Part shown: positions 1 through 64,000 of the stretch, piece after piece
Position numbering within the stretch: the first letter of the stretch is position 1
Layout: each line of letters starts with the position of its first letter
NCBI GenBank assembly: GCA_964019135.1
Contig: OZ025261.1
Location: 36,508,820 to 36,572,819 of the forward strand
DNA length: 64,000 bases
Reading direction: 5' to 3'
Source: Arenicola marina
Taxonomy: Eukaryota; Annelida; Polychaeta; Arenicolidae
Notes under the pieces: model-generated
What the model was told of the DNA's origin: nothing
Database searches by the model: none
What the model saw: only the letters and a program-made list of their open reading frames with translations
Program-made: the position numbers and the translations under genes

Positions 1-296
1 TTTATGCAAAACAGTAATGACGTTTTAATCACCGACGGCCGTTTTGTCTAATTTCCGATTTATTGATTGATTTTGATTGATTTATTTAAGTAGGAAACCG
101 TACCATCTGTATGTCATATCGCGACCATAGGAATTAAGGGTCAAGGAAGAGAGGAGCCATGCCTCAGAGAGCAATTACGTAAGTGGGATTCACACACATT
201 CGACAAGAGAGCGCGCTACCTCCAAACCACGGGATGAGTCACGAATAACGTAAACCTACAGTTTTCATGTTAACCGGATTGCAATGTTTCCTCTTG
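1..296. repeat. Left flank of segmental duplication, copy 1
   Basis: This non-coding stretch is nearly identical to 20,071-20,365, with only scattered substitutions and a short indel in a TTGATTGATT tract. It marks the left part of the duplicated block; homology already runs at base 1, so the true boundary lies outside the window. It leads directly into the 27-bp minisatellite. No gene is seen. Confidence 0.85.
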
Positions 297-1221
297 TATC
301 CTGGTGTTCCCTGGTGTATGGTGTATCCTGGTGTTCCCTGGTGTATGGTGTATCCTGGTGTTCCCTGGTGTATGGTGTATCCTGGCGTTCCCTGGCGTTC
401 CCTGGTGTATGGTGTGTCCTGGTGTTCCCTGGTGTATGGTGTATCCTGGTATTCCCTGGTGTATGGTGTATCCTGGTGTTCCCTGGTGTATGGTGTATCC
501 TGGCGTTCCCTGGTGTATGGTGTATCCTGGTGTTCCCTGGTGTATGGTGTATCCTGTTGTTCCCTAGTGTATGGTGTATCCTGGTGTTCCCTGGTGTATG
601 GTGTATCCTGGTGTTCCCTGGTGTATGGTGTATCCTGGCGTTCCCTGGTGTATGGTTTATCCTGGCGTTCCTTGGAGTATGGTGTATCCTGGTGTTCCCT
701 GGTGTATGCTGTATCCTGGTGTTCCCTGGTGTATGGTGTATCCTGGTGTCCCCTGGTGTATGGTGTATCCTGGTGTTCCCTGGTGTATGGTGTATCCTGG
801 TGTTCCCTGGTGTTCCCTGGTGTATGATGTATCCTGGTGTTCCCTGGTGTATGGTGTATCCTGGCGTTCCCTGGTGTATGGCGTATCCTGGTGTTCCCTG
901 GTGTATGGTGTATCCTGGTGTTCCCTGGTGTATGGTGTATGGTGTATCCTGGCGTTCCCTGGTGTATGGTGTGTCCTGGTGTTCCCTGGTGTATGGTGTA
1001 TCCTGGTGTTCCCTGGTGTATGGTGTATCCTGGTGTTCCCTGGTGTATGGTGTATCCTGGCGTTCCCTGGTGTATGGTGTATCCTGGCGTTCCCTGGTGT
1101 ATGGTGTATCCTGGTGTTCCCTGGTGTATGGTGTATCCTGGCGTTCCCTGGTGTATGGTGTATCCTGGTGTTCCCTGGTGTATGGTGTATCCTGGTGTTC
1201 CCTGGTGTATGGTGTATCCTG
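297..1221. repeat. 27-bp minisatellite, array A
   Basis: About 34 tandem units of 27 bp with core CCTGGTGTTCCCTGGTGTAT followed by GGTGTAT. The unit is built from shorter CCTGGTGT-like pieces, and shortened units with one extra TTCCCTGGTG occur. The main variants are GGTGTTCCC versus GGCGTTCCC. The unit is a multiple of three and mostly stop-free, so long ORFs of 9-residue repeats appear in several frames on both strands; I do not regard them as genes. Array A and array B were one array, now split by the element at 1,222-2,533. Confidence 0.95.
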
Positions 1222-2533
1222 TGGTGGAGTGCACCAACTGGGCGCAAGTTGGTCGCAAGCGGACGCCGAGCTTACGCCGGCGTAAATCCGCGCGAGGAAT
1301 TTTACGCGGTGTGCACCAAGTGAACGTAAGTCGGGCGTTAGTCGCAAGTTGGTCGCACCGCTACGCCTGCTAGGGGGTAGGCGTAAGCCTAGGGGGTGGG
1401 TGGTCGCAAGTATCAATAACGCAACCCAGGATGATGAAACTTCTAATTTGCGACTTCGAAAAGCATGAAAACATACTGTCAGTCATAATTACTGGGTGAA
1501 ATAACATATGATGCACTTTGTTAAGTAAGACAAGTGAGTGTACAACTGACCCTGCGTCCCATGGGCTTTTCCAATGGTAATCCACGAGCGGGTGAATCAT
1601 GTTGCACGCTGGATGCCCAACGCATTAACTGTTGGCTGTATCTTGATCACCTTGCTTTTGTTGACCCACATCACAGCCGGGATTGATGTTAGAACATCTT
1701 TATACACTTCCAGTAATGACCGAATTTCTGAGTCACTGAAGTTTTTCTCTCGTGCCATTTTGTCTTGTTTCTAGCTTCAAAAGTGAGACTAAATAAAGAC
1801 GCGTGCGTTTATAACGGAGCCACTAGCTGCTATACACATTCCAGTGCCAAATTGGACTTCGTACACGTGTATATAGCAAGTATAGGCTGTACATTGTTTC
1901 CTTGTCTAAAGCGCTAAAATTGAGGGGATCAGGTTTCCTTCTTCTCTACGACATGTTTCTCTGGTACGCACCACGGCTTGTCCTTGACCTACGGGGGTCG
2001 CCACCCTTCACACGCCTCAATGTCAAGAGTCTGCGACAGAAAGGAATTGAAAACTTGTGCAGGACACATACTAGTACATATCACAAAAAGCGGGAACAGC
2101 AAAGCGGAATGCTATACTAATGTGTTGTTCTGGTCGGCCGTATCATCACAATGACCCTATGTCTTGTTTAATTAACTAAGCACGGGAATATTACATCAAC
2201 ATCAACCTTAGCCCTCCTCGCATGTTTTGATAATTAAGCTATTTAGCAAGCATAGAAACAATCCACGTCCAACAATGATCTTTCGCATACTTGAATTTAC
2301 ATTTATAAGAGCTGTGACATGTAAAAAAAGTCACTTTTCGAAATCCGCCATCGAAACAAGGGGGAATTCCCCACATTTCATGGATGTACGTCGGACGTAA
2401 CTACGCCCGACCAACGCCGACTTGGTGCACACGGCCTAACATTCCTCACTACGTCCGACGTACGTCCGACGTAGTTACGCCGGCGCAACCACTACGCCGG
2501 CGTAAATCTGCCACCGGTTGGTGCACTCCACCA
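1222..2533. mobile_element. TIR DNA transposon (PIF/Harbinger-like?) inserted in the 27-bp array
   Basis: Both ends carry the inverted repeat TGGTGGAGTGCACCAAC. The flanking host bases are CTG on each side (1,219-1,221 and 2,534-2,536), and removing the element plus one CTG restores a normal 27-bp repeat unit. This shows insertion with a 3-bp target duplication. The sub-terminal regions are rich in short palindromes (TTACGCCGGCGTAA, ACGTCGGACGT). The interior is mostly AT-rich and non-coding apart from a 51-codon minus-strand ORF described separately. A 3-bp target duplication and a Myb-like remnant would fit PIF/Harbinger; the family assignment is inference. Confidence 0.75.
1602..1757 (-). 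pseudogene. Possible Myb/SANT-like domain remnant of the TIR element
   Basis: A 51-codon minus-strand ORF starts with an ATG at 1,757 and ends at a TGA near 1,602. It begins MAREKNFSDSEIRSLLEVYK and later has VNALGIQRAT. The spacing recalls the Myb/SANT-like (MSANTD/NAIF1-type) domain of the DNA-binding protein that accompanies Harbinger transposases: an acidic first helix, then K-D-V-L, then V-N-A-hydrophobic-G followed by a basic residue. The tryptophan-rich core is mostly missing and there is no transposase nearby, so it would be a dead fragment. The similarity is judged by eye only. Confidence 0.35.
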
Positions 2534-5500
2534 CTGGTGTTCCCTGGTGTATGGTGTATCCTGGTGTTCCCTGGTGTTCCCTGGTGTATGGTGTATCCTG
2601 GGGTTCCCTGGTGTATGGTGTATCCTGGCGTTCCCTGGTGTATGCCGTATCCTGGTGTTCCCTGGTGTTCCCTGGTGTATGGTGTATCCTGGTGTTCCCT
2701 GGTGTATGGTGTATCCCGGGGTTACATGGTGTATGGTGTATCCTGGTGTTCCCTGGTGTATCCTGGTGTTCCCTGGTCCTGGTGTAGGCTGTATGGTGTT
2801 CCCTGGTGTATGGTGTATCCTGGTGTTCCTGGTGCATGGTGTATCCTGGTGTTCCCTGGTGTATGGTGTATCCTGGTGTTCCCTGGTGTATGGTGTATCC
2901 TGGTGTTCCCTGGTGTATGGTGTATCCTAGTGTTCCCTGGTGTATGATGTATCCTGGCGTTCCCTTGTGTATGGTGTATCCTGGCGTTCCCTGGTGTATG
3001 GTGTATCCTGGCGTTCTCTGGTGTATGGTGTATCCTGGTGTTCTCAGGTGTATGGTGTATCCTGGCGTTCACTGGTGTATGGTGTGTCCTGGTGTTCCCT
3101 AGTGTATGGTGTATCCTGACGTTCCCTGGTGTATGGTGTATTGTGGTGTTCACTGGTGTATGGTGTATCCTGGTGTTCCCTGGTGTATGGTGTATCCTGG
3201 TGTTCACTGGTGTATGGTGTATCCTGCTGTTCCCTGATGTATGGTGTATTCTGGTGTTCCCTGGTGTATGGTGTTTCCTGGTGTTTCCTGGTGTATGGTG
3301 TATCCTGGTATTCCCTGATGTATGGTGTATCCTGGCGTTCCCTGGTGTATGGTGTATCCTGGCATTCCCTGGTGTATGGTGTATCCCGGCGTTCCCTGGT
3401 GTATGGTGTATCCTGGTGTTCCCCGGTGCATGGTGTATCCTGGCGTTCCCTGGTGTATGGTGTGTCCTGGTGTTGTCTGGTGTATGGTGTATCCTGGTGT
3501 TCCCTGGTGTATGGTGTATCCTGGTGTTCCCTGGTGTATGGTGTATCATGGTGTTCCCTGGTGTATGGTGTATCCTGGTGTTCCATGGTGTATGGTGTAT
3601 CCTGGTGTTCCCTGGTGTATGGTGTATCCTGGTGTTCCCTGGTGTATGGTATATCCTGGTGTTCCCCGGTGTATGGTGTATCCTGGCGTTCCCTGGTGTA
3701 TGGTGTATCCTGGCGTTCCCTGGTGTATGGTGTATCCTGGCGTTCCCTGGTGTATGGTGTATCCTGGGGTTCCCTGGTGTATGCTGTATCCTGGTGTTCC
3801 CTGGTGTATGCTGTATCCTGGCGTTTCTTGGTGTATGGTGTATCCTGGCGGTCCTTGGAGTACGGTGTATCCTGGTGTTCCCTGGTGTATGGTGTACCCT
3901 GGTGTTCTCTGGTGTATGGTGTATCCTGGTGTTCCCTGGTGTATGGTGTATCCTGGTGTTCCCTGGTGTATGGTGTATCCTGGTGTTCCCTGGTGTATGG
4001 TGTATCCCGGCGTTACCTGGTGTATGTTGTATCCTGGTGTTCCCTGGTGTATGGTGTATCCTGGTGTTCCCTGGTGTATGGTATATCCTGGTGTTCCCCG
4101 GTGTATGGTGTATCCTGGCGTTCCCTGGTGTATGGTGTATCCTGGCGTTCCCTGGTGTATGGTGTATCCTGGCGTTCCCTGGTGTATGGTGTATCCTGGG
4201 GTTCCCTGGTGTATGCTGTATCCTGGTGTTCCCTGGTGTATGCTGTATCCTGGCGTTTCTTGGTGTATGGTGTATCCTGGCGGTCCTTGGAGTACGGTGT
4301 ATCCTGGTGTTCCCTGGTGTATGGTGTACCCTGGTGTTCTCTGGTGTATGGTGTATCCTGGTGTTCCCTGGTGTATGGTGTATCCTGGTGTTCCCTGGTG
4401 TATGGTGTATCCTGGTGTTCCCTGGTGTATGGTGTATCCCGGCGTTACCTGGTGTATGTTGTATCCTGGTGTTCCCTGGTGTATCCTGGTGTTCCCTGGT
4501 CCTGGTGTAGGCTGTATCCTGGTGTTCCCTGGTGTATGGTGTATCCTGGTGTTCCCTGGTGCATGGTGTATCCTGGTGTTCCCTGGTGTATGGTGTATCC
4601 TGGTGTTCCCTGGTGTATGGTGTATCCTGGTGTTCCCTGGTGTATGGTGTATCCCGGCGTTCCCTGGTGTATGATGTATCCTGGTGTTCCCTGGTGTATG
4701 GTGTATCCTGGCGTTCTCTGGTGTATGGTGTATCCTGGTGTTCCCAGTTGTATGGTGTATCCTGGCGTTCCCTGGTGCATGGTGTGTCCTGGTGTTCCCT
4801 GGTGTATGGTGCATCCTGACGTTCCCTGGTGTATGGTGTATCCTGGTGTTCACTGGTGTATGGTGTATCCTGGTGTTCCCTGGTGTATGGTGTATCCTGG
4901 TGTTCACAGGTGTATGGTGTATCCTGCTGTTCCCTGATGTATGGTGTATTCTAGTGTTCCCTGGTGTATGGTGTATCCTGGTGTTCCCTGGTGTATGGTG
5001 TATCCTGGTATTCCCTGGTGTATGGTGTATCCTGGCGTTCCCTGGTGTATGGTGTATCCTGGCATTCCCTGGTGTATTGTGTATCCCGGCGTTCCCTGGT
5101 GTATGGTGTATCCTGGTGTTCCCTGGTGCATGGTGTATCCTGGCGTTTCCTGGTGTATGGTGTATCCTGGTGTTGCCTGGTGTATGGTGTATCCTGGTGT
5201 TCCCTGGTGTATGGTGTATCCTGGCGTTCCCTGGTGTATGGTGTATCCTGGTGTTCCCTGGTGTATGGTGTATCCTGGTGTTGCCTGGTGCATGGTGTAT
5301 CATGGGGTTCCCTGGTGTATGGTGTATCCTGGTGTTCCCTGCTGTATGGTGTATCCTGGTGTTCCCTGGTGTATGGTGTATCCTGGTGTTCCCTGGTGTA
5401 TGGTATATCCTGGTGTTCCCCGGTGTATGGTGTATCCTGGCGTTCCCTGGTGTATGGTGTATCCTGGCGTTCCCTGGTGTATGGTGTATCCTGGCGTTCC

Positions 5501-8500
5501 CTGGTGTATGGTGTATCCTGGTGTTCCCTGGTGTATGCTGTATCCTGGTGTTCCCTGGTGTATGCTGTATCCTGGCGTTCCTTGGTGTATGGTGTATCCT
5601 GGCGATCCTTGGAGTACGGTGTATCCTGGTGTTCTCTGGTGTATGGTGTATCCTGGTGTTCCCTGGTGTATGGTGTATCCTGGTGTTCTCTGGTGTATGG
5701 TGTATCCTGGTGTTCCCTGGTGTATGGTGTATCCTGGTGTTCCCTGGTGTATGGTGTATCCTGGTGTTCCCTGGTGTATGGTGTATCCTGCTGTTCCCTG
5801 GTGTATGGTGTATCCTGGCGTTCCCTGGTGTATGGTGTATCCTGGTGTTCCCTGGTGTATGGTGTATCCTGGTGTTCCCCGGTGTATGGAGTTCCCTGGT
5901 GTATGGTGTATCCTGGCGTTCCCTGGTGTATGGTGTATCCTGGTGTTCCCTGGTGTATGCTGTATCCTGGTGTTCCCTTGTGTATGCTGTATCCTGGCGT
6001 TCCTTGGTGTATGGTGTATCCTGGCGGTCCTTGGAGTACGGTGTATCCTGGTGTTCTCTGGTGTATGGTGTATCCTGGTGTTCCCTGGTGTATGGTGTAT
6101 CCTGGTGTTCCCTGGTGTATGTTGTATCCTGGTGTTCTCTGGTGGATGGTGTATCCTGGTGTTCTCTGGTGTATGGTGTATCCTGGTGTTGCCTGGTGTA
6201 TGGTGTATCATGGTGTTCCCTGGTGTATGGTGTATCCTGGTGTTCCCTGCTGTATGGTGTATCCTGGTGTTCCCTGGTGTATGGTGTATCCTGGTGTTCC
6301 ATGGTGTATGGTATATCCTGGTGTTCCCCGGTGTATGGTGTATCCTGGCGTTCCCTGGTGTATGGTGTATCCTGGCGTTCCCTGGTGTATGATGTATCCT
6401 GGCGTTCCCTGGTGTATGGTGTATCCTGGTGTTCCCTGGTGTATGCTGTATCCTGGTGTTCCCTGGTGTATGCTGTATCCTGGCGTTCCTTGGTGTATGG
6501 TGTATCCTGGCGGTCCTTGGAGTACGGTGTATCCTGGTGTTCTCTGGTGTATGGTGTATCCTGGTGTTCCCTGGTGTATGGTGTATCCTGGTGTTCCCTG
6601 GTGTATTTTGTATCCTGGTGTTCCCTGGTGTATGGTGTATCCTGGTGTTCCCTGGTGTATGGTGTATCCTGGCGTTCCCTGGTGTATGGTGTATCCTGGT
6701 GTTCCCTGGTGTATGCTGTATCCTGGTGTTCCCTGGTGTATGCTGTATCCTGGCGTTCCTTGGTGTATGGTGTATCCTGGCGGTCCTTGGAGTACGGTGT
6801 ATCCTGGTGTTCTCTGGTGTATGGTGTATCCTGGTGTTCCCTGGTGTATGGTGTATCCTGGTGTTCCCTGGTGTATGTTGTATCCTGGTGTTCTCTGGTG
6901 GATGGCGTATCCTGGTGTTCTCTGGTGTATGGTGTATCCTGGTGTTGCCTGGTGTATAGTGTATCATGGTGTTCCCTGGTGTATGGTGTATCCTGGTGTT
7001 CCCTGCTGTATGGTGTATCCTGGTGTTCCCTGGTGTATGGTGTATCCTGGTGTTCCCTGGTGTATGGTATATCCTGGTGTTCCCCGGTGTATGGTGTATC
7101 CTGGCGTTCCCTGGTGTATGGTGTATCCTGGCGTTCCCTGGTGTATGATGTATCCTGGCGTTCCCTGGTGTATGGTGTATCCTGGTGTTCCCTGGTGTAT
7201 GCTGTATCCTGGTGTTCCCTGGTGTATGCTGTATCCTGGCGTTCCTTGGTGTATGGTGTATCCTGGCGGTCCTTGGAGTACGGTGTATCCTGGTGTTCTC
7301 TGGTGTATGGTGTATCCTGGTGTTCCCTGGTGTATGGTGTATCCTGGTGTTCCCTGGTGTATTTTGTATCCTGGTGTTCCCTGGTGTATGGTGTATCCTG
7401 GTGTTCCCTGGTGTATGGTGTATCCTGGTGTTCCCTGGTGTATGGTGTATCCTGGTGTTCCCTGGTGTATTTTGTATCCTGGTGTTCCCTGGTGTATGGT
7501 GTATCCTGGTGTTCTCTGGTGTATGGTGTATCCTGGTGTTCCCTGGTGTATGGTGTATCCTGGTGTTCCCTGGTGTATGGTGTATCCTGGTGTTCCCTGG
7601 TGTATGGTGTATCCTGGTGTTCCCTGGTGTATGGTGTATCCTGGTGTTCCCTGGTGTATGGTGTATCCTGGCGTTCCCTGGTGTATGGTGTATCCTGGTA
7701 TTCCCTGGTGTATGGTGTATCCTGGTGTTCCCCGGTGTATGGTGTGTCCTGGTGTTCCCCGGTGTATGGTTTATCCTGGTGTTCCCTGGTGTATGCTGTA
7801 TCCTGGCGTTCCCTGGTGTATTGCGTATCCTGGTGTTCCCTGGTGTATGGTGTATCCTGGTGTTCCCTGGTGCATGGTGTACCCTGGTGTTCCCTGGTGT
7901 ATGATGTAACCTGGTGTTCCCTGGTGTATGGTGTATCCTGGTGTTCCCCGGTGTATGGTGTATCCTGGTGTTCCCTGGTGTATGGTGTATCCTGACGTTC
8001 CCTGGTGTATGGTGTGTCCTGGTATTCCCCGGTGTATGGTGTATCCTGGTGTTCCCTGGTGTATGGTATATCCTGGTGTTCCCCGGTGTATGGTGTATCC
8101 TGGCGTTCCCTGGTGTATGGTGTATCCTGGCGTTCCCTGGTGTATGGTGTATCCTGGCGTTCCCTGGTGTATGGTGTATCCTGGTGTTCCCTGGTGTATG
8201 CTGTATCCTGGTGTTCCCTGGTGTATGCTGTATCCTGGCGTTCCTTGGTGTATGGTGTATCCTGGCGATCCTTGGAGTACGGTGTATCCTGGTGTTCTCT
8301 GGTGTATGGTGTATCCTGGTGTTCCCTGGTGTATGGTGTATCCTGGTGTTCTCTGGTGTATGGTGTATCCTGGTGTTCCCTGGTGTATGGTGTATCCTGG
8401 TGTTCCCTGGTGTATGGTGTATCCTGGTGTTCCCTGGTGTATGGTGTATCCTGCTGTTCCCTGGTGTATGGTGTATCCTGGCGTTCCCTGGTGTATGGTG

Positions 8501-11500
8501 TATCCTGGTGTTCCCTGGTGTATGGTGTATCCTTGTGTTCCCCGGTGTATGGAGTTCCCTGGTGTATGGTGTATCCTGGCGTTCCCTGGTGTATGGTGTA
8601 TCCTGGTGTTCCCTGGTGTATGCTGTATCCTGGTGTTCCCTGGTGTATGCTGCATCCTGGCGTTCCTTGGTGTATGGTGTATCCTGGCGGTCCTTGGAGT
8701 ACGGTGTATCCTGGTGTTCTCTGGTGTATGGTGTATCCTGGTGTTCCCTGGTGTATGGTGTATCCTGGTGTTCCCTGGTGTATGTTGTATCCTGGTGTTC
8801 TCTGGTGGATGGTGTATCCTGGTGTTCTCTGGTGTATGGTGTATCCTGGTGTTGCCTGGTGTATGGTGTATCATGGTGTTCCCTGGTGTATGATGTATCC
8901 TGGTGTTCCCTGCTGTATGGTGTATCCTGGTGTTCCCTGGTGTATGGTGTATCCTGGTGTTCCCTGGTGTATGGTATATCCTGGTGTTCCCCGGTGTATG
9001 GTGTATCCTGGCGTTCCCTGGTGTATGGTGTATCCTGGCGTTCCCTGGTGTATGATGTATCCTGGCGTTCCCTGGTGTATGGTGTATCCTGGTGTTCCCT
9101 GGTGTATGCTGTATCCTGGTGTTCCCTGGTGTATGCTGTATCCTGGCGTTCCTTGGTGTATGGTGTATCCTGGCGGTCCTTGGAGTACGGTGTATCCTGG
9201 TGTTCTCTGGTGTATGGTGTATCCTGGTGTTCCCTGGTGTATGGTGTATCCTGGTGTTCCCTGGTGTATTTTGTATCCTGGTGTTCCCTGGTGTATGGTG
9301 TATCCTGGTGTTCCCTGGTGTATGGTGTATCCTGGTGTTCCCTGGTGTATGGTGTATCCTGGTGTTCCCTGGTGTATTTTGTATCCTGGTGTTCCCTGGT
9401 GTATGGTGTATCCTGGTGTTCTCTGGTGTATGGTGTATCCTGGTGTTCCCTGGTGTATGGTGTATCCTGGTGTTCCCTGGTGTATGGTGTATCCTGGTGT
9501 TCCCTGGTGTATGGTGTATCCTGGTGTTCCCTGGTGTATGGTGTATCCTGGTGTTCCCTGGTGTATGGTGTATCCTGGCGTTCCCTGGTGTATGGTGTAT
9601 CCTGGTATTCCCTGGTGTATGGTGTATCCTGGTGTTCCCCGGTGTATGGTGTGTCCTGGTGTTCCCCGGTGTATGGTTTATCCTGGCGTTCCCCGGTGCA
9701 TGGTGTATCCTGGCGTTCCTTGGTGTATGGTGTATCCTGGTGTTCCCTGGTGTATGGTGTATCCTGGTGTTCCCTGGTGTATGCTGTATCCTGGCGTTCC
9801 CTGGTGTATTGCGTATCCTGGTGTTCCCTGGTGTATGGTGTATCCTGGTGTTCCCTGGTGCATGGTGTACCCTGGTGTTCCCTGGTGTATGATGTAACCT
9901 GGTGTTCCCTGGTGTATGGTGTATCCTGGTATTCCCCGGTGTATGGTGTATCCTGGTGTTCCCTGGTGTATGGTGTATCCTGACGTTCCCTGGTGTATGG
10001 TGTGTCCTGGTATTCCCCGGTGTATGGTGTATCCTGGTGTTCCCTGGTGTATGGTGTATCCTGGCGTTCCCTGGTGTATGGTGTGTCCTGGTGTTCCCTG
10101 GTGTATGGTGTATCCTGGTGTTCCCTGGTGTATGGTGTGTCCTGGTGTTCCCTGATATATGGTGTATCCTGGCGTTCCCTGGTGTATGGTGTATCCTGGT
10201 GTTCCCTGGTGTATGGTGTCTCCTGGCGTTCCCTGGTGTATGGTGTATCCTGCCGTTCCCTGGTGTATGGTGTGTCCTGGCGTTCCTTGGTGTATGGTGT
10301 ATCCTGGTGTTCCCTGGTGTATGGTGTATCCTGGCGTTCCCTGGTGTATGGTGTATCCTGGTGTTCCCTGGTGTATGGTGTATCCTGACGTTACCTGGTG
10401 TATGGTGTATCCTGGTGTTCCCTGGTGTATGGTGTATCCTGGTGTTTCCTGGTGTTCCCTGGTGTATGGTGTTCCCTGGTGTTCCCTGGTGTATAGTGTA
10501 TCCTGGTATTCCCTGGTGTATGGTGTATCCTGGTGTTTCCTGGTGTATGGTGTACCCTGGTGTTACCTGGTGTTCCCTGGTGTATAATGTATCCTGGTGT
10601 TCCCTGGTTTATGGTGTATCCTGGCGTTCCTTGTATGGTGCATCCTGGTGTTCCCTGGTGCATGGTGTATCATGGCGTTCCCTGGTGTATGGTGTATCCT
10701 GGTGTTCCCTGGTGTATGGTGTATCCTGTTGTTCCCTGGCGTATGGTGTATCCTGGTGTTCCCTGGTGTACGGTGTATCTTGGTGTTCCCTGGTGTATGG
10801 TGTATCCTGGTGTTCCCTGGTGTATGGTGTATCCTGGTGTTCCCTGGTGTATGGTGTATCCTGGTGTTCCCTGGTGTATGGTGTATCCTGGTGTTCCCTA
10901 GTGTATGGTGTATCCTGGCGTTCCCTGGTGTATGGTGTATCCTGGTGTTCCCTGGTGTATGGTGTATCCTGGTGTTCCCTGGTGTATGGTGTATCCTGGT
11001 GTTCCCTGGTGTATGGTGTATCCTGGCGTTCCCTGGTGTATGGTGTATCCTGACGTTCCCTGGTGTATGGTGTATCCTGGTGTTCCCTGGTGTATGGTGT
11101 ATCCTGGTGTTCCATGGTGTATGGTGTATCCTGGTGTTCCCTGGTGTATGATGTATCCTGGTGTTCCCTGGGGTATGGTGTATCCTGGTATTCCCTGGTG
11201 TATGGTGTATGGTGTATCCTGGCGTTCCCTTGTGTATGGTGTATCCTGGTATTCCCTGGTGTATGGTATATCCTGGTGTTCCCTGGTGTACGGTGTATCC
11301 TGGTGTTCCCTGGTGTATGGTGTATCCTGGTGTTCCCTGGTGTATGATGTATCCTGGTGTTCCCTGGTGTATGGTGTATCCTGGTGTTCCCTGGTGTATG
11401 GTGTATCCTGGTGTTCCCTGGTGTATGGTGTATCCTGGTGTTCCCTGGTGTATGGTGTATCCTGGTGTTCCCTGGTGTATGATGTATCCTGGTGTTCCCT

Positions 11501-11579
11501 GGTGTATGGTGTATCCTGGTGTTCCCTGGTGTGTGGTGTATCCTGGTATTCCCTGGTGCATGGTGTATCCTGGCGTTCT
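2534..11579. repeat. 27-bp minisatellite, array B, with higher-order repeats
   Basis: About 335 units of the same 27-bp repeat as arrays A and C, over 9 kb. Marker variants such as GGTATATCCTGG recur at about 3,648, 4,080, 5,402, 6,310, 7,067, 8,065 and 8,972. Their spacings of about 432, 908, 757 and 907 bp show multi-unit blocks that were themselves duplicated (432 and 756 bp are 16 and 28 units). A segment after 7,067 recurs after 8,972, a shift of about 1.9 kb. The array is open in several frames for hundreds of codons, which is a by-product of the unit length. Confidence 0.95.
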
Positions 11580-12256
11580 TACATATCTTTCCTCGTGGGC
11601 ACAACCGGCATGTTGAACAATTCTGACCGGGGTCTGGTCTTGTAATCCAACCAACGCATCGTGTAAAATAAAAAATATTAAAAAAATCCTTATTTAAAAA
11701 AAGAAATGTAATGTAATGTAATGAATTAAACCACTGAAATAATTTTACTTGAGACAAGCACAAATTTGAGAAGTATTTTAAATATACGTGTGAGTCGATA
11801 TAGCTTAATCGCATTGATCGAGGCTAGCGGCTGGAGGAATCTGATACCTTCTGATACCTGAGGTTTTCTGATCCGCCCATATGATGCCATATCCCATGTT
11901 CGGTGATTTGGACCATGTATTTTCACTAGGTTAAGTTTTGGCTGTTAGGAATTTAATTTTTTTATATAATTCAAATTTTAATGCATGTATGTATGCAAGG
12001 TATGACTATTTATTTACGAAATGAATGTTGGTATATTATGCCGCTTTTGCACATATTAAGGCCCATTAGGCCAAGCAATATGCCAAGCCAATGATGTGGG
12101 TTGGATTAAACAGCCCCCAATGCCAGTGTTGGGGTCCAGTATCTGTTGATCTGTTGCAGCCTGCTTACACACGGACCAAGGGAGGCTCCCCTGTCCCAGG
12201 CCCCGGTCGTGTAGGTCCATTTTATGTACGTTACGCACAGGCATCCGGAAAATGTT
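11580..12256. repeat. Duplicated 3' flank of the minisatellite (copy 1)
   Basis: This non-coding stretch matches 26,447-27,281, starting with TCTTTCCTCGTGGG. It holds an AT-rich segment, two units of a GGCTGGAGG-type repeat near 11,829, and a dispersed repeat (about 11,870-12,256) that also occurs at 26,890-27,281 and, inverted and diverged, as two adjacent copies at 47,870-48,420. Copy 1 lacks the SINE present in copy 2. No gene is seen. Confidence 0.8.
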
Positions 12257-12271
12257 TTTATCTTCCATTCT
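12257..12271. repeat. Target-site duplication of retrotransposon, left copy
   Basis: TTTATCTTCCATTCT occurs here and again at 13,658-13,672, directly flanking the poly(T)-ended element between them. The paralogous site at about 27,283-27,297 has a single copy with no insertion. Confidence 0.9.
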
Positions 12272-13657
12272 TTTTTTTTTTCTTTTTTTTTTATGTCACC
12301 ATAACAAAGTCACATTAAGGAAGTCATAATATCACATAAATGGGTGCCACTTGGATCTAAAGGATGACATGTTTTCACTATAGCTGATGCACTGTTCTAT
12401 CTTAAAATAATACGAAACATTGTTCTGGACACCTTGGAGATTTGGGATTTCATCAAGCCATTTACATCTATATATATATCTCTTTGTGATTAAACAAATA
12501 TGATTAATAAGTCGCTCGTGCGAAGTGTGCTTTATACCTAATAAACAGGATTGACGCGTTGGAGTCACAGTAGTCAAGCATTTGTCATTCAACCAATCAA
12601 AAATCTTACACCATAAAGTTCTTACATAAATACAATCAAAAAGTAAGTGTGGAATGGTTTCAGTCTCTGTATCACAAAAAGAACATTTCTCAGAGTCAAT
12701 TATATATATAAAAAGTAAGTGTGGAATGGTTTCAGTCTCTGTATCACAAAAAGAACATTTCTCAGAGTCAATTATTTTACATTTATGCAAAAACTGGTTG
12801 GTAACCAATGCTAAATTAAGCAGAAGGTACTGAAAGCTTCTGGTTTTTTCTTCAACAGTACATTGTAATGGTAACTTATAGTACTGGCACCAAGTTGCTT
12901 CCTCTATATCAGCGTTTAGTGATTGACACCACCGTTCTTCACTTTTTTTGCTGTAGCATATAGATTTGACCAGAAACTTATAACTGTAATTACATAACCG
13001 CGCCGTTCTTATTATCAAATTTGCCCACTTTCGAGTTACTTTACAAAGTTTTTTACCTGACGTCGTGATTTGGTTTCTCCAGTTTCGCGGTATACAGTGG
13101 GTAAGACTGTAGAAGTCAACAAAGTTTATATTTATCTGGTATTGCTGGACAAATGTATCCCATCCTAACAGAACTCCATGCATATCGACGACATCATTAA
13201 TAAAGACAACCCCCTTTTGGATCATTTCGTCTTTCCTACTAATCAGATTTGGGTTTATCATAAAATAAGTGTTCCAAATCGGGTATTCTAAAACATTTAT
13301 ATCTTCAATTTGTGTTCCCAAGAATTTACTCCAAGCCTTGAAGACGTCGCCCCAAAAGGGGTTTGATGTCAAGGATAACTCAATAAGAGTAATTGGATCT
13401 AAGTCCCAACATAATAATTTATCCCTACAAATAGTTTTACAAAACAATTGCTGCCACGCCCCATCGTTGACCACAAGTCTTCGTATCCAGCTAATTTTAA
13501 GCGCAAACATCATGGACTCTATATGGGGGAGATTAATACCCCCTAGATCGACTGTTTGGACCATTTTAGACAGGGCAATTCTAGGTTTCTTTTTATTCCA
13601 CACGAAATCCCGAATTAGACGATTAAATCTATTCAGGTAATATTTACCTGGTATATC
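12272..13657 (-). mobile_element. 5'-truncated L1/Tx1-type non-LTR retrotransposon
   Basis: The minus-strand element ends in a poly(A) tail (poly-T at 12,271-12,292, with one C) and is flanked by a 15-bp target duplication. It begins inside the reverse transcriptase thumb region and so is strongly 5'-truncated. It is inserted between the 3' side of the fucosyltransferase gene and the minisatellite flank. The paralogous block has the empty site, so insertion followed duplication or happened in one copy only. Confidence 0.9.
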
Positions 13658-13669
13658 TTTATCTTCCAT
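12332..13669 (-). pseudogene. C-terminal part of retrotransposon ORF2 (RT thumb and zinc knuckle)
   Basis: An open frame of 445 codons whose first ATG lies in host DNA of the target duplication, so the apparent N-terminus is artificial. Near the start is RLIRDFVWNKKKPRIALSKM, typical of the segment after the reverse transcriptase palm in L1/Tx1-group ORF2. Further on is a CCHC-type knuckle (C-x2-C-x8-H-x4-C, in CSFCDTETETIPHLLFDC), normal for the C-terminus of these proteins. A 72-bp in-frame tandem duplication (12,643-12,786) copies the knuckle; the first copy lacks the last cysteine. The apurinic endonuclease and RT catalytic motifs are absent, so it cannot be autonomous. Confidence 0.85.
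12643..12786. repeat. 72-bp tandem duplication inside the retrotransposon
   Basis: The segment beginning GTAAGTGTGGAATGG at 12,643 is repeated at 12,715, giving two adjacent near-identical 72-bp copies. In the minus-strand frame this duplicates 24 residues including the zinc knuckle without breaking the frame. Confidence 0.9.
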
Positions 13670-13672
13670 TCT
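13658..13672. repeat. Target-site duplication of retrotransposon, right copy
   Basis: Second copy of TTTATCTTCCATTCT, directly adjoining the 5' (truncated) end of the minus-strand retrotransposon. Confidence 0.9.
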
Positions 13673-13731
13673 GGCCTTAACAATATCCTAATTTGTTAAA
13701 CACAAGTCAGAATTCTTCATTTTCGTGAAAT

Positions 13732-13737
13732 TTTATT
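13732..13737 (-). terminator. Poly(A) signal of fucosyltransferase copy 1
   Basis: AATAAA on the minus strand, about 45 bases after the TAA stop of the fucosyltransferase. The same signal is kept in copy 2 at 27,358-27,363, whereas copy 3 has AATACA at the matching place. Confidence 0.55.
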
Positions 13738-13779
13738 TCTAACTGCAAAAATGAAATGAACTTTAGAGCGTCACCAATA

Positions 13780-15294
13780 TTAACGCCGCCAGTTACTCAT
13801 CCGTAGCCACTTCCCCAAGTCTTCCCCCGACAAGCATTCGCCGCCATCTTGCCACCAACCCTTGAGATCAAACCCGGACCGGAAGCGATAGGTCTGATCG
13901 TTCATTATCTCACACAAGCGACAGAAGCCGCGGGGCCGCGTCCAGCCAAGGCCCCGGATGTACCAATCTGACCTCCAGCGGAAATACTTGAGGTACTCGT
14001 CGTCATTGCGCGACAGGTATCTAATGTGTTTGGCGAGTTGCCGGGGGCTATCGAAGTCTCGAATGTTGATGTACGAGTGGGATGGTAGGCTCTGGGAGTA
14101 GTTTCCGCCGCCCAGAACGATGGGTACCACGCCGTGAGTCAGCGGGCGAAACAGCTTCTCCGTCATGTAATCACGACATACGCTGTTCTCGAAAGATAAA
14201 TAAAATTTGTACTCCTCGTAAATTTTGGGGAAGCATGAATCAGCGTGAACTCTACCAGAGCATTCGTACGTCCCACACGCCCCGTATATATCGACAGGGA
14301 CGTATTTAGACAACTCTTGGACGTAATCCATCCGTCGACTATGACCGCGGCAATTGCTTACAACCCACGCGATGAGCTTGGTCTTTTTCTGCAGGAGTTG
14401 CCTCAGCGATCCCGCGAGATCCCTGCGGATAGATCCAGACGCCGGCAACGCCTCTGCCACGCCGTGCGGGATCCAGATATCAGAATCTCGGCGGTAGGTC
14501 ATGGTGAGGTTAAATATCCCGCCGTACTCGGACAAGTTTCTGGATGCGGTGAAGATCTGGAGCGGTGTCTCGAATAGGAAGAAGACGTATATCTGATCCG
14601 GACGTGCTCTCGTCGGGATCGTTTGCAAGTTGCACCCCGGGACGAAGTGGAAGAGGACGGCGTCCGCCTCCCAGAACCGGGATTTGTCGCTCGTCGTCTC
14701 GCATCCCGATACGGGGCATTTGTGACGCTCAAAAGGCGCTTGACCGATGCCAAAGGTGAAATCCTCGGCGCCGAAGAAAGTATTCCAGTAGAGTATGAGC
14801 TTTGTGTATTTTGTTGTCCCGGCGTTCGCTTCGTCAATAGTTCTATCCCGTGTCCTATCCGTCGCCGTTGATCCTTCTGCAGTCACCGTGGTGGCTTCTT
14901 TATAATCTATTACTAAGTTATCACCTTTTCGTAAGATTTTTGACGATTGTTTAATGTCTGACCTTCCAGATTTATGTACATTGTGGCGATGCTTTTTCTG
15001 TTTCTTGTTCGTTTTCGATTCGATCTTGTTCAAGTGGCTTTGTTCATCCGCATGTGCTATAGCCGATAGTTCCTGTGATACATTCTCCATATAGGGCTCG
15101 CGATCTGTTGCTGTACCAACCGCCCCGGGCCACTCCGACAGGAAGACATGCTGACGAGCTTCCAGTCGTGCCGAAAACACTTCCAGCCCAACTACCACGA
15201 CGACACAAACGCCGAACAACCAATGCTGGGGAAGCAGCAGCCACAACCTGTGTCTGTGACGGCTGTCTTGTCCAGCCGCCTCCACCAGCTCCAT
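13780..15294 (-). CDS. Alpha-1,3-fucosyltransferase (GT10), copy 1
   Basis: A 504-residue, single-exon type II Golgi enzyme of glycosyltransferase family 10, expected to move fucose from GDP-fucose onto GlcNAc-containing glycans. A short cytosolic tail is followed by a signal anchor (about 18-41, with VCVVVVVGLEV), a lysine-rich lumenal stem to about 163, the acceptor-side domain (about 164-280), and the GDP-fucose-binding domain (about 303-445). The latter carries the family motif YLSFENSVCRDYMTEKLF (365-382) and then GVVPIVLGGGNYS and the S-Y-I-N-I-R-D-F-D-S-P block. N-glycosylation sequons lie near 71, 253, 262 and 398. The frame stays open 13 codons upstream, but I chose MELVEA because copy 2 has a TAG directly before the same ATG. 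Acceptor specificity cannot be read from sequence. Confidence 0.93.
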   Translation of the reverse strand: MELVEAAGQDSRHRHRLWLLLPQHWLFGVCVVVVVGLEVFSARLEARQHVFLSEWPGAVGTATDREPYMENVSQELSAIAHADEQSHLNKIESKTNKKQKKHRHNVHKSGRSDIKQSSKILRKGDNLVIDYKEATTVTAEGSTATDRTRDRTIDEANAGTTKYTKLILYWNTFFGAEDFTFGIGQAPFERHKCPVSGCETTSDKSRFWEADAVLFHFVPGCNLQTIPTRARPDQIYVFFLFETPLQIFTASRNLSEYGGIFNLTMTYRRDSDIWIPHGVAEALPASGSIRRDLAGSLRQLLQKKTKLIAWVVSNCRGHSRRMDYVQELSKYVPVDIYGACGTYECSGRVHADSCFPKIYEEYKFYLSFENSVCRDYMTEKLFRPLTHGVVPIVLGGGNYSQSLPSHSYINIRDFDSPRQLAKHIRYLSRNDDEYLKYFRWRSDWYIRGLGWTRPRGFCRLCEIMNDQTYRFRSGFDLKGWWQDGGECLSGEDLGKWLRMSNWRR

Positions 15295-15530
15295 GTGGTC
15301 AGAATGGGGCAGAACACCCTGAGACACCACCATGTGTATGTGCGGACTGATGTGATGCTAAAGCGAACTTTAAACAAAGCGCAAAGACCACGAAAAAAAG
15401 CTTTATTGATCAGGCCGCAAATCATGACATTAAAGGTCTCCTTGTGATGGGCGTGGTGAATGACAGCGTGTTGCAGCGCTTGCACTGAGATTCCGTCAGT
15501 GAAATATCGATATTTCATGCATTACTAATT
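15295..15530 (-). promoter_or_regulatory. Conserved 5' flank of fucosyltransferase copy 1
   Basis: The roughly 230 bases upstream of the start are conserved in all three gene copies (28,921-29,150 and, inverted, 45,336-45,567), including CGATATTTCACTGACGGAAT-like and AAGGAGACCTTTAATGTCAT segments. Conservation in the inverted, more diverged copy suggests 5' UTR or promoter, but shared descent alone could also explain it. No clear TATA box was found. Confidence 0.4.
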
Positions 15531-16925
15531 ACCGGACTGGTTTTAAATTAAACCTAAACTCAGCGTGATCTTTAAAAGTAATTGGGTACGGAGACTGCCA
15601 CAAAGTGTCACGCTGATAGCGATATAGACCACTACCACTGTCTTTGTGTACTCAGGTATAATGTTCTTGTCATGTTGCTCTATTTTCATTATTATGCTTA
15701 TTTTCTCGTGTTCAGCTCACATGTAAATCCCAGTCAGATGGAAATCACAGTACATTGAGAAAATACAATCACCAAAAAATGCATGTTTTCCTCGTATTCA
15801 CGTTATTACCATTCTACATATATAATATCATGTGAATAACAGATGGTAACAATAATAATGCATGTAATCCAAAAGTCATTTACAAATGTGAACATATTTT
15901 TTCAAAGAATTTTTTTTAATGGAATACGTATATATATATCTGGGCAAACCTCGTAGTATGCAAAAGGTAGACGGTACCACTACCTACATTTGTTACAAGG
16001 TCTCATGATCTTAAGATTAAAGAGAACAGTGGACCACATCTTAATTATAGCATCTTGGGTGATATAATTCAAATAATTTCAGTGGCATAGTGCCATACAC
16101 ATAGCGTACATCCACCAACAATCAATCTTTCTTACGCTTATCATACAAATTCCAAACTACCAGATTCCATATCACTGGTGAGAACATTTTAAGACATTCC
16201 TGTTCCTTCCTCCACTGATATTGACGACGCCAGCATTGACTTGCTTTATGAAATGGTGAAGCCTGATGTCCAATTCCAGCTGAACAATTACCTTGGACTA
16301 ACAGTACATATCAGGCAAGATTAAACCTTGGATAAAGAAAGCTAAAAGTCCCACCATTACAATATTTCGCCTCATCAACGACCTATCTGTATTCTCCATC
16401 TCAATCAATCAACTAAACAATGATGATACTTCATTTGTATTCTGTATCTGTATTCTCTATTTCAATCAACCAACTAAACAATGATGATACTTCTTTTTTT
16501 TTTAAATTGATTAGAATCTACAAGACTTGCACACATGCTCATAATGGAAGTTTCTGGTACATGCAGGCCTGTCAAAGTTAAATTGGGGGGCGAGGGGAGG
16601 GGGGAAGGGGGAGAGGGCAGGGGGGAAGAGGGAGGGGGGGGGCGGGGGAGGGCGCATGATGCTTTTCATCCTCCAAGCTTGACGGGTCTGACATGAACAT
16701 GACAAATGCTCAAAGCTATTCCATTGCTAATTTGCCAAGCACTTTTTCTCAACATCATTACAATAATCATAACGTCTTAAATGCCGTTGACACACATGTG
16801 ACAGGATCTTCCCTCCTCAGATACTGTCTGTAGTCATGCATGGCCCGTGCATGAGTTGCCACTTAAAACAGAGATATTAATTGTGGGAGATTCTGACCTA
16901 AATGCATAGTACGTTACATATATAT
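15531..16925. repeat. Duplicated upstream flank, copy 1
   Basis: Matches 29,150-30,014 apart from two length differences: about 120 bp extra near 15,995-16,105 and about 430 bp extra at 16,304-16,735. The second extra piece carries a roughly 60-bp direct duplication (TCTGTATTCTCCATCTCAAT and its near copy) and a G-rich purine tract at 16,587-16,652. Homology stops at 16,925 (TACGTTACATATATAT). The flank includes a broken piggyBac-like relic (16,130-16,303 plus 16,736-16,790). Confidence 0.8.
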
Positions 16926-17139
16926 GTGCAGCATCCTGTTGTGAGATAATAAACGTATGGCCACGTTTAACATAACTGACAATAATTGACGGAACACATG
17001 GCAGTTTGTTTATGTGAAATGAATTGATTCAGATGATCACCGTGCGCGTTAGTTAGACAGTACGGCCGTTTGTGGCCACTGGTGGATGTGCACGGCCAAC
17101 CCGGCGGAGTTGGCTATCTCTACCTTACATAATCTCGGC
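16926..17139. other. Unique spacer after duplication copy 1
   Basis: No gene, RNA or repeat is recognised in this stretch; it only joins the end of duplication copy 1 to the first 25-bp array. Confidence 0.5.
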
Positions 17140-17525
17140 CTATACTGAGCAATGTGACTAAGGTTCATATTGATCAATGTGACTTAGGCTCATCTTGAGC
17201 AACGTGACTATGGTTTATATTGAGCAATGTGACTATGGCTCATATTGAGCCATGTGACTAAGGCTCATATTGAGCCATGTGACTAAGGCTCATATTGAGC
17301 AATGTGACTAAAGCTCATATTGAGCAATGTGACTAAAGCTCATATTGAGCAATGTGACTAAAGCTCATATTGAGCAATGTGACTGGTTCATACTGAGCAA
17401 TGTGACTGGTTCATATTGAGCAATATGTGACTAAGGCTCGTATTGAGCATTGTGACTATATCTCACAATGGACAACGTGACTGGCTCATATTAAGCAATG
17501 TGACTGTGGCTCATATTGAGTAAAT
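17140..17525. repeat. 25-bp minisatellite, array 1 (degenerate)
   Basis: About 15 units with period near 25 bp and core GAGCAATGTGACTAAGGCTC (plus ATATT). The same family makes the far larger arrays at 42,112-44,677 (opposite orientation) and 60,165-63,858. It is followed about 50 bp later by the dispersed repeat at 17,575-17,930. Confidence 0.9.
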
Positions 17526-17574
17526 GTTTGAACCACCAATTTCTCTTAGTTAATAATAATAAGTTAATGCATAA

Positions 17575-17930
17575 TGTTATCTCTGCGCATTTTGTGAACG
17601 CTCCCAGTCGTACCTTAAGTTAGACAACAGGACCATGGTCCCGGACAAAAACCCAACGCAATTATCCCCATAACAAAGCACAAGTTTACCGAAAATTGCA
17701 TCATAAATCATCTTCCATATTTAAAAAAAAATCATCGAAACAAATGACGTGAATCACCACTTCTCCCGCAAAGGTTTATATATGCATATCAAATTAAATG
17801 TTCAAAAGTACCAAAGGACCTGGTCCCGAGTCCAAATCCGAACCTTGTCTGTCAGGGACAGTGCTTCTTACATAGCCCTAAATTCGCGCCACTCGTTTAG
17901 ACAGGCGCCAAAACGCCTGTTCCTCATCTC
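17575..17930 (+). repeat. Dispersed repeat of about 370 bp, plus copy
   Basis: The segment with CAACAGGACCATGGTCCCGG and CTCGTTTAGACAGGCGCCAA is present again, inverted and moderately diverged, at 41,095-41,475. Both copies lie beside a 25-bp minisatellite in mirrored order, so body and array probably form one composite repeat. No coding capacity is seen. Confidence 0.75.
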
Positions 17931-18000
17931 AGCTCACTCTAGCCAATACAGCAGCGCCAGTCTTCTACTTTGATGGACCTTGGCGGCTGTGTTGTCAGCA

Positions 18001-19088
18001 GTGCCAACCCGGTGCCGGAATGGAGTGCCAACCCCGTGCCGGAATGGAATGCCAACCCCGTGCCGGAATGGAATGACAACCCCGTGCCGGAATGGAATGC
18101 CAACCCCGTGCCGGAATGGAATGCCAACCCCGTGCCGGAATGGAATGACAACCCCGTGCCGGAATGGAATGACAACCCCGTGCCGGAATGGAATGACAAC
18201 CCCGTGCCGGAATGGAATGACAACCCCGTGCCGGAATGGAATGACAACCCCGTGCCGGAATGGAATGACAACCCCGTGCCGGAATGGAATGACAACCCCG
18301 TGCCGGAATGGAATGACAACCCCGTGCCGGAATGGAATGACAACCCCGTGCCGGAATGGAATGACAACCCCGTGCCGGAATGGAATGCCAACCCCGTGCC
18401 GGAATGGAATGACAACCCCGTGCCGGAATGGAATGCCAACCCCGTGCCGGAATGGAATGACAACCCCGTGCCGGAATGGAATGACAACCCCGTGCCGGAA
18501 TGGAATGACAACCCCGTGCCGGAATGGAATGACAACCCCGTGCCGGAATGGAATGACATCCCCGTGCCGGAATGGAATGACAACCCCGTGCCGGAATGGA
18601 ATGACAACCCCGTGCCGGAATGGAATGCCAACCCCGTGCCGGAATGGAATGACAACCCCGTGCCGGAATGGAATGACATCCCCGTGCCGGAATGGAATGA
18701 CAACCCCGTGCCGGAATGGAATGACAACCCCGTGCCGGAATGGAATGCCAACCCCGTGCCGGAATGGAATGACAACCCCGTGCCGGAATGGAATGACAAC
18801 CCCGTGCCGGAATGGAATGACAACCCCGTGCCGGAATGGAATGACAACCCCGTGCCGGAATGGAATGCCAACCCCGTGCCGGAATGGAATGACAACCCCG
18901 TGCCGGAATGGAATGACAACCCCGTGCCGGAATGGAATGACAACCCCGTGCCGGAATGGAATGCCAACCCCGTGCCGGAATGGAATGACAACCCCGTGCC
19001 GGAATGGAATGACAACCCCGTGCCGGAATGGAATGACAACCCCGTGCCGGAATGGAATGACAACCCCGTGCCGGAATGGAATGACAAG
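18001..19088. repeat. 24-bp minisatellite with a five-unit higher-order period
   Basis: About 45 units of 24 bp with core CCGTGCCGGAATGGAATGAC, very uniform. The changes are almost only GAC to GCC, plus a rare ATC for AAC. From about 18,360 on, the GCC variant returns mostly every fifth unit, giving a 120-bp higher-order period. The array is open in four or more frames (8-residue repeats); nothing else suggests a gene. Confidence 0.95.
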
Positions 19089-20070
19089 TGTCACGGTGAA
19101 ACGGATTGAAAACGCAATACAGGGATTAGTGAAACACGGCAGGTCAGTATGGAAATATTATGATGTATGACAAATAATAGATCGCAAGGTGTATGATTGT
19201 AAGATGTGTAAATCACTGTCCTTACATTAAGAAACGTGCTTTGGTTTATTCTTGACAGAAGTTTAAAGACTTCTGTTAATATGTTGCCATGCATTGTTTG
19301 TGACTGTGTCAGTTCGTTTGCTTGTCCGCTTGTCCGCAAGCTGTAGGCAGCATGGTGATAATCAATATGATTGGGCCAATGCGCTGCTTAGCTATTGAGT
19401 GAAAGGTAGGAAAGTGGTGTTTGTGAAACTGGTGTTTGTTCTTCAGCACCATGTATACATAGTACTTCCCCACTATCATTGTCGGTCAATAGCTAATTTT
19501 GTCGTTGAATTTTAATTCTGACGTTAGATTGATTTATGGTTACCCACTGGGCTAGGGAATCTCCCCCAAGCGAACCCTCAAAAAGTGAAATGGAAAGTGA
19601 AATGGAAACTCAGGTCACCCTGCTCCTTGACTTGCTCGCGCGACAACCAATGGCAGCCGTGATCACGTGACGCCCCCAGTAAAGTCCGCCAGAGGTCGGA
19701 GTCCCCATAAACATCACCCTTAATGGGGAATATTGACCGTATTTTATATTAAAGCCACAACATATAATTATGCGTCAATGGGGTAATTGCCTTTAAAAGG
19801 TTATGTCTGCCTACCTGGTATTAATTATACATCGGTTCCTTTATGACGCAGCTCATAATAGCTTCTGCAGAAATCAATACGGGGTCAATACAGTTGATTG
19901 GCCCATGCATACGATGATTGTTATTTTTCCAAGCTACAAACATATCAGAGCGACTACATGTCTAGTGCGGCCTTTACTCACTGATCGCTTTACCCGTCAC
20001 GGCGATGTAACATGCCAGGTTGACATCGAGGAGATAAAAGTGTCAACCGATAAAGCTGTTTGTTCTTTTG
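19089..20070. other. Unique spacer between duplication copies
   Basis: No convincing gene. A stretch at 19,640-19,690 has CCAATGG and CACGTGA close together in a GC-richer setting, which could be promoter-like, but no exon follows that I can recognise. The segment 19,900-20,000 resembles 49,680-49,770 (GACTACATGTCTAGTGCGGC), so it contains part of another dispersed repeat. Confidence 0.4.
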
Positions 20071-20365
20071 TTTATGCAAAACAGTTATGACGTTTTAATC
20101 ACCGACCGCCGTTTTGTCTAATTTCCGATTTATTGTTGATTTTGATCGATTTATTCAAGTAGGAAACCGTACCATCTGTATGTCATATCGCGACAATAGG
20201 AATTAAAGGTCAAGGAAGAGAGGAGCCATGCCTCAGAGAGCAATTATGTAAGTGGGATTCACACACATTCAACAAGAGAGCGCGCTACCTACCAAACCAC
20301 GGGATGAGTCACGAATAACGTAAACCTACAGTTTTCATGTTAATCGGATTGCAATGTATCCTCTT
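20071..20365. repeat. Left flank of segmental duplication, copy 2
   Basis: Near-identical to 1-296, starting at TTTATGCAAAACAG. The change from unique to duplicated sequence just before 20,071 marks the left junction of copy 2 as far as this window shows. Confidence 0.85.
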
Positions 20366-23300
20366 GTATCCTGGTGTTCCTTGGTGTATGGTGTATCCTG
20401 GCGTTCCCTGGTGTATGGTGTATCCTGGTGTCCCCTGGTGTATGGTGTATCCTGGGGTTCTCGGGTGCATGGTGTATACTGGCGTTCCCTGGTGTATGGT
20501 GTATCCTGGCGTTCCCTGGTGTATGGTGTATCCTGGTGTTCCCTGGTGTATGGTGTATCCTGGCGTTCCCTGGTGTATGGTGTATCCTGGTGTCCCCTGG
20601 TGTATGGTGTATTCTGGTGTTCCCTGGTGTATGGTGTATCCTGGCGTTCCCTGGTGTATGGTGTATCCTGACGTTCCCTGGTGTATGGTGTATCCTGGCG
20701 TTCCCTGGTGTATGGTGCATCCTGGCGTTCCCCGGTGTATGGTGTATCCTGGTGTTCAGTGGTGTATGATGTATCCTGGTGTTCACTGGTGCATAGTGTA
20801 TCCTGGCGTTCCCTGGTGTATGGTGTATCCTGGCGTTCCCTGGTGTATGGTGTATCCTGGCGTTCCCCGGTGCATGGTGTATCCTGGTGTTCCCTGGTGT
20901 TCCCTGGTGTATGATGTATCCAGGTGTTCCCTGGTGTATGGTGTATCCTGGCGTTCCCTGATGTATAGTGTATTCTGGCGTTCCCTGGTGTATGGTGTAT
21001 CCTGGTGTTCCCCGGTGTATGATGTATCCTGGCGTTCCCTGGTGTATGGTGTATCCTGGCGTTCCCCGGTGCATGGTGTATCCTGGTGTTCCCTGGTGTT
21101 CCCTGGTGTATGATGTATCCTGGTGTTCCCTGGTGTATGGTGTATCCTGGCGTTCCCTGGTGTATGGTGTATCCTGGTGTTCCCTTGTGTATGGTGTATC
21201 CGAGCGTTCCCCGGTGTATGGTGTATCCTGGTGTTCCCTGGTGCATGGTGTATCCTGGCGTTCCCCGGTGTATGGTGTGTCCTGGTGTATCCTGGCGTTC
21301 CCTGGTGTATGGTGTATCCTGGTATTCCCTGGTGTATGGTGTATCCTGGCGTTCCCTGGTGTATGGTGTATCCTGGTATTCCCTGGTGTTTGGTGTATCC
21401 TAGCGTTCCCTGGTGTATGGTGTATCCTGGTGTTCCCTGGTGTATGGTGTATCCTGGTGTTCCCTGGTGTATGGTGTATCCTGGTGTTCCCTGGTGTATA
21501 GTGCATCCTGGTGTTCCCTGGTGTATGGTGTATGGTGTATCCTGGCGTTCCCTGGTGTATGGTGTATTCTGGCGTTCCCTGGTGTATGGTGTATCCAGGT
21601 GTTCCCTGGTGTATGGTGTATCCTGGCGTTCCCTGGTGTATAGTGTATTCTGGCGTTCCCTGGTGTATGGTGTATCCTGGTGTTCCCCGGTGTATGATGT
21701 ATCCTGGTGTTCCCTGGTGTATGGTGTATCCTGGTGTTCCCTGGTGTGTGGTGTATCCTGGTGTATCCTGGTGTTCCCTGGTGTATGGTGTATACTGGCG
21801 TTCCCTGGTGTATGGTGTATCCTGGTGTTCCCTGGTGTATGGTGTATCCTGTCGTTCCCTGGTGTATGGTGTATCCTGGTGTTCCCTGGTGTATGGTGTA
21901 TCCTGGTGTTCCCTGGTGTATGGTGTATCCTGGCGTTCCCTGGTGTATGGTGTATCCTGGCGTTCCCTGGTGAATGGTGTATCCTGGCGTTCCCTGGGGT
22001 ATGGTGTATCCTGGTGTTCCCTGGTGTATGGCGTATCCTGTCGTTCCCTGGTGTATGGTGTATCCTGGTGTTCCCTGGTGCATGGTGTATCCTGGTGTTC
22101 CGTGGTGTATGGTGTATCCTGTCGTTCCCTGGTGTATGGTGTATCCTGGCGTTCCCTGGTGTATTGTGTATCCTGGCGTTCCCTGGTGTATGGTGTAACC
22201 TGGCGTTCCCTGGTGTATGGTGTATCCCGGTGTTCCCTGGTGTATGGTGTATCCTGGCGTTCCCTGGTGTATGGTGTAGCCTGGTGTTCCCTGGTGTATG
22301 GTGTGTCCTGGTGTTCCCTGGTGTTCCCTGGTGTATGATGTATCCTGGTGTTCCCTGGTGTATGGTGTATCCTGGCGTTCCCTGGTGTATGGTGTAGCCT
22401 GGTGTTCCCTGGTGTATGGTGTGTCCTGGTGTTCCCTGGTGTTCCCTGGTGTATGATGTATCCTGGTGTTCCCTGGTGTATGGTGTATCCTGGTGTTCCC
22501 TGGTGTTCCCTGGTGTATGGTGTATCCTGGTGTTCACTGGTGTATGGTGTATCCTGGCGTTCCCTGGTGTATGGTGTATCCTGTCGTTCCCCGGTGTATG
22601 GTGTATCCTGGTGTTCCCTGGGGTATGGTGTATCCTGGTGTTCCCTGGTGTATGGCGTATCCTGTCGTTCCCTGGTGTATGGTGTATCCTGGTGTTCCCT
22701 GGTGTATGGTGTATCCTGGTGTTCCCTGGTGTATGGTGTATCCTGTCGTTCCCCGGTGTATGGTGTATCCTGGTGTTCCCTGGTGTATGGTGTATCCTGG
22801 TGTTCCCTGGTGTATGGTGTATCCTGGCGTTCCCTGGTCTATGGTGTATCCTGGCGTTCCCTGGTGTATAGTGTATTCTGGCGTTCCCTGGTGTATGGTG
22901 TATCCTGGTGTTCCCCGGTGTATGATGTATCCTGGTGTTCCCTGGTGTATGGTGTATCCTGGTGTTCCCTGGTGTGTGGTGTATCCTGGTGTATCCTGGT
23001 GTTCCCTGGTGTATGGTGTATACTGGCGTTCCCTGGTGTATGGTGTATCCTGGTGTTCCCTGGTGTATGGTGTATCCTGTCGTTCCCTGGTGTATGGTGT
23101 ATCCTGGTGTTCCCTGGTGTATGGTGTATCCTGGTGTTCCCTGGTGTATGGTGTATCCTGGCGTTCCCTGGTGTATGGTGTATCCTGGCGTTCCCTGGTG
23201 AATGGTGTATCCTGGCGTTCCCTGGGGTATGGTGTATCCTGGTGTTCCCTGGTGTATGGCGTATCCTGTCGTTCCCTGGTGTATGGTGTATCCTGGTGTT

Positions 23301-26300
23301 CCCTGGTGCATGGTGTATCCTGGTGTTCCGTGGTGTATGGTGTATCCTGTCGTTCCCTGGTGTATGGTGTATCCTGGCGTTCCTTGGTGTATTGTGTATT
23401 CTGGCGTTCCCTGGTGTATGGTGTAACCTGGCGTTCCCTGGTGTATGGTGTATCCCGGTGTTCCCTGGTGTATGGTGTATCCTGGCGTTCCCTGGTGTAT
23501 GGTGTAGCCTGGTGTTCCCTGGTGTATGGTGTGTCCTGGTGTTCCCTGGTGTTCCCTGGTGTATGATGTATCCTGGTGTTCCCTGGTGTATGGTGTATCC
23601 TGGCGTTCCCTGGTGTATGGTGTAGCCTGGTGTTCCCTGGTGTATGGTGTGTCCTGGTGTTCCCTGGTGTTCCCTGGTGTATGATGTATCCTGGTGTTCC
23701 CTGGTGTATGGTGTATCCTGGTGTTCCCTGGTGTTCCCTGGTGTATGGTGTATCCTGGTGTTCACTGGTGTATGGTGTATCCTGGCGTTCCCTGGTGTAT
23801 GGTGTATCCTGGCGTTCCCTGGTGTATGGTGTATCCTGGTGTTCCCTGGGGTATGGTGTATCCTGGTGTTCCCTGGTGTATGGCGTATCCTGTCGTTCCC
23901 TGGTGTATGGTGTATCCTGGTGTTCCCTGGTGTATGGTGTATCCTGGTGTTCCCTGGTGTATGGTGTATCCTGTCGTTCCCCGGTGTATGGTGTATCCTG
24001 GTGTTCCCTGGTGTATGGTGTATCCTGGTGTTCCCTGGTGTATGGTGTATCCTGGCGTTCCCTGGTCTATGGTGTATCCTGGCGTTCCCTGGTGTATGGT
24101 GTATCCTGGTGTTCCCTGGTGTATGGTGTATCCTGGCGTTCCCTGGTGTATGGTGTATCCTGGCGTTCCCTGGTGTATGGTGTATCCTGGTGTTCCCTGG
24201 GGTATGGTGTATCCTGGTGTTCCCTGGTGTATGGCGTATCCTGTCGTTCCCTGGTGTATGGTGTATCCTGGTGTTCCCTGGTGTATGGTGTATCCTGGTG
24301 CTCCCTGGTGTATGGTGTATCCTGTCGTTCCCTGGTGTATGGTGTATCCTGGCCTTCCCTGGTGTATGGTGTATCCTGGCGTTCCCTGGTGTATGGTGTA
24401 ACCTGGAGTTCCCTGGTGTATGGTGTATCCTGGTGTTCCCTTGTGTATGGTGTATCCTGGCGTTCCCTGGTGCATGGTGTATCCTGGCGATCCCTGGTTA
24501 TGGTGTATCCTGGCGTTACCTGGTGTATGGTGTATCCTGGTATTCCCTGGTGTTCCCTGGTGTCTGGTGTATCCTGGTGTTCCCTGGGGTTCCCTGGTGT
24601 ATGGTGTATCCTGGTGTTCCCTAGTTTATGGTGTATCCTGGTGTTCCCTGGTGTATGGTGTAACCTGGTGTTCCCTGGTGTATGGTGTATCCTGGTGTTC
24701 CCTGGTGTATGGTGTGTACTGGTGTTCCCTGGTGTATGGTGTATCCTGGCGTTCCCTGGTTTATGGTGTATCCTAGTGTTCCCTGGTGTATGGTGTATCC
24801 TGGCGTTCCATGGTGTATGGTGTATCCTGGTGCTCCCTGGTGTATGGTGTATCCTGGTGTTCCCTGGCTTATGGTGTAGCCTGGCGTTCCCTGGTGTATG
24901 GTGTATCCTGGCGTTCCCTTGTGTATGGTGTACCCTGGTGTTCTCTGGAATATGGTGTATCCTGGCGTTACTTGGTGTATGGTGTATCCTGGTGTTCCCT
25001 GGTGCATGGTGTATCCTGGTGTTCCCTACTGTTCCCTGGTGTATGGTGTATCCTGGCGTTGCCTGGTGTATGGTGTATCCTTGCGTTCCCTAGTGTATGG
25101 TGTATCCTGGTGTTCCCTGGCGTATGACGTATCCTGGCGTTCCCTGGTGTATGGTGTATCCTGGCGTTCCCTGGTGTGTGGTGTGTCCTGGTGTTCCCTG
25201 GTGTATGGTGTATCCTGGTGTTCCCTGGTGTATGGTGTATCCTGGTGTTCCCTGGTGTATGGTGTATCCTGGTGTTCCCTGGTGTATGGTGTATCCTGTC
25301 GTTCCCCGGTGTATGGTGTATCCTGGTGTTCCCTGGTGTATGGTGTATCCTGGCGTTACCTGGTGTATGGTGTATCCTGGTATTCCCTGGTGTTCCCTGG
25401 TGTCTGGTGTATCCTGGTGTTCCCTGGTGTTCCCTGGTGTATGGTGTATCCTGGTGTTCCCTGGTGTATGGTGTATCCTGGTGTTCCCTGGAGTGTGGTG
25501 TGTCCTGGTGTTCCCTGGTGTATGGTGTATCCTGGTGTTCCCTGGTGTATGGTGTATCCTGGTGTTCCCTGGAGTGTGGTGTGTCCTGGTGTTCCCTGGT
25601 GCATGGTGTATCCTGGTGTTCCCTGCTGTTCCCTGGTGTATGGTGTATCCTGGCGTTGCCTGGTGTATGGTGTATCCTTGCGTTCCCTAGTGTATGGTGT
25701 ATCCTGGTGTTCCCTGGCGTATGACGTATCCTGGCGTTCCCTGGTGTATGGTGTATCCTGGTGTTCCCTGGTGTATGGTGTATCCTGGTGTTCCCTGGAG
25801 TGTGGTGTGTCCTGGTGTTCCCTGGTGTATGGTGTATCCTGGTGTTCCCTGGTGTATGGTGTGTCCTGGTGTTCCCTGGTGTATGGTGTATCCTGGTGTT
25901 CCCTGGTGTATAGTGTATCCTGGTGTCCCCTGGTGTATAGTGTATCCTGGTGCTCCCTGGTGTATGGTGTGTCCTGGTGTTCCCTAGTGTATGGTGTATC
26001 CTGGCGTTCCCTGGTGTATGGTGTATTCTGGTGTTCCCTGGTGTATGGTGTATCCTGGTATTCTCTGGTGTATGGTGTATCCTGGTGTTCCCTGGTGTAT
26101 GGTGTATCCTGGTGTTCCCTGGTGTATGGTGTATCCTGGTGTTCCCTGGTGTATGGTGTATCCTGGTGTTCCCTGGTGTATGGTGTATGGTGTATCCTGG
26201 TGTTGCCTGGTGTACGGTGTATCCTGGTGTTCCCTGGTGTATGGTGTATCCTGGCGTTCCCTGGTGTATGGTGTATCCTGGTGTTCCCTGGTGTATGGTG

Positions 26301-26446
26301 TATCCTGGTGTTCCCTGGTGTATGGTGTATCCTAGTGTTCCCTGGTGTATGGTGTATCCTGGTGTATGGTGTATCCTGGTGTTCCCTGGTGTATGGTGTA
26401 TCCTGGCGTTCCCTGGTGTATGGTGTATCTTGGTGTTCTCTGGTGT
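20366..26446. repeat. 27-bp minisatellite, array C, with a 1,228-bp higher-order repeat
   Basis: About 225 units of the same repeat as arrays A and B. A block containing rare variants (TGTATACTGGCG, GTGTATTGTGTA, GTGGTGTATCC) is duplicated with an exact offset of 1,228 bp, for example 21,707 against 22,935 and 22,348 against 23,576; the offset is not a whole number of units because shortened units are included. The array lacks the TIR element found between A and B. Confidence 0.95.
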
Positions 26447-27297
26447 TATCTTTCCTCGTGGGAACAACCGGCATGTTGAACAATTCTGGCCGGGGTCTGG
26501 TCTTGTAATCCAACCAAAGCATCGTGTAAAATATGCGTCCTTATTTTTAAAAAACACATGTAATGAATTAAAGCCCTGAGATAATTTTGCTTGAGACAAA
26601 CACAAATTTGAAAAATATTTTAAATATCAGTGTGAGTCGTTTGAACCTGTGAAATGGCTAAATGGCATTGACCTAACCAACATGAGTAGATGAAGTACGT
26701 GGGATCTTTATCCTGCGACCGCATAGACATGGCCACAGCGGGGCTCGAACCATCGATCTACATGCCCTTAGACCATCAGGTGACCAGAGCCCTCGTGCGA
26801 GCGCGCTAGCCCACTGAGCTACCGGGCCGTCCCGGCTGGAGGCTGGAGGCTGGAGGCTGGCGGCTGGAGGAATCTGATACTTTTCTGAGCTTTTCTGATC
26901 CGCTCATATGATGCCATATCCCATGTCAGGTGATTTGGGCACTGTATTTTTACTTAATTTATTTATGGCTGCTAGGAATTCAACGTTTTCATTTAATTCA
27001 AACTTTAATGCATGTATGTATGCAAGGTATGACTATTTATATACGAAATGAATGTTGGTATATTAGGCCGCTTTTGCACATATTAAGGCCCATTAGGCCA
27101 AGCAATATGCCGAGCCAATGATGTGGGTTAGATTAAACAGCCCCCAATGCCAGTGTTGGGGTCCAGTATCTGTTGATCTGTTGCAGCCTGCTTACACACG
27201 GACCAAGGGAGGCTCCCCTGTCCCAGGCCCCGGTCGTGTATGTCCATTTTATGTACGTTACGCACAGGCATCCGGAAAATGTTTTTATCTTCCATTC
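26447..27297. repeat. Duplicated 3' flank of the minisatellite (copy 2) with empty retrotransposon site
   Basis: Homologous to 11,580-12,271. Differences are a SINE-like insertion, about five GGCTGGA units at 26,832-26,868 (two in copy 1), and a single uninterrupted TTTATCTTCCATTCT at 27,283-27,297 where copy 1 carries the L1/Tx1 element. No gene is seen. Confidence 0.8.
26690..26830 (-). mobile_element. tRNA-derived SINE
   Basis: On the minus strand the head reads GGCCCGGTAGCTCAGTGGG and contains a perfect Pol III A box (TAGCTCAGTGGG, 26,810-26,821) and a perfect B box (GGTTCGAGCCC, 26,741-26,751). The two acceptor-stem halves do not pair and the T stem is broken, so this is not a working tRNA. 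The block is absent from the paralogous position near 11,820, as expected for an insertion. Target duplications are not clear. Confidence 0.7.
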
Positions 27298-27357
27298 TGG
27301 CCTTGACAATATCCTAATTTGTTAAACACAAGTCAGAAGTCTTCATTTTCGTGAAAT

Positions 27358-27363
27358 TTTATT
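27358..27363 (-). terminator. Poly(A) signal of fucosyltransferase copy 2
   Basis: AATAAA on the minus strand about 45 bases after the stop codon, at the same place as in copy 1. Confidence 0.55.
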
Positions 27364-27405
27364 TCTAACTGCAAAAATGAAATGAACTTTAGAGCGTCAC
27401 CAATA

Positions 27406-28920
27406 TTAACGCCGCCAGTTACTCATCCGTAGCCACTCCCCCAAGTCCTCTCCCGACAAGCATTCGCCGCCATCTTGCCACCAACGCTTGAGATCAAACC
27501 CGGACCGGAAGCGATAGGCGGGATTGTTCATTATCTCACACAACCGACAGAAGCCGCGGGGCCGCGTCCAGCCAAGGCCCCGGATGTACGAAACTGACCT
27601 CCAGCGAAAATACTTGAGGTACTCGTCGTCATTGCGCGACAGGTATCTAATGTGTTTGGCGAGTTGCCGGGGGCTATCGAAGTCTCGAATGTTGATGTAC
27701 GAGTGGGATGGTATGCTCTGGGAGTAGTTTCCGCCGCCCAGAACGATGGGTACCACGCCGTGAGTCAGCGGGCGAAACAGCTTCGCCGTCATGTAATCAC
27801 GACATACGCTGTTCTCGAAAGATAAATAAAATTTGTACTCCTCGTGAATTTCGGGGAAGCATGAATCAGCGTGAACTCTACCAGAGCATTCGTACGTCCC
27901 ACACGCCCCGTATATATCGACAGGGACGTATTTAGACAACTCTTGGACGTAATCCATCCGTCGACTATGACCGCGGCAATTGCTTACAACCCACGCAATG
28001 AGCTTGGTCTTTTTCTGCAGCAGTTGCCTCAGCGATCCGGTGAGATCCCTGCGGATAGATCCAGATGCCGGCAACGCCTCCGCCACGCCGTGCGGGATCC
28101 AGATATCAGAATCTCGGCGGTAGGTCATGGTGAGGTTAAATATCCCGCCGTACTCGGACAAGTTTCTGGATGCGGTGAAGATCTGGAGTGGGGTCTCGAA
28201 TAGGAAGAAGACGTATATCTGATCCGGACGGGCTCTCGTCGGGATCGTTTGCAAGTTGCACCCTGGGATGAAGTGGAAGAGGACGGCGTCCGCCTCCCAG
28301 AACCGGGATTTGTCGCTCGTCGTCTCACATCCCGATACGGGGCATTTGTGACGCTCAAAAGGCGCTTGGCCGATGCCAAATGTGAAATCCTCGGCGCCGA
28401 AGAAAGTATTCCAGCAAAGTATGAGCTTTGTGCGTTTTGTTGTCACGGCGTTCGCTTCGTCAATAGTTTTATCCTGTGTCCTATCCGTCGCCGTTGATCT
28501 TTCTGCAGTCACTGTACTGGCTTCTTTATAATCTATTACTAAATTATCAACTTTTCGTAATATTTTTGGCGATTGTTTAATGTCTGACCTTCCAGATATA
28601 TGTACATTGTGGCGATGCTTCTTCTGTTTCTTGTTCGTTTTTGATTCGATCTTGTTCAAGTGGCTTTGTTCATCCGCATGTGCTATAGCCGATAGTTCCT
28701 GTGATGCATTCTCCACATAGGGCTCGCGATCTGTTGCTGTACCAACCGCCCCGGGCCACTCCGACAGGAAGACATGCTGACGAGCTTCCTGTCGTGCCGA
28801 AAACACTTCCAGCCCAACTACCACGACGACACAAACGCCAAACAACCAATGCTGGGGCAGCAGCAGCCACAGCCAGTGTCTGTGACGGCTGTCTTGTCCA
28901 GCCGCCTCCACCAGCTCCAT
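27406..28920 (-). CDS. Alpha-1,3-fucosyltransferase (GT10), copy 2
   Basis: A 504-residue single-exon paralogue of the genes at 13,780 and 45,568, with the same plan: signal anchor near 18-41, basic stem, GT10 acceptor domain and GDP-fucose-binding domain. The signature YLSFENSVCRDYMTAKLF has Ala where the other copies, and most family members, have Glu (T-E-K to T-A-K, residue 379). Other changes are Val-Ser for Asp-Trp after F-R-W-R-S and Asn-Ala-Ser in place of Asn-Val-Ser at the first sequon. A TAG codon directly before the ATG fixes the start. The frame is intact. The Glu-to-Ala change lies in the most conserved motif and might reduce activity; that is inference. Confidence 0.92.
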   Translation of the reverse strand: MELVEAAGQDSRHRHWLWLLLPQHWLFGVCVVVVVGLEVFSARQEARQHVFLSEWPGAVGTATDREPYVENASQELSAIAHADEQSHLNKIESKTNKKQKKHRHNVHISGRSDIKQSPKILRKVDNLVIDYKEASTVTAERSTATDRTQDKTIDEANAVTTKRTKLILCWNTFFGAEDFTFGIGQAPFERHKCPVSGCETTSDKSRFWEADAVLFHFIPGCNLQTIPTRARPDQIYVFFLFETPLQIFTASRNLSEYGGIFNLTMTYRRDSDIWIPHGVAEALPASGSIRRDLTGSLRQLLQKKTKLIAWVVSNCRGHSRRMDYVQELSKYVPVDIYGACGTYECSGRVHADSCFPEIHEEYKFYLSFENSVCRDYMTAKLFRPLTHGVVPIVLGGGNYSQSIPSHSYINIRDFDSPRQLAKHIRYLSRNDDEYLKYFRWRSVSYIRGLGWTRPRGFCRLCEIMNNPAYRFRSGFDLKRWWQDGGECLSGEDLGEWLRMSNWRR

Positions 28921-29150
28921 CTAGTCAGAATGGGGCAGAACACCCTGAGACACCACCATGTGTATGTGCGGACTGATGTGACGCTGAAGCGAATTTTAAA
29001 CAAAGCGCAAAGCCCAGGAAAAAAAGCTTTATTGATCAGGCCGCAAATCATGACATTAAAGGTCTCCTTGTGATGGGCGAGGGGAATGACTTGGCGTGTG
29101 GCAGCGCTTGCACTGAGATTCCGTCAGTGAAATATTGATATTTCATGCAT
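28921..29150 (-). promoter_or_regulatory. Conserved 5' flank of fucosyltransferase copy 2
   Basis: Homologous to the upstream flanks of copies 1 and 3. It differs from copy 1 by small changes around the CACCACGCCCATCACAAGG segment. Probable 5' UTR or promoter; no core element was identified. Confidence 0.4.
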
Positions 29151-30014
29151 TACTAATTACCGGACTGGTTTTAAGTTAAGCCTGAACGCAGCGTGATCTT
29201 TAAAAGTAATTGGGTACGGAGACTGCCACAACGTGTCACGCTGATAGCAATATAGACCACTACCACCGTCTCTGTGTACTCAGGTATAATGTTCTTGTCA
29301 TGTTGCTCTATTTTCATTATTATGCTTATTTTCTCGTGTTCAGCTCACATGTAAATCCCAGTCAGATGGAAATCACAGTACATTGAGAAAATACAATCAC
29401 CAAAAAATGCATGTTTTCCTCGTATTCACGTTATTACCATTCTACATATATAATATCATGTGAATAACAGATGATAACAATAATAATGCATGTAATCCAA
29501 AGGTGTCATGTACAAATTTGAATATATTTTTTAAAGAAATCTTTTTCATGGAATACGTGTGTATATATCTGATCAAATCTCGTAGTATGCAAAAGGTATC
29601 CGGTACCAGTATCTACATTTTGTGGTGTACATCCACCAACAATAAATCTTTCTTACACTTTTATCATACACATTCCAAACTACCAGATTCCATATCACTG
29701 GTGAGAACATTTTAAGACATTCCTGTTCCTTCCTCCACTGATATTGACGACACCAGCATTGACTTGCTTTATGAAATGGTGAAGCCTGATATCCAACTCC
29801 AGCTGAACAATTACTTTGGACTAACAAGCCCTTTTTCTCAACAGCATTATAATAATCATAACGTCTTAAAATGCCGTTGACACACATGTGACAGGATCTT
29901 CCCTCCTCAGATACTGTCTGTAGTCATGCATGGCCCGTGCATGAGTTGCCACTTAAAACAGAGATATTAATTGTGGTAGATTCTTACCTAAATGCATAGT
30001 ACGTTACATATATA
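29150..30014. repeat. Duplicated upstream flank, copy 2
   Basis: Shorter counterpart of 15,531-16,925; includes the piggyBac-like relic. Homology to copy 1 ends in an AT microsatellite at about 30,014, which is the right edge of the duplication. Confidence 0.8.
29573..29887 (-). pseudogene. Possible piggyBac-like transposase C-terminal relic
   Basis: A 104-codon minus-strand open frame. The order RYDYYNAVEKKG, then WRKEQECLKMF, then IWNLVVWNVYDKS resembles the late part of piggyBac-type (DDE_Tnp_1_7) transposases: Y-N-x-x-M-G-G-V-D, then a basic K-W-x-K-K-x-F, then a hydrophobic helix with V-N-x-Y. The match is by eye and weak; catalytic aspartates are missing. The homologous copy 1 region is interrupted by about 430 bp at 16,304-16,735. 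Confidence 0.35.
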
Positions 30015-31100
30015 TATATACATATAGGTTGACAAGCGCCTGTTTTTAGCTACAGCCCATAGTATGACACCCCCCTAGCGCAACCCGCCACAAATTAGAG
30101 ACCCAGCGAATCAGCATGTGATGAGGTCGACCGAACCACGCACCCGAAACATCCGCATGCATTATTAAATATGCCACAGATCAACTGGCCAAACATTAGT
30201 AAAAGATACAATATTTGGTTATATACAACCAAGGTAAGTAACTAGTAACCATATAACCCTGATATACGACCATATTTTAGGCACCACTTGACGGCATATA
30301 CTTTTCTATGCACAATCTATTGGTGCGTGACTATAACCCATTGCCACATATCTCTAACAGGCCAAACGTACGCCCGATCAAACGCAGCATTGGTTTGCAC
30401 AGTTTTCCGCATTGAGGAACACTTTCTAAATATGGCGTTAGGGAATGTGCTTTGCCATTAGTTCATTATTGGCGCTACGTAAACATATCCTGCTAATAAA
30501 TTGATCATCACCACTCTGACCCGTAAGCGATATTATTAAGTACACTTTAACCATCTTCCATCAATTCACAAATATATGGACTTTCGGCACTATAGCTGAC
30601 CGAGATCCTACATGGTTCTTATGACGGAAGTTTGACGTCACAAACATGGCTGACGATCCGCGACGTCGAATCGACGTCGACGGCGTATGACAGACGTCAG
30701 TGAGGAAATGTCTCTTCCTGTTGATAATCGGTTTGAGATTGCTCATACAGTTTGACAAAAGTCGTTTTATTGTTTCAAGAGAGATTTGGCATGTAATCGC
30801 TAGGCACTCGCTTGGGGGAGTTAGGGTAGCAGGAGAGGAAGTGAGACGGTAACTCGATAGGGGGCATGGGTGGCAGTGGGTTTGTAAACTTCCGCTAGCA
30901 GTGGAAAAAGAGAGAGAAAAAGTTTAGAGAGAGAAGAAGCGAAGAATCAAAGTTTCTAACGCGAGTATCTTTATGAATAGTTTAGCTATCTTTTTATGTA
31001 GGTTAGCTAGCAGGTTTCTCAAATACTTTGAAGTTTAGCCAGTCGTATTTTAGTTCTATTTTCAAGCATAGGCATAGTTACTTTGATTATCGCCCGTTGG
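30015..31100. other. Intergenic, no gene recognised
   Basis: No ORF with recognisable features. Short ORFs (for example 30,561-30,758) have no supporting signal. The 30,780-31,000 part is purine-rich (AGAGAGA runs) and may belong to the LTR-like unit that follows. Confidence 0.4.
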
Positions 31101-31137
31101 CTGAGAGAGCCTGGGGGACGCTTGGGGCTCAGGCTGG

Positions 31138-31145
31138 TATAAATA
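31138..31145 (+). promoter_or_regulatory. TATA box (TATAAATA), possibly of a solo LTR
   Basis: TATAAATA lies in a GC-rich stretch (GGCTGGTATAAATAGAGG) and is followed by repeats of GACAGACAGAGAGAGCCAC and, 640 bp later, by AATAAA at 31,773-31,778. A TATA box and poly(A) signal at that distance with no ORF between suggests an LTR or a short non-coding transcript. Neither LTR ends nor a target duplication could be defined. Confidence 0.4.
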
Positions 31146-31247
31146 GAGGTGCATCGGGAGGCCTCCGGGACAGACAGAGAGAGCCACGGACAGACAGAGA
31201 GAGCCACAGACACAGACAGAAGTTGCTGCAGACCCCAGGGGTCATAC

Positions 31248-31610
31248 TTGCTATAAGCTTGCCGCAGTAGCCGCGGCTGTAGTGAGTGTGATTCCTGGCT
31301 CTGGTTCCTTGGTCAAATTCTTTATATGCAAAGTGCTTTCCTTTCCTACTAGTTACTGTGAGGTGCTATGAGGTTCGGTGAGGTGCTGTGAGGTTCCGTA
31401 GGGTGCTATTAGTTACTGTGAGGTTCTGTGAGGTGCAATGAGTTACAGTAGGGTGCTATTAGTTACTATAGGGTGTTATTATTTACTGTAGGGAGCTATT
31501 AGTTACCAGTGAGGAAGACTCCAGGATTCCTACTTGCTACAAGCCTGCCGCAGTAGCCGCGGCTTTGGTGAGTTCGATTTCAGAGTCTGGTTTCTCAGCC
31601 ATATTCTTTA
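31248..31610 (+). repeat. Duplicated segments and degenerate repeat downstream of the TATA box
   Basis: CTTGCCGCAGTAGCCGCGGC and its surroundings occur twice, about 283 bp apart (near 31,258 and 31,541), each followed by GTGAGT. Between them lies a degenerate tandem array (about 31,365-31,510) of GTGAGGTGCTATGAGG and TAGGGTGCTATTAGTTACT-type units. Confidence 0.6.
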
Positions 31611-31772
31611 TGGTGAGATAGCTGTGAAGTTGGTTATATCAAGTGTACATTTATCAGTTGAGATGTCGCAGGGGCAGGATGTAACAGGAATAGTGTATAG
31701 TTTTGGTTAGGATCAGGCGTGCAGTGTGGATTGTTTTATATCCTGTATCGAGGGCTTTAAAGTGTCATTAAA

Positions 31773-31778
31773 AATAAA
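31773..31778 (+). terminator. Poly(A) signal of the TATA-headed unit
   Basis: AATAAA downstream of the TATA box at 31,138. Its pairing with that promoter is an inference from spacing. Confidence 0.35.
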
Positions 31779-32085
31779 TACTGGAACAGTATATTTGCAT
31801 TTCCTTCATTTTATGTTTGCTGTTTACAATACCAAACTTGTCTGAGAGCGAAAAGCCGTTAAACCGATAACCATTTAGTAAAAATGCTGAACCGAAAACT
31901 TTAAGCCACAAGCCCTACCAAAACAAGTATATCTGCGCAGTCCAGCACAAGTATATCTGCGCAGCCTCACAACATGACACCCCCTCGGCACGTTACAATA
32001 ACACACTATTGTACTCACTGGTGTTTAATGTCGGTGGGTCTGTGTAATAGGCCAATACATGATTAAACTACCTCATCATCACTAT

Positions 32086-34632
32086 CTACAGTAGATAGTA
32101 ATAGCACCCCACCAACATGGCGAGAACAAAGGACGTTTGCTGCGGACCTATTCTAGATGCGCTTCCGAGTACTACATTGAAGAGATTTTCGACTTCCGTT
32201 TGTTCTTCACCGTAACTGTATCCGAGGACGCGAGCTCGCTCCAGAGCCCAGGAGCTGTCTTTCCCCTGCGACTGAGCAGCTCCCAGTATTGCCAAGACAC
32301 CTGAACAGAGACAAAGGGGTAAATCATGTGATTCTGCACCCATGAGGTACGCGTACAGGTCACTGAATCAGATGGGCAGACCATGTATAAACGATAATGA
32401 ACACACGTGGGCTTGGACTACATTTCATGCCTATTTGAGAAATGATATATTTAATACGCGACTGGCATCCAGATTTATCTTTAGACTACTTGAGGTTACC
32501 CCAAATAAATTTTGGAGCTTCTTTTTATGAAAACAATAATTATATATTAGAATTATATAATTATATTTTTCAGCGGGTACTTACTTGCTCTCTTTCCAGT
32601 AGCAGAATGTATCAGGACTGGTCCTTGGGCCGCCAGAGAAAGGATGTCCTCTTTGTATGTTTCCCACATACTTTCTGTGTATGTGTGTTCCGCACCTAAA
32701 CAAGAGAACACCTCGGTACTTTAACCCCATGCAGAAGAACAATCTATATTCAGCATCATATATATATCGTGGTCAACAAACGCGACGCGTGCCAGTTGAA
32801 ATTTACAACCGCAATTATGTTTGCGTCACGTCATGCTTCAATGTTCTACGCAATGTAACTATGGCATTGACTATGGAAGGGGCCACAGGGCGGTTTGGGT
32901 CAGATTACGCGATTTTAGCCGCCTTCTGATTTAATGCAATTGTACTAGTTAAAACGACCATCAATTCGTAATAATAAGTGATATCTGGGTAGTGTTGTCG
33001 CAAGTATCTACCAATAGGTATGGGGTAAAGGGAGACGTCGGGGTAGTGTTGTAGCACGTACTCACCAGTAGGCATATGATAATATAGAATGTCTGGGTAG
33101 TGGTGCAGCATGTACTCACCAATAGGCATGTGATAATAGGAGATGTCTGGGTAGTGTTGTAGCATGTACTCACCAACAGACATGTGATAATATGGGATGT
33201 CTGGGTAGTGTTGTAACAGGTACTCACCGGCAGGCAAGTGATAATATGGGATGTCTGGGTAGTGTTGTAGCACGTACTCACCAACAGACATGTGATAATA
33301 TGGGATGTCTGGGTAGTGTTGTAACAGGTACTCACCGGCAGGCAAGTGATAATATGGGATGTCTGGGTAGTGTTGCAGCATGTACTCACCAACAGACATG
33401 TGATAATATGGGATGTCTGGGTAGTGTGGTCGCTTGTACTCACCAATCGACATATGATAATATGGGATGTCTGGGTAGTGGTGCAGCATGTACTCACCAA
33501 TAGGTATGTGATAATATGGGATGTCTGGGTAGTGTTGCAGCATGTACTCACCAATAGGCATATGATAATATGGGATGTCTGGGTAGTGTTGCAGCATGTA
33601 CTCCCTCTCCATGGCCTCGCTGTACCCAATCGAGTCCCCAAACTCCAATCTGTTGGATGCCTCGTAGTTCTCAGAGCTCGTGTTCGATATGAAATAGCGA
33701 GTCCTCTCGGGGTCGATTCTCGTGGCCTCCAGGCGGTCGCGACTCTGTCGGCCACCAAGGTCGTAAGTCCCGGTTCTGTCCCTGATGTTCAGCAAGGCCA
33801 CTTCCTCTTGGGATGGCACATCGCTGGGCGGACTGGTGTTCCCGCGCCTCACGTTGACCAGGGCCACGAACCCCATCGACGATAAATCGTGAAACTGGAA
33901 CGTTTGATTCCGGAAGAGAGTCCCCGAAACAATCCAGTTTCCGCTCACGACATTGACGGGCCAGTACTTGTGGTACCACTGCTGGATGGCCAACACCGGC
34001 AAAGGAATATCCGAGAACGAAACGTCCGAAATCTGCTGCAGAGTTTCTTGCAAACCCTCGAATGCGAAGTAATCGTAACCCAAATCAAACCCGTATTTCA
34101 CGGCGTCTCGTACAGTGAGGTCCGGTTCAAAGTCCATATTATCGCCGGCGGCCGTGACGTTGGCGAAGTGCGCCATGAGATGGAAGGTAGCGGAGAACCC
34201 GACGCTGCAGGTGTGGAGGATCGGCCTCGGGAGAGTCCGGACAAGTCCGTGAAGGCGGCGGATCGGCTCCAGCGTGGTCCACAGAGACACTTCGTCCTCA
34301 CCCATGACCCAGGCAAACGCCAGTCCCGCCACGTCCTCTACGATCACTCGCGCCTCGGCGGTGGTCGGCTGGTAGCCCTGTCCGGGGTCTGTGACGTCAC
34401 CGCCCGGTATGACGTAGTAGAAGTTGGAGATGATGCTCTTGAAGCCAACGTCGGCCGCGTACTTCAGCTGGCGTACAGTGGGACGACCGGAAGTGTAGAA
34501 GTCATCCGTGATCCGGTGCGCCCACCATAGCTTGTCGCCAGGGGTAACGGCGGCGGTTGCCAGGGTAACCAAAGTAATGAACCCCGCGAGGGCTGTGGAT
34601 ATTGTTAGTGTATGGAGAGCTCCACAAGCCAT
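32086..34632 (-). CDS. Secreted protein with two phosphatase-like (DUF442/BLH-type) domains, three exons
   Basis: Exon model on the minus strand: 34,632-33,552 (or a later donor), 32,695-32,585, 32,300-32,086. Exon 1 ends in G|GTGAGT (phase 1); exon 2 starts after CTTGTTTAG and ends GCAA|GTAAGT; exon 3 starts after CTCTGTTCAG and ends in TAG. All phases join, giving 468 residues with the first donor. Residues 1-28 are a signal peptide. Domain 1 (about 33-158) has TSGRPT and LHTCSVGFSA around Cys142; domain 2 starts near 234 (VSGTLFRNQTF) and its active-site loop, LIHSATGKRAS, spans exons 2-3. The C-terminus ends in a hydrophobic FVLAMLVGCYYYLL, compatible with a GPI anchor. Neither active site is complete. 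ATG 34,632 is chosen because the frame upstream has no ATG. Function unknown; catalysis is doubtful. Confidence 0.8.
32951..33606 (-). repeat. 54-bp minisatellite carrying ten tandem 5' splice sites
   Basis: Twelve units of exactly 54 bp (18 codons), encoding variants of EYMLQHYPDIPYYHMPIG in the exon 1 frame with no stop. Each unit boundary reads G|GTGAGTAC on the minus strand. Intact donors follow exon bases 33,552, 33,498, 33,444, 33,390, 33,336, 33,282, 33,228, 33,174, 33,120 and 33,066; the next unit (33,012) has GTAGAT and the first boundary (33,606) lacks GT. Use of donor n adds 18(n-1) residues without changing phase. If no donor is used the frame runs on to a stop at 32,905. Confidence 0.9.
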
Positions 34633-34639
34633 CTCTGTC

Positions 34640-34745
34640 ACACTTCAAAGTCAAAGTGACCTTACAAGCTTTGCAGCGACTTGTATCGGTCAGTATCTTC
34701 GGATGTATGTCTCTAAATATCGTGTAATTATTATTTGGTCAGCCA
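34640..34745 (-). promoter_or_regulatory. Immediate upstream region of the phosphatase-like gene
   Basis: The bases just upstream of ATG 34,632 contain no TATA box I can recognise. The start has CAGAG before the ATG. This is recorded as the presumed 5' UTR only by position. Confidence 0.3.
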
Positions 34746-34945
34746 AAATACCGACAGAATATGCCGACAGAATAATACCGACTGAACAAACAAACAGAAT
34801 ACCGACTGAATATACCAACGAAAAATTACCGGCTGAGCAGGCCGACAGAATTACCCAGCGAACAGGCCAACAGAATTACCGACTGAGCAGGCCAACATAA
34901 TGACTGAATGAACAGGCCAACAGGATTACTGTCTGAATATAGAAG
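34745..34945. repeat. Degenerate short tandem repeat
   Basis: Eight or so imperfect units of about 22-25 bp with GAATTACCGACTGAGCAGGC and CCAACA-like parts. No gene is seen. Confidence 0.6.
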
Positions 34946-36340
34946 AAATGCCACTGGGATAGCTATCTACATGCATCAGACAGAGGCACTGGCTGCATCT
35001 GGGTTGTCCGAGATACCTCAGCAGACCGTGTTGAACAGACGGCGCGATTCTTCGGTCTGAAGAGTGAAGACCTCGCTCACATGCTACCTGGCCTGTGATT
35101 CTGAAGCGTTAGTGTATGCGAAACCAATGCAGGAGAGTAGCTGGCAGTACACCCCAGGTCGGCTGCGGCTGCACTCACCCCACTTCACACTTAACCTAAA
35201 ACATGATGGTGTCTGTGTCACAGCAAAACTACAACATCAACAAAATTAAGAGCGAGCGAGAGAGAATTAGACACGTGTTATAGGTCGGCAGCAGTTGGCA
35301 AAAAGTGTGTATGAGGAGTGGGGGCGGGGGGCGGGCAGCGAACCTGGCTGTTTGGCTGCAGTCACTGCAGTCAAACTGTTTGTGTTGATGCAAAAAAGGT
35401 CCAGTGCATACTCTGGAACAACATATAGCCGATCTAGGGCAAACTTATTCTTTCGGGCGTCTCCGATAGAAAAATAGAAGTTAAAAGGAGTGCATTCAAC
35501 CAAATTGGGCCACGTACGAAGAAGATGCGCAGCGTGTGCGGAAAGAGGAAAGAGGGGCGGGGGACGTCAGGGGGTTACACCTCCTTGGTACAAATTTCAA
35601 AGTGATCGCGATTGGGTACATTATGACAACCTGCTGCCAGGGTACATTATGACCAGCTGTTCCGTTCTCTTATGACTTTCTTTCATTTAATGTCGACTTG
35701 GTTGACCCGTGAATTACTGTAAATAATATTCACGGGCAAGATACAACCTGTGGAAACAAAAATGTAGCACGTGTATCGCATTTCTGTGAACCTTGAACGT
35801 GTAGAGTCATTTAAAATCCAATTGTCGGCAAGTAATCGGATAGAGAGGGGTGGCCGTGGCGGACATTTCTCAGGACGGCGGACTTATGCCATATATCGGA
35901 AACTAGGGCACATAAAGCTTGATTCATTATATCATTGAAGATCTTGGAGCTTGTAATGCAGATATTCTCACGGCCCCAACAATATGTAAAAGACGAACAA
36001 TCGGTTATTTAGACTAGAACTCAATAATAGTAGATACCACTTTATGTCTCTACTATAATAGCAGTGGCGCCAGGTGGCGGCACATACCTCCATTAAGACC
36101 TGTCATGAGGCTCGAGGAAATACGGATTCAAGAAACTGGTCCACTGTACTCAAATCACATAAAATGAAGAAGACCGATCACGATAAAAGTGAAGGCCCCT
36201 TACAGCCCCCCCCCCCCCCACACACACACACCCTCAGTCATAAAGTACAAGCCTGTTCAAAATATTTTTCGAAGCTTTAGCAATGCAGGAGCGTTATTTA
36301 AGTACGCTTTACTAAGCTTTCCTTTGCCGAGATATGTATT
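34946..36340. other. Intergenic, no gene recognised
   Basis: No coding evidence. It contains a C-run followed by a CA microsatellite at 36,207-36,232. Several 60-80 codon ORFs have no domain, no codon pattern and no signal worth keeping. Confidence 0.4.
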
Positions 36341-36348
36341 GACACCCC

Positions 36349-36612
36349 ACCATTAAGACCACCCGGGGAATGTGACCAACCCGCCATTAAGACCACCCCA
36401 GTAATGGTACAACCCCGCCATTAAGACCACCCGGATAATATGACCAACCCGCCATTAAGACCACCTCAGTAATGGTACAAGCCCGCCATTATGACATCCC
36501 GGGTACTGCGACCACCCCGCCATTAAGACCACCTCAGTAATAGTGCAAGCTCGCCATTAAGACATCCCGGGTACTGTTACCACCCCGCCATTAAGACCAC
36601 CCCGCTATTACG
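36349..36612. repeat. 34-bp degenerate minisatellite
   Basis: About eight units with core CGCCATTAAGACCACCC followed by variable GGATAATATGACCAA-type ends, alternating between a GGGTA and a CAGTAATGGTACAA version. The downstream stretch to 36,760 repeats the motif irregularly (CATTAAGACCACC, TAATGCGACC), as in decayed pogo/Tigger-like ends. Confidence 0.7.
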
Positions 36613-38429
36613 ATCACTTTTTTACAGTCTCGAATTTTTGCCTATATTTTAACGTTGGCCTGAACCACACTAATGCGACCACCTCGCTAATCTGTCATTA
36701 AGACCACCATGGCCATACCCAGCCAATCAATTTCAACGAAATTCAACCCCCCTAATGCGATCTACGAGGTTTCGACGATTTGTTTTCCAAGCATCGAGCC
36801 CTTAAAACAAGGACTATCTGCTTTCTTGTGACGGGAGACCACGAATGCACTCGTGGACATTGATGCGTACAAAGACAGATGTGTTATATCAGGGACACGG
36901 CCGCGGGCTCTGTCTTTTTTGTTGGTGAATGTTTGTTTTATAGATTATAGGATACGGACTGACTTCTTGCCGACGATATTGACTGCGTTGCAAGTGTAAA
37001 CATTGATCGGTACAAAGACAATGACGCGCATCGTTATTTCATCTGTTATATCATTATATAAATTACACTGTTTCTGCTACTTTTGACATAATTAAACACA
37101 CACGGAAACAAATATTATTTGAAAATTGCGGCTATATATATATATATATCTTATATGACAGGAAATTTTCATCAAGAATCTACAATGTAGACATACATAA
37201 TCCCAATATTACTTCAGTGTATGATCTTCATTATTCACCAATTTTTTGCTCGTACTAGCATAAAAATTATGATAATAGATCCTAGTTTCTATTTTGCGCT
37301 GGATTTGCTTTTATCATATAAGTTTGGGTTGACAACATATGGTGTAAAAGAAAACCTGCAAGTATTTCGAATATCTTTGAAAATGATAGACCAGTAGCAG
37401 ATACAAAACTAAGTGACGATACAAAACATAAACGGTATGTGGCAGGGGGGGGGGGGGGGCAGGAAAATTTTGACTATCGTTCGAAAGGTGGGGAGAGGGG
37501 TGAGTCAGTATCAGGTACTGGGGCGCAAGGACCCAGACCTCTTCAGACCCTCGATTTTGTGAGTGGTGATGGGAGTTTCCTTATGCGCCCGCGGCCACGT
37601 CCAGGGGGGATCGGACTTACCGGATCGGACTTATACAAAACATAAGATATATCTTTTTCATACTTCATCAAATTCATAACATTTCCTTTATGGTTGTCCA
37701 AATAATTTTGATTAAGTGACACCTTACATAGCTATTTTTGACATTGTGGCTGGTTAATATATAGAGAATTTTTTTTCATTTAAGCAGCATAAACATCAGA
37801 AATAACAATAAAGGGCTCATCAATAAATATTTTTGGTAATGCAGGTTATGCAATGTCATCTCTTAATTCTCTTGCATTGTACTACAGTTGTGACAAGGGC
37901 ATGTTCCTTGGTAAATAAATCGTGTGCGCCGTTATAAATAATTGTTATTCACACAATACCATTTTCAAATTTATTATTTATATAATAATACAAACTACAA
38001 ACTAAGAAAACTGTCCATAATAACAATTAACATACAAGGACATGAATAACATTAGACATTTGTTGGCAGGTATATAAAAATATATTTTCATACAACCAGC
38101 AATTAAACATTTTTTATTAAGTGTTATTCCTAGTTAAAGCGTTATTCAAATAAAACTTATTTAAACATTTTATCAAAGCCTTGATGATTGATTTCTTGAT
38201 TTGAACATAACTGTACTAAAATCAGTCGCGGGAAAATAAATCTAACACAAATGAATGATTGAGCTTAAGTGGTTGCATTATAGCTGCTTATACATTCATC
38301 CCTATGCATCAGTAGTATGATGCTAACAAACAATGGATATGTGTTCATCAATTATCTACTTTCAACGAGATGAATCGATCTGTCAAAAACAAAAGCGCAT
38401 TCTCCATTTTCGCTCAATATGGGTTCTCC
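36613..38429. other. AT-rich intergenic, no gene recognised
   Basis: No exon or RNA gene is recognisable. There is a TA microsatellite at 37,132-37,150 and a poly-G run at 37,443-37,460. The stretch 37,640-38,330 is strongly AT-rich. Confidence 0.4.
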
Positions 38430-40690
38430 GCTTGTCAGCTGTAATTGCGGCCGTCGGCAACACTGTCAGGCCATCTCAAATATCGGGTATTCAGCGAGCT
38501 GTAGGGTGCCAAGCTTACTGGAAAACGGGAATAGCTACTCTGACCCCGCCTCAAAGGCAAAACTATTTAGCGATCATTTTGCCGCGAATTCTACCCTTCC
38601 TCCCCTTCGGCAGGGATTCACACTTCCAACCCTGACTCTTAAGACATCCGCTCGACTATCCACTATTGAGTTTACTCCGTCGAAAGCGGACAACGTCAGC
38701 AACAGAATGCTAAAGGAAACCGCTGAAGTTGTGTCAGAGTCGTTGTCATATATATTTAATCGAAGCATGAGAGAAAATGTATTCCCGTCTGCATGGAAAG
38801 AAGCCAATATAACTCCAGTCTACAAAAAAGTTAGACAAACAATGTATTATTAACTATCGGCCCATATCGCTCTTGTCTAACATCGGCAAAGTTATGGAAA
38901 AAATTGTTTGTGAACAGTTATATGAATATTGTGTCGCCAAAAACCTTCTAACGTGGCGCAATGCAGGATTCAAAAGGAAAGATTCAACAACCAGTCAGAT
39001 GATATATATAACACATACGATCTACGAATCTCTCGAACAAGGGAGAGAATCCTTAATGGTGTTTCTTGATGTGTCGAAGGCATTCGACAAAGTGTACCAC
39101 GATGGTCTACTGCATAAGCTCCAATCCATTGGCATTGAGCGTGAGCTACTTCTGTGGCTAGGTAATTATCTCAGTGATAGAAGGCAGCGAGTTGTTATTG
39201 ACGGGTCTGTGTCTCAGTGGATGTATACAAATGCAGGCGTACCGCAAGGCTCCATCTTAGGACCCATCCTTTTTCTTGTATTTGTAAACGATATCGTTGA
39301 CGAACTGGAATGTGAAGTCTTTCTTTTCGCGGACGACACATCGCTATTTTTTGTGTTAGACTGTAGTCTTAATGTACAATCGGTTAATCGCGATTTACAA
39401 CGCCTCTCACAGTGGGCTGATCAATGGTGCGTAAGTTTCAGTAGTAGTAAGACAGAGTACATGGTTTTTAGTAAGAAGCTCCAGTCGCATACTTCAATAG
39501 ATCTTTACCTGGGAAATTCCAAACTCAGACGAGTCAATACCCACTGCCATTTAGGTTTTACTTTATCAAGTAATATGACTTGGGAAGCGCATACGCGTAA
39601 TCTAATCAAGAAAGCCGGTAAATCTGTTTCCTTGTTAAGACGACTCCCAAGAAACATTGGTAGACAAACCAAGCTATCTGCATATAAAAGCTATATACGA
39701 CCGTCTCTTGAATATGGAACTGCAGTGTATCACGGTAATCTAACTAAAATCCAGACAGAGAGCCTTGAAAGGGTACAACGAAAAGCCTTACTAGCCATCA
39801 GCGGGGCCTAAAGTTGCACGTCACACAGCAAGCTATTAGAGGAGGTTGGTGTGGAGAAACTTGCACTTAGACGCAATTATTTAGCCTGTGCATGTTGTAC
39901 AAAATGGTCAATGGTGTCTGTCAACCGTACTTGGCGTCCTTACTTCCCCAAACCAATATTCCCTTCGAAACTTAAATGACATCAGAGTGCCAAAAGTAAC
40001 AAAAAAATACTCCTTGAACTCATTTCTTTGGCACACGGTTCGCTAACATCAGGCACGCGTCTTCCCTCCCCGAGTTCAAAACCAAATTTAAATCTGTTTC
40101 CTTCTCTCAGAATCGTGATTTGTACAACCTACAGTGTGGCGCTGAATCGATCTACCACGCTCGGCTTCGACTCGGCCTAAGCGCTCTCAATGGCCACCGT
40201 AAGAAGTATGGTTTTATCAGCGACAACCGCTGCCCTAAGTGCAATTTAAAGCCCGAAGACAATGCTCACTTCTTACTCCAATGTTCAGCTTACCGATCGT
40301 CCCGTGAACTTCTCAAGACGGACATTTCTTTCCTTACAGACCATGGTATTAACATTGACCCATCCTCAGGCCCCGATCGGAAATCCCTCTGCGAAGTATT
40401 ACTATTCGGCTGTTCTAATATTACCTTCGACCTAAACAACGTATTATTCAACGCGGTTCATAAATATATCGAACGTACTGGTAGGTTTGTTATGTTCGAA
40501 TGATTTTACTAAATTGCTTTTGTTATGAATTTGTTACGTCATGTCGCGCTTCTTTATCGATACTTTGTATATATTATACCGACACATTATGTTTGTAAAC
40601 AATTATTCAATTATCACCACGACTAATGTATGAACGTTTGAGGTGAGCATTTACATGTGAATTCGATGTTGCAAACCTCAGAAAATAAAT
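38430..40690 (+). mobile_element. CR1/Jockey-group non-LTR retrotransposon, 5'-truncated and decayed
   Basis: A plus-strand element from just upstream of the RT domain through the C-terminal region and a 3' UTR of about 190 bp ending near AAAATAAATTATG. Frameshifts and a stop split its ORF into at least four parts. The group is inferred from RT motifs (DVSKAFDKV, GVPQGSILGPILF, FADDTS) and the C-terminal HARLRLGLSALNGHRKKYGF with a C-x2-C-x8-H-x4-C knuckle. No target duplication was identified. Confidence 0.85.
38431..40503 (+). pseudogene. Reverse transcriptase ORF2 relic
   Basis: Segment 1 (to about 38,835) encodes the RT entry region (NRMLKETAEVV, FPSAWKEANITPVYKK). A frameshift near 38,835 leads to segment 2 (about 38,848-39,811) with RPISLLSNIGKVMEKIVCEQ, the palm aspartate in FLDVSKAFDKV, VPQGSILGP and FADDTSLF, and the thumb. 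A TAA follows at 39,809-39,811, then a degraded stretch with shifts. A last open part (40,120-40,503) encodes the C-terminal knuckle CPKCNLKPEDNAHFLLQC. The YXDD-type catalytic pair is present, but the ORF as a whole is broken. Confidence 0.85.
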
Positions 40691-41094
40691 TATGTTTAAA
40701 CCAAGCTTACTGGACGCAGGTATTAATACGGAAAATATTCAAAGTGTCTTCCACCAAATGTATGGTAATTTGATAGTTAACAGGTGCTTATTTATGTTCC
40801 ACGCAGGTCTAGAAACGACTCGCCCTTTTTTTCGCCTCACCCACAACGCAGTTTTCCTGGTTTCACGTCCTATGTCGTGACTAGGGTGAGAGCTTTCTGA
40901 TTCGTCAAGCAGGGAGCGAGTTTGACGCATTTTCCCCAGGCAAGCCGGCTTTTCTAGGGGCACAACGGTGTCAATGTTCGCCACTGCTTTTCCAGGAAAT
41001 TTGCATTGTCTACGTCAGCAACTTATGCGTCATCGCATTATATGCACAGAAGGCTGGCGCTGCTGCTTTGGTTATAATACACTGAGTCAGACAT
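40691..41094. other. Intergenic, no gene recognised
   Basis: The stretch between the retrotransposon end and the inverted dispersed repeat. No coding or structural signal is seen. Confidence 0.4.
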
Positions 41095-41475
41095 AGACAG
41101 GCACGTCGTTTTGGCGCCTGTCTAAACGAGTGACCCGCATTTAGGGCTTTATAAAAAGGACTGCCCCCGACATACGGGGTTCGGAATTGGACTCGAGACC
41201 AGGTACCCTGGCAAGCATGATAATTTACCTTTAAAGTGTTAATTAATATGTATATATAAACCTATGCGTGACAGGTGGTGATTCACGTTATTATTTCTTT
41301 CGATGATTTGATCATTTAATTATGTGAAATGATATGTGATACAATTTTCGGCGAACTTGTGCTTTGTTCTGCGGATAATTGCGTTGGGTTTTTGTCCGGG
41401 ACCATGGTCCTGTTGTCTGACATAAGGTACGACTGGGAGCGGTCACAAAATGCGCAGCGGTAACATTATGCATTA
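41095..41475 (-). repeat. Dispersed repeat of about 370 bp, minus copy
   Basis: Inverted, diverged partner of 17,575-17,930 (shared CCGGGACCATGGTCCTGTTG and TTGGCGCCTGTCTAAACGAG). Homology runs on through CATTATGCATTAACTTAT toward the 25-bp array, but an endonuclease fragment (41,612-42,114) separates body and array here. Confidence 0.75.
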
Positions 41476-41489
41476 ACTTATAACAACAC

Positions 41490-41509
41490 TTAGTCGCAAG
41501 GAACCGCCG
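41490..41509. repeat. 20-bp direct repeat, left copy
   Basis: TTAGTCGCAAGGAACCGCCG occurs here and again at 43,934-43,953, in the same orientation, inside the 25-bp array region. It may mark the edge of a repeat unit or a rearrangement. Confidence 0.6.
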
Positions 41510-41611
41510 ATGATGGTACTGGCCTGTATGAACTCGAAGACTATGTATTAATATCACAGGGTAAATACTGTAGTGCGTGTGGAGGCCTGTTGATATATCT
41601 CCACTAATCAT

Positions 41612-42114
41612 ATGGGTTTACATGCATGCATAGCAAACCCTGTAAAATCGGACATTTGGGAAGCAAAATTTATTGAAGTGTTTGGACGGCCCACTGACAG
41701 GAAAATGTTGATAGGTAACATATATGGAGCTCCACGTGACATAAATAAAAATGATTCGACGTTTTCTCAAGAATTAACTGAGGTTATACTTTCATTTGTG
41801 ATAACTACACCACATAGAGAATGCATTCTAGCAGGTGATTTTAACATAGACAATTAAAAGATTTGTGAAAAATCAGCAATTAGCGATTACTTTGATACCA
41901 TTGTAGCCTTCTAAAAATCACCTTGCCGACTAGAATGTCGCGTAATAGGGGTACGTTGATTGATAATTTTCTATGTAAGTTAACATCCAGCTCATTAAAT
42001 ACAACAGCTGGCATTATATTGAAGGCTATCTCAGACCATCTGCCGTATTACTTATATTTAGACATTGATGTGCGACGCTCAAACAAACCGCCCACATATA
42101 TTGTGGGCGTTTGA
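41612..42114 (+). pseudogene. Retrotransposon endonuclease fragment
   Basis: Two frames carry late motifs of an apurinic-type endonuclease from a non-LTR retrotransposon: first LIGNIYGAPRDI and LAGDFNID (to about 41,857), then, after a stop and a frameshift, RGTLIDNFLCKL and ISDHLPYYLYLDI (to 42,114). G-D-F-N and S-D-H-L are the usual catalytic-core motifs. The N-terminal part and the RT are missing. It may come from the same class of element as 38,430-40,690. Confidence 0.75.
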
Positions 42115-44677
42115 TGAGCCACAGCCACATTACACAATATGAGCCACAGCCACATTGCACAATATGAGCCAGAGCCACATTGCACAATATGAGCCACAGC
42201 CACATTGCTCAATATGAGCCAGTCACATTGCTCAATATAAGCAGTAGTCACATTGCCTATTATGAGCCATAGTCATATTGCTCAATAGGAGTCCTAGTCA
42301 CATTGCTCATTATGAGCCATAGTCACATTGCTCAATAGGAGTCCTGGTCACATTGCTCATTATGAGCCATAGTCATATTGCTCAATAGGAGTCCTAGTCA
42401 CATTGCTCATTATGAGCCATAGTCACATTGCTCAATAGGAGTCCTGGTCACATTGCTCATTATGAGCCATAGTCATATTGCTTAATACGAGATATAGTCA
42501 CATTGCTCAATAGGAGTCCTAGTCACATTGCTCATTATGAGCCATAGTCACATTGCTCAATAGGAGTCCTAGTCACATTGCTCAATATGAGCCAGTCACA
42601 TTGCTCAATATAAGCAATAGTCACAGTGCTCAATAGGAGTCCTAGTCACATTGCTCATTATGAGCCATAGTCATATTGCTTAATACGAGCTATAGTCACA
42701 TTGCTCATTATGAGCCATAGTCATATTGCTTAATACGAGCTATAGTCACATTGCTCATTATGAGCCATAGTCATATTGCTTAATACGAGCTATAGTCACA
42801 TTGCTCATTATGAGCCATAGTCATATTGCTTAATACGAGCTATAGTCACATTGCTCATTATGAGCCATAGTCATATTGCTTAATACGAGCTATAGCCACA
42901 TTGCTCATTATGAGCCATAGTCATATTGCTTAATACGAGCTATAGTCACATTGCTCATTATGAGCCATAGTCATATTGCTTAATACGAGCTATAGTCACA
43001 TTGCTCATTATGAGCCATAGTCATATTGCTTAATACGAGATATAGTCACATTGCTCAATAGGAGTCCTAGTCACATTGCTCATTATGAGCCATAGTCACA
43101 TTGCTCAATAGGAGTCCTAGTCACATTGCTCAATATGAGCCAGTCACATTGCTCAATATAAGCAATAGTCACATTGCTCAATAGGAGTCCTAGTCACATT
43201 GCTCATTATGAGCCATAGTCATATTGCTTAATACGAGCTATAGTCACATTGCTCAATAGGAGTCCTAGTCACATTGCTCATTATGAGCCATAGTCATATT
43301 GCTTAATACGAGCTATAGTCACATTGCTCAATAGGAGTCCTAGTCACATTGCTCATTATGAGCCATAGTCATATTGCTTAATACGAGCTATAGTCACATT
43401 GCTCATTATGAGCCATAGTCATATTGCTTAATACGAGCTATAGTCACATTGCTCAATAGGAGTCCTAGTCACATTGCTCATTTTGAGCCATAGTCATATT
43501 GTCCACTATGAGCCATAGTCATATTGCTTAATACGAGCTATAGTCACATTGCTCAATAGGAGCAATAGTCACATTGCTCATTTTGAGCCATAGTCATATT
43601 GTCCACTATGAGCCATAGTGATATTGCTTAATACGAGTCATAGTCACATTGCTCAACATGAGATATAATTCATTAGCTCAATGTTAGTCATAGTCACATT
43701 GCTCAATATGAGCCACAGCCACAATGCTCATTATGAGTCCTAGTCACATTGCTTAATATGATATATAATCCATTACCTCAGTATTAGTCAGTCACATTGC
43801 TCAATGTAAGCCACAGCCACATTGCTCAACATGAGCCACAGTCACATTACACAATATGAGCCATAGTCACATTTCATAGTACGAGCCATAGTGACATTGT
43901 TCATTATGGGCCATAGTCATATTGCTTAATCGATTAGTCGCAAGGAACCGCCGTTAGAGAAATTGTAGACACCTATTTCCCTTACTTGTGAAATATATTT
44001 TGTTCATGAAAGGATGATGACATTACAATAGTCACATTACACAATATGAGCCATAGCCACATTGCTCAGTGTGAGCCACAGTCACATTGCACAATATGAG
44101 CTGTAGTCACATTGCCCATTATGACCCATAGTCACATTGCCCAACATAAGTCCTGGTCACATTGCTCATTATGAGCCATAGTCCTATTGCTTAATACGAG
44201 TCATAGTCACATTGTTCCACATGATATATAGTCCATTAGCTCAGTGTAAGTCATAGTCACATTGCTCAATATGAGCCACAGCCACAATGCTCTAGATGAG
44301 CCACAGCCACATTGCCCATTATGAGCCATAGTCATATGGCTTAAGATGAGTCGTAGTCACATTGCTTAATACGAGCTATAGTCACATTTGTCATTATGAG
44401 CCGTACTCACATTGCCCATTATGAGTCAATCACATTGCACAATATGAGTCCTAATCACATTGCCCATTATGATCTATAGTCACATTGCTTAATACGAGTC
44501 CTAGTCGTCACATTACTCAATATGAACCATAATCACATTGCTCAACATGAGCCTTAGTCACATTGCTCAACATGAGATATAATCCATTAGCTCAACATGA
44601 GATATAATCCATTAGCTGAACATTAGGCATAGCCACATTGCTCAATATGAGCCATAGTCACATTGTTTAGCATGAGT
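42112..44677. repeat. 25-bp minisatellite, array 2 (inverted orientation)
   Basis: About 100 units with core TAGTCACATTGCTCATTATG plus AGCCA, the reverse complement of the family in arrays 1 and 3. A 50-bp dimer (one GAGCCATAGTCATATTGCTT unit plus one TACGAGCTATAGTCACATTG unit) is amplified at 42,650-43,040, and a 75-bp trimer type with AATAGGAGTCC also recurs. At 43,927-44,030 the array is broken by about 100 bp of other sequence beginning with the 20-bp direct repeat. Confidence 0.93.
43934..43953. repeat. 20-bp direct repeat, right copy
   Basis: Second copy of TTAGTCGCAAGGAACCGCCG, identical to 41,490-41,509. Confidence 0.6.
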
Positions 44678-44972
44678 CAGTCACAAAGTCGGAAGGCTTT
44701 GCACTGAAAATATAAGCAGAACTCCCAAGGAACCAATGAAGTTGGGGTTTGTACCATGGTAAAAATGTACATCATGAGAACGTTAAGCAGCAATACGAAG
44801 GTCATAGATTTTGTAACTTCTTTAAGACCAAATGGTAAACGGACCGAGTAGGAGAGGCGGTGGGAGTCGTCTTCATTGCTCGCAGCGTGACACTTTGTAG
44901 CCGTCTCCGTACCAAAGTGGGGCTCACAGTCAGGCGGACCATACGCCCATGACAATAACGTTAAACACCATG

Positions 44973-45201
44973 AGGGCCCCTGAGGGGGGGTAGCCATGTC
45001 GCTTGTCGATTTTAAGAAAGGTCCATGTCGCGTATCGATTTTAAGAAAAGTTCTATGTCGCGTGTCGATTTTAAGAAAAGTTCCAAGTCGCGTGTCGCTA
45101 AGTCTTATGTCGCATGTCGATTCTAAGGCAACCCCAATGTCGCGTTGTCGAATTTTAAAAGTCGCCGTGTCGCCGTGTCGAAAAAGCACCTCTGGGGCCC
45201 T
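44973..45201. mobile_element. Candidate small TIR element with internal 30-bp repeats
   Basis: Ends are inverted repeats (AGGGCCCCTGAGG on the left, AGGGCCCCAGAGG read inward from the right). Flanking octamers ACACCATG and ACCATATG agree at five of eight positions, which would be a decayed 8-bp target duplication as in hAT elements. The interior consists of about six degenerate units of roughly 30 bp (ATGTCGCGTGTCGATTTTAA type). Non-coding. Confidence 0.4.
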
Positions 45202-45335
45202 ACCATATGTATTGCATAACACTTGGGCTCATTTAGTTTTAAATGTCACACTGCGCTCAGGCTAAAGTTGAAACCAATATCGCATGTGTAATTGGAAAAG
45301 GCTCCATCAGTTTTCATTAACGTAATTAGCAATGA

Positions 45336-45567
45336 ATGAAGTATCGATATTTCACTGACATACGGAATCGCTGTTCAAGCGCTGCAACACGTCAAGTCAT
45401 TCAGCTGACCCATCACAAGGAGACCTTTAATGTCATCACTTGCGGCCTGATCGATAGAGCTTTTTTTCCTGGGCTTTGCGCCTTGTTTAAAGTTTGCTTC
45501 AGCGTCACATCAGTCCTCTCATGTCATGCGCACGGACATGATGGGTATTATGCCCCATTCTGACCAC
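45336..45567 (+). promoter_or_regulatory. Conserved 5' flank of fucosyltransferase copy 3
   Basis: Inverted and diverged counterpart of 15,295-15,530 and 28,921-29,150. Retained pieces include AGTATCGATATTTCACTGAC and CACAAGGAGACCTTTAATGT. An earlier in-frame ATG at 45,526 exists only because this flank stays open. Confidence 0.4.
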
Positions 45568-47085
45568 ATGGAGCTGGTGGAGGCGGCTGGACAAGACAGC
45601 CGTCACAGACACTGGTTGTTGCTGCTGCTGCCCCAGCATTGGTTGTTCGGCGTTTGTGTCGTCGTGGTAGTTGGGCTGGAAGTGTTTTTGGCACGACAGG
45701 AAGCTCGTCAGCATGTCTTCCTGTCGGAGTGGCCCGTGGCGGTTGGTACCGGAACGGATCGCGAGCCCTATATGGAGAATGTATCACAACTCTCGGGTAC
45801 GGCACAGTTATCTAAACATGCGGATGGCCATTTAAACACAATCGGATCGAAGACGAACAAGTCACAAAAGAAGCAGCGCCACAATGTACATAAATCTGGA
45901 AGGTCAGACGAAAAGAAATCTTCAAAAATATTACGAAAAGGTGATAATTTAGTAATAGATTATAAAGAAGCCACCACAGTGACTGCAGAAGGATCAACGG
46001 CGACGAATAGGACAGAGGATAAAACTATTGACGAAGCGAACGCCGTGACAACAAAACGCACAAAGCTCATACTTTACTGGAATACTTTCTTCGGCGCCGA
46101 GGATTTCACCTTTGGCATCGGCCAAGCGCCTTTTGAGCGTCACAAATGCCCCGTATCCGGATGCGAGATGACGAGCGACAAATCTCGCTTCTGGGAGGCG
46201 GACGCCGTCCTCTTTCACTTCGTCCCGGGGTGCGACTTGGAAACGATCCCGACGAGAGCGCGTCCGGATCAGATATACGTCTTCTTCCTATTGGAGACCC
46301 CGCTTCATGTCTTCACCGCATCCAGAAACTTGTCCGAGTACGGCGGGATATTTAACCTCACCATGACCTACCGCCGAGATTCTGATATCTGGATCCCGCA
46401 CGGCGTGGCAGAGGCGTTGCCGGCGTCTGGATCTATCCGCAGGGATCTCGCAGGATCGCTGAGGCAACTCCTGCAGAAAAAGACCAAGCTCATCGCGCGG
46501 GTCGTAAGCAATTGCCGCGGTCATAGTCGCCGGATGGATTACGTCTACGAGTTGTCTAAATACGTCCCTGTCGATATATACGGGGCGTGTGGGACGTACG
46601 AATGCTCTGGTAGAGTTCACGCTGATTCATGCTTCCCCAAAATTGACGAGGAGTACAAATTTTATTTATCTTTCGAGAACAGCGTATGTCGTGATTACAT
46701 GACGGAGAAGCTGTTTCACCCGCTGACTCACGGCGTGGTACCCATCGTTCTGGGCGGCGGAAACTACTCCCAGAGCATACCATCCCACTCGTACATCAAC
46801 ATTCGAGACTTCGATAGCCCCCGGCAACTCGCCAAACACATTAGATACCTGTCGCGCAATGACGACGAGTACCTCAAGTATTTCCGCTGGAAGTCAGATT
46901 GGTACATCCGGGGCCTTGGCTGGACGCGGCCCCGCGGCTTCTGTCGGTTGTGTGAGATAATGAACGATCCCGCCTATCGCTTCCGGTCCGGGTTTGATCT
47001 CAAGCGTTGGTGGCAAGACGGCGGCGAATGCTTGTCGGGGGAGGACTTGGGGGAGTGGCTACGGATGAGTAACTGGCGGCGTTAA
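45568..47085 (+). CDS. Alpha-1,3-fucosyltransferase (GT10), copy 3
   Basis: A 505-residue single-exon paralogue on the opposite strand from copies 1 and 2. The signal anchor (VCVVVVVGLEVFLARQEARQ region), basic stem, acceptor domain and GDP-fucose-binding domain are all present; the family signature reads YLSFENSVCRDYMTEKLF. The stem carries small indels (SQLSGTAQLSKHADGHLN) and more substitutions than copies 1 and 2 show between themselves, so copy 3 split off earlier. Changes in the catalytic part include LLETPLHVF for LFETPLQIF and H-P-L-T for R-P-L-T. The start is aligned to MELVEA of the other copies although the frame is open 14 codons further. Intact and probably functional. Confidence 0.92.
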   Translation: MELVEAAGQDSRHRHWLLLLLPQHWLFGVCVVVVVGLEVFLARQEARQHVFLSEWPVAVGTGTDREPYMENVSQLSGTAQLSKHADGHLNTIGSKTNKSQKKQRHNVHKSGRSDEKKSSKILRKGDNLVIDYKEATTVTAEGSTATNRTEDKTIDEANAVTTKRTKLILYWNTFFGAEDFTFGIGQAPFERHKCPVSGCEMTSDKSRFWEADAVLFHFVPGCDLETIPTRARPDQIYVFFLLETPLHVFTASRNLSEYGGIFNLTMTYRRDSDIWIPHGVAEALPASGSIRRDLAGSLRQLLQKKTKLIARVVSNCRGHSRRMDYVYELSKYVPVDIYGACGTYECSGRVHADSCFPKIDEEYKFYLSFENSVCRDYMTEKLFHPLTHGVVPIVLGGGNYSQSIPSHSYINIRDFDSPRQLAKHIRYLSRNDDEYLKYFRWKSDWYIRGLGWTRPRGFCRLCEIMNDPAYRFRSGFDLKRWWQDGGECLSGEDLGEWLRMSNWRR

Positions 47086-47127
47086 TATTGGTGACGCTCT
47101 ACAGTTCACTTGATTGTTGCGATTACA

Positions 47128-47133
47128 AATACA
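47128..47133 (+). terminator. Weak poly(A) signal position of fucosyltransferase copy 3
   Basis: Where copies 1 and 2 have AATAAA, copy 3 has AATACA about 45 bases after the stop. This is a weak variant, so 3' end processing may use another site. Confidence 0.35.
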
Positions 47134-47205
47134 ATTTCACAAAAATGGAGACTTCTGACATTCACCAAAGTGTGTAATGAATTAGGATGTTGTCCATGAA
47201 AGATG

Positions 47206-47745
47206 AAAGTTTGGTATCCAAGAAGGGCGGGGTCATGGGTTATTATTTGGTTATGCGGGGAACAGCTCCCAAGCCTGCGTGCAGGGAACCAGCGGAGCAG
47301 AGGTGGCGCCACGGCCGGGAACAATAGACGGGGAGATCATTTTCCGGCGGGGGGGGGGGCGGAGTCAGTAGCGAGGGAGCAGCAGTTGGGAGCGAACGTG
47401 TTTCGTTGACGAGGGGGAAAGTTAACTGGTTAGGATCTCTATTAGTTGGATACACCGCACTGTGGAGCAAGGGGCTGGCAGCAAGTTATCAAACTGATGC
47501 CAGGTAATTTGCGCACCGTTTAACTGAGTTAGTGACTTGTTTCTTTTAATTGGGTTGTAATAAATCATCGAAACTTTGACCACTGCGTTTCGCCCCAATG
47601 CCTTCGCCATCACGTGTTAAGCCAAGACCGTCTCGGAACGAACGCCCACTTTAGGGTTGTCTAAATTAAGTTTTAGAGATATTAAATTAACACAACGAGA
47701 AGTACATTAAAGTGAGAAAAGACACTTCTTCCTAAAATATTACAA
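47206..47745. other. Sequence present only in the 3' flank of copy 3
   Basis: The flank homologous to 13,672-13,740 breaks off near GAAAGATGAAAG and resumes at CATTCTCCGGATGCC (about 47,749). Some 540 bp intervene, GC-rich with a poly-G run at 47,347-47,360. No coding signal is seen. The breakpoint lies within about 10 bases of where the retrotransposon entered copy 1. Confidence 0.5.
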
Positions 47746-48511
47746 AAGCATTCTCCGGATGCCAGTCTGTGTATATGTTGTGCTTGGTCCTGGCGGCCAG
47801 GCACCATCTGTCGAGCGTGCAAGCAAAACAATAATGTACATAAAAGGTACGTATACGACAGGGGCGCCTCCCTAGGTCAGTCTGTAAGCAGGCTGCTGGA
47901 TAAACAGGTCCTGAAGACCAACATTTGCATTTAGGGACAGTTTAATCCAACCCATATCATTGTCTCGGCAGGTGTCTTGACCCAATTGGCCTTAATATGT
48001 GCCACAGCGGCCTAATACAGCAACATTCATTTCTTATATAAAGAGTTATATATATTACATACATACAGGTATTAAAATTTGAATTATAGGAAAACGTTCC
48101 AAGTAGCCATACATGAATTTAGTATAAAAAGAGGATATGGGATCATATGGGCGGATAATAATCAACACCCATGTCATTGCTTGGCAGGTTTCTTTGCCTA
48201 ATTGGCCGTAACGTGCGCTTAAGCTGCCTAATATACCAATATTCATCCAGTTTATAAATAATCATACATCAAGTATTATAATTTTAATCAAGTGAAGATA
48301 TTAAGTTCCAAGTAGTCATAACTGAACTTAAATACTTCATAAATGAAGGAAACAAACAGCGCCCAAATCACTTGATATGGGATATGGCATAACATGGTGG
48401 ATCATAAACAACACCCAGCTGTCATCTGACATTCTCTTAAAGAGAGGGATAAGTGGCTTGCCTTCGCTTCTATTGTAACTTTTTCAATACGTATAGTATC
48501 AGCTAGACACC
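47746..48511 (-). repeat. Inverted, diverged copy of the dispersed 3'-flank repeat (two adjacent copies)
   Basis: Counterpart of 11,870-12,256 and 26,890-27,281 in opposite orientation: CTGTAAGCAGGCTGC, AGTTTAATCCAACCCATATC, AATTGGCCTTAATATGTG, GATATGGGATCATATGGGCG. A second, more diverged copy follows at about 48,160-48,420 (ATGTCATTGCTTGGCAGG), so the unit was duplicated in tandem here. No gene is seen. Confidence 0.75.
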
Positions 48512-49355
48512 TCCAGCCTCCAGCCTACAGCCTCCGACCTCCAGCCTCCGGCCTCCAGCCTCCGGCGTCCAGCCTCCAGCCTCCAGCCTTCAGTCTCCAT
48601 TTTCCAGCCTCCAGCCTCCAGCCTACAGCCTCCAACCTCCAGCCTCCAACCTCCAGCCTCCAGCCTTCAGTCTTCAGTCTCCAGTCTCCAGCCTCCAGCC
48701 TCCAATCTCCAGCCTCCAGCCTTCAGTCTTCAGTCTTCAGTCTCCAGTCTCCAGCCTCCAACCTCCAGCCTCCAGCCTCCAGCCTTCAGTCTCCAGCCTC
48801 CAACCTCCAGCCTCCAACCTCCAGCCTCCAGTCTTCAGTCTCCAGTCTCCAGCCTCCAACCTCCAGCCTCCAGCCTTCAGTCTTCAGTCTCCAGTCTCCA
48901 GCCTCCATCCTCCAACCTCCAGCCTCCAGCCTCAAGCCTCCAGCCTCTAGCCTTCAGTCTCCAGTTTCCAGTCTCCAGCCTTCAGCCTCCAACCTCCAAA
49001 CTCCAGCCTCCAGCCTTCAGTCTCCAGCCTCCAACCTCCAGCCTCCAACCTCCAGCCTCTAGCCTTCAGTCTTCAGTCTCAAGTCTCCAGCCTCCAACCT
49101 CCAGCCTCCAGCCTTCAGTCTTCAGTCTCCAGTCTCCAGCCTCCATCCACCAACCTCCAGTCTCCAGCCTCAAGCCTCCAGCCTCTAGCCTTCAGTCTCC
49201 AGTTTCCAGACTCCAGCCTTCAGCCTCCAACCTCCAAACTCCAGCCTCTAGCCTCCTCCAGCCTCCAGCCTTCAGTCTCCAGCCTCCAGCCTCCAGCCTC
49301 AAGCCTCCAGCCTCCAGCCCCCAGCCTTCAGCCTTCAGCCCCCAGCCTTCAGCAT
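48512..49355. repeat. CTCCAGC-type 7-bp repeat, expanded
   Basis: About 840 bp of imperfect 7-bp units (CTCCAGC, with CTCCAAC, TTCAGTC and TCTCCAG variants) and larger blocks such as CAGCCTTCAGTCTTCAGTCT repeated several times. It occupies the place, relative to the fucosyltransferase module, where copy 2 has about five GGCTGGA units (26,832-26,868) and copy 1 about two. Confidence 0.9.
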
Positions 49356-50338
49356 CCAATATCCACAGAGATCTATTCACAAAGCCTCGTAACATTTTCT
49401 CGTAAAATAAAACGATGGAATTGCCTGCCCGAAGGATATTGAATTGATCATAAATATTTGGCAAACATAGCTTTGAATAATATTGGTGGAAAATGAATTG
49501 CACGAAGACGACTGAACCCCAATAATCGAAATATAACGATTCTCGTACACTATCATGTAAAAAGTATTTGATGTTGAACGACTACACTCCATATCTCTAG
49601 AAATACACACAATAATCGATAAGATTGCGCAAATACGTAGCTTAGCTATTAGCAATCGATACGGCTTCAATATGGGTGATAAACCATGCATACGTTGACT
49701 GTCATTTTGCCCATGCCATACAAACGTGTCACAGCGACTACAAGTCTAGTGCGGCCTTTACTTACTATTCCAGGCTCCACCCTGCGCATGCTCCGCGCTC
49801 TTTCAGGCTCAACCCTGCGCACGCTCCGCGCCATACCAGGCTCCACCCTGCGCACGCTCCGCGCCTTTCCGCTGAACATGCGTTGTGCCAGCCTGATCTG
49901 AATAATCTCGGTGATTATTTTGTTAATTTGTGATTATTTTGTTAACTATTGAGAAATGTTATGTAGCATGTCCAGTCAAGTGGAAGTTCAGATTTGCTAG
50001 GCTAAAAACTTGTTGCCTTGCATGTAATGTTGTTTTGACGCGCACCCAACTGGTCGAAGTTTGTTTGCAGGCCGGTGATCCTTCTTGCCATGAAAGGGGC
50101 AGTGGTTCATGTGGCGTTAGAGGCATTATTTTATGTAAAACTGGTTGCAGCGCGACATTTCCATGTTGTTGGGAATCGTAAGGATTTGCTTATTCAGCCC
50201 AGACTTTGCCTACATTACACCAAATAATTTATAGAACAAGAAGCGAAAGCGCGACGTAAAACGGTAACAAGACATGCGCGCGCGCCGCCTAGCGGGGAGA
50301 GTTAATCAGCGCTCGGTCAACTCGGTGCAGACGGCAAA
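49356..50338. other. Intergenic with a small GC-rich tandem repeat
   Basis: Positions 49,770-49,872 hold about three units near 33 bp (AGGCTCCACCCTGCGCA, then CGCTCCGCGC). The stretch 49,680-49,770 resembles 19,900-19,990. No convincing gene is seen before the possible THAP exon. Confidence 0.5.
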
Positions 50339-50463
50339 ATGGACGCAGGTTGTAGCCGCTGGAAGTCCGGTCGTGGCACAATTCGTGCGTCATGGAGTTG
50401 CCACAATTATAAAGGGACAAGAGGAGATATTTCCTTCTTTCAATTCCCCAGGGACAAAGAGAG
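50339..50463 (+). CDS. Possible THAP-domain first exon or relic
   Basis: From the ATG at 50,339 the frame reads through SCHNYKGTRGDISFFQFPRD and ends at GAGAG|GTAATT, a plausible 5' splice site; without splicing a TAA follows at once. The order Cys-x-x-x-Tyr, Lys-Gly-Thr, Ile-Ser-Phe-Phe-x-Phe-Pro is that of the N-terminal half of a THAP zinc finger (C2CH), and THAP genes often have an exon end just after F-P-x-D-x-E-R. The first zinc cysteine is not in this frame; a TGCGTC (Cys-Val) sits in another frame just before it, suggesting a frameshift or a misread start. No second THAP exon was found downstream. It may also be a P-element-type transposase relic. Confidence 0.35.
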
Positions 50464-50789
50464 GTAATTGTCTTTTCTATGAGGTTTCGGCGAACAATTG
50501 GGATTAGTCCATGACCATGTTTGTTTATGTTTTGACAGGCGAACTGTCATTGTCAACTGTTTGACAGCTCAACCAGTGTCAACTGCGTGTGTGAAGATCT
50601 GTAAATTAGGCATTGTTAGTCTGATCAGACTCATGGATGTGGAATGTAGCCAAAGATATTTTCATTAATGCTTAGAGTATCGCCGTTAAATTACTGTTCA
50701 ACTGTGTCATCCCACTTTTAACACTCTTTTGCCATGGCTATGCCTAGGCTATGGCATGCAACCTAAAAATGCATCCATTTTTAGTGTCT
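50464..50789. other. Intergenic, no gene recognised
   Basis: Contains several TTTGACAG/CTGTCAA inverted motifs at 50,530-50,585; otherwise no signal. Confidence 0.35.
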
Positions 50790-51565
50790 ACGTTTCTTAT
50801 CCCCCGCCCCCCTCCCCCTCCTCCCATGCCTCTTAGGGGGTTTCCAATTTCAAAGAAGCGAACCTTTAGAATAAAATAACCCGCAAGCAAAAGAATCGTT
50901 AACAAAATTGCCCTCTACGTCCCTACTCCCCCCACCCCTCCGCCGTTACCCGCCCCCATCCCACGCCTCTTAGCGGTTGGGTGGTGTCAATGAAGCAAAC
51001 CTTTACACTCAAAAAACAATATTAAGTACAAGAAATCGTCAAAAAAATATATTATTAAAATAAAATTAAAAATCCCTCTGTATCCTAACACCCGCCCCCA
51101 CCCCTCCCCTACGCCCCTACCACCCTCCTCCCACGCCCCCTAGGGGGTGGGTGATGTCAAACAAGCGAACTTGTAGACTAAAATAACCCACAAGCCAAAA
51201 GTAAAAAACATTGCTCTAAACAATTCCTCAGAATGCCGACCCCCCCCTCCCTACGGCCCTACCCCCTCTACGCCCCTACCCACTCGTTCCATACCCCGTA
51301 GGGGGGGGGGGATGTCAAACAAGCGAACCTGTAGACTAAAATTACCCACAAGCCAAAAGAATCGGCAAAAAAAATTGCTCTAAACAATTCCTCAGAATGC
51401 CGACCCCCCCCCCCCCCTCTACGCCCCTACCCCCCTCTTTCCACGCCCCCTAGAGGGTGGGTGATGTCAAACAAGCGAACCTGTAGACTCAAATAACAAG
51501 CCAGACCAAAAAATCGGTAAAAAAATTCTGTAAACAATTCCTTAGAATGCCGACCCCCCCCCCCC
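50790..51565. repeat. Diverged tandem repeat, unit about 140-175 bp
   Basis: Five units, recognised by CCTCTTAGGGGGTTTCC-type motifs at about 50,829, 50,968, 51,141, 51,297 and 51,448. Each is followed by TCAAACAAGCGAACCTGTAG and an A-rich stretch and preceded by a C-rich stretch (poly-C up to 15). The C-tract lengths vary between units. Confidence 0.75.
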
Positions 51566-51774
51566 CCCTGTTACCAGGTTATAGATACGGCTTTCGCTTC
51601 TTTTCCATACAAGTTCTTTGATTATACCCGTCCAATGAATGACGTCAACGCTGTTAACACAGGCTCTTTGTTAAAAACACGTGCACGCGATAAACGCATG
51701 TTTAATGACAACTGTTTTCCTCAGTCAATCGTGACAAAATATTTATAACTATCATAACGGCACAAAACGGGGTT

Positions 51775-54700
51775 TGGGCTGTGATGCGGTATGGGGTGTG
51801 CTGAGGTATGGGCCGTGATGGGGTATGAGGCGTGCTCAGGTATGGGCCGTGATGGGGTATGGGGCGTGTTGGGGTATGGGCTGTGATTAGGTATGGGGCG
51901 TGCTGAGGTATGGGCCGTGATGGAGTATGGGGCGTGTTGGGGTATGGGGCGTGTTGGGGTATGGGGCGTGTTGGGGTATGGGGCGTGTTGGGGTATGGGG
52001 CGTGTTGGGGTATAGGGCGTGTTGGGGTATGGGGCGTGTTGGGGTATAGGGCGTGCTGGGGTATGGGGTGTGCTGGGGTATGGGGCGTGTTGGGGTATGA
52101 GGTGTTTTGGGGCATGGGGTGTGTTGGGGTATGGGACGTGCTGGGGTATGGGGTGTGCTGGGGTATGGGGCGTGCTGGGGTATGGGGTGTGTTGGCGTAA
52201 AAGGTGTTTTGGGGTATGGGGCGTGCTGGGGTATGGGGCGTGTTGGGATTTGGGGCGTGTTGGGGTATGGGGCGTGTTGGGGTATGGGCTGTGATGCGGT
52301 ATGGGGTGTGCTGAGGTATGGGCCGTGATGGGGTATGGGGCGTGCTGAGGTATGGGCCGTGATGGGGTATGGGGCGTGTTGGGGAATGGGCAGTGATGGG
52401 GTATGGGGCGTGCTGAGGTATGGGCCGTGATGGGGTATGGGGCGTGCTGAGGTATGGGCCGTGATGGGGCATGGGGCGTGTTGGGGTATGAGGTGTTTTG
52501 GGGTATGAGGTGTTTTGAGGTATGGGGTGTGCTGGGGTATGGCGCGTGTTGGGGTATGAGGTGTTTTGGGGCATGGGGTGTTTTGGGGTATGGGGCGTGC
52601 TGAGGTATGGGGCGTGGTGGGGTATGGGGCGTGTTGGGGTATGGGGCGTGTTGGGGTATAGGGCGTGTTGGGGTATGGGGCGTGTTGGGGTATGGGGCGG
52701 GTTGGGGTATGGGGTGTGTTGGGGTATGGGGCGTGTTGGGGTATAGGGCGTGTTAGGGTATGGGACGTGTTGGGGTATAGGGCGTGTTGGGGTATGGGGC
52801 GTGCTGGGGTATGGGGTGTGCTGGGGCATGGGGCGTGTTGGGGTATGAGGCGTTTTGGGGTATGGGGTGTTTTGGGGTATGGGGCGTGCCGGGGTATGGG
52901 GTGTGCTGGGGTATGGGGCGTGTTGGGGTATGAGGTGTTTTGGGGTATGGGGTGTTTTGGGGTATGGGGCGTGCTGGGGTATGGGGAGTGCTGGGGTATG
53001 GGGCGTGCTGGAGTATGGGGTGTGTTGGCGTATGAGGTGTTTTGGGGTATGGGGCGTGCTGGGGTATGGGGCGTGTTGGGATATGGGGCGTGTTGGGGTA
53101 TGGGGCGTGCCAAGGTATGGGGCGTGTTGGGGTATGGGGCGTGCTGGGCTATGGGGCGTGTTGGGGATGGGGCGTGCTGGGGTATGGGGCGTGCTGGGGT
53201 ATGGGGCGTGCTTGGGTATGGGGCGTGCTGGGGTATGGGGTGTGCTTGGCTATGGGGCGTGTTGGGGTTTGGGGCGTGCTGGGCTACGGGGCGTCTTGGG
53301 GTATGGGGTGTTTTGGGGTATGGGGCGTGCTGGGGAATGGGGCGTGTTGGGGTATGGGGTGTTTGGGGTATGGGGCGTCCTGGGCCACGGGGCGTGTTGG
53401 GGTATGGGGCGTGCTGGGCCATGGGGCGTGTTGGGGTATGGGGCGTGCCAGGGTATAGGGCGTGCTGGGGTATGGGGCGTGCTGGTGTATGAGGCGTGTT
53501 GGGGTATGGGGTGTGCTGGGCTATGGGGTGTGCTGGGGTATGGGGTGTGCTGGGCTATGGAGTGTGCTGGGCTATGGGGCGTGTTGGGGTATAGGGCGTG
53601 CTGGGGTATGGGCGTGCTAGGGTATCGGGCGTGCTGGGGTATGGGACGTGCTGAGGTATGGGGCGTGTTGGGGTATGGGCCGTGATGGGGTATGGGGAGT
53701 GTTGGGGTATGGGCTGTGATTAGGTATGGGGCGTGCTGAGGTATGGGCCGTGATGGAGTATGGGGCGTGTTGGGGTATGGGCTGTGATGCGGTATGGGGT
53801 GTGTTGAGGTATGGGCCGTGATGGGGTATGGGGCGTGCTGAGGAATGGGCCGTGATGGGGTATGGGGCGTGTTGGGGTATGGGCAGTGATGGGCTATGGG
53901 GCGTGTTGGGGTATGAGGTGTTTTGGGGTATGGGGTGTTTTGGGGTATGGGGTGTGCTGGTGTATGGGGCGTGTTGGGGTATGAGGTGTTTTGGGGTATG
54001 GGGTGTTTTGGGGTATGGGGCGTGCTGGGGTATGGGATGTGCTGGGGTATGGAGCGTCCTGGGGTATGGGGTGTGTTGGGGTATGAGGTGTTTTGGGGTA
54101 TGGGGCGTGCTGAGGTATGGGGCGTGTTGGGGTATGGGGCGTGTTGGGGTACGGGGCGTGTTGGGGTATAGGGCGTGTTGGGGTATGGGGCGTACTGGGG
54201 TATGGGGCGTGTTGGGGTATGGGGCGTGATGGGGTGTAGGGCGTGTTGGAGTATAGGGCGTGCTGGGGTATGGGGCGTGTTGGGGTATGGGGCGTGTTGG
54301 GGTATGGGGCGTGTTGGGGTATGGGGTGTGCTGGGGTATGGGGCGTGTTGGGGTATGAGGTGTTTTGGGGTATGGGGTGTTTTGGGGTATGGGACGTGCT
54401 GGGGTATGGGCTGTGCTGGGGTATGGGGCGTGCTGGGGTATGGGGTGTGTTGGCGTATGAGGTGTTTTGGGGTATGGGGCGTGCTGGGGTATGGGGCGTG
54501 TTGGGATATGGGGCGTGTTGGGGTATGGGGCGTTTTGGGGTATGAGGTGTTTTGGGGTATGGGGTGTTTTGAGGTATGGGGTTTGCTGGGGTATGGGGCG
54601 TGTTGGGGTATGAGGTGTTTTGGGGTATGGGGTGTTTTGGGGTATGGGGCGTGCTGGGGTATGGGATGTGCTTGGGTATGAAGCGTCCTGGGGTATGGGG

Positions 54701-56513
54701 TGTGTTGGGGTATGAGGCGTTTTGGGGTATGGGGCGTGCTGAGGTATGGGGCGTGGTGGGGTATGGGGCGTGTGGGGGTATAGGGCGTGTTGGAGTATGG
54801 GGCGTGCTGGGGTATGGGGCGTGTTGGGGTATGGGACGTGCTGGGGTGTGGGGCGTGTTGGAGTATAGGGCGTGCTGGGGTATGGGGCGTGTTGGGGTAT
54901 GGGGCGTGTTGGGGTATGGGGCGTGTTGGGGAATGGGGCGTGTTGGGTTATAGGGCGTGTTAGGGTATGGGGCGTGTTGGGGTATGGGGTGTTTTGGGGT
55001 ATGGGGGGTGCTGGGGTATGGGGTGTGCTGGGGTATGGGGCGTGTTGGGGTATGAGGTGTTTTGGGGTATGGGGTGTTTTGGGGTATGGGGCGTGCTGGG
55101 GTATGGGGTGTACTGGGGTATGGGGCGTGCTGGGGTATGGGGTGTGTTGGCGTATGAGGTGTTTTGGGGTATAGGGCGTGCTGGGGTATGGGGCGTGTTG
55201 GGATATGGGGCGTGTTGGGGTATGGGGCGTGCCAAGGTTTGGGGCGTGTTGGGGTATGGGGCGTGCTGGGCTATGGGGCGTGTTGGGGATGGGGCGTGCT
55301 GGGGTATGGGGCGTGCTGGGGTATGGGGCGTGCTGGGGTATGGGGCGTGCTGGGGTATAGGGCGTGCTGGGCTATGGGGCGTGCTTGGCTATGGGGCGTG
55401 TTGGGGTATGGCGCGTGCTGGGCTACGGGGCGTCTTGGGGTATGGGGTGTTTTGGGGTATGGGGCGTGCTGGGGAATGGGGCGTGTTGGGGTATGGGGTG
55501 TTTTGGGGTATGGGGCGTGGTGGGCCATTGGGCGTGTTGGGGTATGTGGCGTGCTGGGCCATGGGGCGTGTTGGGGTATGGGGTGTGCCAGGGTATGGGG
55601 CGTGCTGGGGTATGGGGCGTGCTGGTGTATGGGGCGTGTTGGGGTATGGGGCGTGCTGGGCTATGGGGTGTGCTGGGTTATGGGGCGTGCTGGGCTATGG
55701 GGTGGGCTGGGCTATGGGGCGTGTTGGGGTATAGGGCGTGCTGGGGTATGGGCGTGCTGGGGTATGGGGCGTGCTGGGGTATGGGGCGTGTTGGGGTATG
55801 GGGTGTTTTGGGGTATGGGGCGTGCTGGGCCATGGGGCGTGTTGGGGTATGTGGCGTGTTGGGGTATGGGGCGTGCTGGGGTATGGGGCGTGTTGGGGTA
55901 TGGGGCGTGCTGGGATATGGGGCGTGTTGGTGTATGGGGTGTTTTGGGGTATGGGGCGTGCTGGGCCATGGGGCGTGTTGGGGTATGGGGCGTGCTGGGG
56001 TATGTGGCGTGCTGGGCTATGGGGCGTGCTGGGGTATGGGGCGTGCTGGGCCATGGAGCGTGTTGGGGTATGGGGGCTGGGGTATGTGGCGTGCTGGGCT
56101 ATGGGGCGTGCTGGGGTAATTGGGCGTGCTGGGGTATGGGGCGTGTTGGGGTATGGGGCGTGCGGGGCCATGGGGCGTGTTGGGGTATGGGGCTTGCTGG
56201 GGTATGGGGCGTGTTGGGGTATGGGGGGTTTTGGGGTATGGGGCGTGCTGGCCTATGGGGCGTGCTGGGGTATGGGGCGTGTTGGGCTATGGGGCGTGCG
56301 GGGCCATGGGGCGTGTTGGGGTATGGGGCTTGCTGGGGTATGGGGCGTGTTGGGGTATGGGGGGTTTTGGGGTATGGGGCGTGCTGGCCTATGGGGCGTG
56401 CTGGGGTATGGGGCGTGTTGGGGTATGGGGTGTGTTGGGGTATGGAGCGTGTTGGGTTATGGGGCGTGCTGGTCTATGGGGTGTGCTGGGGTATGGGGCG
56501 TGTTGGGGTTCTG
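51775..56513. repeat. 18-bp G-rich minisatellite, main array
   Basis: About 260 units of 18 bp of GGGGTATGGGGCGTGCTG/GTT type, G-rich on the plus strand. Two GGGG runs per unit, separated by 3 and then about 6-7 bases, satisfy the usual quadruplex pattern continuously. Larger blocks with GAGGTGTTTTGGGGTATGGG recur every 200-500 bp. ORFs of up to about 520 codons on the plus strand are 6-residue repeats and are not believed to be genes. Confidence 0.93.
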
Positions 56514-56744
56514 CTGTTAACGTCTTATTCGCGGAGCTCAGCTGTCGAGACCACGGCAGCTACTGAAGCACTCTACACCCCAGGGGCTCTCGGCCATAAG
56601 GCCTCTCTTCTATCTCTGCTGTCGGTGTTGGTGGGCGCATCTTACAATGGTAGAACAAACGGGTTACTACCAGGGAGTGCCGGGGCCAAGCTCAGTGACC
56701 CGACGGATCAGATAGACGAATAATCAGAAAAAATAGACAGGTTT
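56514..56744. repeat. Unique 230-bp segment duplicated across the gap, left copy
   Basis: Starts TTCTGCTGTTAACGTCTTAT and is repeated with minimal change at 57,351-57,556. The last 25 bases before the Ns (AATAATCAGAAAAAATAGAC) differ from the right copy. Confidence 0.85.
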
Positions 56745-56944
56745 NNNNNNNNNNNNNNNNNNNNNNNNNNNNNNNNNNNNNNNNNNNNNNNNNNNNNNNN
56801 NNNNNNNNNNNNNNNNNNNNNNNNNNNNNNNNNNNNNNNNNNNNNNNNNNNNNNNNNNNNNNNNNNNNNNNNNNNNNNNNNNNNNNNNNNNNNNNNNNNN
56901 NNNNNNNNNNNNNNNNNNNNNNNNNNNNNNNNNNNNNNNNNNNN
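56745..56944. other. Assembly gap of 200 N
   Basis: Exactly 200 undetermined bases, a conventional placeholder length, so the true size is unknown. Confidence 0.99.
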
Positions 56945-57350
56945 GGGCGTGCTGGGGTATGGGGCGTGTTGGGGTATGGGGCGTGCTGGGATATGGGGCG
57001 TGTTGGTGTATGGGGTGTTTTGGGGTATGGGGCGTGCTGGGCCATGGGGCGTGTTGGGGTATGGGGCGTGCTGGGGTATGTGGCGTGCTGGGCTATGGGG
57101 CGTGCTGGGGTATGGGGCGTGTTGGGGTATGGGGGGTTTTGGGGTATGGGGCGTGCTGGCCTATGGGGCGTGCTGGGGTATGGGGCGTGTTGGGGTATGG
57201 GGTGTGTTGGGGTATGGAGCGTGTTGGGTTATGGGGCGTGCTGGTCTATGGGGTGTGCTGGGGTATGGGGCGTGTTGGGGTTCTGCTGGCGTGTTGGGTT
57301 ATGGGGCGTGCTGGTCTATGGGGTGTGCTGGGGTATGGGGCGTGTTGGGG
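56945..57350. repeat. 18-bp G-rich minisatellite, right of the gap
   Basis: Same orientation as the main array and closely matching its last part (about 55,900-56,513). A local duplication of about 70 bp repeats the final units at 57,280-57,350. Confidence 0.9.
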
Positions 57351-57556
57351 TTCTGCTGTTAACGTCTTATTCGCGGAGCTCAGCTGTCGAGACCACGGCA
57401 GCTACTGAAGCACTCTACACCCCAGGGGCTCTCGGCCATAAGGCCTCTCTTCTATCTCTGCTGTCGGTGTTGGTGGGCGCATCTTACAATGGTAGAACAA
57501 ACGGGTTACTACCAGGGAGTGCCGGGGGCCAAGCTCAGTGACCCGACGGATCAGAT
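57351..57556. repeat. Unique 205-bp segment, right copy
   Basis: Second copy of 56,514-56,744, here passing directly into the inverted array. No coding evidence. Confidence 0.85.
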
Positions 57557-58048
57557 AACCCAGCAAGCCCCATACCCCAACACGCCCCATACCCCAGCAT
57601 GCCCATACCCCAACACGCCCCATACCCCAGCACGCCCCATACCCCAACACGCCCCATACCCCAGCACGCCCCATACCCCAACATGCCCCATACTCCAGCA
57701 CGCCCCATACCCCAACACGCCCCATACCCCAGCAAGCCCCATACCCCAACACGCCCCATACTCCAGCACGCCCCATACCCCAACACGCCCCATACTCCAG
57801 CACGCCCCATACCCCAACACGCCCCATACCCCAGCACGCCCCATACCCTAGCACGCCCCATACCCCAACACGCCCCATACCCCAGCACGCCCCATACCCC
57901 AACACGCCCCATACCCCAACACGCCCCATACCCCAACACGCCCCATACCCCAGCACGCCCCATACCCCAACACGCCCCATACCCCAACACGCCCCATACC
58001 CCAACACGCCCCATACCCCAGCACGCCCCATACCCCAGCATGCCCACC
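57557..58048. repeat. 18-bp minisatellite in inverted (C-rich) orientation
   Basis: About 27 units of CCCCATACCCCAACACGC-type, the reverse complement of the arrays before it. Together with 56,945-57,350 it makes a large inverted repeat around a spacer of about 205 bp. Units alternate CAACACG and CAGCACG. Confidence 0.93.
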
Positions 58049-59207
58049 TCGCCTTGACCTAGTGACTCGGATAGGTCGGGTGGGTAGGGAGGCGGAGGGG
58101 CGGAGGAGCGGAGATATGACGGGTAAACGTGAAACTTTCTCGGTGTGTCAATATCAGGATCTGGGGGTGAAGGCGTTGTGAGGTGTGTCAATATCAGGGT
58201 CTGGGGGTGAAGACGTGTTAAAGGGTAACGATTACACGATTACATGGCTTTTGAAAGAACGAGTCGTGCGTATTAATTACACTTAAGTGTATCATATTTA
58301 AATAGTCATATCTGGGAGCGCATGTCTTCCTGTTTTCGCCTGATAGCGTGCATTATGAAGCATAGAGTGGATCCCCGTTATCCCTTTGATGGGGTGGGCG
58401 GTGCACTTTTCCTGTTTAATTTGAGCAGCGCCGCCCTGGCGTACGAGATTGCGAAGGATTGGTAGCTGACAATAGATATATAAATGCGGCACTTAGTGGC
58501 GTGTGTCGAGGGCAGAGTGCGCATGCAATGACAACAGCTCGGTTATTCGACGTGGCTCAGGGTGTGGCTGGTATAAATACAAATAAACAATATCGAGATA
58601 CATTTCCAGCTCAACAATTAAAATAATTTTTGACACAAAAACACTTTTCAATCCTAGAAGAGGGGACGCCAGCAGTCCAGCAGCAATATAAACACAGTTA
58701 ACCACAGCAACTCCCTGTGAATTGCGATAATATGGAGTCATAAAACAGACGCTAATAACTCAACGGGTGAACCCTAGCGATACTCCCATGTATAATAATG
58801 GCATATGACGTCATCAAAGAAAATTATGCATGTGTCACGGAATCGATTTTGACAGTTGTCACTTGGATTTAGTTTTCATGTTCATCTCCTTAGATTTAGA
58901 GAATCTGGGACTCTGTGTGTATTCCAGGTCTACTGTATACGTGTTCCTACCTTGGTATCTTCTACATTTCCGTTGACAAGCTCTTTCGAACGTGCAGATT
59001 AACTTTTATTATCTGACAATTGTGCTGTGTTTTGTTTTGAATCGTGCACATGTCGTCTGCCGGGAATTGACCTTGACCTTGCTTTGTAGTGCATTGTGGG
59101 ACTCGTAGACTCTAGTATTTAAGCCCCTGTCGCGAGGTTTGTCCTCTTTGCTGTCGCCTTTCGGGGTGGGGTGGGGGGAGGGGGGTCGCATCCACTCCAG
59201 TCGAGAA
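58049..59207. other. Intergenic, no gene recognised
   Basis: Directly after the array, GGTGTGTCAATATCAGG plus TCTGGGGGTGAAG occurs twice about 43 bp apart (58,142-58,215). The rest has no recognised exon, RNA or repeat. A short run of G (59,165-59,186) precedes the next element. Confidence 0.4.
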
Positions 59208-59829
59208 TGTTCAGACGGTACAGTCTTGACACTTGTTCTTGTGACTAACGTCTGAACACATGGCGTGCAAGTGCTGTTCAGTCGTCAATACTCACATGAA
59301 TAAAAAAAAAATGATATCCCAAACTTGTTCTATGTTAACTTCTTTAGTTCCGTGAGATATGGATTCGTGCCAACTCGTCGCCAATTTTGTATAAACAGCA
59401 AGTTTTTATTCTGTCACAAAACTGTTTTGCCGCTTGCCGCCATGTTGATGCCCTGAAGGTGGCGACACGGCCCAAAGTGATGCTAGAGGTATTGTACGTA
59501 CAGCTTTGTACCTTGAGCATTGACATGATAAGCAACACATTGCAGAACTGAATACACCACGTGTAAGATGGACCTCTTAAAAAAGTTTCAGAGGCATTGC
59601 GGCTGCCGTATGTGCACAATGCGGAGCAGCTAAGCGCCATAGACCACCCGCAGCTTTCTGTAGCTTTTTGCTCAGGCGAAAAAAAGTCAATTGGGCGGCA
59701 AATATGTATATACCTAACATTTGGGCGGCACATTACGGTATATACCTCACCATAGGTGAACAGCACTTGCACGCCATGTGTTCAGACGTTACAGTAAGCA
59801 TCAGACTATCAAACTGTAACGTCTGAACA
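59208..59829. mobile_element. DNA element with long, self-complementary terminal inverted repeats
   Basis: The left end (59,208-59,281) and right end (59,757-59,829) are inverted copies of about 74 bp (TGTTCAGACG to CATGGCGTGCAAGTGCTGTT). Each end is itself an inverted repeat: TGTTCAGACGnTACAGT is mirrored by TAACGTCTGAACA about 35 bases in. This double foldback is typical of some MITE or foldback elements. No target duplication is clear. The interior has a 142-codon minus-strand ORF (59,344-59,772) with no recognised domain. Confidence 0.65.
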
Positions 59830-59964
59830 GTCAGGCTAGTATAAGAGTAACAATAGTGGTCGATGACTGAAAGTGCGCCGCTTGGTTAGTGCATACGTAA
59901 AACGATTTGCTTGCACCTTATCAACATAGCCTGCCTGGCACGATCAACTTTTGTATTCAATATA

Positions 59965-60110
59965 CAGTCAGACCCCGTTTATCCGACACCCATTAATCCG
60001 GAAACCGCGCTATCCGACACAGTCCGACCTGTAACGGATTTCCGCAATGCTAATTGTCCCCTTTAATTCGACATTCGCTTTCCGACACCGACACGGCGTA
60101 TAATTGCGAA
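59965..60110 (+). mobile_element. pogo/Tigger-like terminal fragment
   Basis: Begins CAGTCAGACCCCGTTTATCC directly after TA and continues with several TCCGACAC repeats. Ends of pogo/Tigger elements start with CAGT and contain CC-GTTTATCCGA, and insert at TA. The other end is not found; the 25-bp array starts about 50 bases later. Confidence 0.5.
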
Positions 60111-60164
60111 TTCGTGTATACATACACCCATGCCGTCAGCTGCTAGGTGCACATATTAGTGAGA

Positions 60165-63100
60165 ATTGTGACTATGGCGCACAATGAGCAATGTGACTAT
60201 GGCGCACAATGAGCAATGTGACTATGGCGCACAATGAACAATGTGACTATGGCGCACAATGAGCAATGTGACTATGGCGCACAATGAACAATGTGACTAT
60301 GGCGCACAAGGAGCAATGTAACTGGCACACAATGAGCAATGTGACTATGGCGCGCAATGAACAATGTGACCATGGCGCGCAATGAGCAATGTGACTATGG
60401 CGCACAATGAGCAATGTGACTATGGCGCGCAATGAACAATGTGACTATGGCGCACAATGAGCAATGTGACTATGGCGCATAATGAACAATGTGGCTATGG
60501 CGCACAATGAGCAATGAGACTATGGCGCACAATGAACAATGTGACTATGGCGCACAATGAGCAATGTGACTATGGCGCATAATGAACAATGTGACTATGG
60601 CGCAAAATGAGCAATGTGACTATGGCGCACAATGAGAAATGTGACTATGGCGCACAATGAACAATGTGACTATGGCGCACAATGAACAATGTGACTATGG
60701 CGCACAATGAGCAATGTGACTATGGCGCACAATGAACAATGTGACTATGGCGCACAATGAACAATGTGACTATGGCGCACAATGAGCAATGTGACTATGG
60801 CGCACAATGAACAATGTGACTATGGCGCACAATGAGCAATGTGACTATGGCGCACAATGAACCATGTGACAATGGCGCACAATGAGCAATGTGACTATCG
60901 CGCACAATGAAAACTGACTATGGCGCACAATGAACAATGTGACTATGGCGCACAATGAACAATGTTACTATGGCGCACAATGAACAATGTGACTGGCACA
61001 CAATGATCAATGTGACTATGGCGCACAATGAACAATGTGACTATGGCGGACAATGAACAATGTGACTATGGCGCATAATGGACAATGTGACTGGCGCACA
61101 ATGAACAATGTGACTATGGCGCACAATGAGCAATGTGACTTTGGCGCACCATGAGCAATGTGACTATGGCGCACAATGAACAATGTGACTGGCACAAAAT
61201 GATCAATGTGACTATGGCGCACAATGAACAATGTGACTATGGCGCACAATGAACAATGTGACTATGGCGCACAATGAACAATGTGACTATGGCGCACAAT
61301 GAACAATGTTACTATGGCGCACAATGAACAATGTGACTGGCACACAATGATAAATGTAACTATGGCGCACAATGAACAATGTGACTATGGCGCACAATGA
61401 ACAATGTTACTATGGCGCACAATGAACAATGTGACTATGGCGCACAATGATCAATGTGACTATGGCGCACAATGCACAATGTGACCATGGCGCACAATGA
61501 AAAATGTGACCATGGCGCACAATGAGCAATGTGACTATGGCGCACAATGAACACTGTGACTATGGCGCACAATGAACAATGTGACTATGGTGCACAATGA
61601 GAAATGTGACTATGGCGTACAATGAACACTGTGACTATGGCGCACAATGAACAATGTGACTATGGCGCACAATGAGCAATGTGACTATGGCGCACAATGA
61701 ACAATGTGACTATGGCGCACAATGAGCAATGTGACTATGGCGCACAATGAGCAATGTGACTATGGCGCACAATGAGCAATGTGACTATGGCGCACAATGA
61801 ACAATGTTACTATGGCGCACAATGAACAATGTTACTATGGCGCACAATAAACAATGTTACTATGGCGCACAATGAACAATGTGACTATGGCGCACAATGA
61901 GCAATGTGACTATGGCGCACAATGAGCAATGTTACTATGGCGCACAATGAACAATGTAACTATGGCGCACAATGAGCAATGCGACTATGGCGCACAATGA
62001 GCAATGTGACTATGGCGCACAATGAGCAATGTTACTATGGCACACAATGAACAATGTTTCTATGGCGCACAATGAACAATTTGACTATGGCGCACAATGA
62101 ACAATGTGACTATGGCGCACAATGAACAATGTGACTATGGCGCACAATGAACAATGTGACTATGGCGCGCAATGAGCAATGTGACTATGGCGCACAATGA
62201 ACAATGTGTCTATGGCGCACAATGAGCAATGTTACTATGGCGCACAATGAACAATGTTACTATGGCGCACAATGAACAATGTGACTATGGCGCACAATGA
62301 GCAATGTTACTATGGCGCACAATGAACAATGTTTCTATGGCGCACAATGAACAATTTGACTATGGCGCACAATGAACAATGTGACTATGGCGCACAATGA
62401 ACACTGTGACTATGGCGCACAATGAACAATGTGACTATGGCGCACAATGAACAATGTGACTATGGCGCACAATGAACAATGTGTCTATGTCGCACAATGA
62501 GCAATGTGACTATGGCGCACAATGAACAATGTGACTATGGCGCACAATGAGCAATGTGATTATGGTGCACAATGAACAATGTGACTATGGCGCACAATGA
62601 GCAATGTGACTGGCGCACAATGAGCAATGTGACTATGGCGCACAATGAACAATGTGACTATGGCGCACAATGAACAATGTGACTATGGCGCACAATGAGC
62701 AATGTGACTATGGCGCACAATGAGCAATGTGACTATGGCGCACAATGAACAATGTGACTATGGCGCACAATGAGCAATGTGACTATGGCGCACAATGAGC
62801 AATGTGACTATGGCGCACAATGAACAATGTGACTATGGCGCACAATGAGCAATGTGACTATGGCGCGCAATGAGCAATGTGACTATGGCGCACAATGAGC
62901 AATGTAACTGGCACACAATGATCAATGTGACTATGGCGCACAATGAACAATGTGACTATGGCGCACAATGAACAATGTGACTATAGCGCACAATGAGCAA
63001 TGTGACTATGGCGCACAATGAACAATGTGACTATGGCGCACAATGAACCATGTGACTGGCACACAATGATCAATGTAACTATGGCGCACAATGAACAATG

Positions 63101-63858
63101 TGACTATGGCGCACAATGAACAATGTTGCTATGGCGCACAATGAACAATGTGACTATGCCGCACAATGATCAATGTGACTATGGCGCACAATGAATAATG
63201 TGACTATGGCGCACAATAAGCAATATGACTATGGCGCACAATGAACAATGTGACTGGCACACAATGAACATTGTGACTATGGCGCACAATGAGCAATGTG
63301 ACTGGCACACAATGAACAATGTGACTATGGCGCACAATGAACAATGTTACTATGGCGCACAATGAACAATGTGACTGGCACACAATGATCAATGTAACTA
63401 TGGCGCACAATGAACAATGTGACTATGGCGCAGAATCAACAATGTTACTATGGCGCACAATGAACAATGTGACTATGCCGCACAATGAACAATGTGACTA
63501 TGGCGCACAATGAACAATGTTACTATGGCGCACAATGAACAATGTGACTGGCACACAATGATAAATGTAACTATGGCGCACAATGAGCAATGTGACTGGC
63601 ACACAATGAACAATGTGACTATGGCGCACAATGAACAATGTTACTATGGCGCACAAAGAGCAATGTGACTATGGCGCACAATGAACAATGTGACCATGGC
63701 GCACAATGAACAAAGTTACTATGGCGCACAATGAACAATGTGACTATGGCGCACAATGAACAATGTGACTATGGCGCACAATGAACAATGTGGCTATGGC
63801 GCACAATGAACAATGTGACTATGGCGCACACTGAACAATGTGACTATGGCGCACAATA
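60165..63858. repeat. 25-bp minisatellite, array 3
   Basis: About 148 units with core CAATGTGACTATGGCGCACA plus ATGAG/ATGAA. Main variants are GAGCAATG versus GAACAATG, GTTACTATGG, and shortened units with ACTGGCACACAATG. Just outside, GTGAGAATTGT (60,159-60,169) and the inverted GTGAGAACTGT (63,866-63,876) frame the array. Confidence 0.95.
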
Positions 63859-63876
63859 GTGCTGTACAGTTCTCAC

Positions 63877-64000
63877 GGTTTTTATTTTGTATTAGTTATT
63901 TTGGGGATCAACAAACAAACACGTGCTCTTAGCACGAGTGCGCATCACGCTGGTGCCTTGCTACAGCTGCTTGACGCGCACACATTGTAGTCAACACGTG
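63877..64000. other. Right edge of window
   Basis: Unique sequence after the array; nothing recognisable in the short remaining stretch. Confidence 0.4.

Follow-up and report, generated by a model that had tools for sequence, protein, structure and literature searches.

An in-frame donor-site minisatellite at an exon end, probably spliced out mostly from its first copy

The minus strand of the window (the whole stretch of DNA analysed, 64 kb long) carries a three-exon gene whose first exon runs into a 54-bp minisatellite, and ten successive copies of the unit end in a 5' splice site (Table 1). We interpret the repeat as an exon-end ('mirage') minisatellite, a donor array that is probably, for the most part, spliced out from its first donor. 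Use of the first donor is suggested by sequence and by analogy: a stop codon interrupts unit 30 of the corresponding array in a sister gene, the arrays of two further paralogues (genes 3 and 4) permit the first donor only, neither the related protein of Owenia fusiformis nor gene 3 holds an insert, and comparable arrays have been described in amphioxus.

Tandem Repeats Finder reports the array independently (32,971-33,603, period 54, 11.7 copies, 85% matches, 1% indels), so it is not a product of chance. Each unit consists of 52 exon bases followed by GT, the tandem units thus holding both an exon end and a splice signal, as the preliminary description had supposed when it derived the unit from the end of exon 1 and the first bases of the intron; its 'twelve exact 54-bp units' are exact in length but not in sequence, since we counted 26 variant alleles in units 1-11. 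The ten G|GTGAGTAC boundaries that it had placed at 33,552 and then every 54 bp to 33,066 are right in both coordinates and arithmetic, and GGTGAGTAC occurs on the minus strand of the window at those ten donors and nowhere else. Three types of flank are found among them (TTG, CCG and CTG), for which the predicted U1 pairing is between -10.6 and -10.8 kcal/mol. All ten donors are in phase 1 and match the phase of exon 2, again as described: every join is in frame, and the predicted products, with exons 2 and 3 included, would run without a stop to 468, 486 and so on up to 630 residues. The weak eleventh boundary also joins exon 2 in frame, to give 648 residues, while the open frame obtained by reading through (~1.7 kb) spans all 12 units and reaches its stop at 32,905.

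Table 1. Features of the window gene, its relatives and other arrays in the genome (positions without a locus name are those of the window).
Feature	Location	Strand	Remarks
Exon 1, proposed ATG to first donor, first unit copy included	33552..34632	(-)	Open frame; Owenia homology; sister gene
Exon 2, 111 bp	32585..32695	(-)	After CTTGTTTAG; ends GCAA|GTAAGT; sister 94.9%; aligned with Owenia protein
Exon 3, 215 bp, to TAG stop	32086..32300	(-)	Hydrophobic C-terminus
Read-through or intron-retention frame, 578 aa from GTG at 34641	32905..34641	(-)	Open across the array into the intron
54-bp minisatellite, 12 units of 18 codons each	32956..33603	(-)	EYMLQHYPDIPYYHMPIG type; unit 12 degenerate
Ten tandem 5' splice sites, G|GTGAGTAC	33066..33552	(-)	Spacing 54 bp
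Last exon bases of the ten donors	33552, 33498, 33444, 33390, 33336, 33282, 33228, 33174, 33120, 33066	(-)	
Eleventh, weak boundary after unit 11, G|GTAGATAC (G|GTAGATA)	33005..33012	(-)	Predicted U1 pairing -5.0 kcal/mol
Segment overlapping the array end	32855..32976	(-)	Recurs inverted after the sister array (L009 8913-8791)
Sister array, 61 units of exactly 54 bp	L009 5440-8733 = G000 C14:36578259-36581552		Beyond the window end
Gene 3 array, 32-bp unit	L010 7117-8336		At exon 2 end
Gene 3 array, 101-bp unit	L016 6486-6997		At exon 4 end
Gene 4 array, 53-bp unit	L017 6692-7907		At the exon end homologous to that of the window gene
Array at aldehyde dehydrogenase exon 3' end, 39-bp unit	L077 1250-3086		In frame; Aldedh E 7e-8
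Array at lustrin-like cysteine-rich exon 3' end, 34-bp unit	L079 2060-2200		Few exon bases; Pfam 24.9, below the cut-off of 27
Long minisatellites in the window	295-11578, 20365-26446, 42114-44665, 51769-58045, 60167-63857		

In the annelid Owenia fusiformis a protein of 395 residues matches the 468-residue form with 38% identity over 383 aligned positions (219 bits, against 198 bits for the read-through frame), and the alignment crosses both the exon 1/2 and the exon 2/3 joins without an insert; the first array unit lies inside the exon homologous to the Owenia protein, on whose side the alignment shows a gap of 10 residues directly after the first join. Together with the sister gene, which repeats the same model, and with a gene 3 donor at the homologous position, this alignment bears out the three exons that had been proposed. 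Among the best 7,996 and 7,995 word-sharing candidates scored in protein searches with the window family, the Owenia protein was the sole relative. The product of exon 1, which has a hydrophobic N-terminus, appears from its sequence to be only a distant relative of BLH-phosphatase-like proteins; the window protein, compared with Pfam at E up to 1, gave no match and does not reach the Pfam cut-off for BLH_phosphatase (PF04273). The HCxxGxR loop, with its active-site Cys, is a phosphatase motif. At the position of the Cys-containing loop of some relatives, exon 2 encodes HSATGKR, with Ser in place of the active-site Cys, whereas gene 4 retains the Cys (HCRIGWR), and because of this difference and of the missing Pfam match the window protein looks like a catalytically dead relative. 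Solved structures yielded no more than two weak matches (best E 0.16), a structure model of the read-through protein was discarded for its mean pLDDT of 30, and the window gave no matches when scanned for Rfam families and tRNAs.

We examined the window's own assembly (867 Mb in 762 contigs), in which a sister gene lies just outside the window, head-to-head with the window gene and ~34 kb from it, start to start. The two exon 1 proteins are 92% identical over residues 1-361, exons 2 and 3 are conserved and placed at the same joins, and the 1407-bp spliced forms differ with a dN of 0.034 and a dS of 0.067 (dN/dS 0.51); the aligned block that begins at the end of intron 1, takes in exon 2 and covers most of intron 2 is ~78% identical. 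Copy number has changed in the manner of a minisatellite, with 12 units in the window gene and 61 in the sister. The sister array offers 60 donors, 59 of them GGTGAGTAC and one GGTAAGTAC; predicted U1 pairing is -10.5 kcal/mol for the sister donor GTAAGTAC and -2.6 kcal/mol for the joint after unit 61. Because unit 30 holds a TAG stop, donors 1-29 would give open products, and donors 30-60, as well as the 61st joint, truncated ones; the exons of the sister being otherwise intact, a stop half-way along the array therefore seems to be tolerated. A segment of ~125 bp that overlaps or lies 3' of each of these two arrays is in opposite orientation in the two genes (79% over 126 aligned positions), and may reflect either an inversion or a small mobile element.

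Two further paralogues were found, gene 3 beyond the sister, with five exons that are all open, and gene 4 on another contig, which has one in-frame TGA and may be a non-functional pseudogene. Gene 3 is 39% identical to the window protein and scores above the BLH_phosphatase (PF04273) cut-off (28.6 against 26.1). Its exon end homologous to the window array is present in a single copy with no insert, ...TYIHLPIG|GTAATTATAG (with a longer intron start, ...TYIHLPIG|GTAATTATAGA), and the predicted U1 pairing of this donor is -6.5 kcal/mol. When the splice sites of the four gene models were each scored against their own intron, five of the ten donors recurred there (9, 60, 37, 5 and 21 further copies), compared with one of the ten acceptors (2 copies). 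The last acceptor of gene 3 has two extra partial copies. Since the arrays of the window gene and of its sister go back to a single origin, we read those of the four-gene family as four independent ones, with units of 54, 32, 101 and 53 bp. The donors of genes 3 and 4 were scored by pattern and counted as productive when they were in frame and brought in no new stop, gene 4 keeping its own TGA; a single donor qualified in each array (1/38 for the 32-bp, 1/6 for the 101-bp and 1/19 for the 53-bp unit), and it was always the first. Judged by their sequence, these three arrays cannot feed an isoform ladder. Gene 3 being intact, its splicing, if the gene is expressed, must therefore at two exon ends pick the first donor out of many that are nearly identical.

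The anatomy of the unit suggests how such an array could have arisen. In the common ancestor of the two sister genes, a tandem duplication would have taken in the GT of the intron together with the 52 bases that close exon 1, each joint fusing that GT to the GAGTAC (Glu-Tyr codons) of the exon and so creating the strong donor GTGAGTAC. Where the last unit of the sister array ends, the bases that follow (GGT|TATAGA) look like the start of the gene 3 intron, a likeness that is suggestive, since it covers a few bases only. Possibly, instead, GTGAGTAC already stood at the start of the original intron, and the duplication was promoted by the six bases held in common. On the exon-end minisatellite reading, the array would then have grown and shrunk as minisatellites do, to 12 units in one gene and 61 in the other, and the first, intron-distal donor, which lies closest to the main part of exon 1, would be the one mostly used, yielding 468 residues while the remaining units leave with the intron. 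Since every copy ends in a complete donor and the first gives the ancestral protein, the rest of the array can be removed as intron, and growth would cost little because each copy is complete. As the unit is 54 bp long and free of stops, later donors would only add blocks of 18 residues, and minor longer isoforms made from them would be tolerated; the length of the unit and its lack of a stop are thus what makes the later donors harmless, and are no evidence of their use. Given the near-equal strength of the donors, position, timing or bound proteins must decide the choice among them, and SRSF1 is described as favouring intron-proximal and hnRNP A1 intron-distal 5' sites (as cited in PMC5585400).

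Variation among the units (1-11 in the window array, 1-60 in the sister array) gives no clear indication, at the level of sequence, of selection on the protein. Pairwise piN/piS is 0.43 in the window (codon bootstrap 0.20-0.91) and 0.28 in the sister (0.08-4.69); these low values made protein-level selection on the repeat a candidate, yet it was set aside because random redistribution of the observed mutation spectrum left the synonymous excess non-significant (9 against 7.0 expected in the window, P 0.24; 5 against 5.6 in the sister, P 0.70). Stops were not significantly depleted among the units either (0 seen against 0.80 expected in the window, P 0.43; 1 against 1.27 in the sister). The donor nonamer of the interior units shows 0 variant alleles where 3.3 are expected (P about 0.02 in each array), and almost as little variation is seen in another block of the unit, which leaves the conservation of the donor as such weakly supported.

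Should several of the ten donors be appreciably used, donor choice and repeat number would together produce a ladder of isoforms from 468 to 630 residues, which the preliminary description had put forward. Each of the ten joins keeps the frame and meets no stop, predicted U1 pairing is nearly equal across the donors and no donor sequence favours the first; the unchanged nonamer of the interior units would fit use of every donor, the piN/piS values below 1 leave room for protein constraint, and gene 4, one of the cases in which only the first donor works, may not be functional, given its in-frame TGA. Against this stand the other arrays of the family, which permit the first donor alone, the TAG in sister unit 30, the Owenia protein and gene 3, both of which lack an insert, and the non-significant protein-level constraint among the units; the insert would also fall beside what we take to be a core strand of the phosphatase fold. 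Published precedents point both ways: for human IFI6, use of two downstream repeat units has been reported, giving three mRNAs (PMC4526556), and human boundary repeats often yield both forms, 66% of the reported cases also having a transcript that keeps the repeat (PMC2812944), whereas the mirage minisatellites of amphioxus are reported not to disturb regular splicing (PMC3087553, PMC3902484). Weighing these points, we regard appreciable use of several donors as a possibility to be taken seriously but unlikely, while a minor in-frame ladder, of the kind reported for IFI6, is quite possible.

That the whole array is normally translated, either from a late donor (the tenth or eleventh) or through intron retention, into a Tyr/His-rich repeat protein strikes us as highly improbable. 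The frame is open over the 12 units to 32,905, the repeat peptide is regular and piN/piS lies below 1, but this openness follows from a single stop-free 54-bp unit (0.80 stops expected from the 26 variant alleles, none seen, P 0.43), the sister array contains a stop, the last boundaries are degenerate and retention would drop the conserved exons 2 and 3. It is scarcely credible that the gene is dying, or the repeat mis-assembled, and the donors without a role: the TGA in gene 4 and the Ser in place of the loop Cys in the window protein would fit decay, but the three exons are open in both the window gene and its sister, which have diverged with a dN/dS of 0.51 over 1407 bp, with ~78% identity in the aligned block spanning most of intron 2, and the two arrays differ in length and in unit variants, which argues against a simple assembly error.

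Beyond this family, donor-bearing arrays are recurrent and probably over-represented in the genome. Three AGGTRAGT motifs spaced 20-50 bp apart matched 20,273 times, against 6,519 for the pattern reversed, and one permuted pattern matched 4,409 times, its own reverse 10,305 times. The matches are clustered: among the ~100 listed for each pattern, those of the donor pattern fall into four arrays in the first 1.75 Mb of contig 1 and those of the permuted pattern into eight arrays within 24.3 Mb. The start could be read in two of the four donor-pattern arrays, at an aldehyde dehydrogenase and a lustrin-like gene, and both start at an exon end; for the third array the stretch examined lies wholly inside the repeat, and the locus of the fourth never leaves it. 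Such arrays are not general, because 20 kinase loci (74 kb, chosen regardless of repeats, mostly long exons) contained none, and the idea of mirages everywhere in the genome was dropped on that count; five of these loci are near-identical copies (L038-L042), and the sample is what remained of 30 loci once ten on small contigs, with TAA or TAG in their frames, had been set aside. Kinase frames with TAA and/or TAG codons were seen on contigs C232, C330, C443, C465, C497, C504, C609, C652 and C684, which may derive from a ciliate-like contaminant that reads TAA/TAG as amino acids. A frame-keeping unit turned out not to be remarkable: two of the six independent unit lengths are divisible by three (54 and 39, as opposed to 32, 101, 53 and 34), as expected by chance.

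Much of the window itself is filled by very long minisatellites with units of 17 to 81 bp. Between them lie three single-exon frames resembling family 10 fucosyltransferases, at 13780-15357 (-), 27406-28920 (-) and 45451-47085 (+), whose close similarity was judged by eye, Pfam having been run on the second only, and a frame at 38813-39811 (+) resembles, by eye, a reverse transcriptase (FADD-type motif).

How the spliceosome chooses among near-equal 5' splice sites is usually studied with few competing sites. The two sister genes, with 10 and 60 near-identical donors in front of near-identical exons 2 and 3, are natural material for this question, and in the arrays of their cousin genes only the first donor can be right; junction counts from these genes would show directly whether choice is first-come or prefers intron-proximal sites. 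It is a rather doubtful speculation that the genome repeatedly turns exon ends into minisatellites and that, wherever the unit is a multiple of three, the result is a protein of tunable length, its repeat region depending on which of 10 to 60 equal donors is chosen and the length of the array fixing the rate. If it were true, the gene pair would offer, in nature, a titration of 5' splice-site competition at two points. The case also illustrates a route by which the duplication of a splice site could give rise to a coding repeat. With an annelid protein as the sole relative found for the family, and no Branchiostoma name among the 120 listed of 557 hits to a fucosyltransferase of the window, most of them without a name, the host may lie outside the lancelets; mirages would then extend beyond that group.

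A close likeness in an unrelated gene comes from human IFI6 (6-16/G1P3), in which, as Turri, Cuin and Porter reportedly described in 1995, a minisatellite supplies multiple splice donors; its unit is said to be 12 bp, a multiple of three that keeps the frame. Here, too, minisatellite units supply alternative donors, and the 54-bp unit keeps the frame, with all ten isoforms open; the alternative donors of IFI6 are reported as used (PMC4526556), whereas those of the window gene are predicted from sequence. Minisatellites at exon-intron boundaries have also been reported in human segmental-duplication genes, with 27 intron modifications (PMC2812944), and resemble the present arrays in belonging to recent paralogues and in being kept or spliced out; they have units of ~30 bp and 4 repeats on average and are presented as forming novel introns, and they are not known to include arrays of tens of donors. 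Among annelids, intronic minisatellites are described in an earthworm metallothionein (PMC12783039), which is not known to contain donor arrays. The human cases make boundary minisatellites known outside lancelets; under the name 'mirage', literature searches listed lancelet papers only. The mirages of amphioxus (Adh3, the globins BflGb6 and BflGb9, and, in a later paper that adds the one and cites the other, PGBD5 and troponin C; PMC3087553, PMC3902484) are likewise tandem duplications of an exon-intron boundary, with many units carrying AG/GT signals, a repeat number that differs between haplotypes and an occurrence in several genes. They are reported on both the acceptor and the donor side (PMC3087553), the best described, in BflGb6, being an acceptor-side array and that in BflGb9 lying on the donor side. 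Regular splicing is reported as undisturbed in amphioxus, and for the present arrays it is predicted from sequence; the present arrays also differ in their 54-bp, stop-free units with every donor of the window gene in frame, and in size, with 12 and 61 units against the 3 and 6 reported for two BflGb6 haplotypes. With such precedents in amphioxus, IFI6 and human segmental duplications, and with two of six unit lengths being multiples of three, the earlier view that a minisatellite multiplying a donor in frame is unusual loses most of its force: the array belongs to a known kind, of which it is an unusually large and in-frame example.
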